This document shows, piece by piece, positions 1 through 64,000 of a stretch of DNA of 64,000 nt. Within the stretch, counting starts at the first letter, position 1. Every line of letters starts with the position of its first letter. Below the pieces are notes generated by a model. It saw nothing but the letters and a program-made list of their open reading frames with translations. It made no database searches and was not told the origin of the DNA. The stretch covers positions 16,455,384-16,519,383 of the forward strand of contig NC_135226.1 of NCBI RefSeq assembly GCF_052324685.1. Direction: 5' to 3'. The position numbers were made by a program, and so were the translations under genes. Origin of the DNA: Brachyhypopomus gauderio (Eukaryota; Chordata; Actinopteri; Gymnotiformes; Hypopomidae).

Positions 1-76
1 TGTGCAGCACCTGGCTATAAGAGACTGCTCATAATTAACCTTTATTACCTGTTTTCCATTACAGATAATATCCTCA

Positions 77-1006
77 ATGGAGAATGCTTCCAGCATTTTA
101 ATGTTTACTCTAGTGCAATTAGATGAAACAATGGAAAACAGATATATGCTTTTGTCTTTGACTGCCTTGTGTTATCATTTTATTTTGCTGTGTAATATCA
201 CAATAATCGTTTGCATTGCCTCAGATAAGGGGCTTCATGAACCCATGTATATATTTTTATGTAACTTGTGTGTAAATGCGCTGTATGGCACTGCTGGCTT
301 CTATCCTAAATTCATGTATGACTTACTGTCCCAAATTCCATCAATTTCATATTCAGGATGTATGTTTCAAATATTTGTTATTTATTCATCTGTTTTATGT
401 GACTATTCAATTTTAACAGTTATGGCATATGACAGGTATGTGGCAATATGTAGGCCTCTGGAGTACTACTCAGAAATGACAAATATCAAAATTGTAAAAT
501 GTATTATTTTTTGCTGGCTTGCGCCATTGTCTTCCATGGGTATTCTAGTGTTGTTAACATCAAGACTCACTCTGTGTGGATCAAATATTGGCAAGCCATA
601 TTGTGAAAACTGGGCAGTGGTTAAACTGGCTTGTTACTCTACAACAGTCAATAATGTGATTGGATATGTAGTTATTATCATATATTTGGGGCATGCAGTA
701 TTGATCTTGGTTTCATATATTCAGTTGATTGAAAAATGCAGAAAATCAATAGAAGGTAGGTACAAATTTATGCAAACATGCATGCCACACCTGCTTGCAC
801 TGTTCAATATTACAGTTGCATTGTTGTTTGATGTGCTTTACAGCAGATATGGTTCAACATCTTTCCCTCAAAGTGTACGCAATTTTTTGGCCCTAGAATT
901 TCTTTTTATACCTCCAATTTTAAATCCCATTATATATGGACTAAAACTGACCAAAATCCGAAAGAAGTTAATTGGATTAATCTCCAGTAACAATGCTGTT
1001 GCATAA
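77..1006 (+). CDS. odorant receptor, subfamily 1 (309 aa, intact)
   Basis: Seven-transmembrane olfactory GPCR, expected in the ciliary membrane of olfactory sensory neurons, coupling odorant binding to a Golf-type G protein (family knowledge). Seen: N-glycosylation site NAS at residue 3, LHEPMY at 53-58 at the start of TM2, TM3 cysteine at 95, MAYDRYVAIC at 116-125, extracellular loop 2 cysteines at about 167, 176 and 186, KFMQTCMPHL at 230-239 leading TM6, and PPILNPIIYGL in TM7 at 279-289. Length is normal and the frame is open. The ATG lies 12 bases after a good 3' splice site (ttttccattacag), as in the paralogues at 2692 and 6818, so a non-coding leader exon probably lies upstream, outside the window. 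The ligand is unknown. Confidence 0.97.
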   Translation: MENASSILMFTLVQLDETMENRYMLLSLTALCYHFILLCNITIIVCIASDKGLHEPMYIFLCNLCVNALYGTAGFYPKFMYDLLSQIPSISYSGCMFQIFVIYSSVLCDYSILTVMAYDRYVAICRPLEYYSEMTNIKIVKCIIFCWLAPLSSMGILVLLTSRLTLCGSNIGKPYCENWAVVKLACYSTTVNNVIGYVVIIIYLGHAVLILVSYIQLIEKCRKSIEGRYKFMQTCMPHLLALFNITVALLFDVLYSRYGSTSFPQSVRNFLALEFLFIPPILNPIIYGLKLTKIRKKLIGLISSNNAVA

Positions 1007-1500
1007 CATGGACATACACCCATACCACCACCTCAGCACCGAATTCTTATATTTACAAATAGGCACATCATGATATTTTGGTGCTCTTGGGGGCCCACTG
1101 GTGGTGCGGGGACCTTATGCAGCCATGTAATTCGATACCTTGAGCTGGCTCTCTGGAAGTAGCTTGAGTGCTGTGTACTGTACTGTTCAAAAGACTTTGT
1201 AGTAGCACTTATTAACAGGTCTCTATTAAATTGTGAAGATACTCCATTTTTAAGGAATCTACAAAATAAAACATTTTAGAAAACAGATGTCATTGGTCAA
1301 GTAAAAATACCCCTGAAATTTGTACATTATTTTGGACACCATCCATACCATGCTCAGTTAATGTCGTCAGGCCTGTTTGAAACCTTTTTGTCTCCCGGCT
1401 CCACCTTTTAATGTCCTTCAATAACGTGTGTAACATAATGAAATGATATAGACTACGCAGGCGAGATGCATTTTCAGAAGAGTCAGACAGTTTCAAGAGA
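1007..1500. other. intergenic, nothing recognised
   Basis: Downstream flank of the first receptor. An aataaa-like signal occurs near 1265-1270. No coding similarity or repeat structure was recognised; small open frames here have no family features. Confidence 0.5.
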
Positions 1501-1502
1501 GG

Positions 1503-1733
1503 TGGACGATCGATTATTTATTTGTGGAGTTCAACGCGACCACAACTTGTCTGATATGCAAGGAGAAAGTTGCCGTGCTTAAAGAGTATAACCTTAGGCG
1601 TCAATATACAACCAAACATGGAGAGCAGTATGCTAGTTATGAAGGACAGGAGAGGGAGAGACGAGTCGCTCAGCTTCGAAAGACACAAGCACTAAACAAA
1701 CACAAAGCAACCACTGAGCAAACCCTGAACTAA
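1503..1733 (+). pseudogene. hAT transposase N-terminal fragment (GTF2IRD2/SPIN-DOC-like zinc finger type)
   Basis: A 69-residue open frame reads CLICKEKVAVLKEYNLRR followed by a YTTKH segment and a run ending in a charged helix. This is the C2H2/BED-like finger that starts Charlie-type hAT transposases and their domesticated relatives. Only this N-terminal piece is present, so it is a fragment, not a gene. The family assignment is by motif only. Confidence 0.55.
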
Positions 1734-2136
1734 ATGTATTTGAATTACTGTATGTGTACATTGTTTTTATATATTAAAATAAATATTTTATATATAAAAA
1801 TAAAAGATTTTTCCTTTTCTCACTGCTGTTTGTCACAATCATTTAATTTGGCCCCTCATCAAAAAAACACAGCCTGGTTAGTTGCCCCCAGGTACTTTGA
1901 GTTTGAGACCATGAGAATCACCTTTGGGAAAAAATATTGTTATACATTATCTTTTGCCTCACAAAAGAAAAACTGCCTGTTACAGAGTTAAAAAAATTTC
2001 TTGGCCACATTTTTTCTTGAAACACAGTTTGAAAACAACAACAAACAACAACTGGCAAATAAAGAGTTTGTTGGCTCTTTTAGCTCAGGGGACTCTCGAG
2101 GAACTTGAGGACAGTCTCTTTAGAACAACACCAACG

Positions 2137-2145
2137 TATATAAAT
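2137..2145 (+). promoter_or_regulatory. TATA box of the OR at 2692 (candidate)
   Basis: The string tatataaat sits in a block (ccaacgtatataaat) that is repeated almost exactly before the paralogous receptor (ccaaagtatataaat at 6192-6200), although nearby bases differ. About 550 bp separate it from the ATG, leaving room for a leader exon and an intron that ends at the 3' splice site near 2682. Conservation between duplicates is the only support. Confidence 0.45.
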
Positions 2146-2691
2146 ATCCTCCCGTTAGAAGGACATGCAGTTGAATGGACAAGATTGTACAAATTATTAA
2201 TGTATATTTAAAGGCTTTATTTTGACAACATTTTATGTCACTGAATACTAAAGCATTGTTTAAATATGCAGATGACTTTTGTTCCACCTGATCTAAAATC
2301 AGGAATAAACATTAAATTAGACTGCTAGTGTTATTTCTTGAATTCAGAGTGTTTCTGTTTCATTTAGTGCTTTACACATTGAAGTGCAGGAACTAAAATT
2401 AAAGTTTAAGTAGTTTTTTTAAATTATAAATACTTGAAATGCCTGTCCTGAATAGCATTATCATAATCTGCAAGTTCCACTTGAGAGATATATAATCTGA
2501 AATCATTTATACTACTTTAATAGGTGAAGTGTAATACATAAAGGTGACCTTAATTTCGTAATATATAAACATTAATCTGTGACTATAGATAAAATTCAAA
2601 TAATTCTGATTTCTAAAGCAAGCAAATTAATAAAATGTTATACTTTAATCCAACTAATAATCCTATTTACTTCCATTCCAGATTTTTCCAA

Positions 2692-3624
2692 ATGGCGAAT
2701 GTTTCCAGTGTCTTAGAGTTCACACTCTCTGGATTAAATGAAACAACTGAAAACAGATACTTTATTTTTGCTTGGACAGCCCTGTGGTATTATCTAACCT
2801 TAATGTGTAACATCACTGTAATTTTTGTTATTGCTTCAGATAAAAGCCTTCATGAGCCTATGTATATATTCTTGTGCAACTTATGCATAAATGCACTTTA
2901 TGGAACTGCTGGCTTCTACCCAAAGTTCTTGTATGACTTACTCTCCACGATTCACGTGATTTCATATGCAGGATGTATGATTCAAATATTTGTTATTTAT
3001 TCCTCTGCTTTGTGTGATGTCTCAACTTTAGCCATTATGGCATATGACCGGTATGTGGCAATATGTAGACCCCTAGAGTACCACTCAGAAATGACAAGTT
3101 CAACAGTTCTAAAATGTGTACTGTTTTGCTGGCTTGCACCTTTGTGTTGTATGGCTCTTGTAGTCTTTTTAACATCAAGACTAGACTTGTGTGGCTCAAG
3201 TATTGAAAAGTTATATTGTGAAACTTGGGCAGTTGCTAAATTGGCCTGTTACTCTACAACTGTGAATAATATTGTTGGGCAAACAATAATAATTATTTAT
3301 TTTGGACATGCAGTGTTGATTGTTGGCTCATATATTAAATTAATTGGAACATGCAGAAATTCAAAAGAGAGCAGACATAGATTCATGCAGACATGTATGC
3401 CACACCTGGTTGCACTGTGCAATATTACTATTGCACTGTTGTTTGATGTGTTTTATAGTAGATATGGTTCAATCTCTATGCCACAAAGTCTGAGAAATTT
3501 CTTGGCATTGGATTTCCTATTCATACCTCCCATTTTAAACCCTTTAATTTATGGATTCCAGCTTACTAAAATTCGAAAAAGAATCACAAGACTGTATTTT
3601 AGAAATAATGTAGGCATATCCTAA
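2692..3624 (+). CDS. odorant receptor, subfamily 1 (310 aa, intact)
   Basis: Olfactory GPCR with LHEPMY at 53-58, MAYDRYVAIC at 116-125, RFMQTCMPHL at the TM6 start and PPILNPLIYGF in TM7. An upstream in-frame ATG at 2635 would add 19 residues. I prefer 2692 because the paralogue at 6818 starts here (MANVSS, with an NVS glycosylation site at residue 3) and because the upstream part spans a 3' splice site (cttccattccag) ending at 2681. It differs from the 6818 receptor at only about 16 of 310 residues, so the pair is a recent duplication. Same strand as all other receptors in the window. Confidence 0.97.
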   Translation: MANVSSVLEFTLSGLNETTENRYFIFAWTALWYYLTLMCNITVIFVIASDKSLHEPMYIFLCNLCINALYGTAGFYPKFLYDLLSTIHVISYAGCMIQIFVIYSSALCDVSTLAIMAYDRYVAICRPLEYHSEMTSSTVLKCVLFCWLAPLCCMALVVFLTSRLDLCGSSIEKLYCETWAVAKLACYSTTVNNIVGQTIIIIYFGHAVLIVGSYIKLIGTCRNSKESRHRFMQTCMPHLVALCNITIALLFDVFYSRYGSISMPQSLRNFLALDFLFIPPILNPLIYGFQLTKIRKRITRLYFRNNVGIS

Positions 3625-3840
3625 ACTGTCATTAAATATATAATGCAGAAGAGTTTTCCAATAAATCCATTTATTGACAGCATTTTTAAATACATTAAAT
3701 TAATTTGCTAAATGGCCATAAGCTTCAAACTGAAAAAGTATTTAGTGTTTCAGCTTAACAGTGACACACATAAGTGGAGTCAAATGCAGGTTTGCAAGCA
3801 AAATAAAATATTTCTATTTTTATGATTTCTTCTTTTCATG

Positions 3841-4003
3841 TACTATGACTGAAGGGCCCTTGAGCAAGGCACTTAACCCCAAGTGCTCCCCTGGCACTGG
3901 GCTAGGTTACCACAGCCCCCTAGTGATCACTAGTGTGCACTTTGTAAGTTGCTTTGGATTAGAGTGTCTGCTAAATGCCCTAAATATAAAATGTAAATGT
4001 CCC
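3841..4003 (+). repeat. SINE 3' region (tRNA-SINE with L2-like tail)
   Basis: Contains cccttgagcaaggcacttaa, cttaaccccaagtgctccc and gtgtctgctaaatgccctaa followed by taaatgtaaatgt. These are hallmarks of the shared 3' region and tail of many teleost SINEs that borrow an L2-type LINE for retrotransposition. No A/B-box head was identified, so it is probably 5'-truncated. Confidence 0.6.
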
Positions 4004-4124
4004 ACCATTTGTTATAAACAGGTTTCTGTCACTGTGCCTTCAAGAAAGATACAAGATAAATAGAGGCGGTATTCTATTGTCCATAATTTTTCAGTGCTGA
4101 AAAATACCTGATAATTGAATATTA

Positions 4125-4430
4125 GTAAGTAAGTAATTTTTTTATATAGCACATTTAAAACCAAAGTGCTATAGAGATTACATGTTAATACTGTGTACAC
4201 TTCATTCAGTACATAAAACATAACATGCACAAAAAAGACATTAAAAACATTAAAGAGAAAAATAATCATCATCTAAAGTGCTCCAATTGTCTAGCTAGTG
4301 CTGAATGCAAGTTTATAAAAGTGTGTTTTTAATCTTATGTGAAAAATGTTGGCAAGTCTGATGTGCATAGGGAGATCATTCCAGAGTTTGGGAGCAGCCC
4401 AAAGTAGACACTCTGTACTAACACCGATTG
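4125..4430 (-). repeat. L2-like LINE, 3' end fragment
   Basis: The minus strand from about 4417 reads LWAAPKLWNDLP and continues to a stop at about 4274-4276. That is the usual C-terminus of L2/CR1-group ORF2 (xKLWNSLP). It is followed by an AT-rich 3' UTR containing the typical tail phrase about a gene-size-independent agtgctatataaa motif and short taag repeats near 4125. Only the last few hundred bases of the element are present. Confidence 0.6.
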
Positions 4431-4539
4431 GTTTCGATGTGGCAGAGCGACAAACCACCTTTATTTTCATAGTACATCACATCAGGATTTGTGGTGTCAC
4501 TGGATATTAGAACTTTAAGCATTTGCTTTCAAACCATAA

Positions 4540-5860
4540 ATTATTATAGATTCACTTGCACATAATGTTTTAAGGAACTTGGCAGAGATGTTCCAGACAT
4601 CTTGAACTAACCACAGATCTTATGTGGATATAACCACAAATCCTTCTATGTCTTCATGTAATCCCAGACAGACTCAATGATGTTGAAATCTCTGCTCTAT
4701 GGTTGCCATATCATCACTCCTTGTTGTTTTTTAAGCTGAAGATAGTTCTGACACTGGTAATAGGTTTTGGATCATCCTGCTGCAGAATAAATTTGAAGTC
4801 AATCAGATGCCTTCCTTAATGGTTTTGCTTTGTGGCTAAATATCTGCCTGTATTTCTCAGCATTGAGGACACCATTAATCCAGACCAAATCTCTAACTCC
4901 ATTTGCTGAAACGCAGCCCAATATTTGCAACGAACATCCACCATGTTTCACTGCAGGCAAACATTATTGTACCACTCTACAGCTCTTGGGCTAAATTTCA
5001 GTTTCAGCCAAATATTTCAAATTTTGATTCATCATTCCAGAGCACCTGATGCCATTTTTTTGCACCCAGTTCCAACGTTTCTTATATAATTGTGTCACAT
5101 GGCCTTGTTTAAAAATTGAAGATATGGCTTTTTGGTTGCAATTCTTCCATGAAGAGAATTTCTGGCCAGACATTTCCAAACTGTAGATGAGTGTACCTGG
5201 GTCCTACTGGTCTCTGCCAGTTCTGAGCTGATGGCAAAGCAGGACATCTTTTTTATTTGAAGGGAGTTGAGCATGAGTTACGTTTCATTAGCTGACCACT
5301 ACATTTATGGTCCTCAATGTCACCCATGTCTTTCGGACTTTTCAGATGAGCTTGTACAGTGGATCTTACAACCCCAGTCTTCTTTGAAGTCTTTGCCTGG
5401 GAGAGACCTTGCTGATGCAGTTTAACTACCTCGTGTCTTGTTGCTATGCGCAGTGTTGGTAGGGTATATGACCTGTGATATGAAAATATATTCCACATGC
5501 TTACCTTTTTAGCACAGTTTTGCTGTTCCTTGCCCAGTTTTAAGACTCCTACACAGTTGTTTCTCTTTTGGTTATTGACTGTGTTTCAATCTACACATGA
5601 CAGTAATGATCATTATCACCTGTTTAGTGTAATTAGTTAATCACACCCCTGACTATAATCCTATGGAATCACTACCTAAGTTTACCTAGAAGAATTGATG
5701 TTGATTTGTAGATAAAGGATGGTCACACCAAATGCGAATTTTATTTAGATTTCTCTTTTGTTAATTCACTTTGTTTTTTTGTTAATTGACAACATTTTAT
5801 TGAAAAAATTGACAAAACCATTAACTCTTTAGTTTAGTCCTCAAATTAACCAGTTTATGC
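4540..5860 (-). pseudogene. Tc1-like DNA transposon, decayed
   Basis: Minus-strand reading gives two pieces of a Tc1 transposase. One has a helix-turn-helix segment (EVVKLHQQGLSQAKTSKKTG, about 5370-5440). The other has a WNWVQKNG block followed by CSGMMNQNLKY, corresponding to the WSDESKF catalytic region, at about 5000-5075. The right end (ggtcacaccaaatgcgaat and the following tttgttaattcac) resembles fish Tc1 ends. Several frame changes and stops separate the pieces, so it is long dead. Ends are approximate. Confidence 0.65.
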
Positions 5861-5869
5861 CCCACAGTG

Positions 5870-6190
5870 TGAGTCTGCCATATGGAAATTGGTTAAAATA
5901 GCTTTATTATAGAATCTCAGGGACATCCAGGCACTAGGTGTCAGTATAATGACTTTCATAATGTAAAGAAGAATAATTGGAAAAACACTAATTGTTTCTT
6001 TAATACATTATCATTAGATTTTTTTTTATTTATTACCTATTGTAATAGGTTTTCGTGAACTATCTGGATTCTTGAAACAGAATTTGCAAACCACACTTGG
6101 CAAATATTAAACAATTAGAATTTCATCTTTTTGTGTATTCTTTGTTTTTAACTGGGGGCAGTCTCAAGTGAACTTTAGAAGAGCACCAAA
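5870..6190. other. intergenic, upstream flank of a duplicated OR
   Basis: AT-rich sequence whose right part (from about 6060) aligns by eye with about 1990-2140 upstream of the receptor at 2692. No gene seen. Confidence 0.5.
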
Positions 6191-6191
6191 G

Positions 6192-6200
6192 TATATAAAT
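6192..6200 (+). promoter_or_regulatory. TATA box of the OR at 6818 (candidate)
   Basis: Same tatataaat within caccaaagtatataaatgtcc as the block at 2137. It lies 626 bp before the ATG, compared with 555 bp in the paralogue. The leader intron would end at ttccattctag (6805). Confidence 0.45.
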
Positions 6201-6817
6201 GTCCTGATCCAACCATCCCCTCTTTATACAAGGACATGCATTTGAAGGTACAAGTCTGTGCAATGTATTAATGTATATTTAACAGGGCAGTTCATACTTT
6301 ATTTTGAAAAATGTCACTGAATACTAAATCAACATTATTGTTGTCAGATTAGTCACTGTTTAAATTTGCTGATTGTTGTTTTCCTGAAATCTGAAAACCT
6401 GAAATCAGGTATAAACAGAATAAATATAAACAGACTGTTGTTTCTTGAATTCAGAGCTCTCTCTGTGAACAAGTGTCTCTTACTGCTTAATTCAGTGCAG
6501 GAACTAAAACTAAAGTCTAAGCAGTTTTAAAAAATAAAAGTACTTGAAATGCCTTTACAGGATAGCATTATTATCATATGCCAGTTCCACTGGAGAGATC
6601 TATGTTCTGCAATCATTTAAACTACTAAAAGGGCAAGTAGCCTAATTTATAAATGTGAGATTTATTTCTGAATGTACACACATTAATCTTTGTGACTATA
6701 TTTCTGAGTAGCTATAATTCAGTGCCAAAAGTTTCAGATTTCTAAAGGAAGAAAGCAAAGTAATAACAAGTTACTCTTAAATAATCCTACTTATTTCCAT
6801 TCTAGATTCTGCCCAAA

Positions 6818-7750
6818 ATGGCAAATGTTTCCAGTGTCTTAGAGTTCACACTCTCTGGATTAAATGAAACCACTGAAAACAGATACTTTATTTTTGCTTG
6901 GACAGCCCTGTGGTATTATCTAACCTTAATGTGTAACATCACTGTAATTTTTGTTATTGCTTCAGATAAAAGCTTTCATGAACCTATGTATATATTTTTG
7001 TGCAACTTATGCATAAATGCACTTTATGGAACTGCTGGCTTCTACCCAAAGTTCTTGTATGACTTAGTCTCCACGTTTCACGTGATTTCATATGCAGGAT
7101 GTATGATTCAAATATTTGTAATTTATTCCTCTGCTTTGTGTGACTTCTCAACTTTAACAGTTATGGCATATGACCGATATGTGGCAATATGTAAACCACT
7201 AGAGTACCACTCAGAAATGACAAATCCAACAGTTCTAAAATGTGTCCTGTTTTGCTGGCTTGCACCTTTATGTTGTGTGGCTCTTGTAGTCTTTTTAACA
7301 TCAAGACTAGACTTGTGTGGCTCAAGTATTGAAAAGTTATATTGTGAAACTTGGGCAGTTGCTAAATTGGCCTGTTACTCTACAACTGTGAATAATGTTG
7401 TTGGGCAAACAATAATTATTATTTATTTTGGACATGCAGTGGTGATTGTTGGCTCATATATTAAATTAATTGGAACATGCAGAAATTCAAAAGAGAGCAG
7501 ACATAGATTCATGCAGACATGTATGCCACACCTGGTTGCACTGTGCAATATTACTATTGCACTGTTGTTTGATGTGTTTTATAGTAGATATGGTTCAATC
7601 TCTATGCCACAAAGTCTGAAAAATTTCTTGGCATTGGATTTCCTATTCATACCTCCCATTTTAAACCCTCTAATTTATGGATTCCAGCTGACTAAAGTTC
7701 GGGAAAGAATCACAAGGTTGTATTTCAGAAACAATGTAGGCGTATCCTAA
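6818..7750 (+). CDS. odorant receptor, subfamily 1 (310 aa, intact)
   Basis: Olfactory GPCR, near-duplicate of the gene at 2692. Seen: NVS glycosylation site at residue 3, FHEPMY (L to F in the usual LHEPMY) at 53-58, MAYDRYVAIC at 116-125, extracellular-loop cysteines, RFMQTCMPHL and PPILNPLIYGF. The ATG is 13 bases after a 3' splice site, as in its two neighbours. Differences from 2692 include the TM2-TM3 segment (DLVSTFH for DLLSTIH), DFSTLTVM for DVSTLAIM, and the cytoplasmic tail (VRER for IRKR). The frame is complete, so it is presumed functional; the ligand is unknown. Confidence 0.97.
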   Translation: MANVSSVLEFTLSGLNETTENRYFIFAWTALWYYLTLMCNITVIFVIASDKSFHEPMYIFLCNLCINALYGTAGFYPKFLYDLVSTFHVISYAGCMIQIFVIYSSALCDFSTLTVMAYDRYVAICKPLEYHSEMTNPTVLKCVLFCWLAPLCCVALVVFLTSRLDLCGSSIEKLYCETWAVAKLACYSTTVNNVVGQTIIIIYFGHAVVIVGSYIKLIGTCRNSKESRHRFMQTCMPHLVALCNITIALLFDVFYSRYGSISMPQSLKNFLALDFLFIPPILNPLIYGFQLTKVRERITRLYFRNNVGVS

Positions 7751-8380
7751 ACTGTAAACATTTATCATGTAGACGTTTTGCAATAAATCCTTTTATTGTC
7801 ATGTCTAGAGATTTTTTAAAGAAGTCCAAAATAGTAAGGTAAAGGGCCATATGCTTTATTTAGTCAGAAAAAGTTATTCCTCTTAAAATGGTTACATGTA
7901 CATTCAGAGTCAGCAATAACTCATCTTGGTGCATTTACGATGTATACAAGATAAATGTGATGAATATTGGCTGCCCTCCACACCCAATTTCCATCACACT
8001 AGAAAATATGTTGCATGGAACAGCATTTTTCAGCTCTGACCTGCCACACTTGTGTTAGTTCAGCATGGACTGCACATTCACATTCAACCGTGAAGTGCTC
8101 AATAGTAGTGAGAGGAGAGACCTCAACTATCTCCAGCACTACTGGACCTTCTGAGGGGAACATGTGAAAGGTCGTCTGCCAAAATATTTTGGCTACATGG
8201 GCAGGACCGCACATCTTACATCACCACACACAATGGCTACCTATATGAAATGCATGGTCAGTGTGGCATTGTTGATTGACTAAATAACATATATTGGTTT
8301 AAAATTACTTAATGTTAGACTGTTTTTCTAATAAACAAACATAGCAAGGAGATTAATGTACAAGGGGAACTATGGTCTAG
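7751..8380. other. intergenic, nothing recognised
   Basis: Downstream flank of the third receptor with an aataaa-like signal near 7780. No open frame here has a recognisable domain. Confidence 0.5.
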
Positions 8381-8382
8381 AC

Positions 8383-8721
8383 CAGGGCTATTCAACTACG
8401 GGGGCCAGATCTGGCAGAGAGCTCTGACCTGTGGGCCAGACAATTTTCCGACCTATACCAATACTGTCATAGAAGTGTCATGAACTTAATTTGTTGGGGG
8501 GGGGGCATGGTGAACTTAATTTGTTGGGGGGGGGGGGGGGGGGGTGCCGAATGTAATTTGTTGACATGGGGGTGGGGTGGGGGGTGGTGAACGTAATTTG
8601 TTGAGGGGGGTGGGGGTGGGCGGCGAACGTAACACTCGTGACCAGGGCCGGCCCTTCCATTAGGCGACATAGGCAAATGCTAGGGGCGCCAGCTGTCCAG
8701 GGGGGCGCTCGCGTGCATGCA

Positions 8722-8756
<35 letters not shown>

Positions 8757-9196
8757 GAACAATTAATAAATGTGAAAACAAGCAAAGTCCACATAATCAT
8801 AATTTCATTGTTTAATAATATTAGTCAAATTAATAATTCTTATAATAACAACACACGACACCTATCACCCGCGCGCCAACCCGCCCTCCCCCGCACGCTC
8901 TGCACACCTCGTTACTGTTTCTCTGTACACCGGAGAGTGAGTGACATCTCCCTGTAAAGACCTCAAAAAGGCAGAAAAACAGGTAATATAATGGTAATAT
9001 GTGGTGAATTAACACTATACCATTGGCGAATCATCAGGGACTTCAACGCCTTCTCTGAAGGTTAATTGATCTTAAAAAGGATGCTTTATCTATTATATGT
9101 AATATATGTTAATAACGCTTCACTAATAATTTGTATTTTTCCTATAAATTGGCTTTCAAATCCACTTTTCGTACTTGTGCTGGAAAAAAACCTCAG
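8383..9196 (+). mobile_element. hAT-derived repeat debris
   Basis: Two hAT-like end sequences are visible: cagggctattcaacta at about 8383 and cagggccggcccttcc at about 8643. Both are typical fish hAT termini. Between them lies a G-rich minisatellite of gaacttaatttgttggggg units (about 8480-8630), and after the second start comes a long T run (about 8721-8749). Matching right ends were not found. The second fragment is interrupted at 9202 by the LTR element. Limits are approximate. Confidence 0.4.
8480..8635. repeat. G-rich minisatellite
   Basis: About four diverged copies of a gaacttaatttgttg core, each followed by a run of G or GGTGG. The longest G run exceeds 15 bases. Such strands can form G-quadruplexes. 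The open frames across it are proline-rich artefacts. Confidence 0.7.
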
Positions 9197-9201
9197 CAGT
9201 G

Positions 9202-12200
9202 TGTCACGTCCAGCCCCTCCCTCCTCCCTGGTCCCGCCTAGCTCCTCGCTCCCATTCGTTCCTACCCCTGTCTGTCACGCCCTCGTCATTAGTACACACA
9301 CCTGAGTCTTGTTTCACCGTCTTGTTTTCTGTGTATATAACCCCCCTAGTGTTTCACTCCCGTGTCGGTCATTGTATTTGTGTTTGCCATGTTTCCTGCA
9401 CGCTCCGGTCTATACTTCTCTCTGCGCTCAGTAGCCTGTACCCTCCCTTCGTTTCTCCTGTGTGCTGGTCTGGTTTGTTCTGTCTTGTCTTCCCTGTTTT
9501 AGTTCTCATATCTCTTTGCTGGTTTTTGTAGTTGTTCCTTGGTAGTTGTGTTTTCCTTCACATCTTGTATATTTCTCCCTGTTATTCTGTTCCCCTTAGT
9601 AGTTAGGTTCTGTTGTAGCCTTTGTCTTTCGCTTCTAGTTTGTGTATGCATTCCCTGTGTGTTCTAGTCTTTTTGCCTTTTAGTCTTTCAGTTATTTCAG
9701 TCCTGTTTGTGTTATGGTTGTCAGGCTTTAGTATTGTTTGTTCATCCATTATTGTAGTAGTCCTTCCTGTAGTGTGTCTAAAGTTTATACTTCTTGCATT
9801 GTGTTTTAAGTAGCGCTTCTATTAGTGTGTTTGCTTGGTTGCCGTGCTGTCTAGCTTGTTTGGTCTAGTGTGTATTCTCCTGTCCTTAGTTGTTCTCTCT
9901 TGTTCCTTTTGGTCTTTGTTTAAATTAATAAATTACATAGATACTTGCGTTTGCGTCACACCCGCCCTCCTTTGATTCGTTACAAAATGACCGACCCTAG
10001 TAACGTGACGCAGCAAGAGATGACCACCCCTGAAAACCAGCAGGATTACTTCCATACCCTATTGGATAATCCACAGTTGTTATCGGTCAAGGACACCAAC
10101 AGCGACCCTGTTGCTCTGCCATCTCGTGCTCCTTGCCCGGAGGTTTATGATGGTGAAACCATGCCAGCTGAATGTTTTGTTTTAGAAAGCAAAAGGTATA
10201 TTCGGTTGCTCACCTGTCCATCACCCCCGGATGACGTACTGATTTTATTTTTGAGATCCAGGCTCAAAGGCAAGGCGTTAGAATGGGCCAACATTATTCG
10301 GACCACCCACCGAGAGGAAGCATGGAGGGTAGATGGGTTTTTTAACCTAATGCGCCTCAGGTTTAGTGGGGTTATCCCTCAGTTCTCCTCTCCACGTAGT
10401 GGAAAACGCCTTCCTGGTGCACACCGCAAGAGACTTTTTGGGGGGAGTTACATCCCAGACCTTGAAACCCTCAGGTCCCAGCTGACAGACCCCATCAGCC
10501 ATGTGGGAAAGGTTATGGGCAAGAGGGCTGGCATCCACTCGTCTGGCAGAACCTCCAGTGTCGCCAAGGTCTCCACGCCTACCGGCTTCGCCCAGGTTTC
10601 TATACCAGGTGGTGTCTGCCCGGCGGCTCCGCCCCCCGAAGACGTCAGCCCGGCGGCTCCGCCCCCCGAAGACGTCAGCCCGGCGGCTCCGCCCCCCGAA
10701 GACGTCAGCCCGGCGGCTCCGCCCCCCGAAGACGTCAGCCCGGCGGCTCCGCCCCCCGATGTCGCCTGCTCAGTGGCTCCGCCCCCCGATGTCGCCTGCT
10801 CAGCGGCTCCGCCCACTGACGACGACGTCATTCTGGTTGCTCCGCCCCCTGACGACGACGTCATTCTGGTTGCTCCGCCCCCTGGCGACGACGTCATTCT
10901 GGTTGCTCCGCCCCCTGTCGACGACGTCGTCCCTGCGTCTCCGGCTCCTGCCGACGACGCCTGCCCGGCGTTCCTGCCTGCTCCAGACGGCGCCTGCCCG
11001 GCGTCCCCGGCCCCAGACGGCGCCTGCCCGGCGTCCCCGGCCCCAGACGGCGCCGTCTCCTCTGCCCCCGGTGACGTCTCCTCTGCCGCCTCGGCCCCCA
11101 GGCTCCCCAGGGTCTCTTCAGCGGCCGAACTCCCCTGGGTCCCGTCTGCGTCCCGGCTCCTTATGACGCCCCTTGTTCCTCCTGTTCCCGCGACCCGGAC
11201 GTGGTCGTCTCTGCCTCCTGTTTCCGTGACCCAGAAGGGGTCGTTGCCTGTTCCCGCTGCCCGCCAGGGGACCCCGCCTGTTCCCGCTGCCCGCCGGCGG
11301 ACCCCGCCTGTTTCTGCTGCCTGCCAACAGACTCCTCAGGTCCCCATGCCTCGTTGGCCTGACCTGTTGGTCCCTGCAGTCCCTGACCTGACTCCTCCTG
11401 CTCCCATGAACAATTTCCTGACTGCGCTGGTCTCCACTGTGACTGCTTTGCCCACCAGTGGGCCTGTGACTCCTGCAGCCCCTCTCTGTGTTGATGTTCC
11501 CCGTGACTGTTCTGTTTTGCGTCTGCCTGTGCTCCCTTTTTTGCCCTGTCCTGTGCCTGGTTTCCTGTTGGTCCCTGTCCCTGTGTGTGTGTCCGTTCGT
11601 GTCCACGTCCACGTGCCCGTGTCTGTGTCTACTGGTTTCCTCCGGGTCCCTGTGCCCGTGTCTGTTCCCCACGTCGTCACCCACTTTGTTCCCGTCCCGA
11701 TCTCCGTTGTCCTCCACCTGTTGTCGTCTGCATCCCGGTCCCCCCTTGTGTCCTGCCCTGTGCCCCTGATCCCATCTGGTCCAGCCCCCTCGGTTCCGCC
11801 TCCCGTTTCTGTTCCCAGACCGGCCGCTTCCAGTCCTGTTCCCATGCCTCGTCCCGTTCCTCGCCCCAGTCCTCCTTTGAGCCTGGTCCGTGGTCCCTTG
11901 CGTCCGTCCTGTCCCGTGTCTGTTCTCCCTGCCCTGGCCCCGACTGCCGGTCCCCCTCTGCATTGTGGTGTTCCTGTCCCCAGCGTCTGTTCCTCCCTCC
12001 CTGTTTGGCGTGCCCCGGTGTTGCACGCCTTGAGGGGGGGTTCTGTCACGTCCAGCCCCTCCCTCCTCCCTGGTCCCGCCTAGCTCCTCGCTCCCATTCG
12101 TTCCTACCCCTGTCTGTCACGCCCTCGTCATTAGTACACACACCTGAGTCTTGTTTCACCGTCTTGTTTTCTGTGTATATAACCCCCCTAGTGTTTCACT

Positions 12201-12826
12201 CCCGTGTCGGTCATTGTATTTGTGTTTGCCATGTTTCCTGCACGCTCCGGTCTATACTTCTCTCTGCGCTCAGTAGCCTGTACCCTCCCTTCGTTTCTCC
12301 TGTGTGCTGGTCTGGTTTGTTCTGTCTTGTCTTCCCTGTTTTAGTTCTCATATCTCTTTGCTGGTTTTTGTAGTTGTTCCTTGGTAGTTGTGTTTTCCTT
12401 CACATCTTGTATATTTCTCCCTGTTATTCTGTTCCCCTTAGTAGTTAGGTTCTGTTGTAGCCTTTGTCTTTCGCTTCTAGTTTGTGTATGCATTCCCTGT
12501 GTGTTCTAGTCTTTTTGCCTTTTAGTCTTTCAGTTATTTCAGTCCTGTTTGTGTTATGGTTGTCAGGCTTTAGTATTGTTTGTTCATCCATTATTGTAGT
12601 AGTCCTTCCTGTAGTGTGTCTAAAGTTTATACTTCTTGCATTGTGTTTTAAGTAGCGCTTCTATTAGTGTGTTTGCTTGGTTGCCGTGCTGTCTAGCTTG
12701 TTTGGTCTAGTGTGTATTCTCCTGTCCTTAGTTGTTCTCTCTTGTTCCTTTTGGTCTTTGTTTAAATTAATAAATTACATAGATACTTGCGTTTGCGTCA
12801 CACCCGCCCTCCTTTGATTCGTTACA
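9202..12826 (+). mobile_element. non-autonomous Gypsy-type LTR retrotransposon, looks whole, very young
   Basis: Left LTR 9202-9984 and right LTR 12044-12826 are both 783 bp and look identical by eye, beginning TGTCACG and ending CGTTACA. The 5-bp target duplication cagtg flanks the element (9197-9201 and 12827-12831). Each LTR has a gtatataaccccc TATA region (near 9331 and 12173). A purine-rich tract (ttgagggggggttc) precedes the right LTR. The 2-kb interior holds a gag-like frame only; no reverse transcriptase or integrase is visible, so it needs help from a relative. LTR identity implies a very recent insertion. It sits within older hAT debris. Confidence 0.88.
9987..12083 (+). CDS. gag-like protein of the LTR element (fossil/mobile-element gene)
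   Basis: The N-terminal about 120 residues resemble the capsid region of Gypsy/RTL-type Gag (pattern of a PSPPDDVLILFLRSRLKGKA helix followed by an ALEWAN segment). The rest is a low-complexity proline/alanine-rich region with about five 10-residue repeats (APPPEDVSPA type, 30-bp DNA units, about 10613-10760) and further diverged repeats. No zinc knuckle or polymerase is seen. The frame runs a short way into the right LTR. Confidence 0.6.
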   Translation: MTDPSNVTQQEMTTPENQQDYFHTLLDNPQLLSVKDTNSDPVALPSRAPCPEVYDGETMPAECFVLESKRYIRLLTCPSPPDDVLILFLRSRLKGKALEWANIIRTTHREEAWRVDGFFNLMRLRFSGVIPQFSSPRSGKRLPGAHRKRLFGGSYIPDLETLRSQLTDPISHVGKVMGKRAGIHSSGRTSSVAKVSTPTGFAQVSIPGGVCPAAPPPEDVSPAAPPPEDVSPAAPPPEDVSPAAPPPEDVSPAAPPPDVACSVAPPPDVACSAAPPTDDDVILVAPPPDDDVILVAPPPGDDVILVAPPPVDDVVPASPAPADDACPAFLPAPDGACPASPAPDGACPASPAPDGAVSSAPGDVSSAASAPRLPRVSSAAELPWVPSASRLLMTPLVPPVPATRTWSSLPPVSVTQKGSLPVPAARQGTPPVPAARRRTPPVSAACQQTPQVPMPRWPDLLVPAVPDLTPPAPMNNFLTALVSTVTALPTSGPVTPAAPLCVDVPRDCSVLRLPVLPFLPCPVPGFLLVPVPVCVSVRVHVHVPVSVSTGFLRVPVPVSVPHVVTHFVPVPISVVLHLLSSASRSPLVSCPVPLIPSGPAPSVPPPVSVPRPAASSPVPMPRPVPRPSPPLSLVRGPLRPSCPVSVLPALAPTAGPPLHCGVPVPSVCSSLPVWRAPVLHALRGGSVTSSPSLLPGPA

Positions 12827-12831
12827 CAGTG

Positions 12832-13382
12832 AAATAAAAAATCAACCAATGAGAATATTTTACACCGTTGTTTCTAGGTAAAAGAGAGAAAGGCCCTTTT
12901 ACATTGAGAACTTTTATTATAGATTGGCAGTTTTATCAACCAATCATATTATCGAATTAAAATCGTGGGGGCGTGCTCCAATGGTCTCCTTTTTATTTGA
13001 AACAAATCCAAAATGTTGCCAATCTGTAGCTGTTGTGTTTTTCTTTGAAACCAGCTCGCTTGACTCACAACACTCAATCGTCATTGTGGCTTTTTCCCCT
13101 CTGTATGATCTTAGTGAAAAGAGTCATCATACTGCCCAATCCTAGTAGGTGCTATGATTAGCTTAGCTTAAAATAAATATATACTAAAACACACATATGC
13201 TCCTCTGTTCATTGCGAATGCACTTTTGAAATAATAATGTTGCAGTAGGCAAATTGCCCTGATTTGCACTGGTGGTAGTTGTTGTTTTTTTATTTTTATT
13301 TATTATTTATTATTAATATTTAAAAGTTGTTCTTTGCACTACGTTATGTAAAATAGTTTTAAAATATTTTTGTGCAACACCT
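12832..13382. other. intergenic, nothing firmly recognised
   Basis: AT-rich sequence after the LTR element. It may continue the hAT debris interrupted at 9202, but I could not confirm this. Confidence 0.3.
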
Positions 13383-13905
13383 TTATTTATTGCTTGTTAT
13401 ACATAGAGCATGTCTTACATTCAGTTTATTAACACATGCAATCATGTTGGCTGCAGCATCTGTCACTAGACATTTAGCTTTGTCCTGTATGCCCCACTGC
13501 TCCATGAATCTTGTATGAGCCAATGACAAATTCTCAGCAGTATGAGTGCTTGGAAAATGCTCTATCCCAAGCAAAATTGTCCCAAGCTGGTCCTCTCCAT
13601 CAATGAAATGACAGGTTACGGCAAGGTATGCTTCCATGTTGATGGAAGTCCACATGTCTGATGTGAGGCTGACAGACACAACTTGTTGGAGTTTCTCCTT
13701 GGCTTTCTCATTAGCCTCTTCATACTGCTTGTCCACCATTGCCTTCAGAGTCTGTAAACACAAATATGAATATGTACCCTATTATTCTTATTAGTGTAAT
13801 GTAATGTAATGTAATCTGGTTATTGTTACTACTAAGTTGATTACCTCCTCAGCTCCAGTATGGTGAGCTACTGTTAAGTCATAGATGGCTTTAGAAGTAT
13901 GAATA
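13383..13905 (-). pseudogene. hAT transposase fragment (ZBED-like)
   Basis: The minus strand carries a 126-residue frame with VVSVSLTSDMWTSINMEAYL, LAVTCHFID, HTAENL and a CLVTDAAANM segment. These match the central hAT transposase core (S.T.D.W.S, HTAE.I and the second acidic catalytic region TDNA.NM). A splice-donor-like boundary and a short upstream exon candidate (AIYDLTVAHHTGAEE, about 13848-13892) are also present. The C-terminal half of the transposase, with the dimerisation domain, is missing. It is a truncated transposon relic, not a host gene as far as I can tell. Confidence 0.6.
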
Positions 13906-14690
13906 CTATTCAAATGCCTTAACTAATATTTCCTGACAAATAAATTCTTCGTTATTCATATGTGATGTACCTTTAGGAAAAGTATACACTTTTCCATATC
14001 CATTGATAATGTAATTTAACTTTTTCTGTCTTTGCCATGGTTAGTTGTTGCATTGCTTTTATTTCCAACTGGAGGGAAATGCCTTAACTTTGAATATGCA
14101 TAGGCATGACAGCTAGTCCCTCCCTTCTCGCAATGTCCTTGGATCAATACTAAAATGCCGTAATCTAGTAAGAAAAATTAATGAAGTGGAAGTCAGAATT
14201 AGGAGTTGGAAAGAAACCAAAACGTCGCTACAACAAATATGCTTGGATTTCTACGAAAACGTCAATCTCAAGGAATCCAAGAACTAAGTACATAAGTATA
14301 GAGCCGGAGTGGCTAATCGGGAGATTCGGGAGGATTCCCGATGGGCCGGCTCATGTCAATCTGTAGTTTGGGCCGATTGGGAGGGAAACCTTATTTGGCC
14401 CTGTATAATTATATTAAGTAAAGCCTAACATCTGTTTAGCCTTGAGTTTGTTTAACCTTGCTCTAACGTGTGTCACTCAGTTATTTTGCCTCACGCCTCC
14501 GGTTGTAGAGTTAGGATTAGTTCTGTCTTTGGAAGAAATTAATACAAAATCTATAGCGCATAAAGTGACCACGCAGAACATTTTCTTTATACTGTTGAAG
14601 ATAATTTGCTTACAAAAGGGATGTGTTTTAGTGTTTCTTAATGGCCAGGTCCAGTTGAAAACTGTTGTTGAAGAAAAAAAAAAGTATTAG
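13906..14690. other. intergenic, no gene recognised
   Basis: Contains a short fish-repeat-like segment around 14300-14375 (ggagtggctaatcgggagat, with an imperfect inverted match gattcccgatgggcc). Otherwise nothing was recognised. Confidence 0.35.
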
Positions 14691-14790
14691 TGACCATTTT
14701 CATAATAAGCCACACCTACAGATGACCAACGTAGACCAGAAATGTAATGAGGTGGCAGATTGCAATGTGGTTGGATGCTATATATTTCAG
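14690..14790 (+). promoter_or_regulatory. conserved proximal promoter block, subfamily 2 OR (copy 1)
   Basis: About 100 bp containing cataataagccacacc, gtagaccagaaa, gtaatgaggtggca and ggttggatgctatata are shared with 18475-18565, upstream of the paralogue. The TATA-like ctatatatt (14778-14786) lies about 100 bp before the ATG at 14881. Conservation exceeds that of the surrounding sequence, which suggests the core promoter. Confidence 0.5.
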
Positions 14791-14880
14791 GTAGATCTAA
14801 GGCACTCAAGTTCTTTTTGCAGAGACGCACTTTATAGCTCTTTCCTACAGTCATTTTATCACTGATTGTATATTGATACA

Positions 14881-15822
14881 ATGGAAAATGGAACCTACTT
14901 TTACTTCACTATGTTTGAAGATATGGGAAACTTAAGATATGTTTTCTTCAGTTTGAGTTTCATTGTGTACTGTTTAATCATATCATTCAATATAATCATA
15001 ATTTTTGCAATTGTTCTGGAAACTGTGCTTCATCAACCTATGTACATTTTGATTTCATGTTTAGCTGTAACTTCTCTTTATGGAACTGCTGGTTTGTTTC
15101 CGAGATTACTATCTGATTTATTGCTATATTCACACTCAATCTCTCGTTATGCATGTCTGGTGCAAGCTTTTGTCATTTACTCGTATGCATCATATGAATA
15201 CACAATCTTAACTTTAATGGCATATGATAGATTTGTTGCTATTAGTCAACCATTACAGTATCATAGCATAATCACTACCAGGACTCTTTCTTTTATGATT
15301 GCTCTGGCATGTATATTTCCACTGCTTTCTATTGGCAGTGGAATAATATTAAGTGCTAAACTGAAACTGTGCAGACATGAGTTAACAAAGTTGTATTGCA
15401 GTAATTGGGGAATTGTAAAACTCTCCTGTGAGAATACTGTCTTTAATAATTTTTTTGGTTTTGTAGTTCTCATAATTACAGTACTCATCCCCTTGAGCTT
15501 CATTTTGTTTTCTTATATTAAAATTCTCATAATTTGTCAGAGAAATTCATCAGAGTTCAGAAGAAAAGCTTATCATACCTGTTTACCTCACATGGTGACC
15601 TTTGTAAATTACTCAATTACTACTGTGTGTGAGGTGACTTTTAGCCGCTATGATGATGGAATTTTTCCTCAAGCAGTTGCTGTTATTTTGTCACTGGAGT
15701 TTTTGACAATACCTCCACTTTTAAACCCTCTAATTTACGGCTTAAAATTCCCAGATATTCGCAGAAAAATTAGATGTATTCTAAGAACACCCAAATTGTG
15801 CTTTAAATGTGAATTGTTTTAA
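14881..15822 (+). CDS. odorant receptor, subfamily 2 (313 aa, intact)
   Basis: Olfactory GPCR of a different subfamily. Seen: NGT glycosylation site at residues 3-5, LHQPMY in place of LHEPMY at 50-55, the TM3 end motif MAYDRFVAIS at 113-122 (Y to F, and the usual final C replaced by S), HTCLPHM at the start of TM6, and PPLLNPLIYGLKF in TM7. An open frame extends upstream only through a TTG; the first ATG with an OR-like start is 14881. The C-terminal tail (residues about 297-313) is Cys-rich and differs from that of the paralogue at 18654. Complete frame, presumed functional. Confidence 0.96.
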   Translation: MENGTYFYFTMFEDMGNLRYVFFSLSFIVYCLIISFNIIIIFAIVLETVLHQPMYILISCLAVTSLYGTAGLFPRLLSDLLLYSHSISRYACLVQAFVIYSYASYEYTILTLMAYDRFVAISQPLQYHSIITTRTLSFMIALACIFPLLSIGSGIILSAKLKLCRHELTKLYCSNWGIVKLSCENTVFNNFFGFVVLIITVLIPLSFILFSYIKILIICQRNSSEFRRKAYHTCLPHMVTFVNYSITTVCEVTFSRYDDGIFPQAVAVILSLEFLTIPPLLNPLIYGLKFPDIRRKIRCILRTPKLCFKCELF

Positions 15823-15880
15823 ATGTGAATTGTTTGACATATTTTACTTCACTGGCATATGACATTGGTGATATTGGTAA

Positions 15881-16320
15881 TGTCACGGTGAGGGGGCCGG
15901 GTCGCCACCAGAGGGCGCGCATCCCGGCCAGCAGCCGATCCCAGCACACACCCCCGCGCACGCAACCACTCCCACAGTCGCAATCACCATCATACTGAGC
16001 ACCTGTTTCTTGTTTACTTTGCTCTTCTTAAGCCCGCAGGTCGTCTGGTCCAGTGCTGCACATTGCCGGTACATGAGTGTCTCTGGTCTCTGCGTGTCCG
16101 TCACTGCGGTCCCTACCTGTGTGCGCGCTACGAGCTTTACCTTGCATCACTTGCAGTGCGTGCTTTAGGAGCCTTACTAGTGTGCGCTACGAGCTTTACC
16201 TTGCATCACTTATAGTGTGTGCGCTAAGAGCTTTACTGGTTTGGTTGCCATGGACAATAAACATCCTTCTGTTCAACCTCCATCTCCGGCTGCCTCTGTC
16301 CCGACGCCTCCGGCGTCACA
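15881..16320 (+). mobile_element. solo LTR, Gypsy-type
   Basis: A 440-bp segment begins TGTCACGG and ends GGCGTCACA, with a perfect 5-bp target duplication ggtaa at 15876-15880 and 16321-16325. A cttaagcccg TATA-like box suggests plus orientation. It probably arose by recombination between two LTRs. A related, partial copy lies on the minus strand at about 61395-61593. Confidence 0.8.
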
Positions 16321-16325
16321 GGTAA

Positions 16326-17740
16326 TTTGTTTGTGAATATGCTTCTTTTTGAGAGAGATATGTTGATCATCCAGTAATCAATATGCTTACTCTGTGTGTG
16401 TTCAAAGAAAGTTCAATAAGAAATATAAATTACAATAGGTTTCCCACACTACGTGTATGAACCCTAAAAATATTCACAATTTCTAGCTTAATCTGTTTGC
16501 CCAAATGTATTGTTCCAAAGAGACACAATATCCTCATGCGCTGATGGAATGGAATTTCTAATAGTATGGCTAAACACCTGATTCTCATTTGTGACAATGT
16601 TTGCTAAAATGACATCTGAATAAAAAAAGTTTTCCCTTTAACTGAGCATTTGTTCTCCCCAGAATTGTAGGTCATGTGTGCATTTCCCATTTTCTATGAA
16701 AGATGTGTCACAGGCTTTTGTAGCCTTACTTTACCATCTCTCTGCAAATGCTGAAATGAGGCAAAATTCGTTTCCTATCAAAAACTTGTTTTGACAAACA
16801 AGACTTTCCAGCTACAGCAGTCTTGTCTCCTCCCAGTTCCAATCACAGGCTATGCGCGCATGAATTATTTATTTTTCCCTATAAGAATTATGTCTTTTTT
16901 CACCTCATAGGTATCAACTAATACTTTACTACAACAATTTAACTGAAACATTTGATTGTGCAATTTGCAACATTTTAACACACTACCTCAAATGGCAATT
17001 TCCCTTACAAAAATGTACATGCTGGTTCCAAACATGGCATAATCACATTTGTGCGTCTTCCATGAGCTTTCGAAAACTGTACATCCCCCCCCCCCCCCCC
17101 CCCCGCTTAATTCACCCGAGGAAAAGTTCCTCTTGCGATACTGGTTTGCCATATTTTGTTATATATGATATGTCAGAAATGCAAATGTAATGGTTTTAAA
17201 AAGGTTTTTCTGGGTTTCTGAGAGATATCAATACTTAGTTTTTATGATATTTTCTTCCAATGTATGGTACAATTAGGAAATTAAGTAAATCAATGGCTCG
17301 ATTTTCGACTGACGGAGTGCAGATGCAGAGTCAACAAAAACTAATCTCGTTTGTAAATTTGGAGATCAAGTAGGCTGTTGGAAAACACTTGCACAATTGG
17401 CATTCTTAAAAGTTATGCTGTTCTTAAATCTACAAGATCATTCATTGTCGGTAGACACACCCCTGTTTAACTATACTGGGAGTTAGATAACAAACATACC
17501 AACATGAACGAGGAACCGAAACCAGGGAAAATTTTGAACAGCTACTTAGAAAAGGGATTAATGAGCGACCATAAACTAGAGCACTGTTTTACGCAAGCAG
17601 GCATTAACAAACAAGAGTAGGCCTACATGAACTAGAACGGAAAACTACACAAACATTACCCATGAGACAACCGAGAGCCCCGAACAGAGTACAAAGTATC
17701 TGTACTGTAGAACCACTAGAGCATAGAGCATAGACTAAAT
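16326..17740. other. intergenic, nothing recognised except a poly-C tract
   Basis: AT-rich, with a pure C run at about 17086-17104. No open frame has a recognisable domain and no repeat ends were seen. Confidence 0.5.
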
Positions 17741-17742
17741 AA

Positions 17743-17903
17743 CAGGGGTGTACTGGCATGGGCACAGATGGAAATTCTTAAGTGAGGGGGACCAAGCTGT
17801 ACAATATATATACATATGCTTGTAGATGCTAGATTTCGGATGGGGTCAATATAAATCTGGAGGGGACATGTCCCCCTCGTCCCCAGTGCCATCTGCGCCC
17901 CTG
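17743..17903. mobile_element. short hAT-like miniature element
   Basis: Begins caggggtgtactggca and ends ccatctgcgcccctg, an imperfect inverted pair, over 161 bp. The interior mirrors itself around ggggacatgtccccctcg. The target duplication was not resolved, so the family is tentative. Confidence 0.4.
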
Positions 17904-18290
17904 TTTACTGGGACAGACTCCCTTCTGTGGTCCTGTTGTTCCCAGCACATCTAACGGTGGCAAGTGTGAATGTTGTTGGGCCTGGCTTCCTTTGGTGGAC
18001 TACAGAGGTGTCAATTCCATGTTCAGAAAGTAAAAGTCCTCACCAGGATTTTGCTCAAGCTTGCTAGATTTTCTAATTAGTGCCATCCAGGTAAAATTTG
18101 TGGAATCAACACAAACCAGGAAGCCTGAGCAAAATCCTGGTGAGGACTTTTATTTTCTGAACCTGGAATTGACACCTCTGGTGGACTAGCTTAATACCTT
18201 CGAGGTATGGCATTTCTTTTGGCGTCTGAATATTGGTGAGTGTTATGGGCTGAGAACTAACGTGCTCTGCTGTTAGGTATTCGTGTAACG
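17904..18290 (+). mobile_element. LTR-type fragment related to 46.8-48.2 kb, split by a hAT MITE
   Basis: Sequence from about 17904 to 18000 and 18189 to 18275 (tactgggacagactccctt, gggcctggcttcctttggtg, ttttggcgtctgaatattgg, gagaactaacgtgctctgct) matches, with scattered differences, 46910-47095. The two parts are separated only by the 178-bp hAT element at 18003-18180. This is an old fragment; the ends are approximate. Confidence 0.6.
18003..18180. mobile_element. hAT fold-back MITE with 8-bp target duplication
   Basis: Ends are cagaggtgtcaattcc and ggaattgacacctctg, an inverted pair that extends about 65 bp inward on each side with few mismatches. The 8-bp duplication gtggacta flanks it exactly (17995-18002, 18181-18188), which fits hAT insertion. 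It has no coding capacity, so a full-length relative must have moved it. Confidence 0.85.
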
Positions 18291-18474
18291 GACTTAGCAT
18301 TGGAGTTCAATGGTTGAGAATGGATTCATCCATTTTCAGTTACTTCTTATGGGGAAAATTTTTTCGACTGCATCGCTTCTCGACACTCCTTCCGGAACAA
18401 ATTAGCATTGAGTTCCGGGGTTCTACTGTATTTGATTACATTTTTATTAAAATGTTAAAGCTGTTGCATTACTG

Positions 18475-18565
18475 TCCATAATAAGCCACACCCACAAATT
18501 GCCAATGTAGACCAGAAACGTAATGAGGTGGCAATTTGCCTGTGGTTGGATGCTATATAGTTCAG
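18475..18565 (+). promoter_or_regulatory. conserved proximal promoter block, subfamily 2 OR (copy 2)
   Basis: Same block as at 14690-14790, including ataataagccacaccc, gtagaccagaaa, aatgaggtggcaa and ggttggatgctatatag. The TATA-like sequence is about 100 bp before the ATG at 18654. Confidence 0.5.
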
Positions 18566-18653
18566 AAACATGTAAAACACTTGCATTGTTTTTGCAGAGG
18601 AGCACGTTGTGGCTTTTTCATAGTCATTTTGTCTCTGACTGTATATGGATACA

Positions 18654-19586
18654 ATGGAAAATGGAACCTACTTTTACTTCACTGTGTTTGAAGATTTGGG
18701 ACACTTGAGATATCTTTTCTTTTTTTTGAGCTTCACTGTGTACTGTTTAATCATATCATTCAATGTAATCATAATTTTTGTAATCGTTCTGGAAACTGCA
18801 CTTCATCAACCTATGTACATTTTGATTTCATGTTTAGCAGTTAATTCTCTTTATGGAACCGCTGCTTTGTTTCCAAGATTACTATCTGATTTATTGCTAT
18901 ATTCACATTCAATATCCCGGAATGCATGCCAGTTACAAGCATTTGTCATTTACACATATGCATCATATGAATACACAATCTTAACATTAATGGCATATGA
19001 CAGATTTGTTGCTATTAATAAACCATTACAGTATCATAGCATAATCACTCCCAGGGTTCTGGCTATTATGATTGCTCTGGCTTGTATACTTCCACTGCTT
19101 TCTATTGGCACTGGATTCATTTTGACAGCAAAACTAAAACTGTGTGGATACGAGTTAACAAAGTTGTATTGCAGTAACTGGGTAATTGTAAAACTGTCCT
19201 GTATCAATACAGCATTAAATAATATTTTTGGTTTTATGGTTCTCATAATTACGGTATTCATACCCTTGAGCTTCATTTTGTTTTCTTATATTAAAATTCT
19301 CATAATTTGTCAGAGAAACTCATCAGAATTCAGAAGAAAAGCTTATCACACCTGTTTACCTCACATGGTGACCTTTGTAAATTACTCAATTACCATTTTA
19401 TGTGAGATCATTTTTAGCCGCTATGAAGACGGTGTTCTTCCTCAAGCAGTGACTATTATTTTATCTATGGAGTTTTTGACAATACCTCCACTTTTAAACC
19501 CTCTAATTTATGGATTAAGATTCCCAGATATTCGCAGAAAAATACAACATTATTCCAAGAACATCCAAACAATCCCATCTAACTAA
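18654..19586 (+). CDS. odorant receptor, subfamily 2 (310 aa, intact)
   Basis: Olfactory GPCR paralogous to 14881, with most of TM1 to TM7 shared. Seen: NGT site at residue 3, LHQPMY, MAYDRFVAIN at 113-122, HTCLPHM and PPLLNPLIYGLRF. An upstream in-frame ATG (18645) adds three residues; I prefer 18654 because the paralogue begins with the same MENGTYFYFT. The tail differs from that of its partner. Loops around residues 135-165 and 185-195 carry much of the divergence, as expected for ligand-facing parts. Presumed functional; ligand unknown. Confidence 0.96.
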   Translation: MENGTYFYFTVFEDLGHLRYLFFFLSFTVYCLIISFNVIIIFVIVLETALHQPMYILISCLAVNSLYGTAALFPRLLSDLLLYSHSISRNACQLQAFVIYTYASYEYTILTLMAYDRFVAINKPLQYHSIITPRVLAIMIALACILPLLSIGTGFILTAKLKLCGYELTKLYCSNWVIVKLSCINTALNNIFGFMVLIITVFIPLSFILFSYIKILIICQRNSSEFRRKAYHTCLPHMVTFVNYSITILCEIIFSRYEDGVLPQAVTIILSMEFLTIPPLLNPLIYGLRFPDIRRKIQHYSKNIQTIPSN

Positions 19587-20737
19587 ACATGCATCTTATT
19601 TTAAATGTGAATTTAATGGCATCAAATTTCATTTAAATTGTATATGATATAGTCATGTTTATTATGTTTTTTTCTAATTTATTGCTTAACATTTGCAGAT
19701 ATTCACAGAAACATTCAACATATTCTCAAGTCTATATACTTTTATATATCTAGACTTTCACCTGGTTGGCTTAATTACAATTTGACTTAATTGTTGCATG
19801 CTATAATCATGTTGATTTTGTTTTGCTGAACATGTATGTATTGTTTCATCAGAGAGATGGCAAGCATTGTGTAGTTTATGTGTTTCTAAATTATAAGTAT
19901 TTAATTGTTGGTGGCAATGTTTAAGCCAGGTACATTTTTACTTGCTGCTAAATTGGTATTTTTTAAGGTTTAAGATTTTTATGATATTCTGGGGGGTATA
20001 AGGCCTATGGACAATTCTTTAAAGTTATAGGGTGTATTTCCTATTAGAAGGGTTGAACAACTTTACATTTCTGGAACATATAGTGATTTGTTTTCTGCAA
20101 ATTCCTTCCAAGTCTATGAGCTAACTGGAAGGTGTTATGTACAAGTTTGACAAATAAAATGCATTTCAGGTTAGTTCAGAGAATATCCTTTGTAAAGATG
20201 TATAATGCTACATAGTGTCATGTTCTGCATGATTACAGCACCCGTATAAAGCACCCGTGACTCTAAATGTTGGTAAATATAGGCCCTCTATGCCTCTGTA
20301 TATGCCTGTGTGTCTGTGCTCACATCTGGTGGAAATCCCATGTGTTCATTGGAGACAGTGTGTTCCAGTTTTGGGAAATTTCTTAGGCTAAATGCTACCA
20401 CAACAATCTCTCTAATTATTCAAAAAATCACTAGCATAAGTGAAATTTCTTACTGCGAAGGACATCACCCCTCTTTCTTCCCAACCATCAGAGGGCCATT
20501 ATCCAACTTTTTAATGTACATTTTTGACAGAGTCCCTGTGATTACAGTGAGCCAAGGGGTGGCTACACAACCGAGGGCATTACTACTGAAACAAAAGAAC
20601 AGAGCTCATGGAGAAACAAAAACAGAAAAAAATCTACAATAGATCAATAGATGTTGCTGTGGGAACTGCAATGCAATTGAAGGGAAGACAGGGAAACATT
20701 GCAAATCTGGAAAACCCATTTCCACCTCAGCATGGTG
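19587..20737. other. intergenic, nothing recognised
   Basis: Flank between the receptor and the large transposon. A 110-codon open frame at 20310-20642 has no recognisable domain and is probably chance. Confidence 0.5.
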
Positions 20738-20798
20738 TATTCTGCCGCAGATGGGAGTTTTAGTTACTCAAAAGTGTTCTGAGGGCAGAACGAAAAAT

Positions 20799-20937
20799 GA
20801 TTGGTTCGGAGAGATAACCAATCACATTGTAGAGGAGGCGGGAGCGAAAAAGGCGGGCGCGCCCCCAAAAATCGAAAACCGACGGGACCAAAAAAAAAAA
20901 AACAAAGAACTGTTGCGCCTGAGAAATTTACCAAAAG
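20799..20937 (+). promoter_or_regulatory. TIR promoter and leader exon of the transposase gene
   Basis: Holds two facing CCAAT-type boxes (attggtt at about 20800, aaccaatca at about 20817) and a GC-rich block (ggcgggagcg, ggcgggcgcgcccc, about 20838-20870). A strong 5' splice donor follows, CCAAAAG|GTAAGAA, exon end at 20937. The nearest fitting acceptor is tttgtttag at about 23406, nine bases before the transposase ATG. The exon joined this way has no in-frame start leading into the transposase, so it is a non-coding leader. Confidence 0.55.
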
Positions 20938-21363
20938 GTAAGAATTTTTCATTTCGATTTGTTTTAATTGCTTATTTGGGCTTATATCGATGAGTTAGGT
21001 TGAATCAAGTAAGGTAACCTTATAAGGCTAACGAGGTAAACACTAGCTAGCTAATTTTTAACCTCGATTAACAGTAGTTTCACTAATGTTAGCTAGATAG
21101 CTAGCAATTTCAATTACGTCTGAACGCCAACATTATTTACAGACTAATAAAAACATAGTTAGCTAGCTTGATATAGTAGATGTAGTTAGGGAATTAGCAT
21201 GTAACACTTGCATTTTAGTGCTTGGCTAGCTTCCTAGCTAGATTTCCTATTTGTCATTGACAGTGAAAAATCCCAGTGTTGACTCGCCAATAGCTTTTCT
21301 AGCTATTTTAAATATGCGTTAGCAACGGGTTTTTTTTGCTAAACGAGCCAGATAAATGTAGCG

Positions 21364-22854
21364 TGTAGTGTAGTGCTGCTCTTAAGGCAGGAGAAATGTT
21401 CCGTATAGTGTAGTGCTGCTCTTAAGGCAGGAGAAATGTACTGTATAGTGTAGTGCTGCTCTTAAGGCAGGAGAAATGTTCCGTATAGTGTAGTGCTGCT
21501 CTTAAGGCAGGAGAAATGTACTGTATAGTGTAGTGCTGCTCTTGAGGCAGGAGAAATGTACCGTATAGTGTAGTGCTGCTCTTGAGGCAGGAGAAATGTA
21601 CCGTATAGTGTAGTGCTGCTCTTGAGGCAGGAGAAATGTACCGTATAGTGTAGTGCTGCTCTTGAGGCAGGAGAAATGTTCCGTATAGTGTAGTGCTGCT
21701 CTTAAGGCAGGAGAAATGTACCGTATAGTGTAGTGCTGCTCTTAAGGCGGGAGAAATGTACCGTATAGTGTAGTGCTGCTCTTAAAGCGGGAGAAATGTA
21801 CCGTATAGTGTAGTGCTGCTCTTAAAGCGGGAGAAATGTACCGTATAGTGTAGTGCTGCTCTTAAGGCGAGAGAAATTTTCCGTATAGTGTAGTGCTGCT
21901 CTTAAGGCAGGAGAAATGTACCGTATAGTGTAGTGCTGCTCTTAAGGCGAGAGAAATTTTCCGTATAGTGTAGTGCTGCTCTTAAGGCAGGAGAAATGTA
22001 CCGTATAGTGTAGTGCTGCTCTTAAGGCAGGAGAAATGTACCGTATAGTGTAGTGCTGCTCTTAAGGCAGGAGAAATGTACCGTATAGTGTAGCGCTGCT
22101 CTTAAGGCAGGAGAAATGTACCGTATAGTGTAGCGCTGCTCTTAAGGCACGAGAAATGTACCATATAGTGTAGTGTTGCTCTTAAGGCAGGAGAAATGTA
22201 CAGTATAGTGTAGTGCTGCTCTTGAGGCAGGAGAAATGTACTGTATAGTGTAGTGCTGCTCTTGAGGCGGGAGAAATGTACCGTATAGTGTAGTGCTGCT
22301 CTTAAGGCGGGAGAAATGTACCGTATAGTGTAGTGCTGCTCTTAAGGCGGGAGAAATGTTCCGTATAGTGTAGTGCTGCTCTTAAAGCGGGAGAAATGTA
22401 CCGTATAGTGTAGTGTTGCTCTTGAGGCAGGAGAAATGTACAGTATAGTGTAGTGCTGCTCTTAAGGCGGGAGAAATGTTCCGTATAGTGTAGTGCTGCT
22501 CTTAAAGTGGGAGAAATGTACCATATAGTGTAGTGTTGCTCTTAAGGCAGGAGAAATGTACAGTATAGTGTAGTGCTGCTCTTAAGGCAGGAGAAATGTA
22601 CTGTATAGTGTAGTGCTTCTCTTAAGGCAGGAGAAATGTATCGTATAGTGTAGTGCTGCTCTTAAGGCAGGAGAAATGTACCGTATAGTGTAGTGCTGCT
22701 CTTAAAGCAGGAGAAATGTACCGTATAGTGTAGTGCTGCTCTTAAGGCAGGAGAAATGTATCGTATAGTGTAGTGCTGCTCTTAAGGCAGGAGAAATGTA
22801 TCGTATAGTGTAGTGCTGCTCTTAAGGCAGGAGAAATGTACCGTATAGTGTAGT
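21364..22854 (+). repeat. 40-bp minisatellite in the left TIR
   Basis: About 37 tandem copies of a 40-bp unit with core tagtgctgctcttaaggcag followed by gagaaatgtaccgtatagtg. Units differ at a few recurrent positions (ttaagg/ttgagg/ttaaag, gta/gtt, ccg/ctg/cag). It lies where intron 1 of the transposase gene is expected. Confidence 0.95.
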
Positions 22855-23300
22855 TGTAACGTTTCTCGCGCTGCGTAGCGAGGAGACGGACACAAATGCT
22901 GAGAGGAGCGAGATTTATTAAAGGAAATACCATACTCATCGTCAGATAGCCAGGCAGGGTCGATAGCAGGAGGGCAGTCCGAGAAACACGCAAAGACAGG
23001 CATTACAAGACAGGGAGCACGGGAAACAGGAGAAACACAAAAACGGTCGGGTACAGAGAACAGCAATGGGACAGACACGATCACAAATCAATTCAAAATA
23101 CCGGACAAAGGACAAGGGAGACTCAGGGGCTTAAATACATGGAAACTAACTACGAGCAGGTGTAGACAATGATACAGGGGCGTGGCAATAAACAAGGGAA
23201 TTACGAGACAAACGAGTGGGGCGGGATGAACAGATACGGAACACAGACACGAGGGGTTCGGAGTGACAGCTAACGGAGGGGGACACGGTCATACGTGACA
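22855..23300 (-). mobile_element. solo LTR nested in the left TIR
   Basis: A 446-bp segment begins TGTAACG and ends ACGTGACA, with 5-bp target duplication gtagt (22850-22854, 23301-23305) created inside a minisatellite unit. The atttaagcccc-like TATA reads on the minus strand, so the LTR is in minus orientation. It is absent from the right TIR, so it entered after the transposon was assembled. Confidence 0.85.
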
Positions 23301-23414
23301 GTAGTGCTGCTCTTAAGGCAGAGGATGTATATTGTATAGTATAGAATATTTAGAATAGGTCTTTGAATGTTACTTTATTTTAATTTATTTTATTTTATTT
23401 GTTTAGGGAAAGAA

Positions 23415-25156
23415 ATGGAGAATATTTGGATTGAAGGTGTCAAACGAAAGCTGAAGAAGCTAACAGATCCTGAGATTATCCAAGACGTTGTTGTTATTTT
23501 TGAAGAGGAGAAGAACTTTATGCAGTCTTGTATCAAAAAATTGGAAGAGGAAACTCACAGCTACTTTAAATCTCCTGTATGTACTCGAAAGGGCTACTAC
23601 TATTATGCCTGTGAGATCCAATAAAGCAACAGGAAATAGCAAAGGGAAACCAACCAAAACCAGGGCTAACTCTTGCAGGGCATATGTCTCTTTCAGTATA
23701 ATCAAAGATGCTGGATTCACAGGTGCTGTGGTGCATAAAATGCTCAAACACAATGGACATGATGTTGGCATTCAAGAAGAAAGTGTAAAAAATCTGATTG
23801 ATCCAGAGCTACAGGCTTTCATTGATATGTGGCTTGAACAAGGGCTATCAGTCTCGGAAACACTTCTGAAAAGTGTGGAATGGGCAGAACGGCATGGACA
23901 TATGGACAAACACAATCGTCGATACTATGTTACACCAGATGATATAAGAACAATCAAAAAAAGCATCAATGCCCTAATTTTTCCTGACGTGAAAGACTGT
24001 GTCAGTGTTGACATTCTAGCCACATCAAAGCTAAAGGAAAACATTTGTTTTTACCAGCCTTTAAGTGATGAAAAACCCTTGATAATTGTAGTACAGACAC
24101 AGTGTACAGTGTATCACAACAGTGAGTATACCCCTCACATTTCTGCAGATATTTAAGTATATTTTCATGGGACAACAGACAAAATTACACTTTGACACAA
24201 TTAACAGTAGTGCAGCTTATATAACAGTGTAAATTTATTCTTCCCTCAAAATAACTCAATTTACAGCTATTAATGTCTAATACAGATACACTATCTAATG
24301 TCTATTTAATGTCTAATACAGATACACTGAATATTTATTTCATTTCATTTCTTTGTAGGTCAGTGATGATTGACAAGGACCTGAAGGAGCTCAATGCCAT
24401 AAGACAGATTTTTCCTTCAGCAAAGGTCCTCATTTGCTGGTTTCATGTACTGCAGGTAGATTTCAGACCAATTTTAGAAATTTATGTTACTGCAAATTAC
24501 TGCTGGTGACATAAAGGGTAAAACAGTAAATATTTTTTGTAATATTTCATAATATTCCATAAAAATCCATAAACATCACAACCATGATGTAAATCTTCTG
24601 ATTTCTTTTAACATGTAGGCTGTGCATAGGTGGTTGATAAAAAGGGATGGAGGGAACCTGTCAGTGGAGAAGAGAAATATGGTGATTCAAGCAATGGTGG
24701 CAATGAAGATGTGCTTATCAGTAAGACTCTTTGACACATATACATTTAATAGGGAAACTTTGGAAAAGAAGTCACCCGTGTAATAGCCCAGATCTTAATA
24801 TTTTGCTATTGTCACGCTACGGTCCCCAAACCCTTCCTTTGGGGCGTGTGTTAACGTTGTCTGCGTCTATTCGTCTGCGTCTGTGTACCTCCGTGGGTGC
24901 GGGTGGTTATTTAATTAAAATTAAATAATTTTAAATGTGTCATATTTTTCATTAATATTAGTTGAAAAATGCAAACACCAGAAATGGGTTGACATAAAAA
25001 CTCTAGTCTGTAAAACAAATTTATTTAAACATTTCAGAAACACACATCAAATACAAATATATTTTTCTTAAAAAACAGCAGTCTGCTGTTCCTGCTTTTG
25101 CAGTATTTGCTGTGTATACGTGTGCAACAACTTCCTGTGCATGTTAGTTATATACA

Positions 25157-25238
<82 letters not shown>

Positions 25239-27093
25239 GGTGGGGGAAGAGCATTCTTGCTCTCTTGATTACCTTTTCCTCAGCCTTTTAAGTGATGTCC
25301 TCCTCCCCAACTTTTACGACAAGAGGGGCCCCTGGTCGCCGTGGTGAAGTGGCCTTGCCTATCTCCACTACAACACTTTAGTCTCAATTATGTTAAGACA
25401 AACTTGCCTTAAGATTATCTACTCCTGTTTTCCCTGGCTTCAGTTTGTAAGATCTTGTAATGTTGTAAACATGCTCATTTAAAGTTTTTGTTTTTCAGGA
25501 AGAGGAGTTTAATAACACTTCTGCCACAAAGTGCAAAGAGCTGGATTCCAACCTTGGTAGTGCACATGTATCTACCTACTTGAAGACTCAGTGGATTTCT
25601 TGTGGGGAGCTGTGGTCCAGTTTTGGTAGATTATTCAATCACGAAAACAGCGAGACAAACAACAAGGCAGAGAGGTAGGATTATACCTGTTTCTTGTAAG
25701 AAGGAACATTCCTTCTCATCACTGAAGCACATTCACAATTCCATAGGCAAATGAATGTCTTTTATAAAATCAACATGCACACCCATACTAAAACACGAAA
25801 TGACAAAGATAACTATTTTTAGGAAGTGTATTGCCTGAGATTCATATTTTACATTACCATGATGTGCCAACCCAGTCTGGGCACTTTTAAAAAACTTACT
25901 CCAAAATCTAGATTCTCTATCTGAAACATGCTGGTATTAAAAAACTAAATTTCATTGGTCATAGATTACTTAAAACGTAACTAATAATAATATTTCAAAT
26001 GTATTTACTGTTCTGATGCTGTTGATTTACTGTGGTAATGTGGTTATTTCTTCCTTTCATAGATTCTTTCTCACAATGAAATATCAGTTCCTGAAGGGGA
26101 ACGCTAACAGGCGGATAGATCAGCTCCTTTGCTTGCTGTGTGGCAATGTTCAGAAATATTACTGGTATGTAAGATTATTGTAGCATTTACTATTGTCTTA
26201 AAAAACAAAGTGTCCATATTGTATTAGATGTTTCCTGCTACACTGAATGATTTCCATTTGACTGATTGCTTCTGATTTTTTGTTTTTTCTTAAGTTACAT
26301 GGATGACCTAGCAGACATTGGACGAATCAAGGGAGTCAATACCGATGACTTCTCTAATGCGGTCCAGTCTATGATTGAGAAGGGACTAGACTCAAAAGTT
26401 AACATAACTGAAACTGGAACCTGTTTTGTTCCACCTGATACGAGTGCACAGTCTCACAGTGTTGATTTGGTGATGGTCAAGTGTGACTGCAGAAGATCCA
26501 AAAGTGGTTCTATGTGCAAACATATTGTTTTCTCAAGAGTAGTGGCACAGCAGCAAGGAATAGATATTCAAGACCTCAGGACTGCTGTTGCTAGAAAAAT
26601 CATTGATAATCATTCATACATCTTAGATGATAATAACCTAACAGTCTTTCATAGCGATGGGAGTGTAGGAATTCTCAATCACAAAAGTCCACAATTTTGT
26701 ACATGTGTAGCTAATAGTCACAGTGAGAAATGTGTCTGTATTTTAGTTCACAACATCCTCTACCTGCCACCGACACCTTGCAAGTTGATCTTAAATGATG
26801 CAGATTGGCAGAAAAAAAACAAGCCAAATACAAAAGCTGAACTGCAGGCCATGTTGATGGACCTAATTGAATGGAGCCAATCAGACAAGTATACTGAGAA
26901 CAGGGAGCTGTACAAGATGGTGGAGAGGTCACACAAACTAGTTTTTTCAAACTTCAGCATTCAGTCAAGGAAAAGAAAAACAACTGCACTACATGCCTAT
27001 CGGCAACAAGTAAAAAAGGCAAGATGTACAGTCAGTATGAATTACGTTTGTAGACAGAAAAGCAGAGCGAAACAAAGGAAAAATAAAAATTAG
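23415..27093 (+). CDS. MULE-type transposase with SWIM zinc finger (multi-exon, defective copy)
   Basis: Cuts and joins the element via an RNase-H-fold DDE domain (family knowledge). Exons by eye: 23415-about 24120, about 24359-24455, 24619-24720, 25499-25674, 26063-26164, 26295-27093. Seen: a basic N-terminal region ending in CRAYVSFSI, like FAR1/CaRF-type DNA-binding modules; the second-Asp block MIDKDLKEL with AIRQIFP and CWFHVLQ; AVHRWL; the catalytic Glu block TNNKAERFFLTMK; and a SWIM finger CDC-x8-CKH near 26480-26525. The C-terminus is basic. Oddities: a one-base frameshift near 23600-23615, and the exon expected to hold the first catalytic Asp (DATY-type block) is absent between 24120 and 24358. 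This copy therefore looks inactive. Intron 1 would start in the TIR. Exon edges follow GT-AG sites. Confidence 0.75.
24809..24910 (+). mobile_element. possible LTR fragment in a transposase intron
   Basis: Starts tgtcacgctacggtcccc, like the TGTCACG start of nearby Gypsy LTRs, and is GC-richer than the intron around it. No right end or target duplication was found. Weak call. Confidence 0.25.
25157..25236. repeat. (TA)n microsatellite
   Basis: About 78 bases of uninterrupted at/ta dinucleotides in an intron of the transposase gene. Confidence 0.95.
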
Positions 27094-27200
27094 AGCTGCA
27101 ACACATTTGAAAGAATTTAAGTCCATAGTGGAACATAGTGATAGTGAACATAGTGTATTTAAATTTTCTGTACATGACAGCTGTACAGTGTGGCAGTCAA

Positions 27201-27458
27201 CCCTTCGGTTTTGTTGACCTCACGTTTTTTACTTTAGTGTTCCCGGTCTTCAGAGACCGGTCTGTTTTAACACACAAAAAAAAATTTCACCACCTTGCAA
27301 ACATAGGCATAACGTGTGTGTGTCTGTAGGTGTGTCTGTGTGTGTCTGTGTGTGTAGGTGTGTGTGTGTGTGAGTGAGTGTGTGTGTGCGTGTCTGTGTG
27401 TGTTTAGGTGTGTGTGTGTGTGTGTTTAGGTGTGTGTGTGTAGGTGTGTGAGTGAGTG

Positions 27459-27490
<32 letters not shown>

Positions 27491-28260
27491 CACGCGCGCA
27501 TGTGAATTCATGCACATGAGTGGCATGTCACACTCAGATCAGAGTGTGCCTTGCAAACATAGGCATAACATGTGTGTGTGTCTGTGTCTGTAGGTGTGTG
27601 TGTATGTGTGTCTGTGTGTGTAGGTGTGTGTGTGTGTGTGTGTGAATTCATGCACATGAGTGGCATGTCACACTCAGATCAGAGGGGCCTTGCAAACATA
27701 GGCATAACGTGTGTGTGTGTGTGTCTGTGTGTGTAGGTGTGTGTGTATATGTGTGTGTCTGTGTGTGTGTGTAGGTGTGTGTGTGTGAGCGAGTGAGTGA
27801 GCGAGTGAGTGTCTGTGTGTATAGGTGTGTGTGTGTGTCTGTGTGTGTTTAGGTGTGTGTGTGTAGGTGTGTGTGTGTGAGAGAGCGAGTGTGTGTGTGT
27901 GTGTGTGTAGGTGTGTGTCTGTGGGGGTGTGTGTGTGTGTGTGTCTGTGTGTGTAGGTGTGTGTGTAGGTGTGTGTAGGTGTGAGTGTGTATGGGGATGT
28001 TTTCTGTCTCATAGATGAATATATTCTGAATACCCATTCACTTCCTGTGACGGTCACGCTTGACCGGCAACAACACAGATGTAAAACATTGGTTTAAAAC
28101 ACTCAAAATTCAATGAAAAAGATGATCATCACTTTTATATGTTCCAGTGCATAGTGTGGAGGATGGCATAAGGCCTTGTAGCAATCAGATGTAAAACACA
28201 ATATTTATGAGTGGTTTAAGTTGTAAATCGGTCAGATTTGACCCGAACACGACAGGAGGG
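27201..28260. mobile_element. piggyBac-like non-autonomous element filled with GT arrays (copy 1)
   Basis: Ends CCCTTCGGTTTTG and ACGACAGGAGGG match those of the copy at 54846-56652. The flanking tetranucleotides (tcaa, taaa) are imperfect relative to the TTAA that piggyBac duplicates, so this copy is older or its flanks have changed. Inside are an ggtcttcagagaccgg palindrome near the left end, long tgtg/taggtgtg arrays broken by a gcaaacataggcataac spacer, and a unique right part containing cgtgacggtcacgcttgacc-like sequence. It lies between the 3' ends of the two transposon genes. Confidence 0.7.
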
Positions 28261-28457
28261 TAAAGACTAAATACAAATAAAATGGGAAGAAAACCTTGCT
28301 CCTCTTGAGTCTTTATTTAAACACTTCTTTCCACTTTAACATACATGTTTTTTCCATGTTCCTATCAACAATGTACTCACAAATTATGTAAATATGCAAG
28401 GACATAAAGTAATAAACTATTTTTGCAAATACAAAATAAAGAGGTAAAAAAAAAAAC

Positions 28458-29771
28458 CTACTCATCTGTGTAATCAATTGATTTCAGTGCTCTCATTTTT
28501 TCTTTAAGACATGCATCAATTAATGCAAAAGTGCCTTTTATAACAGCAGGGCCAAGACCATGAGTTGACAGATCAAATGTTTCCCAATTGGCCTCTAAAG
28601 CATTCTTTACAGCATCCAACGTCTTCCTGCAATTGAAATGAAAAACAGTGTTTAACTTTAATTAATATTTAAACTGATCATTGATTCTTTCAGTTAATGC
28701 CACACATAGTATTTCTTTATTACCTACAGTCCTCTGTTTTGGCCATGGCAGCATGGACATTGCCACTTTCCATCAAGGCTTGACCCACTTTTTTCTGTGG
28801 GATGAATTTTGTTGCCAGGTACATTATGTCACCAGCTAGGTCACTGCATTCATCTAAAATGTAATAATTGCACTTAACACAAATATTTAAAATACATAAC
28901 AGGTAAATAAACCATGTTGGGATGTGTAGACATAAAATTATCAAAAAGTAGGTATTGTAAAACAACCTAGGGGCTATTAATGTCCCCAAAATAGGCTGTT
29001 TTGGTATAACTGAACATCCCATAATCAGTCTTGCATGCATACCATGAAAAATGTCTTTGTTAAAGTATAAATTCTTAATATAAATAAGAATGATTACTTT
29101 GTAAAGTTCTTACACATCTCTATTATTGTTTCAGAAACTTATGTTCCTGGTTTACTACATCCACTCCAGATGTATGCCTGTAATTATACCTTAATATTAA
29201 TTTAATACCAGTTAGAGTTGAGAATTAAAATGACAATTTAATTATACAAAACCACAAAAAACAAGGCTATTGGTACCATTATTCCCATTACAGTTACTGC
29301 TACTTCCACTCCACTGATACCTTCACAAAGTTTGGAGCACTGGGAAGTTAACTTTGTGCGCTTTGTGGGCTTAACCCCCAACTCTGCCAACTTCTCTTCA
29401 ATGTTTCTTTTCTGTCCCTTGGCCTTCCTTAGATAAGCCACTACAGTGTTTGCAGAGTAGCTCTCTGGTAGGGAGCATCTCCTCTGCAGTTCATCTGAAG
29501 TGACCAGGTACCTAAAATACCAACACATCTATAATTATCAGTATTTCATTATATTGATAGTACAAACTATATGGGGTTCCAGGAATGCTAAGACTTCAAC
29601 CTTGTAAATAAATGCACTTACTTTTGTCTTTTCAAAATATAATGGGACTGAAAAGTCCCAAGTAGCCATCTGATCATAATTTATTTAAATGCATTTCATA
29701 TAACATTTTCCTTTACCTCTTTGCCTGGTGAAAGTCTGAAACCTTTAGAGCACTTTCCACCAGGAATCCCC
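28458..29771 (-). other. AP-2-like C-terminal domain (part of the minus-strand gene)
   Basis: Reading the four 3' exons: DELQRRCSLPES, then YLRKAKGQKRNIEEKL, then SKLCEDECSDLAGDIMYL, then CRKTLDAV, then FDLSTHGLGPAVIKG and a terminal helix. Vertebrate AP-2 has, in the same order, EVQRRLSPPE, VLRRAKSKNGGR-x2-REKL, SLVEGEAVHLARDFGYV, a C-K-E-F helix and FNLISHGFGSPAVCAA. The junction of exons 29321 and 28853 makes CEDECS exactly in phase (GAA G|AT GAA). This is the helix-span-helix region that dimerises AP-2. Similarity is by eye from memory of the family. Confidence 0.72.
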
Positions 29772-32700
29772 CTGTATGGGTGAAAAAAGAGTTGGGAAAC
29801 TACTAACGTGAAGTACACGACATGCTTTTATTGTGATAAAAATGAATTGCTGTCTATACATAACAAGACTCATTCTAAAATTACCAGCATGAATTTATTT
29901 ATGCAAGACTTAAAGCTCTGGGGTGGGTTTCCCGAAACGTTTGTAGCGCTAAGTACTTCGTAACCTCATATGAAACGTACGAGGTTAAGAAGTACTTAGC
30001 GCTATGAACGTTTCGGGAAACCCACCCATGATCAGTACAATTATCACTTCTCAAATGTTTTAATAACTGAAGTGTGGTAGCATCAAAAATTGCAATAATT
30101 GGAGAAAGGTGATCTTTGATCTGTTTTAAATAAGACTGCTTAGCATGAAAAGAACATAAAAACCATTGGTCCCTTTGGTTGGGATAAGGAAATTGGAAGA
30201 CTGATATTCATTTAAGGGATGTGGTAGGTCTGCTTTTGGCAAGTTAATATATTTGTCAAAATGAACATTTAAACTTTTACTTGTCTGATCTTGGTTGTGT
30301 TCTTTCCTGTCTCCTCCCTGAACTCTTGGGATGTCTCTGTTACTTTCTCCAGAGCTGTCTCCTCCCTGAATTCCTGGGTTGTCTCTCTTACTTTCTCCAG
30401 AGCTGTCTCCTCCCTGAATTCCTGGGTTGTCTCTCTTACTTTCTCCAGAGCTGTCTCCTCCCTGAATTCCTGGGTTGTCTCTCTTACTTTCTCCAGAGCT
30501 GTCTCCTCCCTGAATTCCTGGGTTGTCTCTCTTACTTTCTCCAGAGCTGTCTCCTCCCTGAATTCTGAATCCTGTGAGGTCTCGGGTATTGCTGTCTCCA
30601 TTATTCTGCTCTAATGCATGCCATGCTTCAAAAATGTAATATTTAAACATAAAATAAAAAAAAAGAAACAGAGCATGGTACATTCCAAAAGTATGAACCT
30701 ATATTCTCCATTTACAAATCATTAAAATATCAGTCACGTTTTCAATATAACTTACTATATTATATAAACATAAATGTGTACCAAAGTGGATACTATGTTC
30801 ATCTGAGAAAGATAAACTAATCCAATGCTGCAGAATTCACAATTTCTAAAATCCAATACCTATGCAAAACACACACTTGTCCTCTTGATTCTTAGGCAGA
30901 CATTTTTCATGGAAACTTGCTGAACAAGAAGAACATTTTTCCTGCAAAATTGATTGGCATGCCATGTGGTTAAATAAAGTTTATCCAATTCCAGTATTGA
31001 AGGGCTATACTTTCATATTTGTTTTAGTTTTTACTTGGTCAAAATGCATTATTTTAATGCCTAATTTCAATTGAATCTGGTTTATTTCAGCAAACAATAA
31101 ACAAACACACACAAAATTGGCTTACAGGTTTTGATATGGATAATTTTCAGTTTAAGTACAAAATGCTTCTAATTTTAGATTAAAATAACATTTTATTTTT
31201 ATTTATTATTTTATTTGCATCACTTGCCTTGTTCTTCTTAGATACCCTCTTGTGACAGATGCCACAAATTCCTGACCTGTCTAAAAGCACATAAACATGT
31301 GCTGCCTTATTACTCTTTTAACAGGGACCAATCAGTGGATTCACATTTCATTTTTTGATCTTTAATTAAGTTTAGAAAAACTCACGTTTTCACTTTGACA
31401 TTAAGTGTAAATTGATGGGCAAATTTGCAATTATAAACATTCAATAATTAGCACAATAGTGTGCAAAAAGTCACATACTTGGTGACAGAATATTATCTAA
31501 ATCCACTGTACCTGTGCATTTGTACTTACCAAGTGAACTGAGAAGAAGCAAGCTGAGTCTTTCTCTCTCTTCTTGTATAGGTGGACATGTTATATATCCG
31601 TCTTCCCCTCCCAGAAAGGTCTCAGCAAACTAAAGTGGTTCCAAAAAGATGATTAACTCAATCTGTCACACAATGTCACAAAATGACTTGATAGAATATG
31701 TACTGTATTAACAGAAGTTCTAGCAAAACCTGACTGTCAAAAGTGATAATGTTTCAAAGTTTCATGAAAATAAATACATCTTAAAAAATCCTTTACCACA
31801 GCTGTGAAAACACCACAAGAAACACCGTCTTTCTGAAGAGTGTGATTCCTTTTTGACCTTTTCCATGGTCCTGGATATCCTTTTGCTGCAGCAAATGTGC
31901 TAGAATGATAGCAACAATTTACATATATAAAGAACAAATGGGAAAAAGGTTTATATAGAAATACAGAAAATATAGAAATGCCTTCTCCCTACCTCCAGTG
32001 TTGTGCTATTTTATGATAGTGTTCATCCTGTTCTCCAAGTGAATTAAGGTAAGTTATCCTCCGATCCACAATGCTGCAGTGCTAGATGAAAGAAATGAGA
32101 CATTTTTACAATAAAGAATTTGCTTTAAGCTGGCTGCCAATTTACTTGAGTGACTTACAAAAAAAGTCCAATGATTCCCGCCCTTCAAATAGGGACCAAC
32201 AACCTCCCTTGCATTTTCAAAGATGTTTCTCTTAATAGAAGAGGAAAAAATACAAAAGCTTATTTTGAGCAAAACAATAACCATAGTGACCACCAGTAGT
32301 AGTCTAGCAAAACATATCTGATGCAATATTCTACCTATAACACCTAAGGAACGTACTCGCCAATTAAATGTTTGTCAAGTAATTCTTACCTTGACAAAAT
32401 AATGGCTTCTGGCTCTTGCTCCCCCATCCAGAATATGAGTCAGGGTATGAGCATTAATTGCCACTACTCCTGGTCGCCTCTACAAAGGCAATAATGGGTG
32501 TACACTGAATGTCTTAAGTACTATAACCAAGTCCAAATAAAACAAATGTGTCTTGGTATAGAATGTAGGCAATCCACATAATGGAGAACTTTTGTATGTT
32601 CATTACAATACCAAAGAGTCTCTGAAATATACATTTAAGCAAAAATATAATATGATGATACTTGGAAGACATTTGTACACAATACAAGTTTTCTTAACTT

Positions 32701-33669
32701 TGCTAAATACAGACCAAAAAGGCCCAGTACTGTCACATATAAAATATACTACCAAATACTGAGAATTATTTAACATAAGCTAGGAATTCTTTAAGTACTC
32801 ATAATATCCATTATGTGCTAAGAAAATCATACTGTGGAAATCACAAGGAGCATTAAAAATTTGATAGTGATTTCCACAGCATGGTTTTCACACTGTGAAA
32901 TTGTCATATTACGCATTCCTACATGCGTGTTTGTTTGTATTATCTTTTGCCTTTTGAATAAAGAGATGTAAATAGCAGTCTATTACCATACTAAATAGAT
33001 GAAACAAGGCATCCATGATCTGAGGAGTCATAACCCAAAGAGTAAAAAAAGAAAACAAAAATTATTAGAGAGAATGGCCAGTAAACTTGACAGATAAGAA
33101 TGTTTTGAGAGTTCAGGTCAGGTTTTCAATAAATATAGATGTTTGAGATGATGAACCACACTAAGTATGATGGTAACACCATAGATCATACTCAAGCCTA
33201 TACTGTGATGGGTGGCATGATTTTGATCTGAAACTGCTGGCTAAGCTAATGTTAAAGATACAAAGTAATTTACATACACTCAAGGTAATTATTTACATAC
33301 ACGTATAGAAACAAAAGTAGAATTATATAAACATCAGATACCTCATCAGATACTTCATTGTTGCTCTCTATAAGGGATTGAAAACTTCCCACATAAAGTG
33401 GATAGGGCCCAACACTTCCAATTTTGGTCTCCCTTCCTCCAGACATCACAGTTTGTAAGACTGCATCGGTAAAGGTTTAATGTTAAAACATTTTGCAAAG
33501 ATTGTTGTATAAAATTTACAAGCCTATACATTTCTCTCATATGCCAAATAGCTCTCTTAAAATGCTACCACACTGGAAGACATCCCTTGTATTGTTTATA
33601 CCTAATTAACATGGTATGTTATTAAAAGGCACATGCACTTCATGCTGCAAGTTCATGCTTACCATTCAT
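28458..33669 (-). CDS. Ulp1-like protease / PHD-like finger / AP-2-like domain protein of the MULE
   Basis: About 15 exons by eye. The ATG is at complement(33667-33669), seven bases before the donor at 33663, and the next exon begins LQTVMSGG. Protease part: PQIMDALFHLF (about 33000); catalytic His in GGNHWTFF (about 32165-32190); Asp in SIVDRRITYLNSLGE (about 32030-32075); Gln and Cys in LQKDGVSCGVF (about 31803-31836). This is the full C48 set. Next, CGICHKR (about 31250) and CSSCSASFHEKC then CVFC (about 30875-30950) form a PHD-like C4HC3 pattern. Then come acidic/basic 16-residue repeats (30269-30601). The last four exons (29717-29771, 29321-29511, 28724-28853, 28458-28626) splice in phase to a domain like the AP-2 C-terminus. 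The likely role is de-conjugation plus DNA or chromatin binding for the transposon; that role is inference. No break was found in the exons I traced. Confidence 0.72.
29921..30027. repeat. 107-bp near-perfect fold-back element
   Basis: Starts gggtgggtttcccgaaacgt and ends with its complement acgtttcgggaaacccaccc. The arms are about 48 nt with only a few mismatches around tagcgctaagtactt. It resembles a miniature inverted-repeat element and lies in an intron of the minus-strand gene. No target duplication was resolved. Confidence 0.8.
30345..30572 (-). repeat. 48-bp coding minisatellite
   Basis: Nearly five copies of a 48-bp unit (16 codons; unit peptide EFREETALEKVRETTQ in one frame) inside an exon of the minus-strand transposon gene. 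Two frames are open across it (the other reads IQGGDSSGESKRDNPG). The flanking splice sites and the frame used by the mature protein are not certain. Confidence 0.85.
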
Positions 33670-33892
33670 TTTTCCCTGCAGACAGTTGACGATTCCTTGA
33701 AAATATAAAGAAATAAAAAGACGGATTAGTATTAAAAAAAAACAGTTTTCAATATAATTCTAAATCACATTGACTAAAGATCATTTTAATCAACCTCCAT
33801 AAACAAATTATGACACAAACAATATAGTATCTGTGAAAACAAATATCTGTTAACACAATAGTTGGTCTCAGCTTAGCCACTATAAGCACCTC

Positions 33893-35440
33893 TGCCTTAA
33901 GAGCAGCACTACACTATACGGTACATTTCTCCTGCCTTAAGAGCAGCACTACACTATACGGTACATTTCTCCTGCCTTAAGAGCAGCACTACACTATACG
34001 ATACATTTCTCCTGCCTTAAGAGAAGCACTACACTATACAGTACATTTCTCCTGCCTTAAGAGCAGCACTACACTATACTGTACATTTCTCCTGCCTTAA
34101 GAGCAACACTACACTATATGGTACATTTCTCCCACTTTAAGAGCAGCACTACACTATACGGAACATTTCTCCCGCCTTAGGAGCAGCACTACACTATACT
34201 GTACATTTCTCCTGCCTCAAGAGCAACACTACACTATACGGAACATTTCTCCCGCCTTAAGAGCAGCACTACACTATACGGAACATTTCTCCCGCCTTAA
34301 GAGCAGCACTACACTATACGGTACATTTCTCCCGCCTTAAGAGCAGCACTACACTATACGGTACATTTCTCCCGCCTCAAGAGCAGCACTACACTATACA
34401 GTACATTTCTCCTGCCTCAAGAGCAGCACTACACTATACTGTACATTTCTCCTGCCTTAAGAGCAACACTACACTATACGATACATTTCTCCTGCCTTAA
34501 GAGCAGCGCTACACTATACGGTACATTTCTCCTGCCTTAAGAGCAGCACTACACTATACGGTACATTTCTCCTGCTTTAAGAGCAGCACTACACTATACG
34601 GTACATTTCTCCTGCCTTAAGAGCAGCACTACACTATACGATACATTTCTCCTGTCTTAAGAGAAGCACTACACTATACAGTACATTTCTCCTGCCTTAA
34701 GAGCAGCACTACACTATACTGTACATTTCTCCTGCCTTAAGAGCAACACTACACTATATGGTACATTTCTCCCACTTTAAGAGCAGCACTACACTATACG
34801 GAACATTTCTCCCGCCTTAAGAGCAGCACTACACTATACTGTACATTTCTCCTGCCTCAAGAGCAGCACTACACTATACTGTACATTTCTCCTGCCTTAA
34901 GAGCAACACTACACTATATGGTACATTTCTCGTGCCTTAAGAGCAGCGCTACACTATACGGTACATTTCTCCTGCCTTAAGAGCAGCGCTACACTATACG
35001 GTACATTTCTCCTGCCTTAAGAGCAGCACTACACTATACGGTACATTTCTCCTGCCTTAAGAGCAGCACTACACTATACGGTACATTTCTCCTGCCTTAA
35101 GAGCAGCACTACACTATACGGAAAATTTCTCTCGCCTTAAGAGCAGCACTACACTATACGGTACATTTCTCCTGCCTTAAGAGCAGCACTACACTATACG
35201 GAAAATTTCTCTCGCCTTAAGAGCAGCACTACACTATACGGTACATTTCTCCTGCCTCAAGAGCAGCACTACACTATACGGTACATTTCTCCTGCCTCAA
35301 GAGCAGCACTACACTATACGGTACATTTCTCCTGCCTCAAGAGCAGCACTACACTATACAGTACATTTCTCCTGCCTTAAGAGCAGCACTACACTATACG
35401 GAACATTTCTCCTGCCTTAAGAGCAGCACTACACTACACG
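33893..35440 (-). repeat. 40-bp minisatellite in the right TIR
   Basis: About 38 units, the mirror image of the array at 21364-22854. The order of unit variants largely matches the left arm, with small local gains and losses. It occupies the presumed first intron of the minus-strand gene. Confidence 0.95.
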
Positions 35441-35864
35441 CTACATTTATCTGGCTCGTTTAGCAAAAAAAACCCGTTGCTAACGCATATTTAAAATAGC
35501 TAGAAAAGCTATTGGCGAGTCAACACTGGGATTTTTCACTGTCAATGACAAATAGGAAATCTAGCTAGGAAGCTAGCCAAGCACTAAAATGCAAGTGTTA
35601 CATGCTAATTCCCTAACTACATCTACTATATCAAGCTAGCTAACTATGTTTTTATTAGTCTGTAAATAATGTTGGCGTTCAGACGTAATTGAAATTGCTA
35701 GCTATCTAGCTAACATTAGTGAAACTACTGTTAATCGAGGTTAAAAATTAGCTAGCTAGTGTTTACCTCGTTAGCCTTATAAGGTTACCTTACTTGATTC
35801 AACCTAACTCATCGATATAAGCCCAAATAAGCAATTAAAACAAATCGAAATGAAAAATTCTTAC

Positions 35865-36003
35865 CTTTTGGTAAATTTCTCAGGCGCAACAGTTCTTTGT
35901 TTTTTTTTTTTGGTCCCGTCGGTTTTCGATTTTTGGGGGCGCGCCCGCCTTTTTCGCTCCCGCCTCCTCTACAATGTGATTGGTTATCTCTCCGAACCAA
36001 TCA
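35865..36003 (-). promoter_or_regulatory. TIR promoter and leader exon of the Ulp1-PHD-AP2-like gene
   Basis: Same block as 20799-20937 on the opposite strand: CCAAT boxes, ggcggg-rich core, and donor CCAAAAG|GTAAGAA with exon edge at 35865. The downstream acceptor tttcaag at about 33696-33702 leads into a 33-bp exon that holds the first ATG. The two transposon genes thus appear to share one promoter and leader design. Confidence 0.5.
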
Positions 36004-36265
36004 TTTTTCGTTCTGCCCTCAGAACACTTTTGAGTAACTAAAACTCCCATCTGCTATTCTGCCTCCTATTCTACATCCCAAGCCCCACTGAGCATTTCTA
36101 CTGTATCAGTTACGCATCAACAGAAATTGGACATTTCTAAAATGGTGTGTGAAACTCAAGTAAAACACAAACATAAGGCAACTTGAATGAACCAGTGATA
36201 AACCAGTGCATTACACATTTTTACTTGGACGTGATTGCATTGCATAATTCTCTGAGTGTGATATT

Positions 36266-37372
36266 TACACTATATTGCCAAAGGTATTCGATCACCAATC
36301 CAATTGAATTTTCAATCCAATCACTTCCATGGCTATAGGTGTATAAAATTAAGCACCTAGGCATGCAGACTTTTTTTTTACAAACATTTGTGAAAGAATG
36401 GGTCGCTCTCAGGAGCTCAGTGAATTGCAGCATAGAACTGTGATAAGATGCCACCTGTGCAACAAATCCAGTCATGAAATTTCCCCACTTCTAAATATTC
36501 CACAGTCAGCTGTATTATCAGAAAATGGAAGTGTTTGAGAATGACAGCAACTCAGCCACAAAGTGTTAGGCCATGTAAACTGATGGAGCGGGGTCAGCGG
36601 ACGCGGACAAGTTGTCAACTTTCTGCAGAGTCAATCACTACAGCCAAACTTCATGTGGCCTTCAGATTAGCTCAAGAACAGCACGCAAAGAGGTTCATGG
36701 AATGGGTTCCCATGGTCAAGCAGCTGCATCCAAACCATACATCACCAAGTGCAAGGCAAAACACGCGGCCACTGGACTCTAGAACAGTTGAGGCACATTC
36801 TCTGGAGTGATGAGTCAAAAATCTCCATCTGGCAATCTGATGGATGAGTCTGGGTTTGGTGGTTGCCAGGAGAACGATACTTGTCCTGATTAATAAAGAA
36901 TTATGGTGTGTGATTGTTTTTCAGGAGCTGGTATTGGCTCCTTAGTTCCAGTGAAAGGAACTCTGAATGCTTCAGCATACCAAGACATTTTGGACAATTC
37001 AGATTGGAGCTGGCCCCTTCCTCTTCCAACATGACTGTGCACGTGCTGTGGATGAACTTGACTTGCCTGCACAGAGTCCTGACTTCAAACCAATAGCACA
37101 CCTTTGCGATGAATTAGAGCAGAGACTGAGAGCCGGGTCTTCTCATCCAATATCAGTATGTGACCTCACAAATGTGCTTCTGGAAGCATGGTCAAAAATT
37201 CCCATAAACACACTCCCAAACCTTGTGGACAGCCTTCCCAGAAGAGTTAAAACTGTTCTAGCTGCAAATGGTGGACCAAAGTCATATTGAACCCTATGGA
37301 TTAGGAATGGGATGTCACTTAAGCTCATATGTGATTCAAGGGATGAGTAAATACTTTTGACAATATAGTGTA
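36266..37372 (+). pseudogene. Tc1-like element with TA-flanked ends, decayed
   Basis: Inverted ends: tacactatattgccaaaggt on the left and acttttgacaatatagtgta on the right, both including the TA target. Plus-strand frames encode Tc1 transposase pieces: a region with QLHPNHTSPSARQ, then DLPAQSPDFKPIAHLCDEL (the third catalytic block, PDLNPIE.LW type), then a C-terminal helix ending PRRVKTVLAANGG. Stops and frame changes, and a shortened middle, make it inactive. The 3' half is duplicated at 40426-41086. Confidence 0.8.
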
Positions 37373-38075
37373 TTTCTTTCAGAGAATTAATTCATTTAGT
37401 CAAAATTCAATTGGTATTAGAGCATGGTGAATGAACTGGTCCAGGCATGTTAACTGTGCTAGTGAGGGAGAAAGATGCAATTTATAACAGGTCCTCATAG
37501 CAAAATTTAAATAAATAAATAAATACCATGTAAAAAGGATGAAGAAAAGAAGCAAACTGAAATTTATTCATTCCGATAGTTCTATTGGCCTGAATAGACC
37601 AATGACCCAGACCAACTGGTGTGGACAAGCTTCTTTTATCACAAAATTATGTGTGTGTATATCTTTTATGAAATGTATCCCAAGTTCTAAATTCAAATGA
37701 TGTCATTTAGATAATTTGTTTGCAGATCGTGAGAACAGGTGCAGTTTTTCTAGACCTCATATAATGCAAAGAAAGGTTCATATTTTTGTCAATAACAAAA
37801 TATTAATGTTCTAATTAATGTACACATTACAATGATTTTTCTTTGATCTAGTGGAAGGCTTGTTTCTGTTAAATACAAAAATCAATATTTAGATAAAGCA
37901 TATAAATGTGTATCCTTCATCTGTGAAATGTATTGCACAGTTATTGAATAATGATCAGTGTCTGAAAACAATCATTTGTCTCTCTCATTTTTACATTCAC
38001 ATAATTTCTTCGTGAGGTGTTTTCAGTATATCTCAAAGGATTTCATCCACTTAATATGTAAAATATTAAAACATC
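37373..38075. other. upstream flank of OR 38241, no gene
   Basis: AT-rich sequence that aligns with 41087-41225 and 42340-42660 upstream of the paralogue. An aaat repeat lies at about 37507-37524. Confidence 0.6.
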
Positions 38076-38135
38076 ACATGACGATGAGACTGCCAGAGTG
38101 AGCATAAAAGCAGAGACCAAAAATGTCAGTGGGAC
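38076..38135 (+). promoter_or_regulatory. conserved proximal promoter block, subfamily 3 OR (copy 1)
   Basis: Block with acatcacatgac, gagactgcca, gagcataaaagcagagacca and aaaatgtcag is repeated at 42666-42725 and, more diverged, at 56808-56870. The TATA-like cataaaag (38103-38110) is 138 bp before the ATG; the equivalents are 143 and 113 bp before theirs. Confidence 0.55.
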
Positions 38136-38240
38136 AAATGGCTATTATAGAATTGGCAGTAACTATTTTATGAGTTACAGTAGAATATAATGTTTTTACT
38201 TCTTTACTTAAAAAAAGCTTTGTAAAACAACTCATGAATT

Positions 38241-39179
38241 ATGGAAAATTCTTCTGAAAGCATCATGTTTGTGCTCCAAGGACTTAATGACACAAGGACA
38301 AACAAACAAATCTACTTTGGATTTGGTCTCTTGATTTACCTTTTGACTCTCTTTGCAAATTTTACATTGGTTATTACAATTGCTTTAGATAAAATGCTAC
38401 ATGAGCCAATGTATCTGTTTGTATGCAACTTGTTTGTTAATGGAATATATGGTGTCTCTGCTGTCTATCCAAAGATCCTTGCTGATTTGATATTAGATTC
38501 TCCTGTTATCTCATATACTGGATGCATAACACAAATATTCATAATTTACTGTTATGCTTTTTGTGAATTCACATGTCTTACAGTGATGGCCTATGACAGG
38601 TATGTAGCAATTTGTAAACCCTTGGAGTATCATACCATCATGACAAACCAGATGGTGGGAAAATTGCTAATTTTTACCTGGATATACACATTGATAGAGA
38701 CACTTATTGGATTTGGATTAACAGTCCGACTTACCTTATGTGGTAAGAACATTGAAAAGCCTTACTGTTCTAACTGGGAGGTTGTGAAGCTATCATGCAC
38801 AGATGTGACAGTTAACAACCTGTATGGGTACTTTCTAATCCTTTCTCATTTATCCCAAGCTATGTTCGTCATTGTGTCATATATTCAAATTATCAGAGCT
38901 TCTTTGCGGTCCAAGACAGAACGGATTAAATTCATGCAGACATGTCTTCCCCACTTAATAACCCTCTTGAACTTTACCCTTTCTATGCTCTTTGATTCTC
39001 TGTATTCTCGCTATGGTAAAAGTAACGGCCCACAAGCTGTTCGTGATATCTGGAGTATGGAGTATCTCGTTGTTCCACCTCTCCTAAACCCCTTAATATA
39101 TGGACTGAAAGTGACCCAGATACGACACAGCTTTCTAAAATTGTGTGGCTACAAACTTAAAGCACTGAGACAGAGGTGA
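38241..39179 (+). CDS. odorant receptor, subfamily 3 (312 aa, intact)
   Basis: Olfactory GPCR with NSS glycosylation site at residues 3-5, LHEPMY at 53-58, TM3 cysteine, MAYDRYVAIC at 116-125, loop-2 cysteines within LCGKN and YCSNWEVVKLSC, KFMQTCLPHL before TM6 and PPLLNPLIYGLKV in TM7. It differs from the 42845 receptor at about 22 residues of 312, most in TM1, TM4 and TM5; the last 60 residues are identical. It sits in the left unit of a segmental duplication. Confidence 0.97.
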   Translation: MENSSESIMFVLQGLNDTRTNKQIYFGFGLLIYLLTLFANFTLVITIALDKMLHEPMYLFVCNLFVNGIYGVSAVYPKILADLILDSPVISYTGCITQIFIIYCYAFCEFTCLTVMAYDRYVAICKPLEYHTIMTNQMVGKLLIFTWIYTLIETLIGFGLTVRLTLCGKNIEKPYCSNWEVVKLSCTDVTVNNLYGYFLILSHLSQAMFVIVSYIQIIRASLRSKTERIKFMQTCLPHLITLLNFTLSMLFDSLYSRYGKSNGPQAVRDIWSMEYLVVPPLLNPLIYGLKVTQIRHSFLKLCGYKLKALRQR

Positions 39180-40425
39180 GATTGGTTCTGATAATACTTC
39201 TGTCTTGATGCAGGCACACTCAACAGTGGCTTTGCCTGGCAGAACACAACTATGATGTTTTCTGGTATGAACATTGCTTCATATTTGCTTAGAGTATTTT
39301 AGAAATAGCATAATATAAATCCTTGTCAAATGTTAATCCTGTAAGAGTTCTTCAGGCCAAACCCCCCCCCCCCCCCCCCCAAAATTGTCTGACCCACCTG
39401 ACCCACTTATCTTAGTCTCCAGAGCTGTTAAGTGAAAACTGCAACAGTAACCTTGTTACTTCTGCATTTCAAAAGGTTATTATATTTATAAAAAGAAAAA
39501 GAATTCAGTCTTCCTGTAATATTAGTAAGCCTACTTAGACAACATGTCACAGGTGTTTGAATTTCCTTTGTTGATTTACATAACTGTGTTGTAGCTTACT
39601 TTGTTTAGTGTAATGGATAAATGTATTGGAGAGTTAAGCCACTTCTTTATAAATTCTAAAAGCTTCTGCTAAAGTTTTGATTATGATTAGCTTCCTACTA
39701 GTTGCAGATGATAGGGGGGGTGTCAGTAGGTGGGTAACTGAGAGTGAGGGAGGTAAGTATTTGTAAAATTTGTAACAACATTTGTATACTATTTGTAACA
39801 ATTGCACACAAATGACGGAAAATTCATCCAGACAGATGATTGTGGCTACAGAGATAATATTATAAATAATATAATACAAGAGCATTTCAAATGTAAACCC
39901 AGGAGAGCTCTTTGCTCATTAAATTTGCTAGAACTGCAGATCTTAACAAATTCTTTCAGATACATCTGCATATGCCTTAAGGAAGTGTTAAGGAAACCAA
40001 TAACAATATAGTTCAGAATATCAAACTGCTTCTCATTAAGACATGAAACAAATTTTACACAATGAAATGTTCCTAGGAATTAAACCTAAAAGCTTTCCAG
40101 TATAACACACAGTTTCTCTCCAACTTACTTACTTGTTTCAGGTTCTAGCCATGTTACATTTTCATGTGTGAGTACCAGTGCTGGGTTTGCCCACAAACAA
40201 CAGTGAAGAGAGTGATTTGCAGTATTTACAGAGGTCACTTTATGTTATTATATTATTATATTAGAACATTTTGAACTAATTTATTTCACGATATGTAAGT
40301 AGTATCATTGCCCGTGGAAATCTGCTTGTGTGGAAATTGTGCCTTCAAAAAAACCTAATTTGTAAACATCACCATATAGACATTTGTACATAAAAATGTA
40401 TATGTGAACATTTTAATCCAGACCA
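39180..40425. other. downstream flank of OR 38241, no gene
   Basis: 39190-39905 aligns by eye with 43783-44432 after the paralogue. Contains a poly-C run at about 39363-39380. From about 39906 to 40425 the sequence is unique and nothing was recognised. Confidence 0.5.
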
Positions 40426-41086
40426 AACATCACCAAGTGCAATGCAAAGCATCGGATGCAGGGGTGTAAAGCACGCTGCCACTGGACTCTAGAGCAGTGA
40501 AGGCACGTTCTCTGGACTGACAAACCGTGCTTCTTCATCTGGCAATCTGATGGACAAGTCTGAGTTTGGCAGTTGCCAGAAGAATGACTGCATTGTGGAA
40601 AGTGGAAAGTTTGGTGGAGGGGGGATTATGGTGTGAGGTTGTTTTTCAGGAGCTGGACTTGGCCCTCAAGTTCCAGTTAAAGGAACTCTGAATGCTTCAG
40701 CATACCAAAACATTTTGGACAATTCCATGCTCCCAACTTTGTGTTCCTCTTCCAACATGACTGTGCATCAGTCTGCTGTGAATGAACTTGACTTGCCTGC
40801 ACAGAGTCCTGACCTCAAACCAATAGCACACCTTTGGGATGAATTAGAGCAGAGACTGAGAGCCGGGTCTTCTCATCCAATATCAGTATGTGACCTCACA
40901 AATGTGCTTCTGGAAGCATGGTCAAAAATTCCCATAAACACACTCCTAAACCTTGTGGACAGCCTTCCCAGAAGAGTTGAAACTGTTCTAGCGGCAAAGG
41001 GTGGACCAACGTCATAAGTCCCTATGGACTTAAGCTCATATGTGATTCAAGGAATGTGAGCAAATACTTTTGGCAATATAGTGTAT
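40426..41086 (+). pseudogene. Tc1-like element, truncated duplicate copy
   Basis: Matches 36733-37372 (QSPDLKPIAHLWDEL block, PRRVETVLAAKGG end, right terminus acttttggcaatatagtgta) and is followed by the same flank. The left part is missing. It keeps the intact LWDEL where the first copy has LCDEL. It was most likely copied with the OR rather than inserted independently. Confidence 0.75.
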
Positions 41087-41223
41087 TTCTTTCAGAGAAT
41101 TTGTTTAGTCAAATTTCAACTGGGACTTGAGCTTGGTGAGTAAACTGGTCCAGGCAGGTTAACTGAGCTAGTATGGGAGGAAGATGCAATTTGTAACAGG
41201 TCCTCTTAGAAACATTTAATAAA

Positions 41224-41580
41224 CCGAGGCTGGTTTGGACCCATATGTAGGTTTAATATAAGAGGACAGATTAAGAAGTGGCATGGTAATACACAGGCAG
41301 TGGTCAAAATCCAGATAATCCAAAACAGTAAAGAGGTAACAGAAGGGCCAGCCAAAGGCAAGGTTGGAGAAACTAAGGCAGAGATCATACACATGAAACC
41401 GGATCAGAGAATAATTGCGTGGTATGCAAGCACAGAAGGAATGGCAATACTTTGCGGTGTGCATGAGGGCTAGGTGGGTTTAAGTATACATGCAAATTGC
41501 AATAAAGAAGAACAGCTGATATGTCTAGAACTCTGGGGAGATGGACCTTGGGAGGTGAGACAGGAGAGTGCAGGACCTGA
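41224..41580 (-). mobile_element. LTR-type fragment
   Basis: A segment absent from the first duplication unit. Its right end, caggacctgaca, reads TGTCAGGTCCTG on the minus strand, an LTR-like start. The left end is unclear and there is no matched target duplication. Probably a truncated solo LTR. Confidence 0.4.
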
Positions 41581-41621
41581 CAATGAGAACAGGTGCAGTG
41601 TTTCCAGACCTTATTTGTTCT

Positions 41622-42338
41622 TGTGATGGAGCAGAAGCAGCAGGAGGTGTTAAAGGCATTTGTTGAGCTTTATTGTCCATAACAGGCAAGATCAGAATAT
41701 CAGAATCAGAAAGACTTTATTATCATACATTGTACAAGTACAATGCATGAAATATAGTTCCCTGGGGCCCAGTGTTAAAGCACCGGGAGCCCAGAGCAGC
41801 CGCTGCATCTAGAGCACCGCCAGCTCTGCATGGGGGAGAAATATAGAGAGATAACACTTGGAGGAGACAAAAAATATAAACACAGATTATTCTCACAACA
41901 GGACAACAGTCTGTGTGCATACAAAAAATCCCCATAGCACATACAAGCATTGATAACACAGACAGTCAAGCAGAGAGACGCGTGATTCATTCAGATGGGG
42001 AAGGGGGAGCCAGAGGCCTGGCACACAGTTTTTGTGTCAAAGTTTGTGGTGGAAGGTGAGAGCCATCTCTGACAGGGCAATTTTCGTGGGCGTTCAATAA
42101 CTGACCCCACTCTTTAATTTCCCAGCAAAAACCAGGGAAGGGAGTGTAGAAGCAAGAGAGAAGTAAGAGATAAGTGCGACTACCTCTCTTGAAATCTGGA
42201 AGAAGATAGCAAACACTGTAAAATAAAGGTGCAGAAGTGAAGGACAATTAGGAGGAAACAAACACAGTGACTCGAGGTGACAGGCTCACGGCAGGAGTGG
42301 CCGTCTCCCCTGAGCCCAGGTCCTGGCCTACCGTGACA
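41622..42338 (-). mobile_element. solo LTR or LTR-like insertion with 5-bp target duplication
   Basis: 717 bp from TGTGATGG to ACCGTGACA, flanked by gttct at 41617-41621 and 42339-42343. The first duplication unit lacks it, so it post-dates the OR duplication. Minus orientation is suggested by the TGTCACGG start on that strand. A short inner piece (agaatcagaaagactttatt) resembles a common fish retroposon tail and may be nested. Confidence 0.65.
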
Positions 42339-42665
42339 GTTCTAATTAATGTACACACTACAATGATTTTTGTTTGATCTAGTGGAAGGCTTCAAAACAA
42401 ATTTGATGAATTAGGAATAGCGGACAAGAAATTCCTTTAAAATAAAAATCTTGCAGAGGCACATTTGTTAAATACAAAAATCAATATTTAGATAAAGCAT
42501 ATGTGTATTTTTCATCTGTGAAATGTATTCCATAGTTGTTGAATAATGATCAGTGTCTGAAAACAATTGTTAGTCTCTCGTTTTTACATCCACATGGATT
42601 TTTTTTCATTTACTGAAGTTTTAAGTAGATCTCAAATGATTTCATCCACTTAATATGTAAAATAT

Positions 42666-42725
42666 TACATCACATGACAATGAGACTGCCAATGTGAGCA
42701 TAAAAGCAGAGACCAAAAAGGTCAA
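42666..42725 (+). promoter_or_regulatory. conserved proximal promoter block, subfamily 3 OR (copy 2)
   Basis: Nearly identical to 38076-38135. TATA-like cataaaag at 42699-42706. Confidence 0.55.
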
Positions 42726-42844
42726 TGTCACAGTGACTATTATAGAATTGGCAGTGCCTTTTTTATGGGGTTTTTTATGAGTCCAGTATAATGTTTTTAC
42801 TTCTTTATTAAAACAAAAAGCTTTGTAAAAAAAACTTATCAATG

Positions 42845-43783
42845 ATGGAAAATTATTCTGGAAACATCATGTTTGTGCTCCAAGGACTTAATGACACAAG
42901 GACCAACAAACAAATTTACTTTGGATTTGGTCTCTTGATTTACCTTTTCACTCTCTTTGCAAATTCTACATTGGTTATTACAATTGCTTTAGATAAAATG
43001 CTACATGAGCCAATGTATCTGTTTGTATGCAACTTGTTTGTTAATGGAATATATGGTGTCTCTGCTGTCTATCCAAAGATCCTTGCTGATTTGATAGTAG
43101 ATTCTCCTGTTATCTCATATACTGGATGCATAACACAAATATTCATAATTTACTCTTATGCGTTTTGTGAATTCACATGTCTTACAGTGATGGCCTATGA
43201 CAGGTATGTAGCAATTTGTAAACCCTTGGAGTATCATACCATCATGACAAACCAGATGGTGGGAAAATTGCTCATTTGTACCTGGACCTACGCGTTCATA
43301 GAGACACTTGTTGGGATTGGATTAACAATTCGACTTACCTTATGTGGTAAGAACATTGAAAAGCCTTACTGTTCTAACTGGGAGGTTGTGAAGCTATCAT
43401 GCACAGATGTGACAGTTAACAACCTGTATGGGTACTACTTAATAATTTCTCATTTTTCCCAAGCTATGTTTGTCATTGTGTCATATATTCAAATCATCAG
43501 AGCTGCTTTGCGGTCCAAGACAGAGCGGATTAAATTCATGCAGACATGTCTTCCCCACTTAATAACACTCATGAACTTTGCCCTTTCCATGCTCTTTGAT
43601 GCTCTGTATTCTCGCTATGGTAAAAGTAACGGCCCACAAGCTGTTCGTGATATCTGGAGTATGGAGTATCTCGTTGTTCCACCTCTCCTAAACCCCTTAA
43701 TATATGGACTGAAAGTGACTCAGATACGACACAGCTTTCTAAAATTGTGTGGCTACAAACTTAAAGCACTGAGACAGAGGTGA
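42845..43783 (+). CDS. odorant receptor, subfamily 3 (312 aa, intact)
   Basis: Olfactory GPCR, duplicate of 38241. An ATG directly before (42842) adds one Met; I chose 42845 to match the paralogues. Seen: NYS glycosylation site at residue 3, LHEPMY, MAYDRYVAIC at 116-125, KFMQTCLPHL and PPLLNPLIYGLKV. Substitutions relative to 38241 cluster in TM4 (about residues 143-165) and early TM5 (YYLIISHF), parts that line the odorant pocket in this family. The 3' third is almost unchanged at DNA level. Confidence 0.97.
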   Translation: MENYSGNIMFVLQGLNDTRTNKQIYFGFGLLIYLFTLFANSTLVITIALDKMLHEPMYLFVCNLFVNGIYGVSAVYPKILADLIVDSPVISYTGCITQIFIIYSYAFCEFTCLTVMAYDRYVAICKPLEYHTIMTNQMVGKLLICTWTYAFIETLVGIGLTIRLTLCGKNIEKPYCSNWEVVKLSCTDVTVNNLYGYYLIISHFSQAMFVIVSYIQIIRAALRSKTERIKFMQTCLPHLITLMNFALSMLFDALYSRYGKSNGPQAVRDIWSMEYLVVPPLLNPLIYGLKVTQIRHSFLKLCGYKLKALRQR

Positions 43784-44432
43784 CTTTGCCTGGCAGAACA
43801 CAAGTATGATGTTTTCTGATATGAACATTGTTTCATATTTGTTTAGAGTCTTTTAGAAATGACATAATATAAAACCTTGTCAAATGTTAATCCTGTAAGA
43901 GTTCTTGAGGCCAAAAAACCCCCCAAAATTGTCTGACCCACACGCCTCTTATCTTAGTCTACAGAGCTGTTAAGTGAAAACATTGTTCGTTCTGCATTTC
44001 AAAATGTATGATTTTTAGGTTATTAGATAATTCAGTATTCCTGTATTATTAGTTAAGCTTACTTGTCACATAGATGTTGGAATTTCCTTAATTTATTTAC
44101 ATAACTGAGTTGTAGCTTTGAGTTTTGTGTAACGAATGAATGTGTTGGAGAATTAAGCCACTTCTTTATAAATTCTAAAAGCCTCTGCTAACATTTTCAT
44201 TATGGTTAGTTTCTTACTAGTTGCACATGATAAGGGGGTGGGGGTCAGTAGGTGGGTGACTGAGAGTGAGGGAGGTGTGTATTTGTAACATTTGTAGCAA
44301 CATATGTATACTATTTGTAACAATTGCACACCAATGATGGAAAATCATCCAGAGAGATGATTGTGTCTAGAGAGACTATAATATTCTAAATAATATAATA
44401 CAAGAGCATTTCAAATATAAACCCAGGAGCGC
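43784..44432. other. downstream flank of OR 42845, no gene
   Basis: Duplicate of 39190-39905. The match stops at about 44432 where the BEL/Pao fossil begins. Confidence 0.6.
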
Positions 44433-47400
44433 TTGTTCCTTTTGAAGCGTTGAATAGTGTGAATCAGCACACTGATGGCCCTCGTAAGAGAACTCCCAAC
44501 GTGAAAAGTGGCCGAAGCGCTGAGCACCAGGATGCTTAAGCACCGTCGTGGATAGAGTGGTCACTTGTAGCTGGATTTTAGGCTCTTGGTCTGGCTGCAG
44601 GACTTCAAAGGTCTGCGCCTAAGGCAGCACGTTGATAGGCTGAGTTAAAAAGGCAGGCCCAGTAAACCATATCTTGTCTTTCAAGCGGGTTCCTGGGATC
44701 CCCCGGGTTGCGATGTCTGCAGGGTTGTGCTGCGTGTGTACGTTTTTCCACTGTTGTGGCAGTGTGCTTTGCCTAATTCGTTAGACCCGGTTGCTCACAT
44801 ATGTATAGCAACTTCTTTTCTCATTTAAAATGTACCCAAGTACAATTCTGCTATCTGTGTAAAATGTGACCGTGTCAAACCCGGATGTCAATTTCAGACA
44901 TAATGGTTTTAGCTAGTTCACTGCCATAACTGCGTCACACAGCTCCAAACGGGGCATGGTGTGTTCAGGTCATGACGCAAGTCTGGCTTTACTTGATCCG
45001 TTCACTTGGCTGGCATGGACCTGTGGGTGTAAGCTCTGAGGATCCTTAATTTTTCCAATTCTTGGAGAGAATCCCTCCAACTGTCCATGATTTCACCTTT
45101 CCTGCAGGCAGTGGAACATCCCAGTCAAAAGTGTCAGTGCGAGTTCCCGAAGGATTGTCACTGGAGTTACAAACATGAGAGGGTCATACAGGCTGTTCAC
45201 TGTGGAGAGGACTCCTTGATGGGTGAAAGGCTTCCTCTCGTTCTTCATGCGGTTGGTGAAGCAATCTGACTCCATGTCCCAGTGCAGTCCGAGGCTCCTT
45301 TGCATTAGTAGACTGCCAGAGGCCAGGTCCAAGTTGAGGTCCTTTAGTTCTGTGGCGCGATCTATACCAGGAAAGGCTTCCATTATCTCCTTATTGTTCA
45401 AGGCCAGCTTGTGCAGCCTGAGGTTGGAGCAGGCCAGCATAGCTTGGGTCCTTTTAAGCAGACTTATTGAGATCTGGTCCTGGTAAGAGCGCTTGATTTC
45501 ATTACGTTCAATCAGTGGTGGCAGTGGTAGCGTGACGCCGCCGTCAAGAGGTTCTACCATGAAGCCACATGCTTGTCTGCCTTCTGCTTCTATCGTTCCT
45601 GCACATGTCTTTAGAGAGTATGGCGAGGGGCATCCTGAGATGTTAAAAAGACTGAAGAACTCGGACCTTGCGAGCGATTGGTTACTTTGGTCATCTAATA
45701 TAGCATACATGCAAAGTGCAGCATCAGAGTTGGTGTCTGGGTACATCTTACGAGGCATATTTTTGAACAGGAATGCCCAGAGATGCTCTTTCCACACACC
45801 TCAGTGCATAAGGCTGATACAGCAGTCTCCCCGCCATTCTTTGGGATGGAGTCTTCCGAGCTGTTGGCATTTGTTGTTGGGTTGGGGTGTAGTGCTGCGA
45901 CATGTCTGTTACTTCCACACTGTGCAGCTTACCTCATCGTTACAGTTCCTTGCCAAGTGTATGGCTTTACAGCACTTGTAGCACACTCCATGTTTCTTTA
46001 AGAGTGCCTTTCTCTCCTCTATAGGCTTATCTGTAAACCCACGACACTTTTGTAAGAGATGGGGCTTGTTATGCAGGAGACAATGTTTTGCTGGGTCCTC
46101 TCTACTGGTGTACTTACTTGTGGAAATGTGAGTGGCGCAAGGAGTGAGCTAAGCATCAAAAGACACCCCTGTCTTGAGGACAGCTACTGCTCTCTGACTC
46201 TCTATCTTCGTCACCTGCTTGATATGACCAGGCTGCTTGTTATTGAGTGCTGCCTGCGTAAAGCCTGGGTCAATGCACATCCTTGCTTGTTGGCACACGA
46301 AATTCACAAAGAAGTTAAATGGAGGATAGGGAGTCCTGTATTGCTCCTTGTAGTTGAAACCTTGCGTGAGCCACTATTCCTGCAGGTAGAATGCGGGTTA
46401 ACCCCACAGGGTGTGTATAGATAGTTAAGGCCAGTCAGGTCCCCATCCATTTTAGCAGCTTGAATTTCTAGTAGTAAGTCCCCCAGTTATCTTGGTTTGC
46501 GTCCGTCCTTGTTCTGCACTCTAGGGAAACTGTCCAGCCTTTTGAACAAGGAGTTTTCGATTACCTCTGGCACCCCATAGTACTCATAGAGCCAATCCCA
46601 TACAGCCCTAAGTCCGGAATCTGGATAGTACACATGAACAGTTCTTATGCGCTTAGCATGTTCGGCTGAGTCTTTTGCTAACCATTTCACAAGAAGGTCA
46701 AGTTGCTCGCTAGCTGATAGGTCAAGATCTGTTGTATAGAGTCCAGTAGACATAAGCTCACACCGGGCCATGAATCTAACAAGATCTGACATTCCTCTTG
46801 TAGCAGAGTGAGATTGTTGGGGCAATCTCACTAATTCCCTCCCTAATTGTAAATTGCGGTGGAGCCGTGCGAGTCGCGGGGCAGGTTTATAAATAGCGGC
46901 GGTGTGGTTACTGGGGCAGACTCCCTTCTGTCATCCCGCTTCTCCAGCACCTTTAATGGTGCCAAGTTATTGTTGTTGGGCCTGGCTTCCTTTGGTGGAC
47001 CAGCTTAATACCGTCAAGGTATGGCGTTTCTTTTGGCGTCTGATTATCGGTGAGTGCGATGCGCTGAGAACTAACATGCTCTGCTGTTTCGTCACAGTTC
47101 GGTGGGCGCGTCATGAGAATTACTGCGCTGATTTACCACGGGTGGGCAGTTGCTATATGCCCTTTGAGAACAACCTGGTTAGGTAAGGTAGGCCTGCTGA
47201 TTATCGGCACTTTTAATGAAGGTATTTGTTTTTAATTCATTTTCCTTTGTTAGTCATCACGCTGTTCTGAAGAATTCGCAGTGGCTGTCGGAGCAATGAG
47301 CGGATTCCAGTCATAAGGGGGAAAGAAGACAACAGCATTATAGACTTTCGCCCAAGGATAGTTTGCTGCGTGGTTCCAGTAGCCGGCAGTGCTGCTGTTT

Positions 47401-49300
47401 TGTTTTGCTTTGATTCGTTTTATTCAGTTTTGTTTTGTGCTGTGTTTTGTTTGGGGGCGTTTGTGATTCACGTTGTCCGAGTGATCGTGTGTTTCGTGTT
47501 TTCTATTTGTTTTCTTGCTACGTTTTTAGGCTTAGTTTGGCGGCGACCTTTTTCTTAGTTTACATGTTTGATTTGGTTGAGTGTATGGTTTTTATTTCTT
47601 TATCCCTTTTCCGTTTGCAGTGATTTGGTGGTGTGATTTCTTTCGTGGTTTCTTTAAATAGTGTTGGTGCCAAACTGCGCTGCAAAGCGTTTGGTTTTTC
47701 GTGTTGTGTTTGTGAAGGGTGTTGTGTTGGTGTGTTTGTGAGGAACTTTTTCTTTTGTTTGTCTACTTATTGGTCCTCTCATTGTCGGGGTTTTGTTTAA
47801 TTATTTGATTGTTTGTGCAGGGCAGGAGCTGCAGGCCGGACAGAGGCAGATGTCCCAGGTGGTGGAATCTCGTGTACGGGTTTGGTAGGGAGTGAAGAGT
47901 ATTGAGTGTGAAGTGTGGTCACAGTGAGCGTACAGTATAGAGGTGATCCGCTAGCTCCCATCTTAATTACCAAGGCCGCAGCCCTGTTCCCTCTTGTTTT
48001 ACTTGTCATTGTGAGTCTGTGTAAATTATATATTTTTATACGATCCATAAAGAGTGATCAAATTATATTTTTATATTAAAGAAATTATTGGAACTACCTC
48101 TCTGGTCCAGTGGTCTTGAACTTGTGTCCTTTTCTTTAATGGTCTTAGTTGGTGCTGAGGCTTTCATTTGCCCCAGTATAATTCCTTGGGGTGAAATTCC
48201 CCTAGGTGGCGTAGTCATGCATCTTCTTTTTGGGTTTTGTTAGTTCTGCTCGCCACACTCTGTTTTCATTAAACTGGGCATGCACAGGACTTCTTTGCTG
48301 GTAAGTAGCACTGGGTTCTAAACAGGTGTTGCCTAATAGTCTGTGTGTAGTGTCACTGTAATTGTTGTCTGGAGGTCGTTGCGCTATTTGAGAGTCGTCG
48401 GTTTGAAGCGGTCGTAGCGCACAATTCTGTAATGCCTTGAACATCAGGCGGACTCAGCATTTGGGGTTGGTGTATGTGAAATGGTGTAAAGTTCTGCCGA
48501 GGGGCGATTTACTTGTAGTATGATAAGGCCCAACAGTACTGTATGTGTGTACTCAGAATTTTGCAAATCTGGACTGCTAACAGGAACATTATTGAATATT
48601 CCTTCGGCATGGTCTTTGGTGCACGCTTTTATATCGTCAGATGGCACATCAATGTCACTGAAATCCTGCTCAATTTCCCTTTAAGCGGCAGCCTCTAAGA
48701 CGTTTGCCTTGGCAGCAGTAGACGCAGCTCATTTTTCAAGGTGAACTTCATCTAGTTTCAATTCCAGAGTCAGAATTTTCTAACTCCAATTCTGTTCATT
48801 TTAATTTCAGCACATTCTCTTTTGCAGCAAATGTTATTTCAGTCTTGCCTCTGCTTCTGCGTGCGCTTGAACAGCACCTATTTTGTTAGCGGAGGGGCTC
48901 TAAGACTTTTTGGATGCACTAGGCGTGTTATACCTGGTTCTAATGGACCCTGTAGTTGAAGCCTTTCCCAACATCTTAAACTTGATCTTATTGTAACTTA
49001 CTCGAAAGATGAACTAGCTTCGGTAAATCCATAGGGTGAGTTGCTCCCGTGGTGAAGCCCTAAGCTCCGAACGCAAAGATTAGCCCGCTAGAAGTCCTTT
49101 TTTTACTATGCTGTCCTGTCTCGATGCCTTGTCAGAGTCGGCAGCCAGATAACTCCTCTCCCAAATAAAACACGGGAACACAAGTCTCGATTGACCTTTT
49201 ATAATATTGGGAACAAGGTGAAATGAGGGTGACTTCAAAGGAAACCTCGAAAACTCACCAAAAAGAAATCAACACCACGCTCTGCTTTTTTTTTTTTGCC
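44433..49300 (-). mobile_element. BEL/Pao LTR retrotransposon fossil, broken and incomplete
   Basis: The minus strand carries, from right to left, gag-like coding (about 49000-48200), more gag (46487-46831, with a DWLYEYYGVPE-type segment), a CCHC-like knuckle region (about 45920-46000), and a protease/early polymerase region (45093-45797, ending KPFTHQGVLSTVNSLYDPL, the BEL signature). The rest of the polymerase is missing. It is interrupted by a plus-oriented LTR-like insert at about 46815-48170. Many breaks; old. Confidence 0.7.
46815..48170 (+). mobile_element. LTR-like insert within the BEL/Pao fossil
   Basis: Starts TGTTGGGGCAATCTCAC with a tataaatag box about 75 bp in, then long T/G-rich sequence to an ataaag signal at about 48046. 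The part 46910-47095 has a relative at 17904-18290. The right end and target duplication could not be fixed, so the limits are approximate. Confidence 0.5.
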
Positions 49301-49324
49301 ACCCATCTCTATCTCATTTTTTAC

Positions 49325-49970
49325 TAGGGCTGTGACGAGATGTCGCGAGATGTAACTCAGCTAAATTTCTCGTCGCGAGACGAGTGCCCCTGCCACTTTC
49401 ATATTGTTTGTTTGGCAACATTTTGGGTACACGGCGGAAATGATAAATGGCAAGAGAGTGACTGATAACACACATACCATATGCAAACATTGTATGAAAA
49501 TAATTCCGTACACCTCCACCGCAGCCCATCTCGGCAACGCAATTGCTCTTTCTCACGCTGTACGCATGGAAACGTTCGTTTTTTCTATACTGTATTTACG
49601 ATTAAAGCGTATCTAAATCTAGGGTCATGCTTAATGACAAACTGCTTTACGATGGACTTTTCAGTCTCTAACCCCGTCATTAAGCGGGACTCAATGTAAT
49701 ATTGTTTGCGCTTGAAAAAATGAGAAATCTTTTATTTTATTAATTTTATTTTAACTTTTATGAAATTTCATTTTTATTTCAATTTGTAGAGGAAGAAGTT
49801 TATTAAAAGTTCATGCTTACATCTTGCATGTTAAGAGTTATAATAAAACATTTTAAAATGGACGTCATATAATTTGTCATTTTAGTTTTCTTAAGATCTC
49901 TTCTTGTCTTGTTCTCGTGAACCCAATATCGTGTCTTGTCTCGTGAGCTAAGTGTATCGTCACACCCCTA
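49325..49970 (+). mobile_element. hAT-derived element with a BED zinc-finger remnant
   Basis: Ends tagggctgtgacga and tcgtcacacccctac form a TIR, with the 8-bp flanks ttttttac (left) and ctttttac (right) differing at one base. Inside, plus-strand codons read VWQHFGYTAE, GKRVTDNTHTICKHC and a following Y-x-TSTAAHL segment (about 49404-49550): a BED-type finger that starts many hAT transposases. The rest of the transposase is deleted, so it is non-autonomous. Confidence 0.7.
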
Positions 49971-50117
49971 CTTTTTACATCATCAGCCAACCCCCCACAG
50001 AAAACATCAACATCTGCCAGTAGATGGCAGCACATTATACAGGCCTAAGAAGGCCTGCTGTGACTGTCCATTCCTTAAGAGATGTTTTGGGCCGGTTTTC
50101 AGCAAGGTGGTGAGGGG

Positions 50118-50160
50118 TATTATGACCCCACAAGATTGCAGAACTTGTGGGGTCATAATA
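50118..50160. repeat. perfect 17-bp hairpin
   Basis: tattatgaccccacaag and cttgtggggtcataata are exact inverted copies separated by 9 bases. It could be a tiny fold-back element or chance in a small duplicated segment. Confidence 0.75.
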
Positions 50161-50982
50161 CACACACTGCCAAAATGTTATATTCCAAGTAAAAATATTA
50201 TCATATAGATAATTTATTTGCAGAAAATGAGAACAGGGCAAATTTTAAAAAGTTGCAGAGTTTTCAGAACTCATACAAAGATACATATTTAAATTATAAG
50301 CAAGACAACACAAATTTTTCAGCTAATGAACCAATTGCACTGATATTTTATTGCCCCAAATGGGAGGCATCTTAAACTAACTGGAAAACTAATTTATTTA
50401 TATATTTATGCTATATTTATGTTGCTGGGGCTTGTTCACACAAAAAAAAATCCCTCTTCTGTGTATCCCTCATCTGTGAAATAATTAATAAATAGTGAAA
50501 TAATGATTAATTATCAGTAGCTGAATAGTTCAACTCTCATATTTTTATTCAATTTTAATTGCTTCATCACAGCTATTTTATTTTTTTTTATTTTATTTTT
50601 TTTATTTTTATTTTTTTAAATTTTTATTTTTTTTATTTTTGTACATATAACATGACAATAACAATACTCTGGGGTGAAGAACATATGACCAAAGGGTAAA
50701 GGAGAAAAAAAGGGAGGAAAGGGGGGAGGGATTTTTTAAATATTACAGTTTTTTGTGTTTGTCCATGAGTGTATGATTGTATGTGCCCATGTGTGTATAG
50801 GTGTGGTGAGGTGAGATATATGCAGATATATAAGTTAAATATTTGCTGTTTAGTGTTCGTTTGTGTTAGTGTGTGCATTCAGGTGCACATATACATATAA
50901 GATCTTTAGTATGTTTTATGTTTACATGTATTGTATTTGTATGTAAGGGGGGGTGTGAGGCTCACAGGCTAAGGTAACAATG

Positions 50983-53900
50983 TCATTTCAGAAGAGAAGT
51001 TAGTGTTGAAACCCATATGGACAGAGAATCTGTATCTGTGTGTGTATTAGAAGCGGGTGTATTATCAAGAGTAATATAGTCCAGAAGAAGATTTTTCCAG
51101 AGTGAGATGTCGGTTTTATGTCTTGTTTTCCAGTTCATGAGGATTGTTTTCTTGGCGATGGTTAAAGCTATAAGAAGCATTTTCGTATTAGTGCTATTAA
51201 GATTAGTGTTGGCTACGTCATTCAGTAAGCAGAGGGAAGGGGATAGTGGGATGTGGGAATCAAAGATGACTGATAGGGATTTTATAATTTTTTCCCAGAA
51301 CTGTTGAATGGGTGTACAATGCCAGAAAGCGTGGATGTATGTGTCAGGGGTATTTTGAGAGCAATTAGTACAGATGTTAGTAGTGAATCCCATTTTTGAT
51401 AATCTCTCATTAGTATAGTATATTCTGTGAAGGAATTTTAATTGTAATAATTGTAAGTTTGAGTTATTAGACATACTGTAAATATTTTTGCATATCTGGG
51501 TCCAGAAGTCGGCATCGGGGGTGATCAATAGGTCCACTTCCCATTTGGATGTGGGGATGTAGAGAGAGTTATCGGCTTTGGAAATTGTTTTGTATATTTT
51601 AGATAGTAATCTAATCTAGTAATTTTTTGGGAGTTAGGTTCATTAATGCAGATATTAAAGGTGGATGGTTTATGTTTATAGTTAATTTATTGTACCCTGC
51701 TTGTATGGCTGATTTAACTTGTAAATATTGAAGGAATTGATTACTCTTGATGCCATACCCCTGGATTAAACTGCTAAATGGGACTATGGTGTTATTGTGG
51801 AGAATATGTTGTAGGTGCGTTATACCCTTGCTTGACCATGTATGGAAGTGTAGTGTCTTTTGGTTGCTTAAAATGTCAGGGTTGTTCCAAATAGGGGTTA
51901 ATTTAGATGGGGATAAGGGGGACTTAGTAATTTTATGGAATTTCCACCAGGCTGACAGAGCAGATGATATTGTTAAAGACTTGAAACAGGGCAGTGATTT
52001 AGCTGATTGGCTGAGGAATGGAAGATCTGAGAGTGGAATATTGCGACTGTGGGCTTGTTCAGAGTCTAGGAGAATATTGTCTGATTGGTATGGGTGAATC
52101 CATTTAAATATAAATTGCAATTGATTGGAAAGAAAGTATTGATAAAAATTTGGGGCGTTAAGTCCACCTTGTGTTTTTGGTTGTTGAAGTGTGTTTAGTT
52201 TGATTCTTGGTGGTTTATTTTTCCAATAAAATTTGATGATTATTGAGTCGAGTGAATTAAACCAGGAAGTTGTTGGGTGAGTGGGTATCATGGAAAAAAG
52301 GTAATTGACCTTAGGGAGGATAGACATTTTAACTGTAGCTATTCGACCAATAAGAGATAATGGAAGATTCATCCATCGATGTATATTGTCTGTTATGGTT
52401 TTGAGTAGTGGGGTGTAATTGAGAGTAAATAACTCAGACAGTTTGGAGGAAATGTTAACACCCAGATAAGTGATATGAGATGTGCAGATGGGGATTGGGG
52501 GTGGGTTAGTTGTCATATCCCAGCTATTATTGCATATTGGGAGAATGGATGATTTTTGCCAATTGATTGAGTAGTCAGATATATTAGAAAAGATTTCTAT
52601 GAGGTGAATAGTTTCACTTAGTGAGCTGTGGGGCTTCTGTAAAAATAGTAAAATATCATCTGCATACAGAGAGATTTTATGATGAGTATTGTTTGTTTGG
52701 ATACCGATTATTGAATTATTTTGCCGTATGGCTGCTGCAAGTGGTTCTATAAAGATAGTAAATAGATATGGAGAGAGTGGGCATCCTTGTCTACATCCCC
52801 TGTGTAATGTGAATCTTTGTGATATTAATCCATTAGTAGTTACCGTGGCTGTTGGTGAAGTGTAAAGAATTTTAACCCAGTCAATGAATAACTCTCCAAA
52901 TCCAAATTTCTGTAAAGTGGATATGAGGAAGGACCAATTTACTTTGTCAAATGCTTTTTCTGCGTCTAAGCTGATGATGATTGTTTCTAGTTTTTGTTGT
53001 ATTGAGTAGTCAATTAGATTGAAAAGTCTGCGTGTATTATTTGATGAATGTCTGCCTTTTATGAATCCGGTTTGATCAGGGTGAATTATGGATGGGATAA
53101 TTTCGTCAAGTCTGTGTGCGAGGGTTTTTGTAATAATTTTAAGATCGACATTTAGGAGAGATATAGGTCGGTAGCTAGATGGTAGAGTTGGGTCTTTATT
53201 TGGTTTCAGAATGAGTGAGATTGAAGCACTGTTCATGTGGTCCGGGATTATTGAGCATTGTTTTATTTCTAAGACTAATCTCTGAAATAAAGGGTTGAGT
53301 ATGGTCCAAAAATGTTTATAGAACTCAGCAGGGAAGCCATCTGGCCCGGGTGACTTATTATTGGGCATGTTCATGAGGGATGTTAAAAGTTCTTTTTCTG
53401 ATATTGGTATTTCAAGTGAATTCATTTGGGCTTGGTTAAGGTGTGGCAAGTGGATATTATCTAGAAAGGAGTGTATATGTTCTTGTTTGTTTTCTTTTGT
53501 TGATGAATATAAATTTGTATAAAAGGTTCTGAAGATATTGTTTATATGTTCTGGTGATTGGGTTGGCCTCCCTGTTGAGTCTTTTATAGAGGCTATTGTA
53601 AATCTTTCTTTATTTTGTTTGATTTTATTAGCTAGATATTTACCTGATTTGTTATTATGGTGGAACTGTTCTTGACGGAGTTGTTGGATTTTAAATTGTG
53701 TTTTTTTATTAATAATTTCATTTAATTCCATTTTGTATTTTCTTATTTCGTTTTCAAATTCATCTTGAGGGTTGTTTGCATGTAATGTTTCAAGTTGTTT
53801 TATTTTATGTTCTAGTTCTGTTTCATGTTTGGCCTCTTTTTTCTTTTTATAAGAGGAATACGAAATTGTTACACCTCTTAGTACAGCTTTTCCTGCTTGC

Positions 53901-54751
53901 CAGAGAATTGATGGGGATGAATTTGGAGAGTCATTCATTTCCAGATAGGATGCCCACTCTCTTTTAATAAGGGTATTAAACTGAGTATCATTGAGTAGGG
54001 AAGTGTTGAAACGCCATCTGTTCTTAGGGTTTGGTTTGTCAAGGAGTAGTGTAAAAGTGACTGGGGCATGATCGCTGATGATAATAGGATGTATTTGTGT
54101 GTTTGTAATGTTGGGTAGAAGTGAATTACTAAAAAGAAAATAATCAATGCGGCTGTAAGATTTGTGAACTGGTGAGTAAAATGTGAATTCTCTTGCTGAT
54201 GGGTGTTGTAATCGCCAGCCATCACAAAGACCAAAATCACCCATGAATTGGTTTATGGTAACGGTTGACTGTGAGATGCGGTTGTTAGTGTTACTTCTGT
54301 CAATAGATGGGTTGATAACGGAGTTGAAGTCTCCTCCTATAATAATAGGTAGGTCGAAAGTTGTGGTTAAGGTAGTAAAGATGGTATGGAAGAAATCTGG
54401 ATTATCTATATTGGGTCCATATAAGTTGCATATTGTTAGAGGTTGATTGTTAATTGTTATGTTAATAATAATATAGCGACCTTCAGAGTCTGCAATGGTT
54501 GTATTATGAGTGAATGAGATATTTTTTTTAATTATTATGGAGACTCCTCTTTGTTTACTATTGTATGTAGCTGAAAATGGTTGGTGAAAATGTTTAAAGT
54601 GTAGTGCGTTTTTGTCAGATGGGGATAGATGAGTTTCTTGCAATAAGCAAATGTCTGCTAGTTTGGAAATGTGATTTAATATTTTTGTTTTTTTTGCCTG
54701 TGAGCCGACTCCCCGGACGTTCCAGGATAGGAATTTTAATGTAGGCATCAA
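50983..54751 (-). pseudogene. LINE ORF2: endonuclease and reverse transcriptase, one visible frameshift
   Basis: Makes and reverse-transcribes LINE RNA at a nicked target (family role). First frame 54751-51611, 1046 codons: endonuclease with LSWNVRGVG near residue 10, LQETHL near 40, GGDFNSV and SDHAPVTF; reverse transcriptase with SPGPDGFPAEFYK, LNVDLKIITKTLA, AEKAFDKVNW near 600, RGCRQGCPLSP and LYADDILLFL near 695. After LLD-stop at 51611 the sequence continues in another frame (LLSKIYKTISKAD and then 51537-50983 with a C-x2-C-type CTNCSQN region and HAFWHC). That is consistent with one frameshift near 51612. Apart from this the gene looks almost intact, so the copy is fairly young. Confidence 0.88.
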
Positions 54752-54845
54752 AGTGTTATTGTTAATGTAAGTTCTGTTAATTTCTGTGTGTGAGTAGGTG
54801 ACAATAAAACAGGTGGTGAACAGATAAGGGGAAGCATAACATTAA

Positions 54846-55057
54846 CCCTTCGGTTTTGTTGACCTCACGCTTTTTACTTTAGTGTTCCCGGTCTTTAGAG
54901 ACCGGTCTGTTTTAACACACAAAAATTTTTTTCACCACCTTGCAAACATAGGCATAACATGTGTGTGTCTGTAGGTGTGTGTGTAGGTGTGTCTGTGTGT
55001 GTGTGTAGGTGTGTGTGTGTGTGTGTAGGTGTGTGTGTGTGCGTGTCTGTGTGTGTT

Positions 55058-55088
<31 letters not shown>

Positions 55089-55116
55089 TTAGGTGTGTGT
55101 GTAGGTGTGTGAGTGA

Positions 55117-55176
<60 letters not shown>

Positions 55177-56652
55177 ACGCGCGCATGTGAATTCATGCAC
55201 ATGAGTGGCATGTCACACTCAGATCAGAGTGTGCCTTGCAAACATAGGCATAACGTGTGTGTGTCTGTGTCTGTAGGTGTGTGTGTAGGTGTGTCTGTGT
55301 GTGTAGGTGTGTGTGTGTGTGTGAGTGAGTGAGTGTGTGTGTGTCTGTGTGTGTTTAGGTGTGTGTGTAGGTGTGTGAGTGAGTGAGTGTGTGTGTGTGC
55401 GCGTGTGTGTGTGTGTGTGTGTGTGTGTGAATTCATCACACTCAGATCAGAGTGTGCCTTGCAAACATAGGCATAACATGTGTGTGTGTCTGTGTCTGTA
55501 GGTGTGTGTGTGTATGTGTGTCTGTGTGTGTGTCTGTGTGTGTGTCTGTGTGTGTAGGTGTGTGTGTGTGTGTGAATTCATGCACATGAGTGGCATGTCA
55601 CACTCAGATCAGAGGGGCCTTGCAAACATAGGCATAACATGTGTGTGTGTGTCTGTATGTGTGTAGGTGTGTGTGTGAGTGAGCGAGTGAGTGAGCGAGC
55701 GAGTGAGTGTCTGTGTGTGTGTGTGTGAATTCATCACACTCAGATCAGAGTGTGCCTTGCAAACATAGGCATAACGTGTGTGTGTCTGTGTCTGTAGGTG
55801 TGTGTGTATGTGTGTCTGTGTGTGTAGGTGTGTGTGTGTGTGAATTCATGCACATGAGTGGCATGTCACACTCAGATCAGAGGGGCCTTGCAAACATAGG
55901 CATAACATGTGTGTGTGTGTCTGTGTCTGTGTGTGTAGGTGTGTCTGTATATGTGTGTGTCTGTATATGTGTGTGTCTGTATGTGTGTAGGTGTGTGTGT
56001 GAGCGAGTGAGTGAGTGAGCGAGTGAGTGAGCGAGCGAGCGAGTGTCTGTGTGTGTATAGGTGTGTGTGTGTGTGTCTGTGTGTGTTTAGGTGTGTCTGT
56101 GTGTGTTTAGGTGTGTGTGTGTGTAGGTGTGTGTGTGTGTAGGTGTGTGTGTGTAGGTGTGTGTGTGTGTGTTTAGGTGTGTGTATAGGTGTGCGTGTGT
56201 GTGTGAGAGAGCGAGTGTGTGTGTGTGTGTAGGTGTGTGTCTGTGGGTGTGTGTGTGTGTGTGTGTGTCTGTGTGTGTGTGTCTGTGTGTGTCTGTGTGT
56301 GTAGGTGTGTGTCTGTGTGTGTGGGTGTGTGTCTGTGTGTGTGTCTGTGTGTGTAGGTGTGTGTGTAGGTGTGTGAGTGTGTATGGGGATGTTTTCTGTC
56401 TGATAGATGAATATATTCTGAATACCCATTCATTTCCTGTGACGGTCACGCTTGACCGGCAACAACACAGATGTAAAACGTTGGTTTAAAACACTCAAAA
56501 TTCAATGAAAAAGATGATCATCACTTTTATATGTTCCAGTGCATAGTGTGGAGGATGGCATAAGGCCTTGCAGCAATCAGATGTAAAACACAATATTTAT
56601 GAGTGGTTTAAGTTGTAAATCGGTCAGATTTGACCCGAACACGACAGGAGGG
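54846..56652. mobile_element. piggyBac-like non-autonomous element filled with GT arrays (copy 2)
   Basis: Ends CCCTTCGGTTTTG and ACGACAGGAGGG are flanked by perfect TTAA on both sides (54842-54845, 56653-56656), the piggyBac target. It is 1807 bp against 1060 bp for copy 1, the difference being expansion of the internal arrays. The unique right part (cgtgacggtcacgcttgaccggc and following) is almost the same in both copies. Confidence 0.85.
54957..56390. repeat. compound minisatellite: GT arrays with a repeated spacer
   Basis: Higher-order units consist of gaattcatgcacatgagtgg, cacactcagatcagag, then ccttgcaaacataggcataa and 60-250 bases of tgtg/taggtg/tctg/gagtgagt arrays. About five spacers are visible here and two in copy 1. 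Open frames through it are simple-sequence artefacts. Confidence 0.9.
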
Positions 56653-56807
56653 TTAAATAAACAGAAAAGGATAAGTGTAGGGGGGTGAGACATTTTGAGG
56701 TGGGGGATCATAGGGATCACAGCTATTTTAGAAAATAATATCATAAACTTGCATGGAAGCTTTTCCGTATGGTGTCTCTCCAAGGATTTCATACTCTATA
56801 TGTTATT

Positions 56808-56870
56808 AATATCACATGACAGGCATGTGCATGAGCATAAAACCAGAGAACAAAAATGTCAGCATCACAA
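56808..56870 (+). promoter_or_regulatory. conserved proximal promoter block, subfamily 3 OR (copy 3)
   Basis: atatcacatgacaggc, gagcataaaaccagagaaca and aaaatgtcagcatcac match the blocks before 38241 and 42845. The TATA-like cataaaac is at 56836-56843. Confidence 0.5.
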
Positions 56871-56948
56871 TTACTGTTTGCGAACTTTGAGTTGGCTGTG
56901 GCTTTTTTACGGGATGCTGTCATATGCTAAAAAAACCGACTTTGAATA

Positions 56949-57887
56949 ATGGAAAATTCTTCTCGAAAGATCATATTTGTGCTCCAAGGACTGAATGACA
57001 CAAATACCAACAAACAAATTTACTTTGCATTTGGTCTCTTGATTTACCTTTTCACTCTCTTTGCAAATTTTACACTAATAATTGCAATTGCTTTAGATAA
57101 AATGTTACATGAGCCATTGTATCTGTTTGTATGCAACTTGTTTGTTAATGGAATATATGGTGCTTCTGCTTTCTATCCAAAGATCCTTCTAGATTTGTTA
57201 CTAGACTCTAATGTTATTTCATTTATTGGATGCATGACACAGTTATTTGCAGTTTACTCTTATGCATTTTGTGAATTCACATGTCTTACAGTGATGGCAT
57301 ATGACAGGTATGTAGCAATTTGTAAACCTTTGGAGTATCATTCCATTATAACGAACAGGAAGGTGGGAGAATTGCTGGTTTGTACCTGGCTTTATGTTTT
57401 ACTAGAGACACTTATTGGGATTACACTGACAGCCCAACTTCCCTTCTGTGGTAACAACATTGACAAAACTTTTTGCTCTAACTGGGAGGTTGTGAAACTG
57501 TCATGCACAGATGTAACTGTGAATAATGTGTATGGATACTTTACGATACTTTCTCATTTTTCCCAAGCTGTGCTCATTGTTGTGTCATATATTTACATAA
57601 TCAGAGCTTCTTTGCGGTCCAAGACAGAGTGGATTAAATTCATGCAGACATGTGTTCCCCACTTAATTACCCTCATAAACGTTACCATTTCCTTGCTCTT
57701 TGATGGCTTATATTCTCGCTATGGCAAAAGTGACGGATCACAAGCTGTTCGCAATATTTTGGGTATGGAGTATCTCATTGTTCCTCCTCTCCTAAACCCC
57801 TTAATATACGGACTGAAAGTGACCCAGATACGTCACAGCTTTCTAAAACTGTGTGGCTATAATGCTAAAGCACCAAGACAGAGGTGA
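56949..57887 (+). CDS. odorant receptor, subfamily 3 (312 aa, intact)
   Basis: Olfactory GPCR with NSS site at residue 3, LHEPLY (M to L in the usual LHEPMY), TM3 cysteine, MAYDRYVAIC at 116-125, loop-2 cysteines (PFCGNN, FCSNWEVVKLSC), KFMQTCVPHL and PPLLNPLIYGLKV. The C-terminal tail is nearly the same as in 38241 and 42845 (LCGYNAKAPRQR for LCGYKLKALRQR). The LINE at 50581-56715 ends about 230 bp before this ATG and about 80-90 bp before the promoter block, so the proximal promoter is spared but distal elements were displaced by about 6 kb. Confidence 0.97.
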   Translation: MENSSRKIIFVLQGLNDTNTNKQIYFAFGLLIYLFTLFANFTLIIAIALDKMLHEPLYLFVCNLFVNGIYGASAFYPKILLDLLLDSNVISFIGCMTQLFAVYSYAFCEFTCLTVMAYDRYVAICKPLEYHSIITNRKVGELLVCTWLYVLLETLIGITLTAQLPFCGNNIDKTFCSNWEVVKLSCTDVTVNNVYGYFTILSHFSQAVLIVVSYIYIIRASLRSKTEWIKFMQTCVPHLITLINVTISLLFDGLYSRYGKSDGSQAVRNILGMEYLIVPPLLNPLIYGLKVTQIRHSFLKLCGYNAKAPRQR

Positions 57888-59260
57888 GATTAGTTCCAGT
57901 ACTAGTTCTATTTTGATGCAGGTGCATAATAAACAGTGACTTTGTTTTAGCAGAACACGGTTATGATGTTTTCTGGTAAGAACATACAGTATTTGCTTTG
58001 TCTCATAAATGTCATGCTATAAGAGCTTTTCAAATTTGAATCCTATAATGTCTCTTCTTTAAAAACTGCTGGGGCCAGAGGTCTTCATAAGATTTGTCAA
58101 ATGACTCTTATCTTAGTCTCCAGAACTAGGAAAACCACTGTAACTTCTGTTAAATAAATGTGTAGTTTTTTTTTTTTACTTTCTTTTCTATGTAATGAAT
58201 AACTGGTGATTTAGGCACCTCTCTAAATTCTAAAAGTAACTTTCTTTTATAATAAGCTTCTTGCTAGTTTAGATATAGCCTCTGGTGTAAACTTTCTATG
58301 AACTCCAAAAACAAACATGTATTTTTATTTTAAAGCTAGTTTTTTTTTTGCCTTGTTTGTTCAGTAAGTTCTTAGAAACACAGTGTTCAAACACAGTATC
58401 TGTCTATCTATTTATCCATCCATCCATCCATACATCTTAAAAAAAAATAGGTAGAGTACCAAGCAAAAGTACAGTACAAGTAATAAACATTCAAGAAATC
58501 ATAATACACATCAGTTAAAATAATATGTATCTAGCAATTAAAGTTTGTGAACACACTTGAATTGTCTTACCTAAGCCTATTGTAACAATAAAAACTGTCA
58601 CATTGCTAACTAAGAATCACTATAGTTATCATTATGATGTGCATATGAAGTGATTTGTATCATAATTTGATAATCATGTTAAATTTGTATACATTAAAAG
58701 TCAAATTAGTTTCAAATGACGGATGGAGGAATGAAAAAGGTAGAAGTAATAGATGAGGGTCATCAACAAAATACAGCAGCTTACTTGCAGTTCGGGATCA
58801 GCTGTCTTTTTTTAACTAGTATTTGTCTATATCTTGAAAATTAAGGGATTTATAAAATCACCTATGAGTGTATGTACAGACGAGTGTGCTGTCACAATGA
58901 AATGCAGTTTGGTGACACAGATGACAGATTGACAATTTGTGCATAAAATCAATGTCCAGATATGCTCAGATAATATTAACATCAAAGACTTTATTTCCAT
59001 TTACTTTTTTTGTTTGTTTTTGGAGATCCTTATCTCCAATGTTATACCTGAATGTTAGTTTTGTCTATCGTAGGAAAAACATAAGTGTGCATAATTATTA
59101 AGTTAAATGTTAAGTTTCCATATTGTGCAATCTGTGCAATGAGAAAACACACACATGATCACTAGGATGCTGTGGTACACACATGCCCAGAGCGGTAGAT
59201 AGCCCTAGCCTGCCACCCAGGAAGCAGCTGGGGGTTTATTGTCTTGTTCAAAGCTACTTC
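57888..59260. other. intergenic, no gene
   Basis: AT-rich flank with a short atcc repeat at about 58413-58435 and T runs. A hAT-like phrase caggggtggccaaccc occurs at about 59277-59292 with no partner end found. Nothing else recognised. Confidence 0.5.
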
Positions 59261-59539
59261 AGTCATGGTCTAGGGCAGGGGTGGCCAACCCGTCAGAGAC
59301 CAGGAGGGACTTTTTTTTACTGTTACAGCAAAAAAAATGTTAGAAGAAATTAAAGTAAAATAACATAAAATGTAAAAAAAAGTAAAGTAAACAATATAAT
59401 AAAAAAGTAAATAAATAAATAAAACTAATTAAAATAGCAGATCTAAAGAGGAAGTAAATATAAGAAGATAAAAATAAAATATTAAAATTAAAGATAAAAA
59501 GAAATAATTAAATAAAGTGACAAATTATAAAATAATAGA

Positions 59540-61311
59540 CTAGAGTTTCTTAACTAAAAGCAGATCTAAACAGAAATGTTTTGAGACTGTTCTTGAAACT
59601 ATTCAGGGATGAAATGGCTCTGAGCTCTTCAGGAAGAGAATTCCAGAGCTTTGGGCCATAGTGGCTAAAAGCACCCTCGCCAATCTTTAATCGGCATCTA
59701 GGAATCACCAGTAGATTACTGTTTGAAGACCTCAGAGACCTGACTGGAACATATCTAACCATCATTTCACTGAGGTAAAGAGGGGCCAGACCATGAAGAC
59801 ATTTAAAAACCATGACTAGAACCTTAAAATCTATCCTAAAGCTGACAGGTAACCAGTGCAGTGAGTGGAGTGCAGGTGTAATATGATCTCCCTTTCTCCT
59901 GCGGGTCAGAACCCTTGCAGCCGCATTCTGAACTCTCTGTAGGTGCGAAATAGAGCTCTTTGGAAGAGCAGATAGAACAGCGTTACAATAATCTAGCCTT
60001 GATGTGATAAATGCATGGACAAGTTTTTCACTGTCAGCAGGAGTGAGCATATCTCGGACCTTAGCAATGTTTCGAAGGTGAAAATAAGCTGTCTTGCATG
60101 TAGTCATGATGTGTGATTTGAAGCTGAGCTCATTATCAAAGATGACGCCCAGGTTCTTAACACATTGTCTGGCATTCAGATTCATTTGATTTAAATAGGT
60201 CTGGACATCATTCTTTTGTGAATCACTGCCAAGAACAAGAACCTCTGTCTTCTGTTTATTTAATTGCAGAAAATTGTCAGACATCCATGTCTGTATATTA
60301 TCTATGCAGTCAAACAGTGAGCAAATTGATTTTAGGGCCTTAGGTTCTAGAGAAATGTAAAGTTGAGTGTCATCTGCATATTGATGATAACTAATACTAT
60401 GTTTATTAATGATATGTGGTAACGGAAGCATATATAGGTTGAATAGTAACGGCCCAAGAATTGATCCTTGGGGGACGCCACAAGTTATTTTTTGACGTGT
60501 GGAGGAAGAGGTACCTAATGCTACATAGTAATCACGCCCAGTTAGGTACGATCTAAACCAGTCTAAGACTAAGCCACTAAGGCCTACCCAACTCTGTAGT
60601 CGATCAAGAAGAATTTCATGATCAACCGTGTTAAAAGCGGTGCTTAAATCCAGCAGAAAAAGGACTGAGAGTTTGCCTGCATCCTTATTCAATCTCAAGT
60701 CATTTACTACCTTTACTAGGGCTGTTTCAGTGCTGTGGAGAGCTCTGAAACCAGATTGAAAAGTGTCATTTATTTGATTTACTTTTACATAATCATTCAA
60801 CTGGATTGACAACTTTTTCAATGATTTTGCTAAGAAAGGAAAGGTTAGATATAGGTCGATAATTATTGAGAATTGTGGGATCAAGATTTCTGTTCTTTAA
60901 TAGTGGTTTAACCATTGCTGTTTTAAAAAAGTTAGGGAATTCACCCAATTGCAGAGACTGATTAACAATCGTTAGAACTTCATTTGCTAATGAGCTCAGA
61001 ACCTGCTTGAAAAAGCATGTAGGTAAAGGGTCCAGTTCACAAGTAGAGGATTTTAGTGATGAAATCACATCAAGTAGTGTTACCATGTCAACTTCTTGGA
61101 AATAAGACATATTAAAGTTAGGCTGAGTAACTGATATAAGGGTTGATAGTCTATTAGTGCTTGTTGCTATGTTCTGCCTTATACTAGTAATCTTGTCCCT
61201 AAAAAATATAGCAAACTCATCACATTTTTCAACTGAAACAGTCTCAGGGAAGACACAGGAGGTGGGGTTTACTAGCTGATCTATATTCTCCACGAGAAAT
61301 GGAGCATTCAA
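59540..61311 (-). pseudogene. L2/CR1-group LINE ORF2, 5'-truncated, one frame change
   Basis: Minus-strand frames 61311-60793 and 60884-59550 together cover a reverse transcriptase: LKSSTCELDPLPTCFFK, NYRPISNLSFLSKIIEK, FQSGFRALHSTETALVKV, LLDLSTAFNTVDHEILLDRL, CGVPQGSILGPLLFNLYMLP, YADDTQLYIS, then the C-terminus YGPKLWNSLPEELR. The two frames overlap at 60793-60884, which implies a single frameshift there. The endonuclease part is absent. The shape matches L2-type elements of fish; the clade is not certain. Confidence 0.8.
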
Positions 61312-61394
61312 ATAATAGCCAACCGAAAAACAACTGCAAAGCAGTCAACTTAGCAAGGCCCAGAAACAAGGACGAAATAAGGTCCAATGTTGAG

Positions 61395-61593
61395 CTTCCA
61401 GCGGGGCAATGTGCAGCACTGGACCGAACGACCTGCGGGTATAAAAAGGGTGCACAACATAATGGGGAACAGGTGCTAGTATTCTGGTGATTGGGATGGA
61501 AGGAGTGACTTGGTGCTCAGGGGCGTGTGTTGTAAGGCAGTGTGAGCTGAGACACGTGCCCTCTGGCGGTGACCCGGCCTCCTCACTGTGACA
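61395..61593 (-). mobile_element. LTR fragment, Gypsy-type, related to the solo LTR at 15881
   Basis: On the minus strand it begins TGTCACAGTGAGGAGGCCGG and contains cccgcaggtcgttcggtcca and agtgctgcacattgcc, closely matching the start and middle of 15881-16320. The 3' part of the LTR is missing or diverged. Confidence 0.6.
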
Positions 61594-61969
61594 AATACAA
61601 TATTAAAAATATACACAATGGTGGTAACTGAGATGGGTTCTATATTTATTTTTAAAATGTTGTTGTTGCAGCCATTAGATCGAAATATGCCAGTACCAGG
61701 TAACAGTAAACAGGGATGGGTGTGATGGGTGGTAGTGTGAACAATGATGATAACGATTATGTAGGCCTATGTATCCACCTACATGTGGATAAAAATCTGT
61801 CACCACACATATTTCACTTACTCTGTTGACTGAGAAGCAAAGATGGCAAAGGTTTACAGCACACATAACTCTTGATCAGAGTAATGACTCTGAAATCTCT
61901 TCTGGTAAGATTTCCTAAATGTCCTATTTTTGTTTGCCGGTTTTGGCTATTGTGTTTTTGGAAGAGACA
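61594..61969. other. intergenic, nothing recognised
   Basis: No open frame or repeat end recognised. Confidence 0.4.
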
Positions 61970-62167
61970 CACTGCAAAAAGTACCATCTTGATAAGTTAA
62001 AATTGTTCAAGAATATTATTCTGTTTCAAGTAGCTGAGGGTTTTTTGTATAAATTTACATAAAAATATGTTTACCTATTGGCAGTTTTTCAAAAGACAAA
62101 AACTACTTAAAATAAGGTTTTAAAAAATAAGCTTTTTTGACTAATCAATGTGTCACATTTTGCAGTG
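61970..62167. mobile_element. short MITE with CACTGCAAAA / TTTTGCAGTG ends
   Basis: The inverted ends are exact for 10 bp and the 198-bp interior is AT-rich without coding. It resembles widespread fish miniature elements with cactgcaaaaagt starts. The target duplication was not resolved. Confidence 0.6.
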
Positions 62168-62860
62168 TGAAAACAATCCTATATTTGTACAAAGGAGGCA
62201 TACTTGAGATGTTTTGCAATTATAATTCAAATATTATGTTTGTGTCAATGTCACATTATTTCAATCTTTCACTAATCAAATCTCAAACATATGGTCCTGT
62301 AGATGAGGAGACTTCATCACCTCCAGAAAAGAGAGGTCACATGGAGACACACGAGTGGCTAACAGAGACGCCAAAAAGCATCTGCAACTGCAACTACCCC
62401 ACCTCAACCTGCATCCCCTGTGCAACCTTCTTTTCCTCCTTGCAACAGTTCTGTCCCATCTTCTGGTCCTTCCTCTGCACAACACATTGAAAGGCCTTCA
62501 CATGCTCTTGACAATGAATGTAGATGCAGCGACATCTAATGGCAAATACAGAGAAAAAGTGAATTAGGAAAATCAGAGCAAGCAAGAGAAAACAAGGAGG
62601 GTACTTAAGATCAGAGCACCATCAGTTTCTCAGTGCTCACTCTCAAGACCAACCTGATTTATTGATCAGGTTGACTCTAACTTCATTTTAAATATGTGCT
62701 GTTTTACTTATTCTCAAATCTCAAATCGTATATGAAAAAGAATCTTCCATAAAAATGGCAAGTGGTAACAGGTTTTGGGGCAGAATGCACACTAATGTCC
62801 ATTGCTTGAATTATGTATTTTAAAGACTTTAAAATAGCTTATCTAGTTTTGATATACTGA
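62168..62860. other. upstream flank of OR 62870, no gene recognised
   Basis: A GC-richer patch at about 62295-62545 gives short open frames (e.g. 62137-62490) that I do not recognise. It may be an exon remnant of a transposon. No clear match to the subfamily 3 promoter block was found. Confidence 0.35.
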
Positions 62861-62869
62861 ATACAAGTG

Positions 62870-63808
62870 ATGGAAAATTCCTCTGCATTGTTCATGTTTG
62901 TGCTTCATGGACTTAACGATACAAGGACAAGCACACACATGTACTTTGGATTTTGTCTTGTTTTCTATATTGCAACGGTGTTGGTCAATTTATTACTAAT
63001 TATAACAGTTATTCTGGACCAGACTCTTCATGAACCTATGCATCTGTTTATATGCAGTTTGTTTGTTAATGGAATATGTGGTGCTTCTGCTTTCTATCCA
63101 AAGATCCTTGCTGATCTTTTATCAGATTCCCATGTTATTTCATATACAGCATGCATGACACAAATTTGGGCAATTTATTCTTATGCCTTGTATGAATTCA
63201 CATGTCTAACAGTCATGGCATATGATCGATATGTAGCTATTTGTAAACCTTTAGAATATCTGTGTATTATGACCCACCAGAAGGTTGTAAAACTGCTTAT
63301 TTTTATCTGCCTCTTGTCCATACTAGAGTCAGTACTTGGAACGGCACTGACAATCCGGCTACCCTTATGTGGTAATGACATTGACAAGCTGTACTGCTCT
63401 AATTGGGAGGTTGTTAAACTCTCTTGCACAGATGTGATTGTGAATAACCTGTACGGATACTTTCTAATACTCTCTCATTTTTCTCAAACTGTGCTCATCA
63501 TTGTGTCATATATTCATATCATCAGAGCTTGTTTACAGTCCAAGTCAGGGAAGGTTAAGTTCATGCAGACATGTTTCCCCCACTTAATCACTTTAACCAA
63601 TTTCGCTCTTTCTCTACTCTTTGATCTCATGTATTCTCGCTATGGCAAAAGCCAGGGGCTACAAGCTCTGCGCAATATCTTGGGTATAGAGTATCTTGTT
63701 GTACCTCCTCTCCTAAACCCGATAATATACGGACTGAATTTATCCCAGATACGGCAACAGTTTTTAAAAATGTTCAGACAAAATCTGGTTTGGGTCTCAC
63801 AACATTGA
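62870..63808 (+). CDS. odorant receptor, subfamily 3 (312 aa, intact)
   Basis: Olfactory GPCR, the most diverged member of subfamily 3 here. The open frame continues upstream only through GTG; the ATG at 62870 gives MENSSALFMF like its relatives, with an NSS site at residue 3. Seen: LHEPMH (Y to H in LHEPMY), ICGASAFYPK in TM2, MAYDRYVAIC at 116-125, loop-2 cysteines (LCGND, YCSNWEVVKLSC), KFMQTCFPHL and PPLLNPIIYGLNL. The C-terminal tail differs (KMFRQNLVWVSQH). Complete frame, presumed functional. Confidence 0.96.
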   Translation: MENSSALFMFVLHGLNDTRTSTHMYFGFCLVFYIATVLVNLLLIITVILDQTLHEPMHLFICSLFVNGICGASAFYPKILADLLSDSHVISYTACMTQIWAIYSYALYEFTCLTVMAYDRYVAICKPLEYLCIMTHQKVVKLLIFICLLSILESVLGTALTIRLPLCGNDIDKLYCSNWEVVKLSCTDVIVNNLYGYFLILSHFSQTVLIIVSYIHIIRACLQSKSGKVKFMQTCFPHLITLTNFALSLLFDLMYSRYGKSQGLQALRNILGIEYLVVPPLLNPIIYGLNLSQIRQQFLKMFRQNLVWVSQH

Positions 63809-64000
63809 GCCAGAGCTGATTTTGGGGTTTTGTGTACCATCAGATGTTATAATGAGAATGTGATCCAATTGCTTGTATTATTAAGCTCATTATCATCATA
63901 TTACTTAGTTGTGTCAGTCATTGGGTGATCAACTTTGTCTTTTGCCTTTTAATTCTTGAATGAATTTGTACAGAATGCTGCTAACTAGGAGAATAGCCAG
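63809..64000. other. 3' flank of the last OR
   Basis: No gene seen before the window ends. Confidence 0.6.

Follow-up and report, generated by a model that had tools for sequence, protein, structure and literature searches.

AP-2 factors regulate development in animals and form a small gene family of their own. The locus analysed here raises the question of whether an AP-2 domain can belong to a mobile element and, if so, from where it came and what it might do there. A preliminary description of the window (the whole analysed stretch of 64,000 nucleotides from Brachyhypopomus gauderio) had placed an AP-2-like helix-span-helix domain inside a DNA transposon and had left two alternatives, capture of a host transcription factor domain or a transposon origin of the AP-2 fold.

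AP-2 exons of the window

The five AP-2 motifs named in the preliminary description (LQRRCSLPE, LRKAK, EKL, LCEDECSDLAGD and FDLSTHGLGPAV) were all present in the order it gave, and all read on the minus strand. The four in-phase exons it had proposed were likewise borne out, as they join in frame with GT-AG borders at all three introns (phases 2, 1 and 2), and independent gene models, including the NCBI model P0016, unite the same four exons:

29717 to 29771, minus strand: AP-2 exon 1 (GFLVESALKVSDFHQAKR), by splice reading
29321 to 29511, minus strand: AP-2 exon 2 (basic part, QRR..PE, LRKAK), by Pfam, phmmer and the genome TF_AP-2 search
28724 to 28853, minus strand: AP-2 exon 3 (DECSDLAGD...), by splice reading and intron comparison
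28458 to 28626, minus strand: AP-2 exon 4 including the stop (FDLSTHGLGPAV), by splice reading and intron comparison

The four-exon product matched Pfam TF_AP-2 (PF03299) at an E-value of 7e-17 and 62.4 bits (gathering cut-off 23.4) and human TFAP2A from the PDB at 1.5e-6 in phmmer. A search of the PDB with a 10-row profile retrieved TFAP2A (3.1e-12) and TFAP2B (3.3e-12), and HHalign of eight transposon rows against five TFAP2 rows gave a probability of 98.6 and an E-value of 8.7e-16 over 159 columns at 28% identity. This alignment runs from column 16 to 175 of 181 in the transposon profile and from 11 to 199 of 225 in the TFAP2 profile, covering the basic region and the helix-span-helix end to end; moreover, TF_AP-2 was matched at E <= 0.01 in 16 of 16 aligned relatives. 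By sequence comparison we thus confirmed that the four predicted exons encode a true AP-2 domain, and the helix-span-helix assignment of the preliminary description held under profile methods. A chance likeness to AP-2 was ruled out by the Pfam, PDB-profile and HHalign scores. In viral contigs searched for relatives of the domain, 18 stretches matched the pattern and none was confirmed.

The enclosing transposon

Inverted-repeat detection initially returned arms of about 2 kb (20863-22854 and 33948-35939) enclosing the AP-2 gene. The complete element extends over positions 20747-36054 (15,308 bp), carries the outer ends GCAGATGGGAGTTTT on both sides and is flanked by a perfect 9-bp duplication, TATTCTGCC. 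The terminal inverted repeats (TIRs), their tandem arrays and the target-site duplication (TSD) are as follows:

20738 to 20746, no strand: left TSD TATTCTGCC, 9 of 9 bases identical to the right one, abutting identical 15-bp TIR ends
20747 to 22854, plus strand: left TIR, 2108 bp, starting GCAGATGGGAGTTTTAG, 95.3% identical to the right TIR over 2108 columns
21354 to 22854, plus strand: left 40-bp tandem array, 37.5 units (TRF)
33892 to 35448, minus strand: right 40-bp tandem array, 38.9 units (TRF)
33948 to 36054, minus strand: right TIR, by inverted-repeat detection and alignment to the left TIR
36055 to 36063, no strand: right TSD TATTCTGCC, matching the left one at 9 of 9 bases

A TSD of 9-11 bp and long TIRs are hallmarks of Mutator-like elements (MULEs). 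With its long TIRs, its 9-bp TSD and the transposase described below, the window element is a MULE DNA transposon with two convergent genes. The TIRs, the TSD and the other copies described below bear out the earlier placement of the AP-2 exons inside a DNA transposon.

The surroundings and the interior of the element hold several further features. Nine olfactory-receptor-like open frames were recognised by eye on the plus strand (35-1006, 2617-3624, 6806-7750, 14866-15822, 18639-19586, 38238-39179, 42812-43783, 56946-57887 and 62861-63808); the element is inserted into this cluster, and the window reads by eye as fish sequence with transposons between such frames. A G+C-rich stretch of about 450 bp (22855-23300), which by eye is probably a small nested insert, interrupts the left arm and has no counterpart in the right arm. 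Furthermore, a GT-rich block of microsatellite sequence at 27293-28264, together with the non-repeat sequence flanking it (CACTTCCTGTGACGGTCACGCTTGACCGG...), recurs at 55618-56657 with 80.6% identity over 1058 columns. Since the block is also found in three other copies of the element (C45, C1:35.54M and C1:54.39M, see below), it was present before those copies spread.

The Ulp1-zinc finger-AP-2 gene

The preliminary description recognised the AP-2 domain but overlooked that this domain ends a longer protein composed of Ulp1, zinc finger and AP-2. The AP-2 exons form the 3' end of a longer minus-strand gene that starts near 33669 and comprises 14-15 exons encoding about 540 amino acids. A join of 14 exons gave 529 amino acids without a stop, with GT-AG splice sites throughout apart from one GC-AG exception, and a 15th exon of 33 nt was read by eye and is also in P0016. 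Upstream of the AP-2 exons, the following were assigned:

33663 to 33669, minus strand: exon 1 (ATGAATG), in agreement with P0009 and P0016
33342 to 33460, minus strand: exon 2, N-terminus, by splice reading
32987 to 33019, minus strand: exon 3, 33 nt (IMDALFHLFSM), by eye with AG/GT flanks, in P0016 and P0017, outside the 14-exon join
32390 to 32479, minus strand: Ulp1 domain exon, by splice reading
32159 to 32230, minus strand: Ulp1 exon with the catalytic His (GNHWTFF), by Peptidase_C48 match
31993 to 32081, minus strand: Ulp1 exon with Asn replacing the usual Asp (YLNSLGE), by splice reading and alignment
31797 to 31899, minus strand: Ulp1 exon with the catalytic Gln and Cys (LQKDGVSCGVF), by splice reading
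31530 to 31629, minus strand: exon past the Ulp1 core, by splice reading
31228 to 31280, minus strand: first half of the zinc finger (CGIC), followed by the GC-AG intron, by splice reading
30860 to 30941, minus strand: second half of the zinc finger (CSSC...HEKC...CVFC), by splice reading
30281 to 30610, minus strand: acidic 16-aa repeats (48-bp period), by TRF, with the least certain splice sites

The protein thus consists, in order, of an N-terminus, a Ulp1/C48-like protease (GNHWTFF, LQKDGVSCGVF), a C4HC3-type zinc finger (CGIC..CSSC..HEKC..CVFC), acidic 16-aa repeats and the AP-2 domain. P0016, an NCBI model from B. gauderio named 'transcription factor AP-2-epsilon-like', shares identical blocks of 42, 151 and 180 residues with the window product and is without the zinc finger and repeat exons; the block of 180 corresponds to the four AP-2 exons with the same splicing. 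The window product matched Pfam Peptidase_C48 weakly, at 16.8 bits with a cut-off of 20.7. Among five relatives, P0015 (22.4 bits), P0029 (26), P0039 (31.7) and P0037 (41.5) scored above the cut-off and P0017 (16.9) below it. Of the 16 aligned relatives, several of them fragments, only 5 had a Peptidase_C48 match at E <= 0.01. Of the Ulp1 catalytic residues, His, Gln and Cys are kept; most rows have Asn in place of the usual Asp, which is present in P0037.

The MULE transposase gene

The second gene, on the plus strand and convergent with the Ulp1-AP-2 gene, encodes the transposase and is broken in the window copy:

23416 to 24153, plus strand: 5' exon, with a frameshift near 23620 and about 356 bp, including the first catalytic Asp, missing after 24100
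24360 to 24455, plus strand: exon SVMIDKDLKELNAIRQIFPSAKVLICWFHVLQ (MULE core), by Pfam MULE
24619 to 24720, plus strand: exon AVHRWL..., with a counterpart in family B
25499 to 25675, plus strand: exon EEEFNNTSATK..., by family B comparison
26064 to 26168, plus strand: exon FFLTMKYQFLKG..., by family B comparison
26295 to 27093, plus strand: 3' exon, SWIM-like CDCRRSKSGSMCKH and stop, by ORF list and family B comparison

Compared with the other copies, the window transposase is broken at 24100/24105, and three of three other copies read have the 5' exon as a single uninterrupted frame of 324 codons, some upstream codons included. The pieces in the window matched Pfam MULE (PF10551) at 6.2e-5 and 23.8 bits, under the curated cut-off of 27.6, because the frame is shifted and the missing segment of about 356 bp includes the first catalytic Asp; the complete 5' exon of other family A copies joined to the next exon gave 5.2e-17 for MULE and 1.4e-17 for ZSWIM1-3_RNaseH-like. 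No Pfam match to SWIM was obtained for the transposase of either family, the CxC..CxH pattern being recognised by eye, and the 3' exon had no Pfam match of its own at E <= 1.

Other copies in the genome

A TF_AP-2 search of the 796.5-Mb genome returned 25 exon matches, 19 of them in five TFAP2 genes (on C6, C7 and C8, with two on C9) and six in transposon exons (two on C1 and one each on C5, C8, C16, which is the window, and C44). Searching the genome with the outermost 118 bp of the TIR returned 16 matches, part of which were read in detail besides the window: two ends each at C45 and C1:35.54M, three at C1:54.39M and one at C1:50.40M. Three of these places hold family A elements with both ends:

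C45:106482-118839: both ends, TSD 9 of 9
C1:35542264-35553280: both ends, TSD 8 of 9
C1:54389006 to 54404998 or 54413988: TSD 9 of 9 with either right end

The last of them combines one left end with two right ends that lie about 9 kb from each other and are both flanked by the same 9 bp, which would fit a duplication, after insertion, of the end or of some part of the element. Among seven elements with both ends, the 9-bp TSD is exact in four (window, C45, C1:54.39M and C44) and matches at 8 of 9 bases in C1:35.54M and, by eye, C8; C5 has no exact one. Two further places had fewer than two ends and are outside this tally: at C1:39.69M lies a degraded AP-2-bearing copy with segment identities of 90-99% and no TIR end in the stretches fetched, and at C1:50.40M a derivative in which one TIR, the transposase start and an AP-2 exon (97.5% identical) are joined.

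One and the same deletion, spanning window positions 28932-33230, has taken most of the Ulp1-AP-2 gene from the copies at C45, C1:35.54M and C1:54.39M; P0009 is consistent with being the annotated product of such a shortened copy. In the 5' part of the transposase (window 23300-24100), the three copies show 99.5-99.6% identity with the window. To the left of the deletion, including the microsatellite, identity is 94-96%, and to its right 99.8% in two copies and 96-97% in the third. As the deletion copies lie between TSDs at three different sites, elements without most of the gene have moved. The Ulp1-AP-2 gene is therefore not needed in cis; at most it acts in trans, or else it is dispensable. 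The window copy kept this gene and lost the transposase, whereas the deletion copies lost most of the gene and have an open first transposase exon; such complementary lesions are compatible with a trans-acting pair, which they would allow without proving it.

Family B and selection on the AP-2 domain

A second family, B, is represented by the elements at C5, C8 and C44, with TIR ends GCACGTTGGAGTTTTA. Overall, identity of their AP-2 domain to that of the window is about 47%, with 55-56% for the basic exon and about 42% for the final one. The C44 element measures 5.2 kb, retains AP-2 and is bounded by a perfect TSD (GAGCTAAGA), and that on C8 spans 1574546-1594165. At C5, the transposase gene, whose product matches MULE at 2.3e-13, converges with the Ulp1-AP-2 gene in the same layout as in the window element.

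Between the window and C5, the proportion of synonymous differences over 157 AP-2 codons (pS) was 0.86, i.e. saturated, against a nonsynonymous proportion (pN) of 0.37, which places the AP-2 domain under purifying selection. The window and C1:39.69M differ by 2 synonymous and 4 nonsynonymous changes in 105 codons, too few for a selection test, and C5 and C8 by 0 synonymous and 2 nonsynonymous changes in 63 codons of one exon and by none of either kind in 51 codons of another.

Relatives in other species

Three protein searches gave 14, 29 and 2,895 matches (best 120 listed, 8,000 candidates scored; the third query held a TFAP2A fragment). The matches listed include 50 transposon-type proteins (P0001-P0050) from 23 species by printed name, ranging from the mormyrid Brienomyrus to Fundulus, all of which we take to be teleosts; barnacle and vertebrate AP-2 factors rank next among the matches listed. 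A precomputed TF_AP-2 match is present in 39 of these 50 proteins (21 species), the others being Ulp1 pieces or short, and long open-frame Ulp1-AP-2 proteins are listed from characins, loaches, carps and Fundulus. Outside this genome too, the listed teleost proteins presumably lie in MULEs.

Two of these proteins, P0037 and P0042 (Misgurnus and Carassius), form a further diverged Ulp1-AP-2 lineage whose models are without the zinc finger. In the barnacle Amphibalanus amphitrite, P0051 and P0052 show two AP-2 starts in tandem, perhaps from a duplication or from fusion of gene models. In the tree, the AP-2 part of the window groups weakly (85/71) with Brienomyrus, a mormyrid, and not with characiforms; this grouping and the 78-84% identity across deep teleost splits may reflect horizontal transfer.

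Possible role of the Ulp1-AP-2 protein

The TIR arrays repeat a palindrome, CTGC-N7-GCAG, which takes the form CTGCTCTTAAGGCAG in family A and CTGCTCCTAAAGCAG in family B. The window element holds 43 exact copies of CTGCN7GCAG, 22 in its first 3 kb and 21 in its last 3 kb, where 0.175 are expected; C45 has 56 (5 outside the outer 3 kb), C8 34 (4 outside), C5 9 and C44 8. As the palindromes sit in tandem arrays, their number is no independent evidence. Compared as wholes, the repeat units of families A and B gave local scores of 20 and 21, near the shuffled level (mean 16.5, 95% level 21, maximum 32), so that just the 15-bp palindromic core, seen by eye, is notable.

AP-2 proteins dimerise through the helix-span-helix, and the palindromes suit a dimeric AP-2 domain. 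In other transposons, accessory proteins bind repeated subterminal sites. We propose that dimers of the AP-2 part would bind the palindromes of the TIR arrays, or the promoter of the element, and that the bound AP-2 part would anchor the Ulp1 protease at the TIRs, where it might deSUMOylate or process the transposase or host repressors, much as accessory proteins like maize TnpA or MURB act; binding and protease recruitment, taken jointly, seem to us about as likely to be right as wrong. Since copies without the gene have moved, the factor would act at most in trans. TFAP2 binds GCCN3-4GGC as a dimer, a site from which the TIR palindrome differs, and the transposase could equally bind the TIR palindromes.

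Two other accounts of the domain were weighed. It may have been taken up for a role other than binding the element ends, for example expression of the element in AP-2-positive tissues through pairing with the host factor or imitation of it, or integration at AP-2-bound open chromatin. Dimerisation through the helix-span-helix and the kept C-terminal FDLxTHGLGPAV would agree with this, but the TIR palindromes are the simpler target, and we hold such a role to be conceivable and rather doubtful. We consider it unlikely that the AP-2 exons are a passenger, i.e. a Pack-MULE-style gene fragment without a role for the element. Plant Pack-MULEs do carry host exons with introns, and the movement of copies without most of the gene fits a passenger as well; against it, the Ulp1-AP-2 layout is common to both families, whose AP-2 domains are about 47% identical, synonymous change is near saturation with pN at 0.37, and the long open-frame proteins recur in characins, loaches, carps and Fundulus.

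Origin of the AP-2 exons

In this genome, all five TFAP2 genes have the introns VLR-R|AK (phase 2) and LVE-G|E (phase 1), and the four with the donor printed have AT-K|Q (phase 2); the AP-2 introns of the element are K-R|Y (phase 2), LCE-D|E (phase 1) and C-R|KTL (phase 2). The phase-1 introns LVE-G|E and LCE-D|E fall in the same codon within a locally ungapped stretch, and AT-K|Q and C-R|KTL, both of phase 2, lie a few residues apart in a gapped stretch of the HHalign alignment. VLRR|AK is missing from the element, and K-R|Y of the element is missing from TFAP2. The comparison of intron phases suggested in the preliminary description therefore yielded one intron shared in site and phase, one of the same phase nearby and two unshared. 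With random intron placement, one exact match and another of the same phase within four codons arose in 0.15% of draws.

In a tree of 25 rows, 17 transposon rows were separated from 8 TFAP2 rows, barnacle included, with support of 100/100 and in 100% of 200 bootstrap trees. The branch between them amounts to about 6 changes per site and by itself gives neither the time nor the direction of a capture. The phylogeny thus places the transposon rows outside the TFAP2 clade, i.e. not as TFAP2 orthologues, at the end of a very long branch.

The shared intron site and phase speaks for uptake of a host AP-2 gene in the form of DNA. Most likely, the AP-2 exons come from a TFAP2-type host gene captured with its introns, either long ago or with fast change since. 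Between the alternatives left by the preliminary description, host capture is accordingly favoured by the shared intron and by the listed transposon-type proteins being all teleost, and a transposon origin of the AP-2 fold is not. In that second reading, the AP-2 factor family would descend from a DNA-binding accessory protein of an ancient Mutator-like transposon, with the teleost Ulp1-AP-2 elements as surviving relatives. Several transcription factor families do derive from transposases, and the very long branch parting the transposon clade from TFAP2 could be read in this way; we nevertheless judge this descent very improbable, as the 50 transposon-type proteins among the matches listed are all teleost and the barnacle AP-2 groups with vertebrate TFAP2, away from the elements. 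That the gene is an ordinary host AP-2 paralogue adjoining or interrupted by a transposon, as its NCBI name transcription factor AP-2-epsilon-like might imply, is hardly credible and was ruled out by its position between two TIRs and by the other copies with the same TIRs in which parts of it recur, the five true TFAP2 genes being found elsewhere in the genome. On balance, we consider it probable that the window holds a teleost MULE with an accessory Ulp1-zinc finger-AP-2 protein whose AP-2 domain was captured from a host.

Significance and comparison with known systems

A fusion of Ulp1, zinc finger and AP-2 as the second gene of a MULE would be new, and a transposon is an unexpected place for an AP-2 domain; among the titles listed from one open-access library, we found no prior description of an AP-2 domain in a transposon. 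A transposon AP-2 domain under purifying selection would exemplify exchange from host regulator to mobile element, the less studied direction, and the element offers a comparison for the binding specificity, dimerisation and evolution of AP-2 at a divergence far beyond that of the TFAP2 genes. The Ulp1-AP-2 fusion would moreover predict a targeted SUMO-pathway action at transposon ends. As a warning for annotation, some fish genes named AP-2-like or uncharacterized are transposon genes.

With the TFAP2 factors (PF03299) the element shares a homologous DNA-binding and dimerisation domain, in which QRRxSxPE, LRxAK, EKL, LxExE, LAxD and HGxG are kept, and one intron at the same site and in the same phase. 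Unlike them, its protein is without an N-terminal activation region, is fused to Ulp1 and a zinc finger and is encoded inside a transposon, and its domain, at 28% identity (HHalign), is without most of the stretch DRSPLGNSRP..LEPG. Plant AP2/ERF, in spite of its similar name, is an unrelated fold. The transposase core resembles ZSWIM1/3 in its match to ZSWIM1-3_RNaseH-like (1.4e-17); ZSWIM1/3 are host proteins and not mobile. The plant KI-MULE/Kaonashi elements are MULEs that carry a Ulp1/C48 gene, comparable to the Ulp1/C48-like part here, and are not known to carry a TFAP2-type domain. Finally, the element agrees with the MuDR/MULE superfamily in its MULE domain, long TIRs, 9-bp TSD and convergent second gene, and by eye its transposase has a putative SWIM-like finger as well; it differs from that superfamily in that its second gene encodes Ulp1, zinc finger and AP-2 and in that each TIR is built of about 38 tandem 40-bp units.
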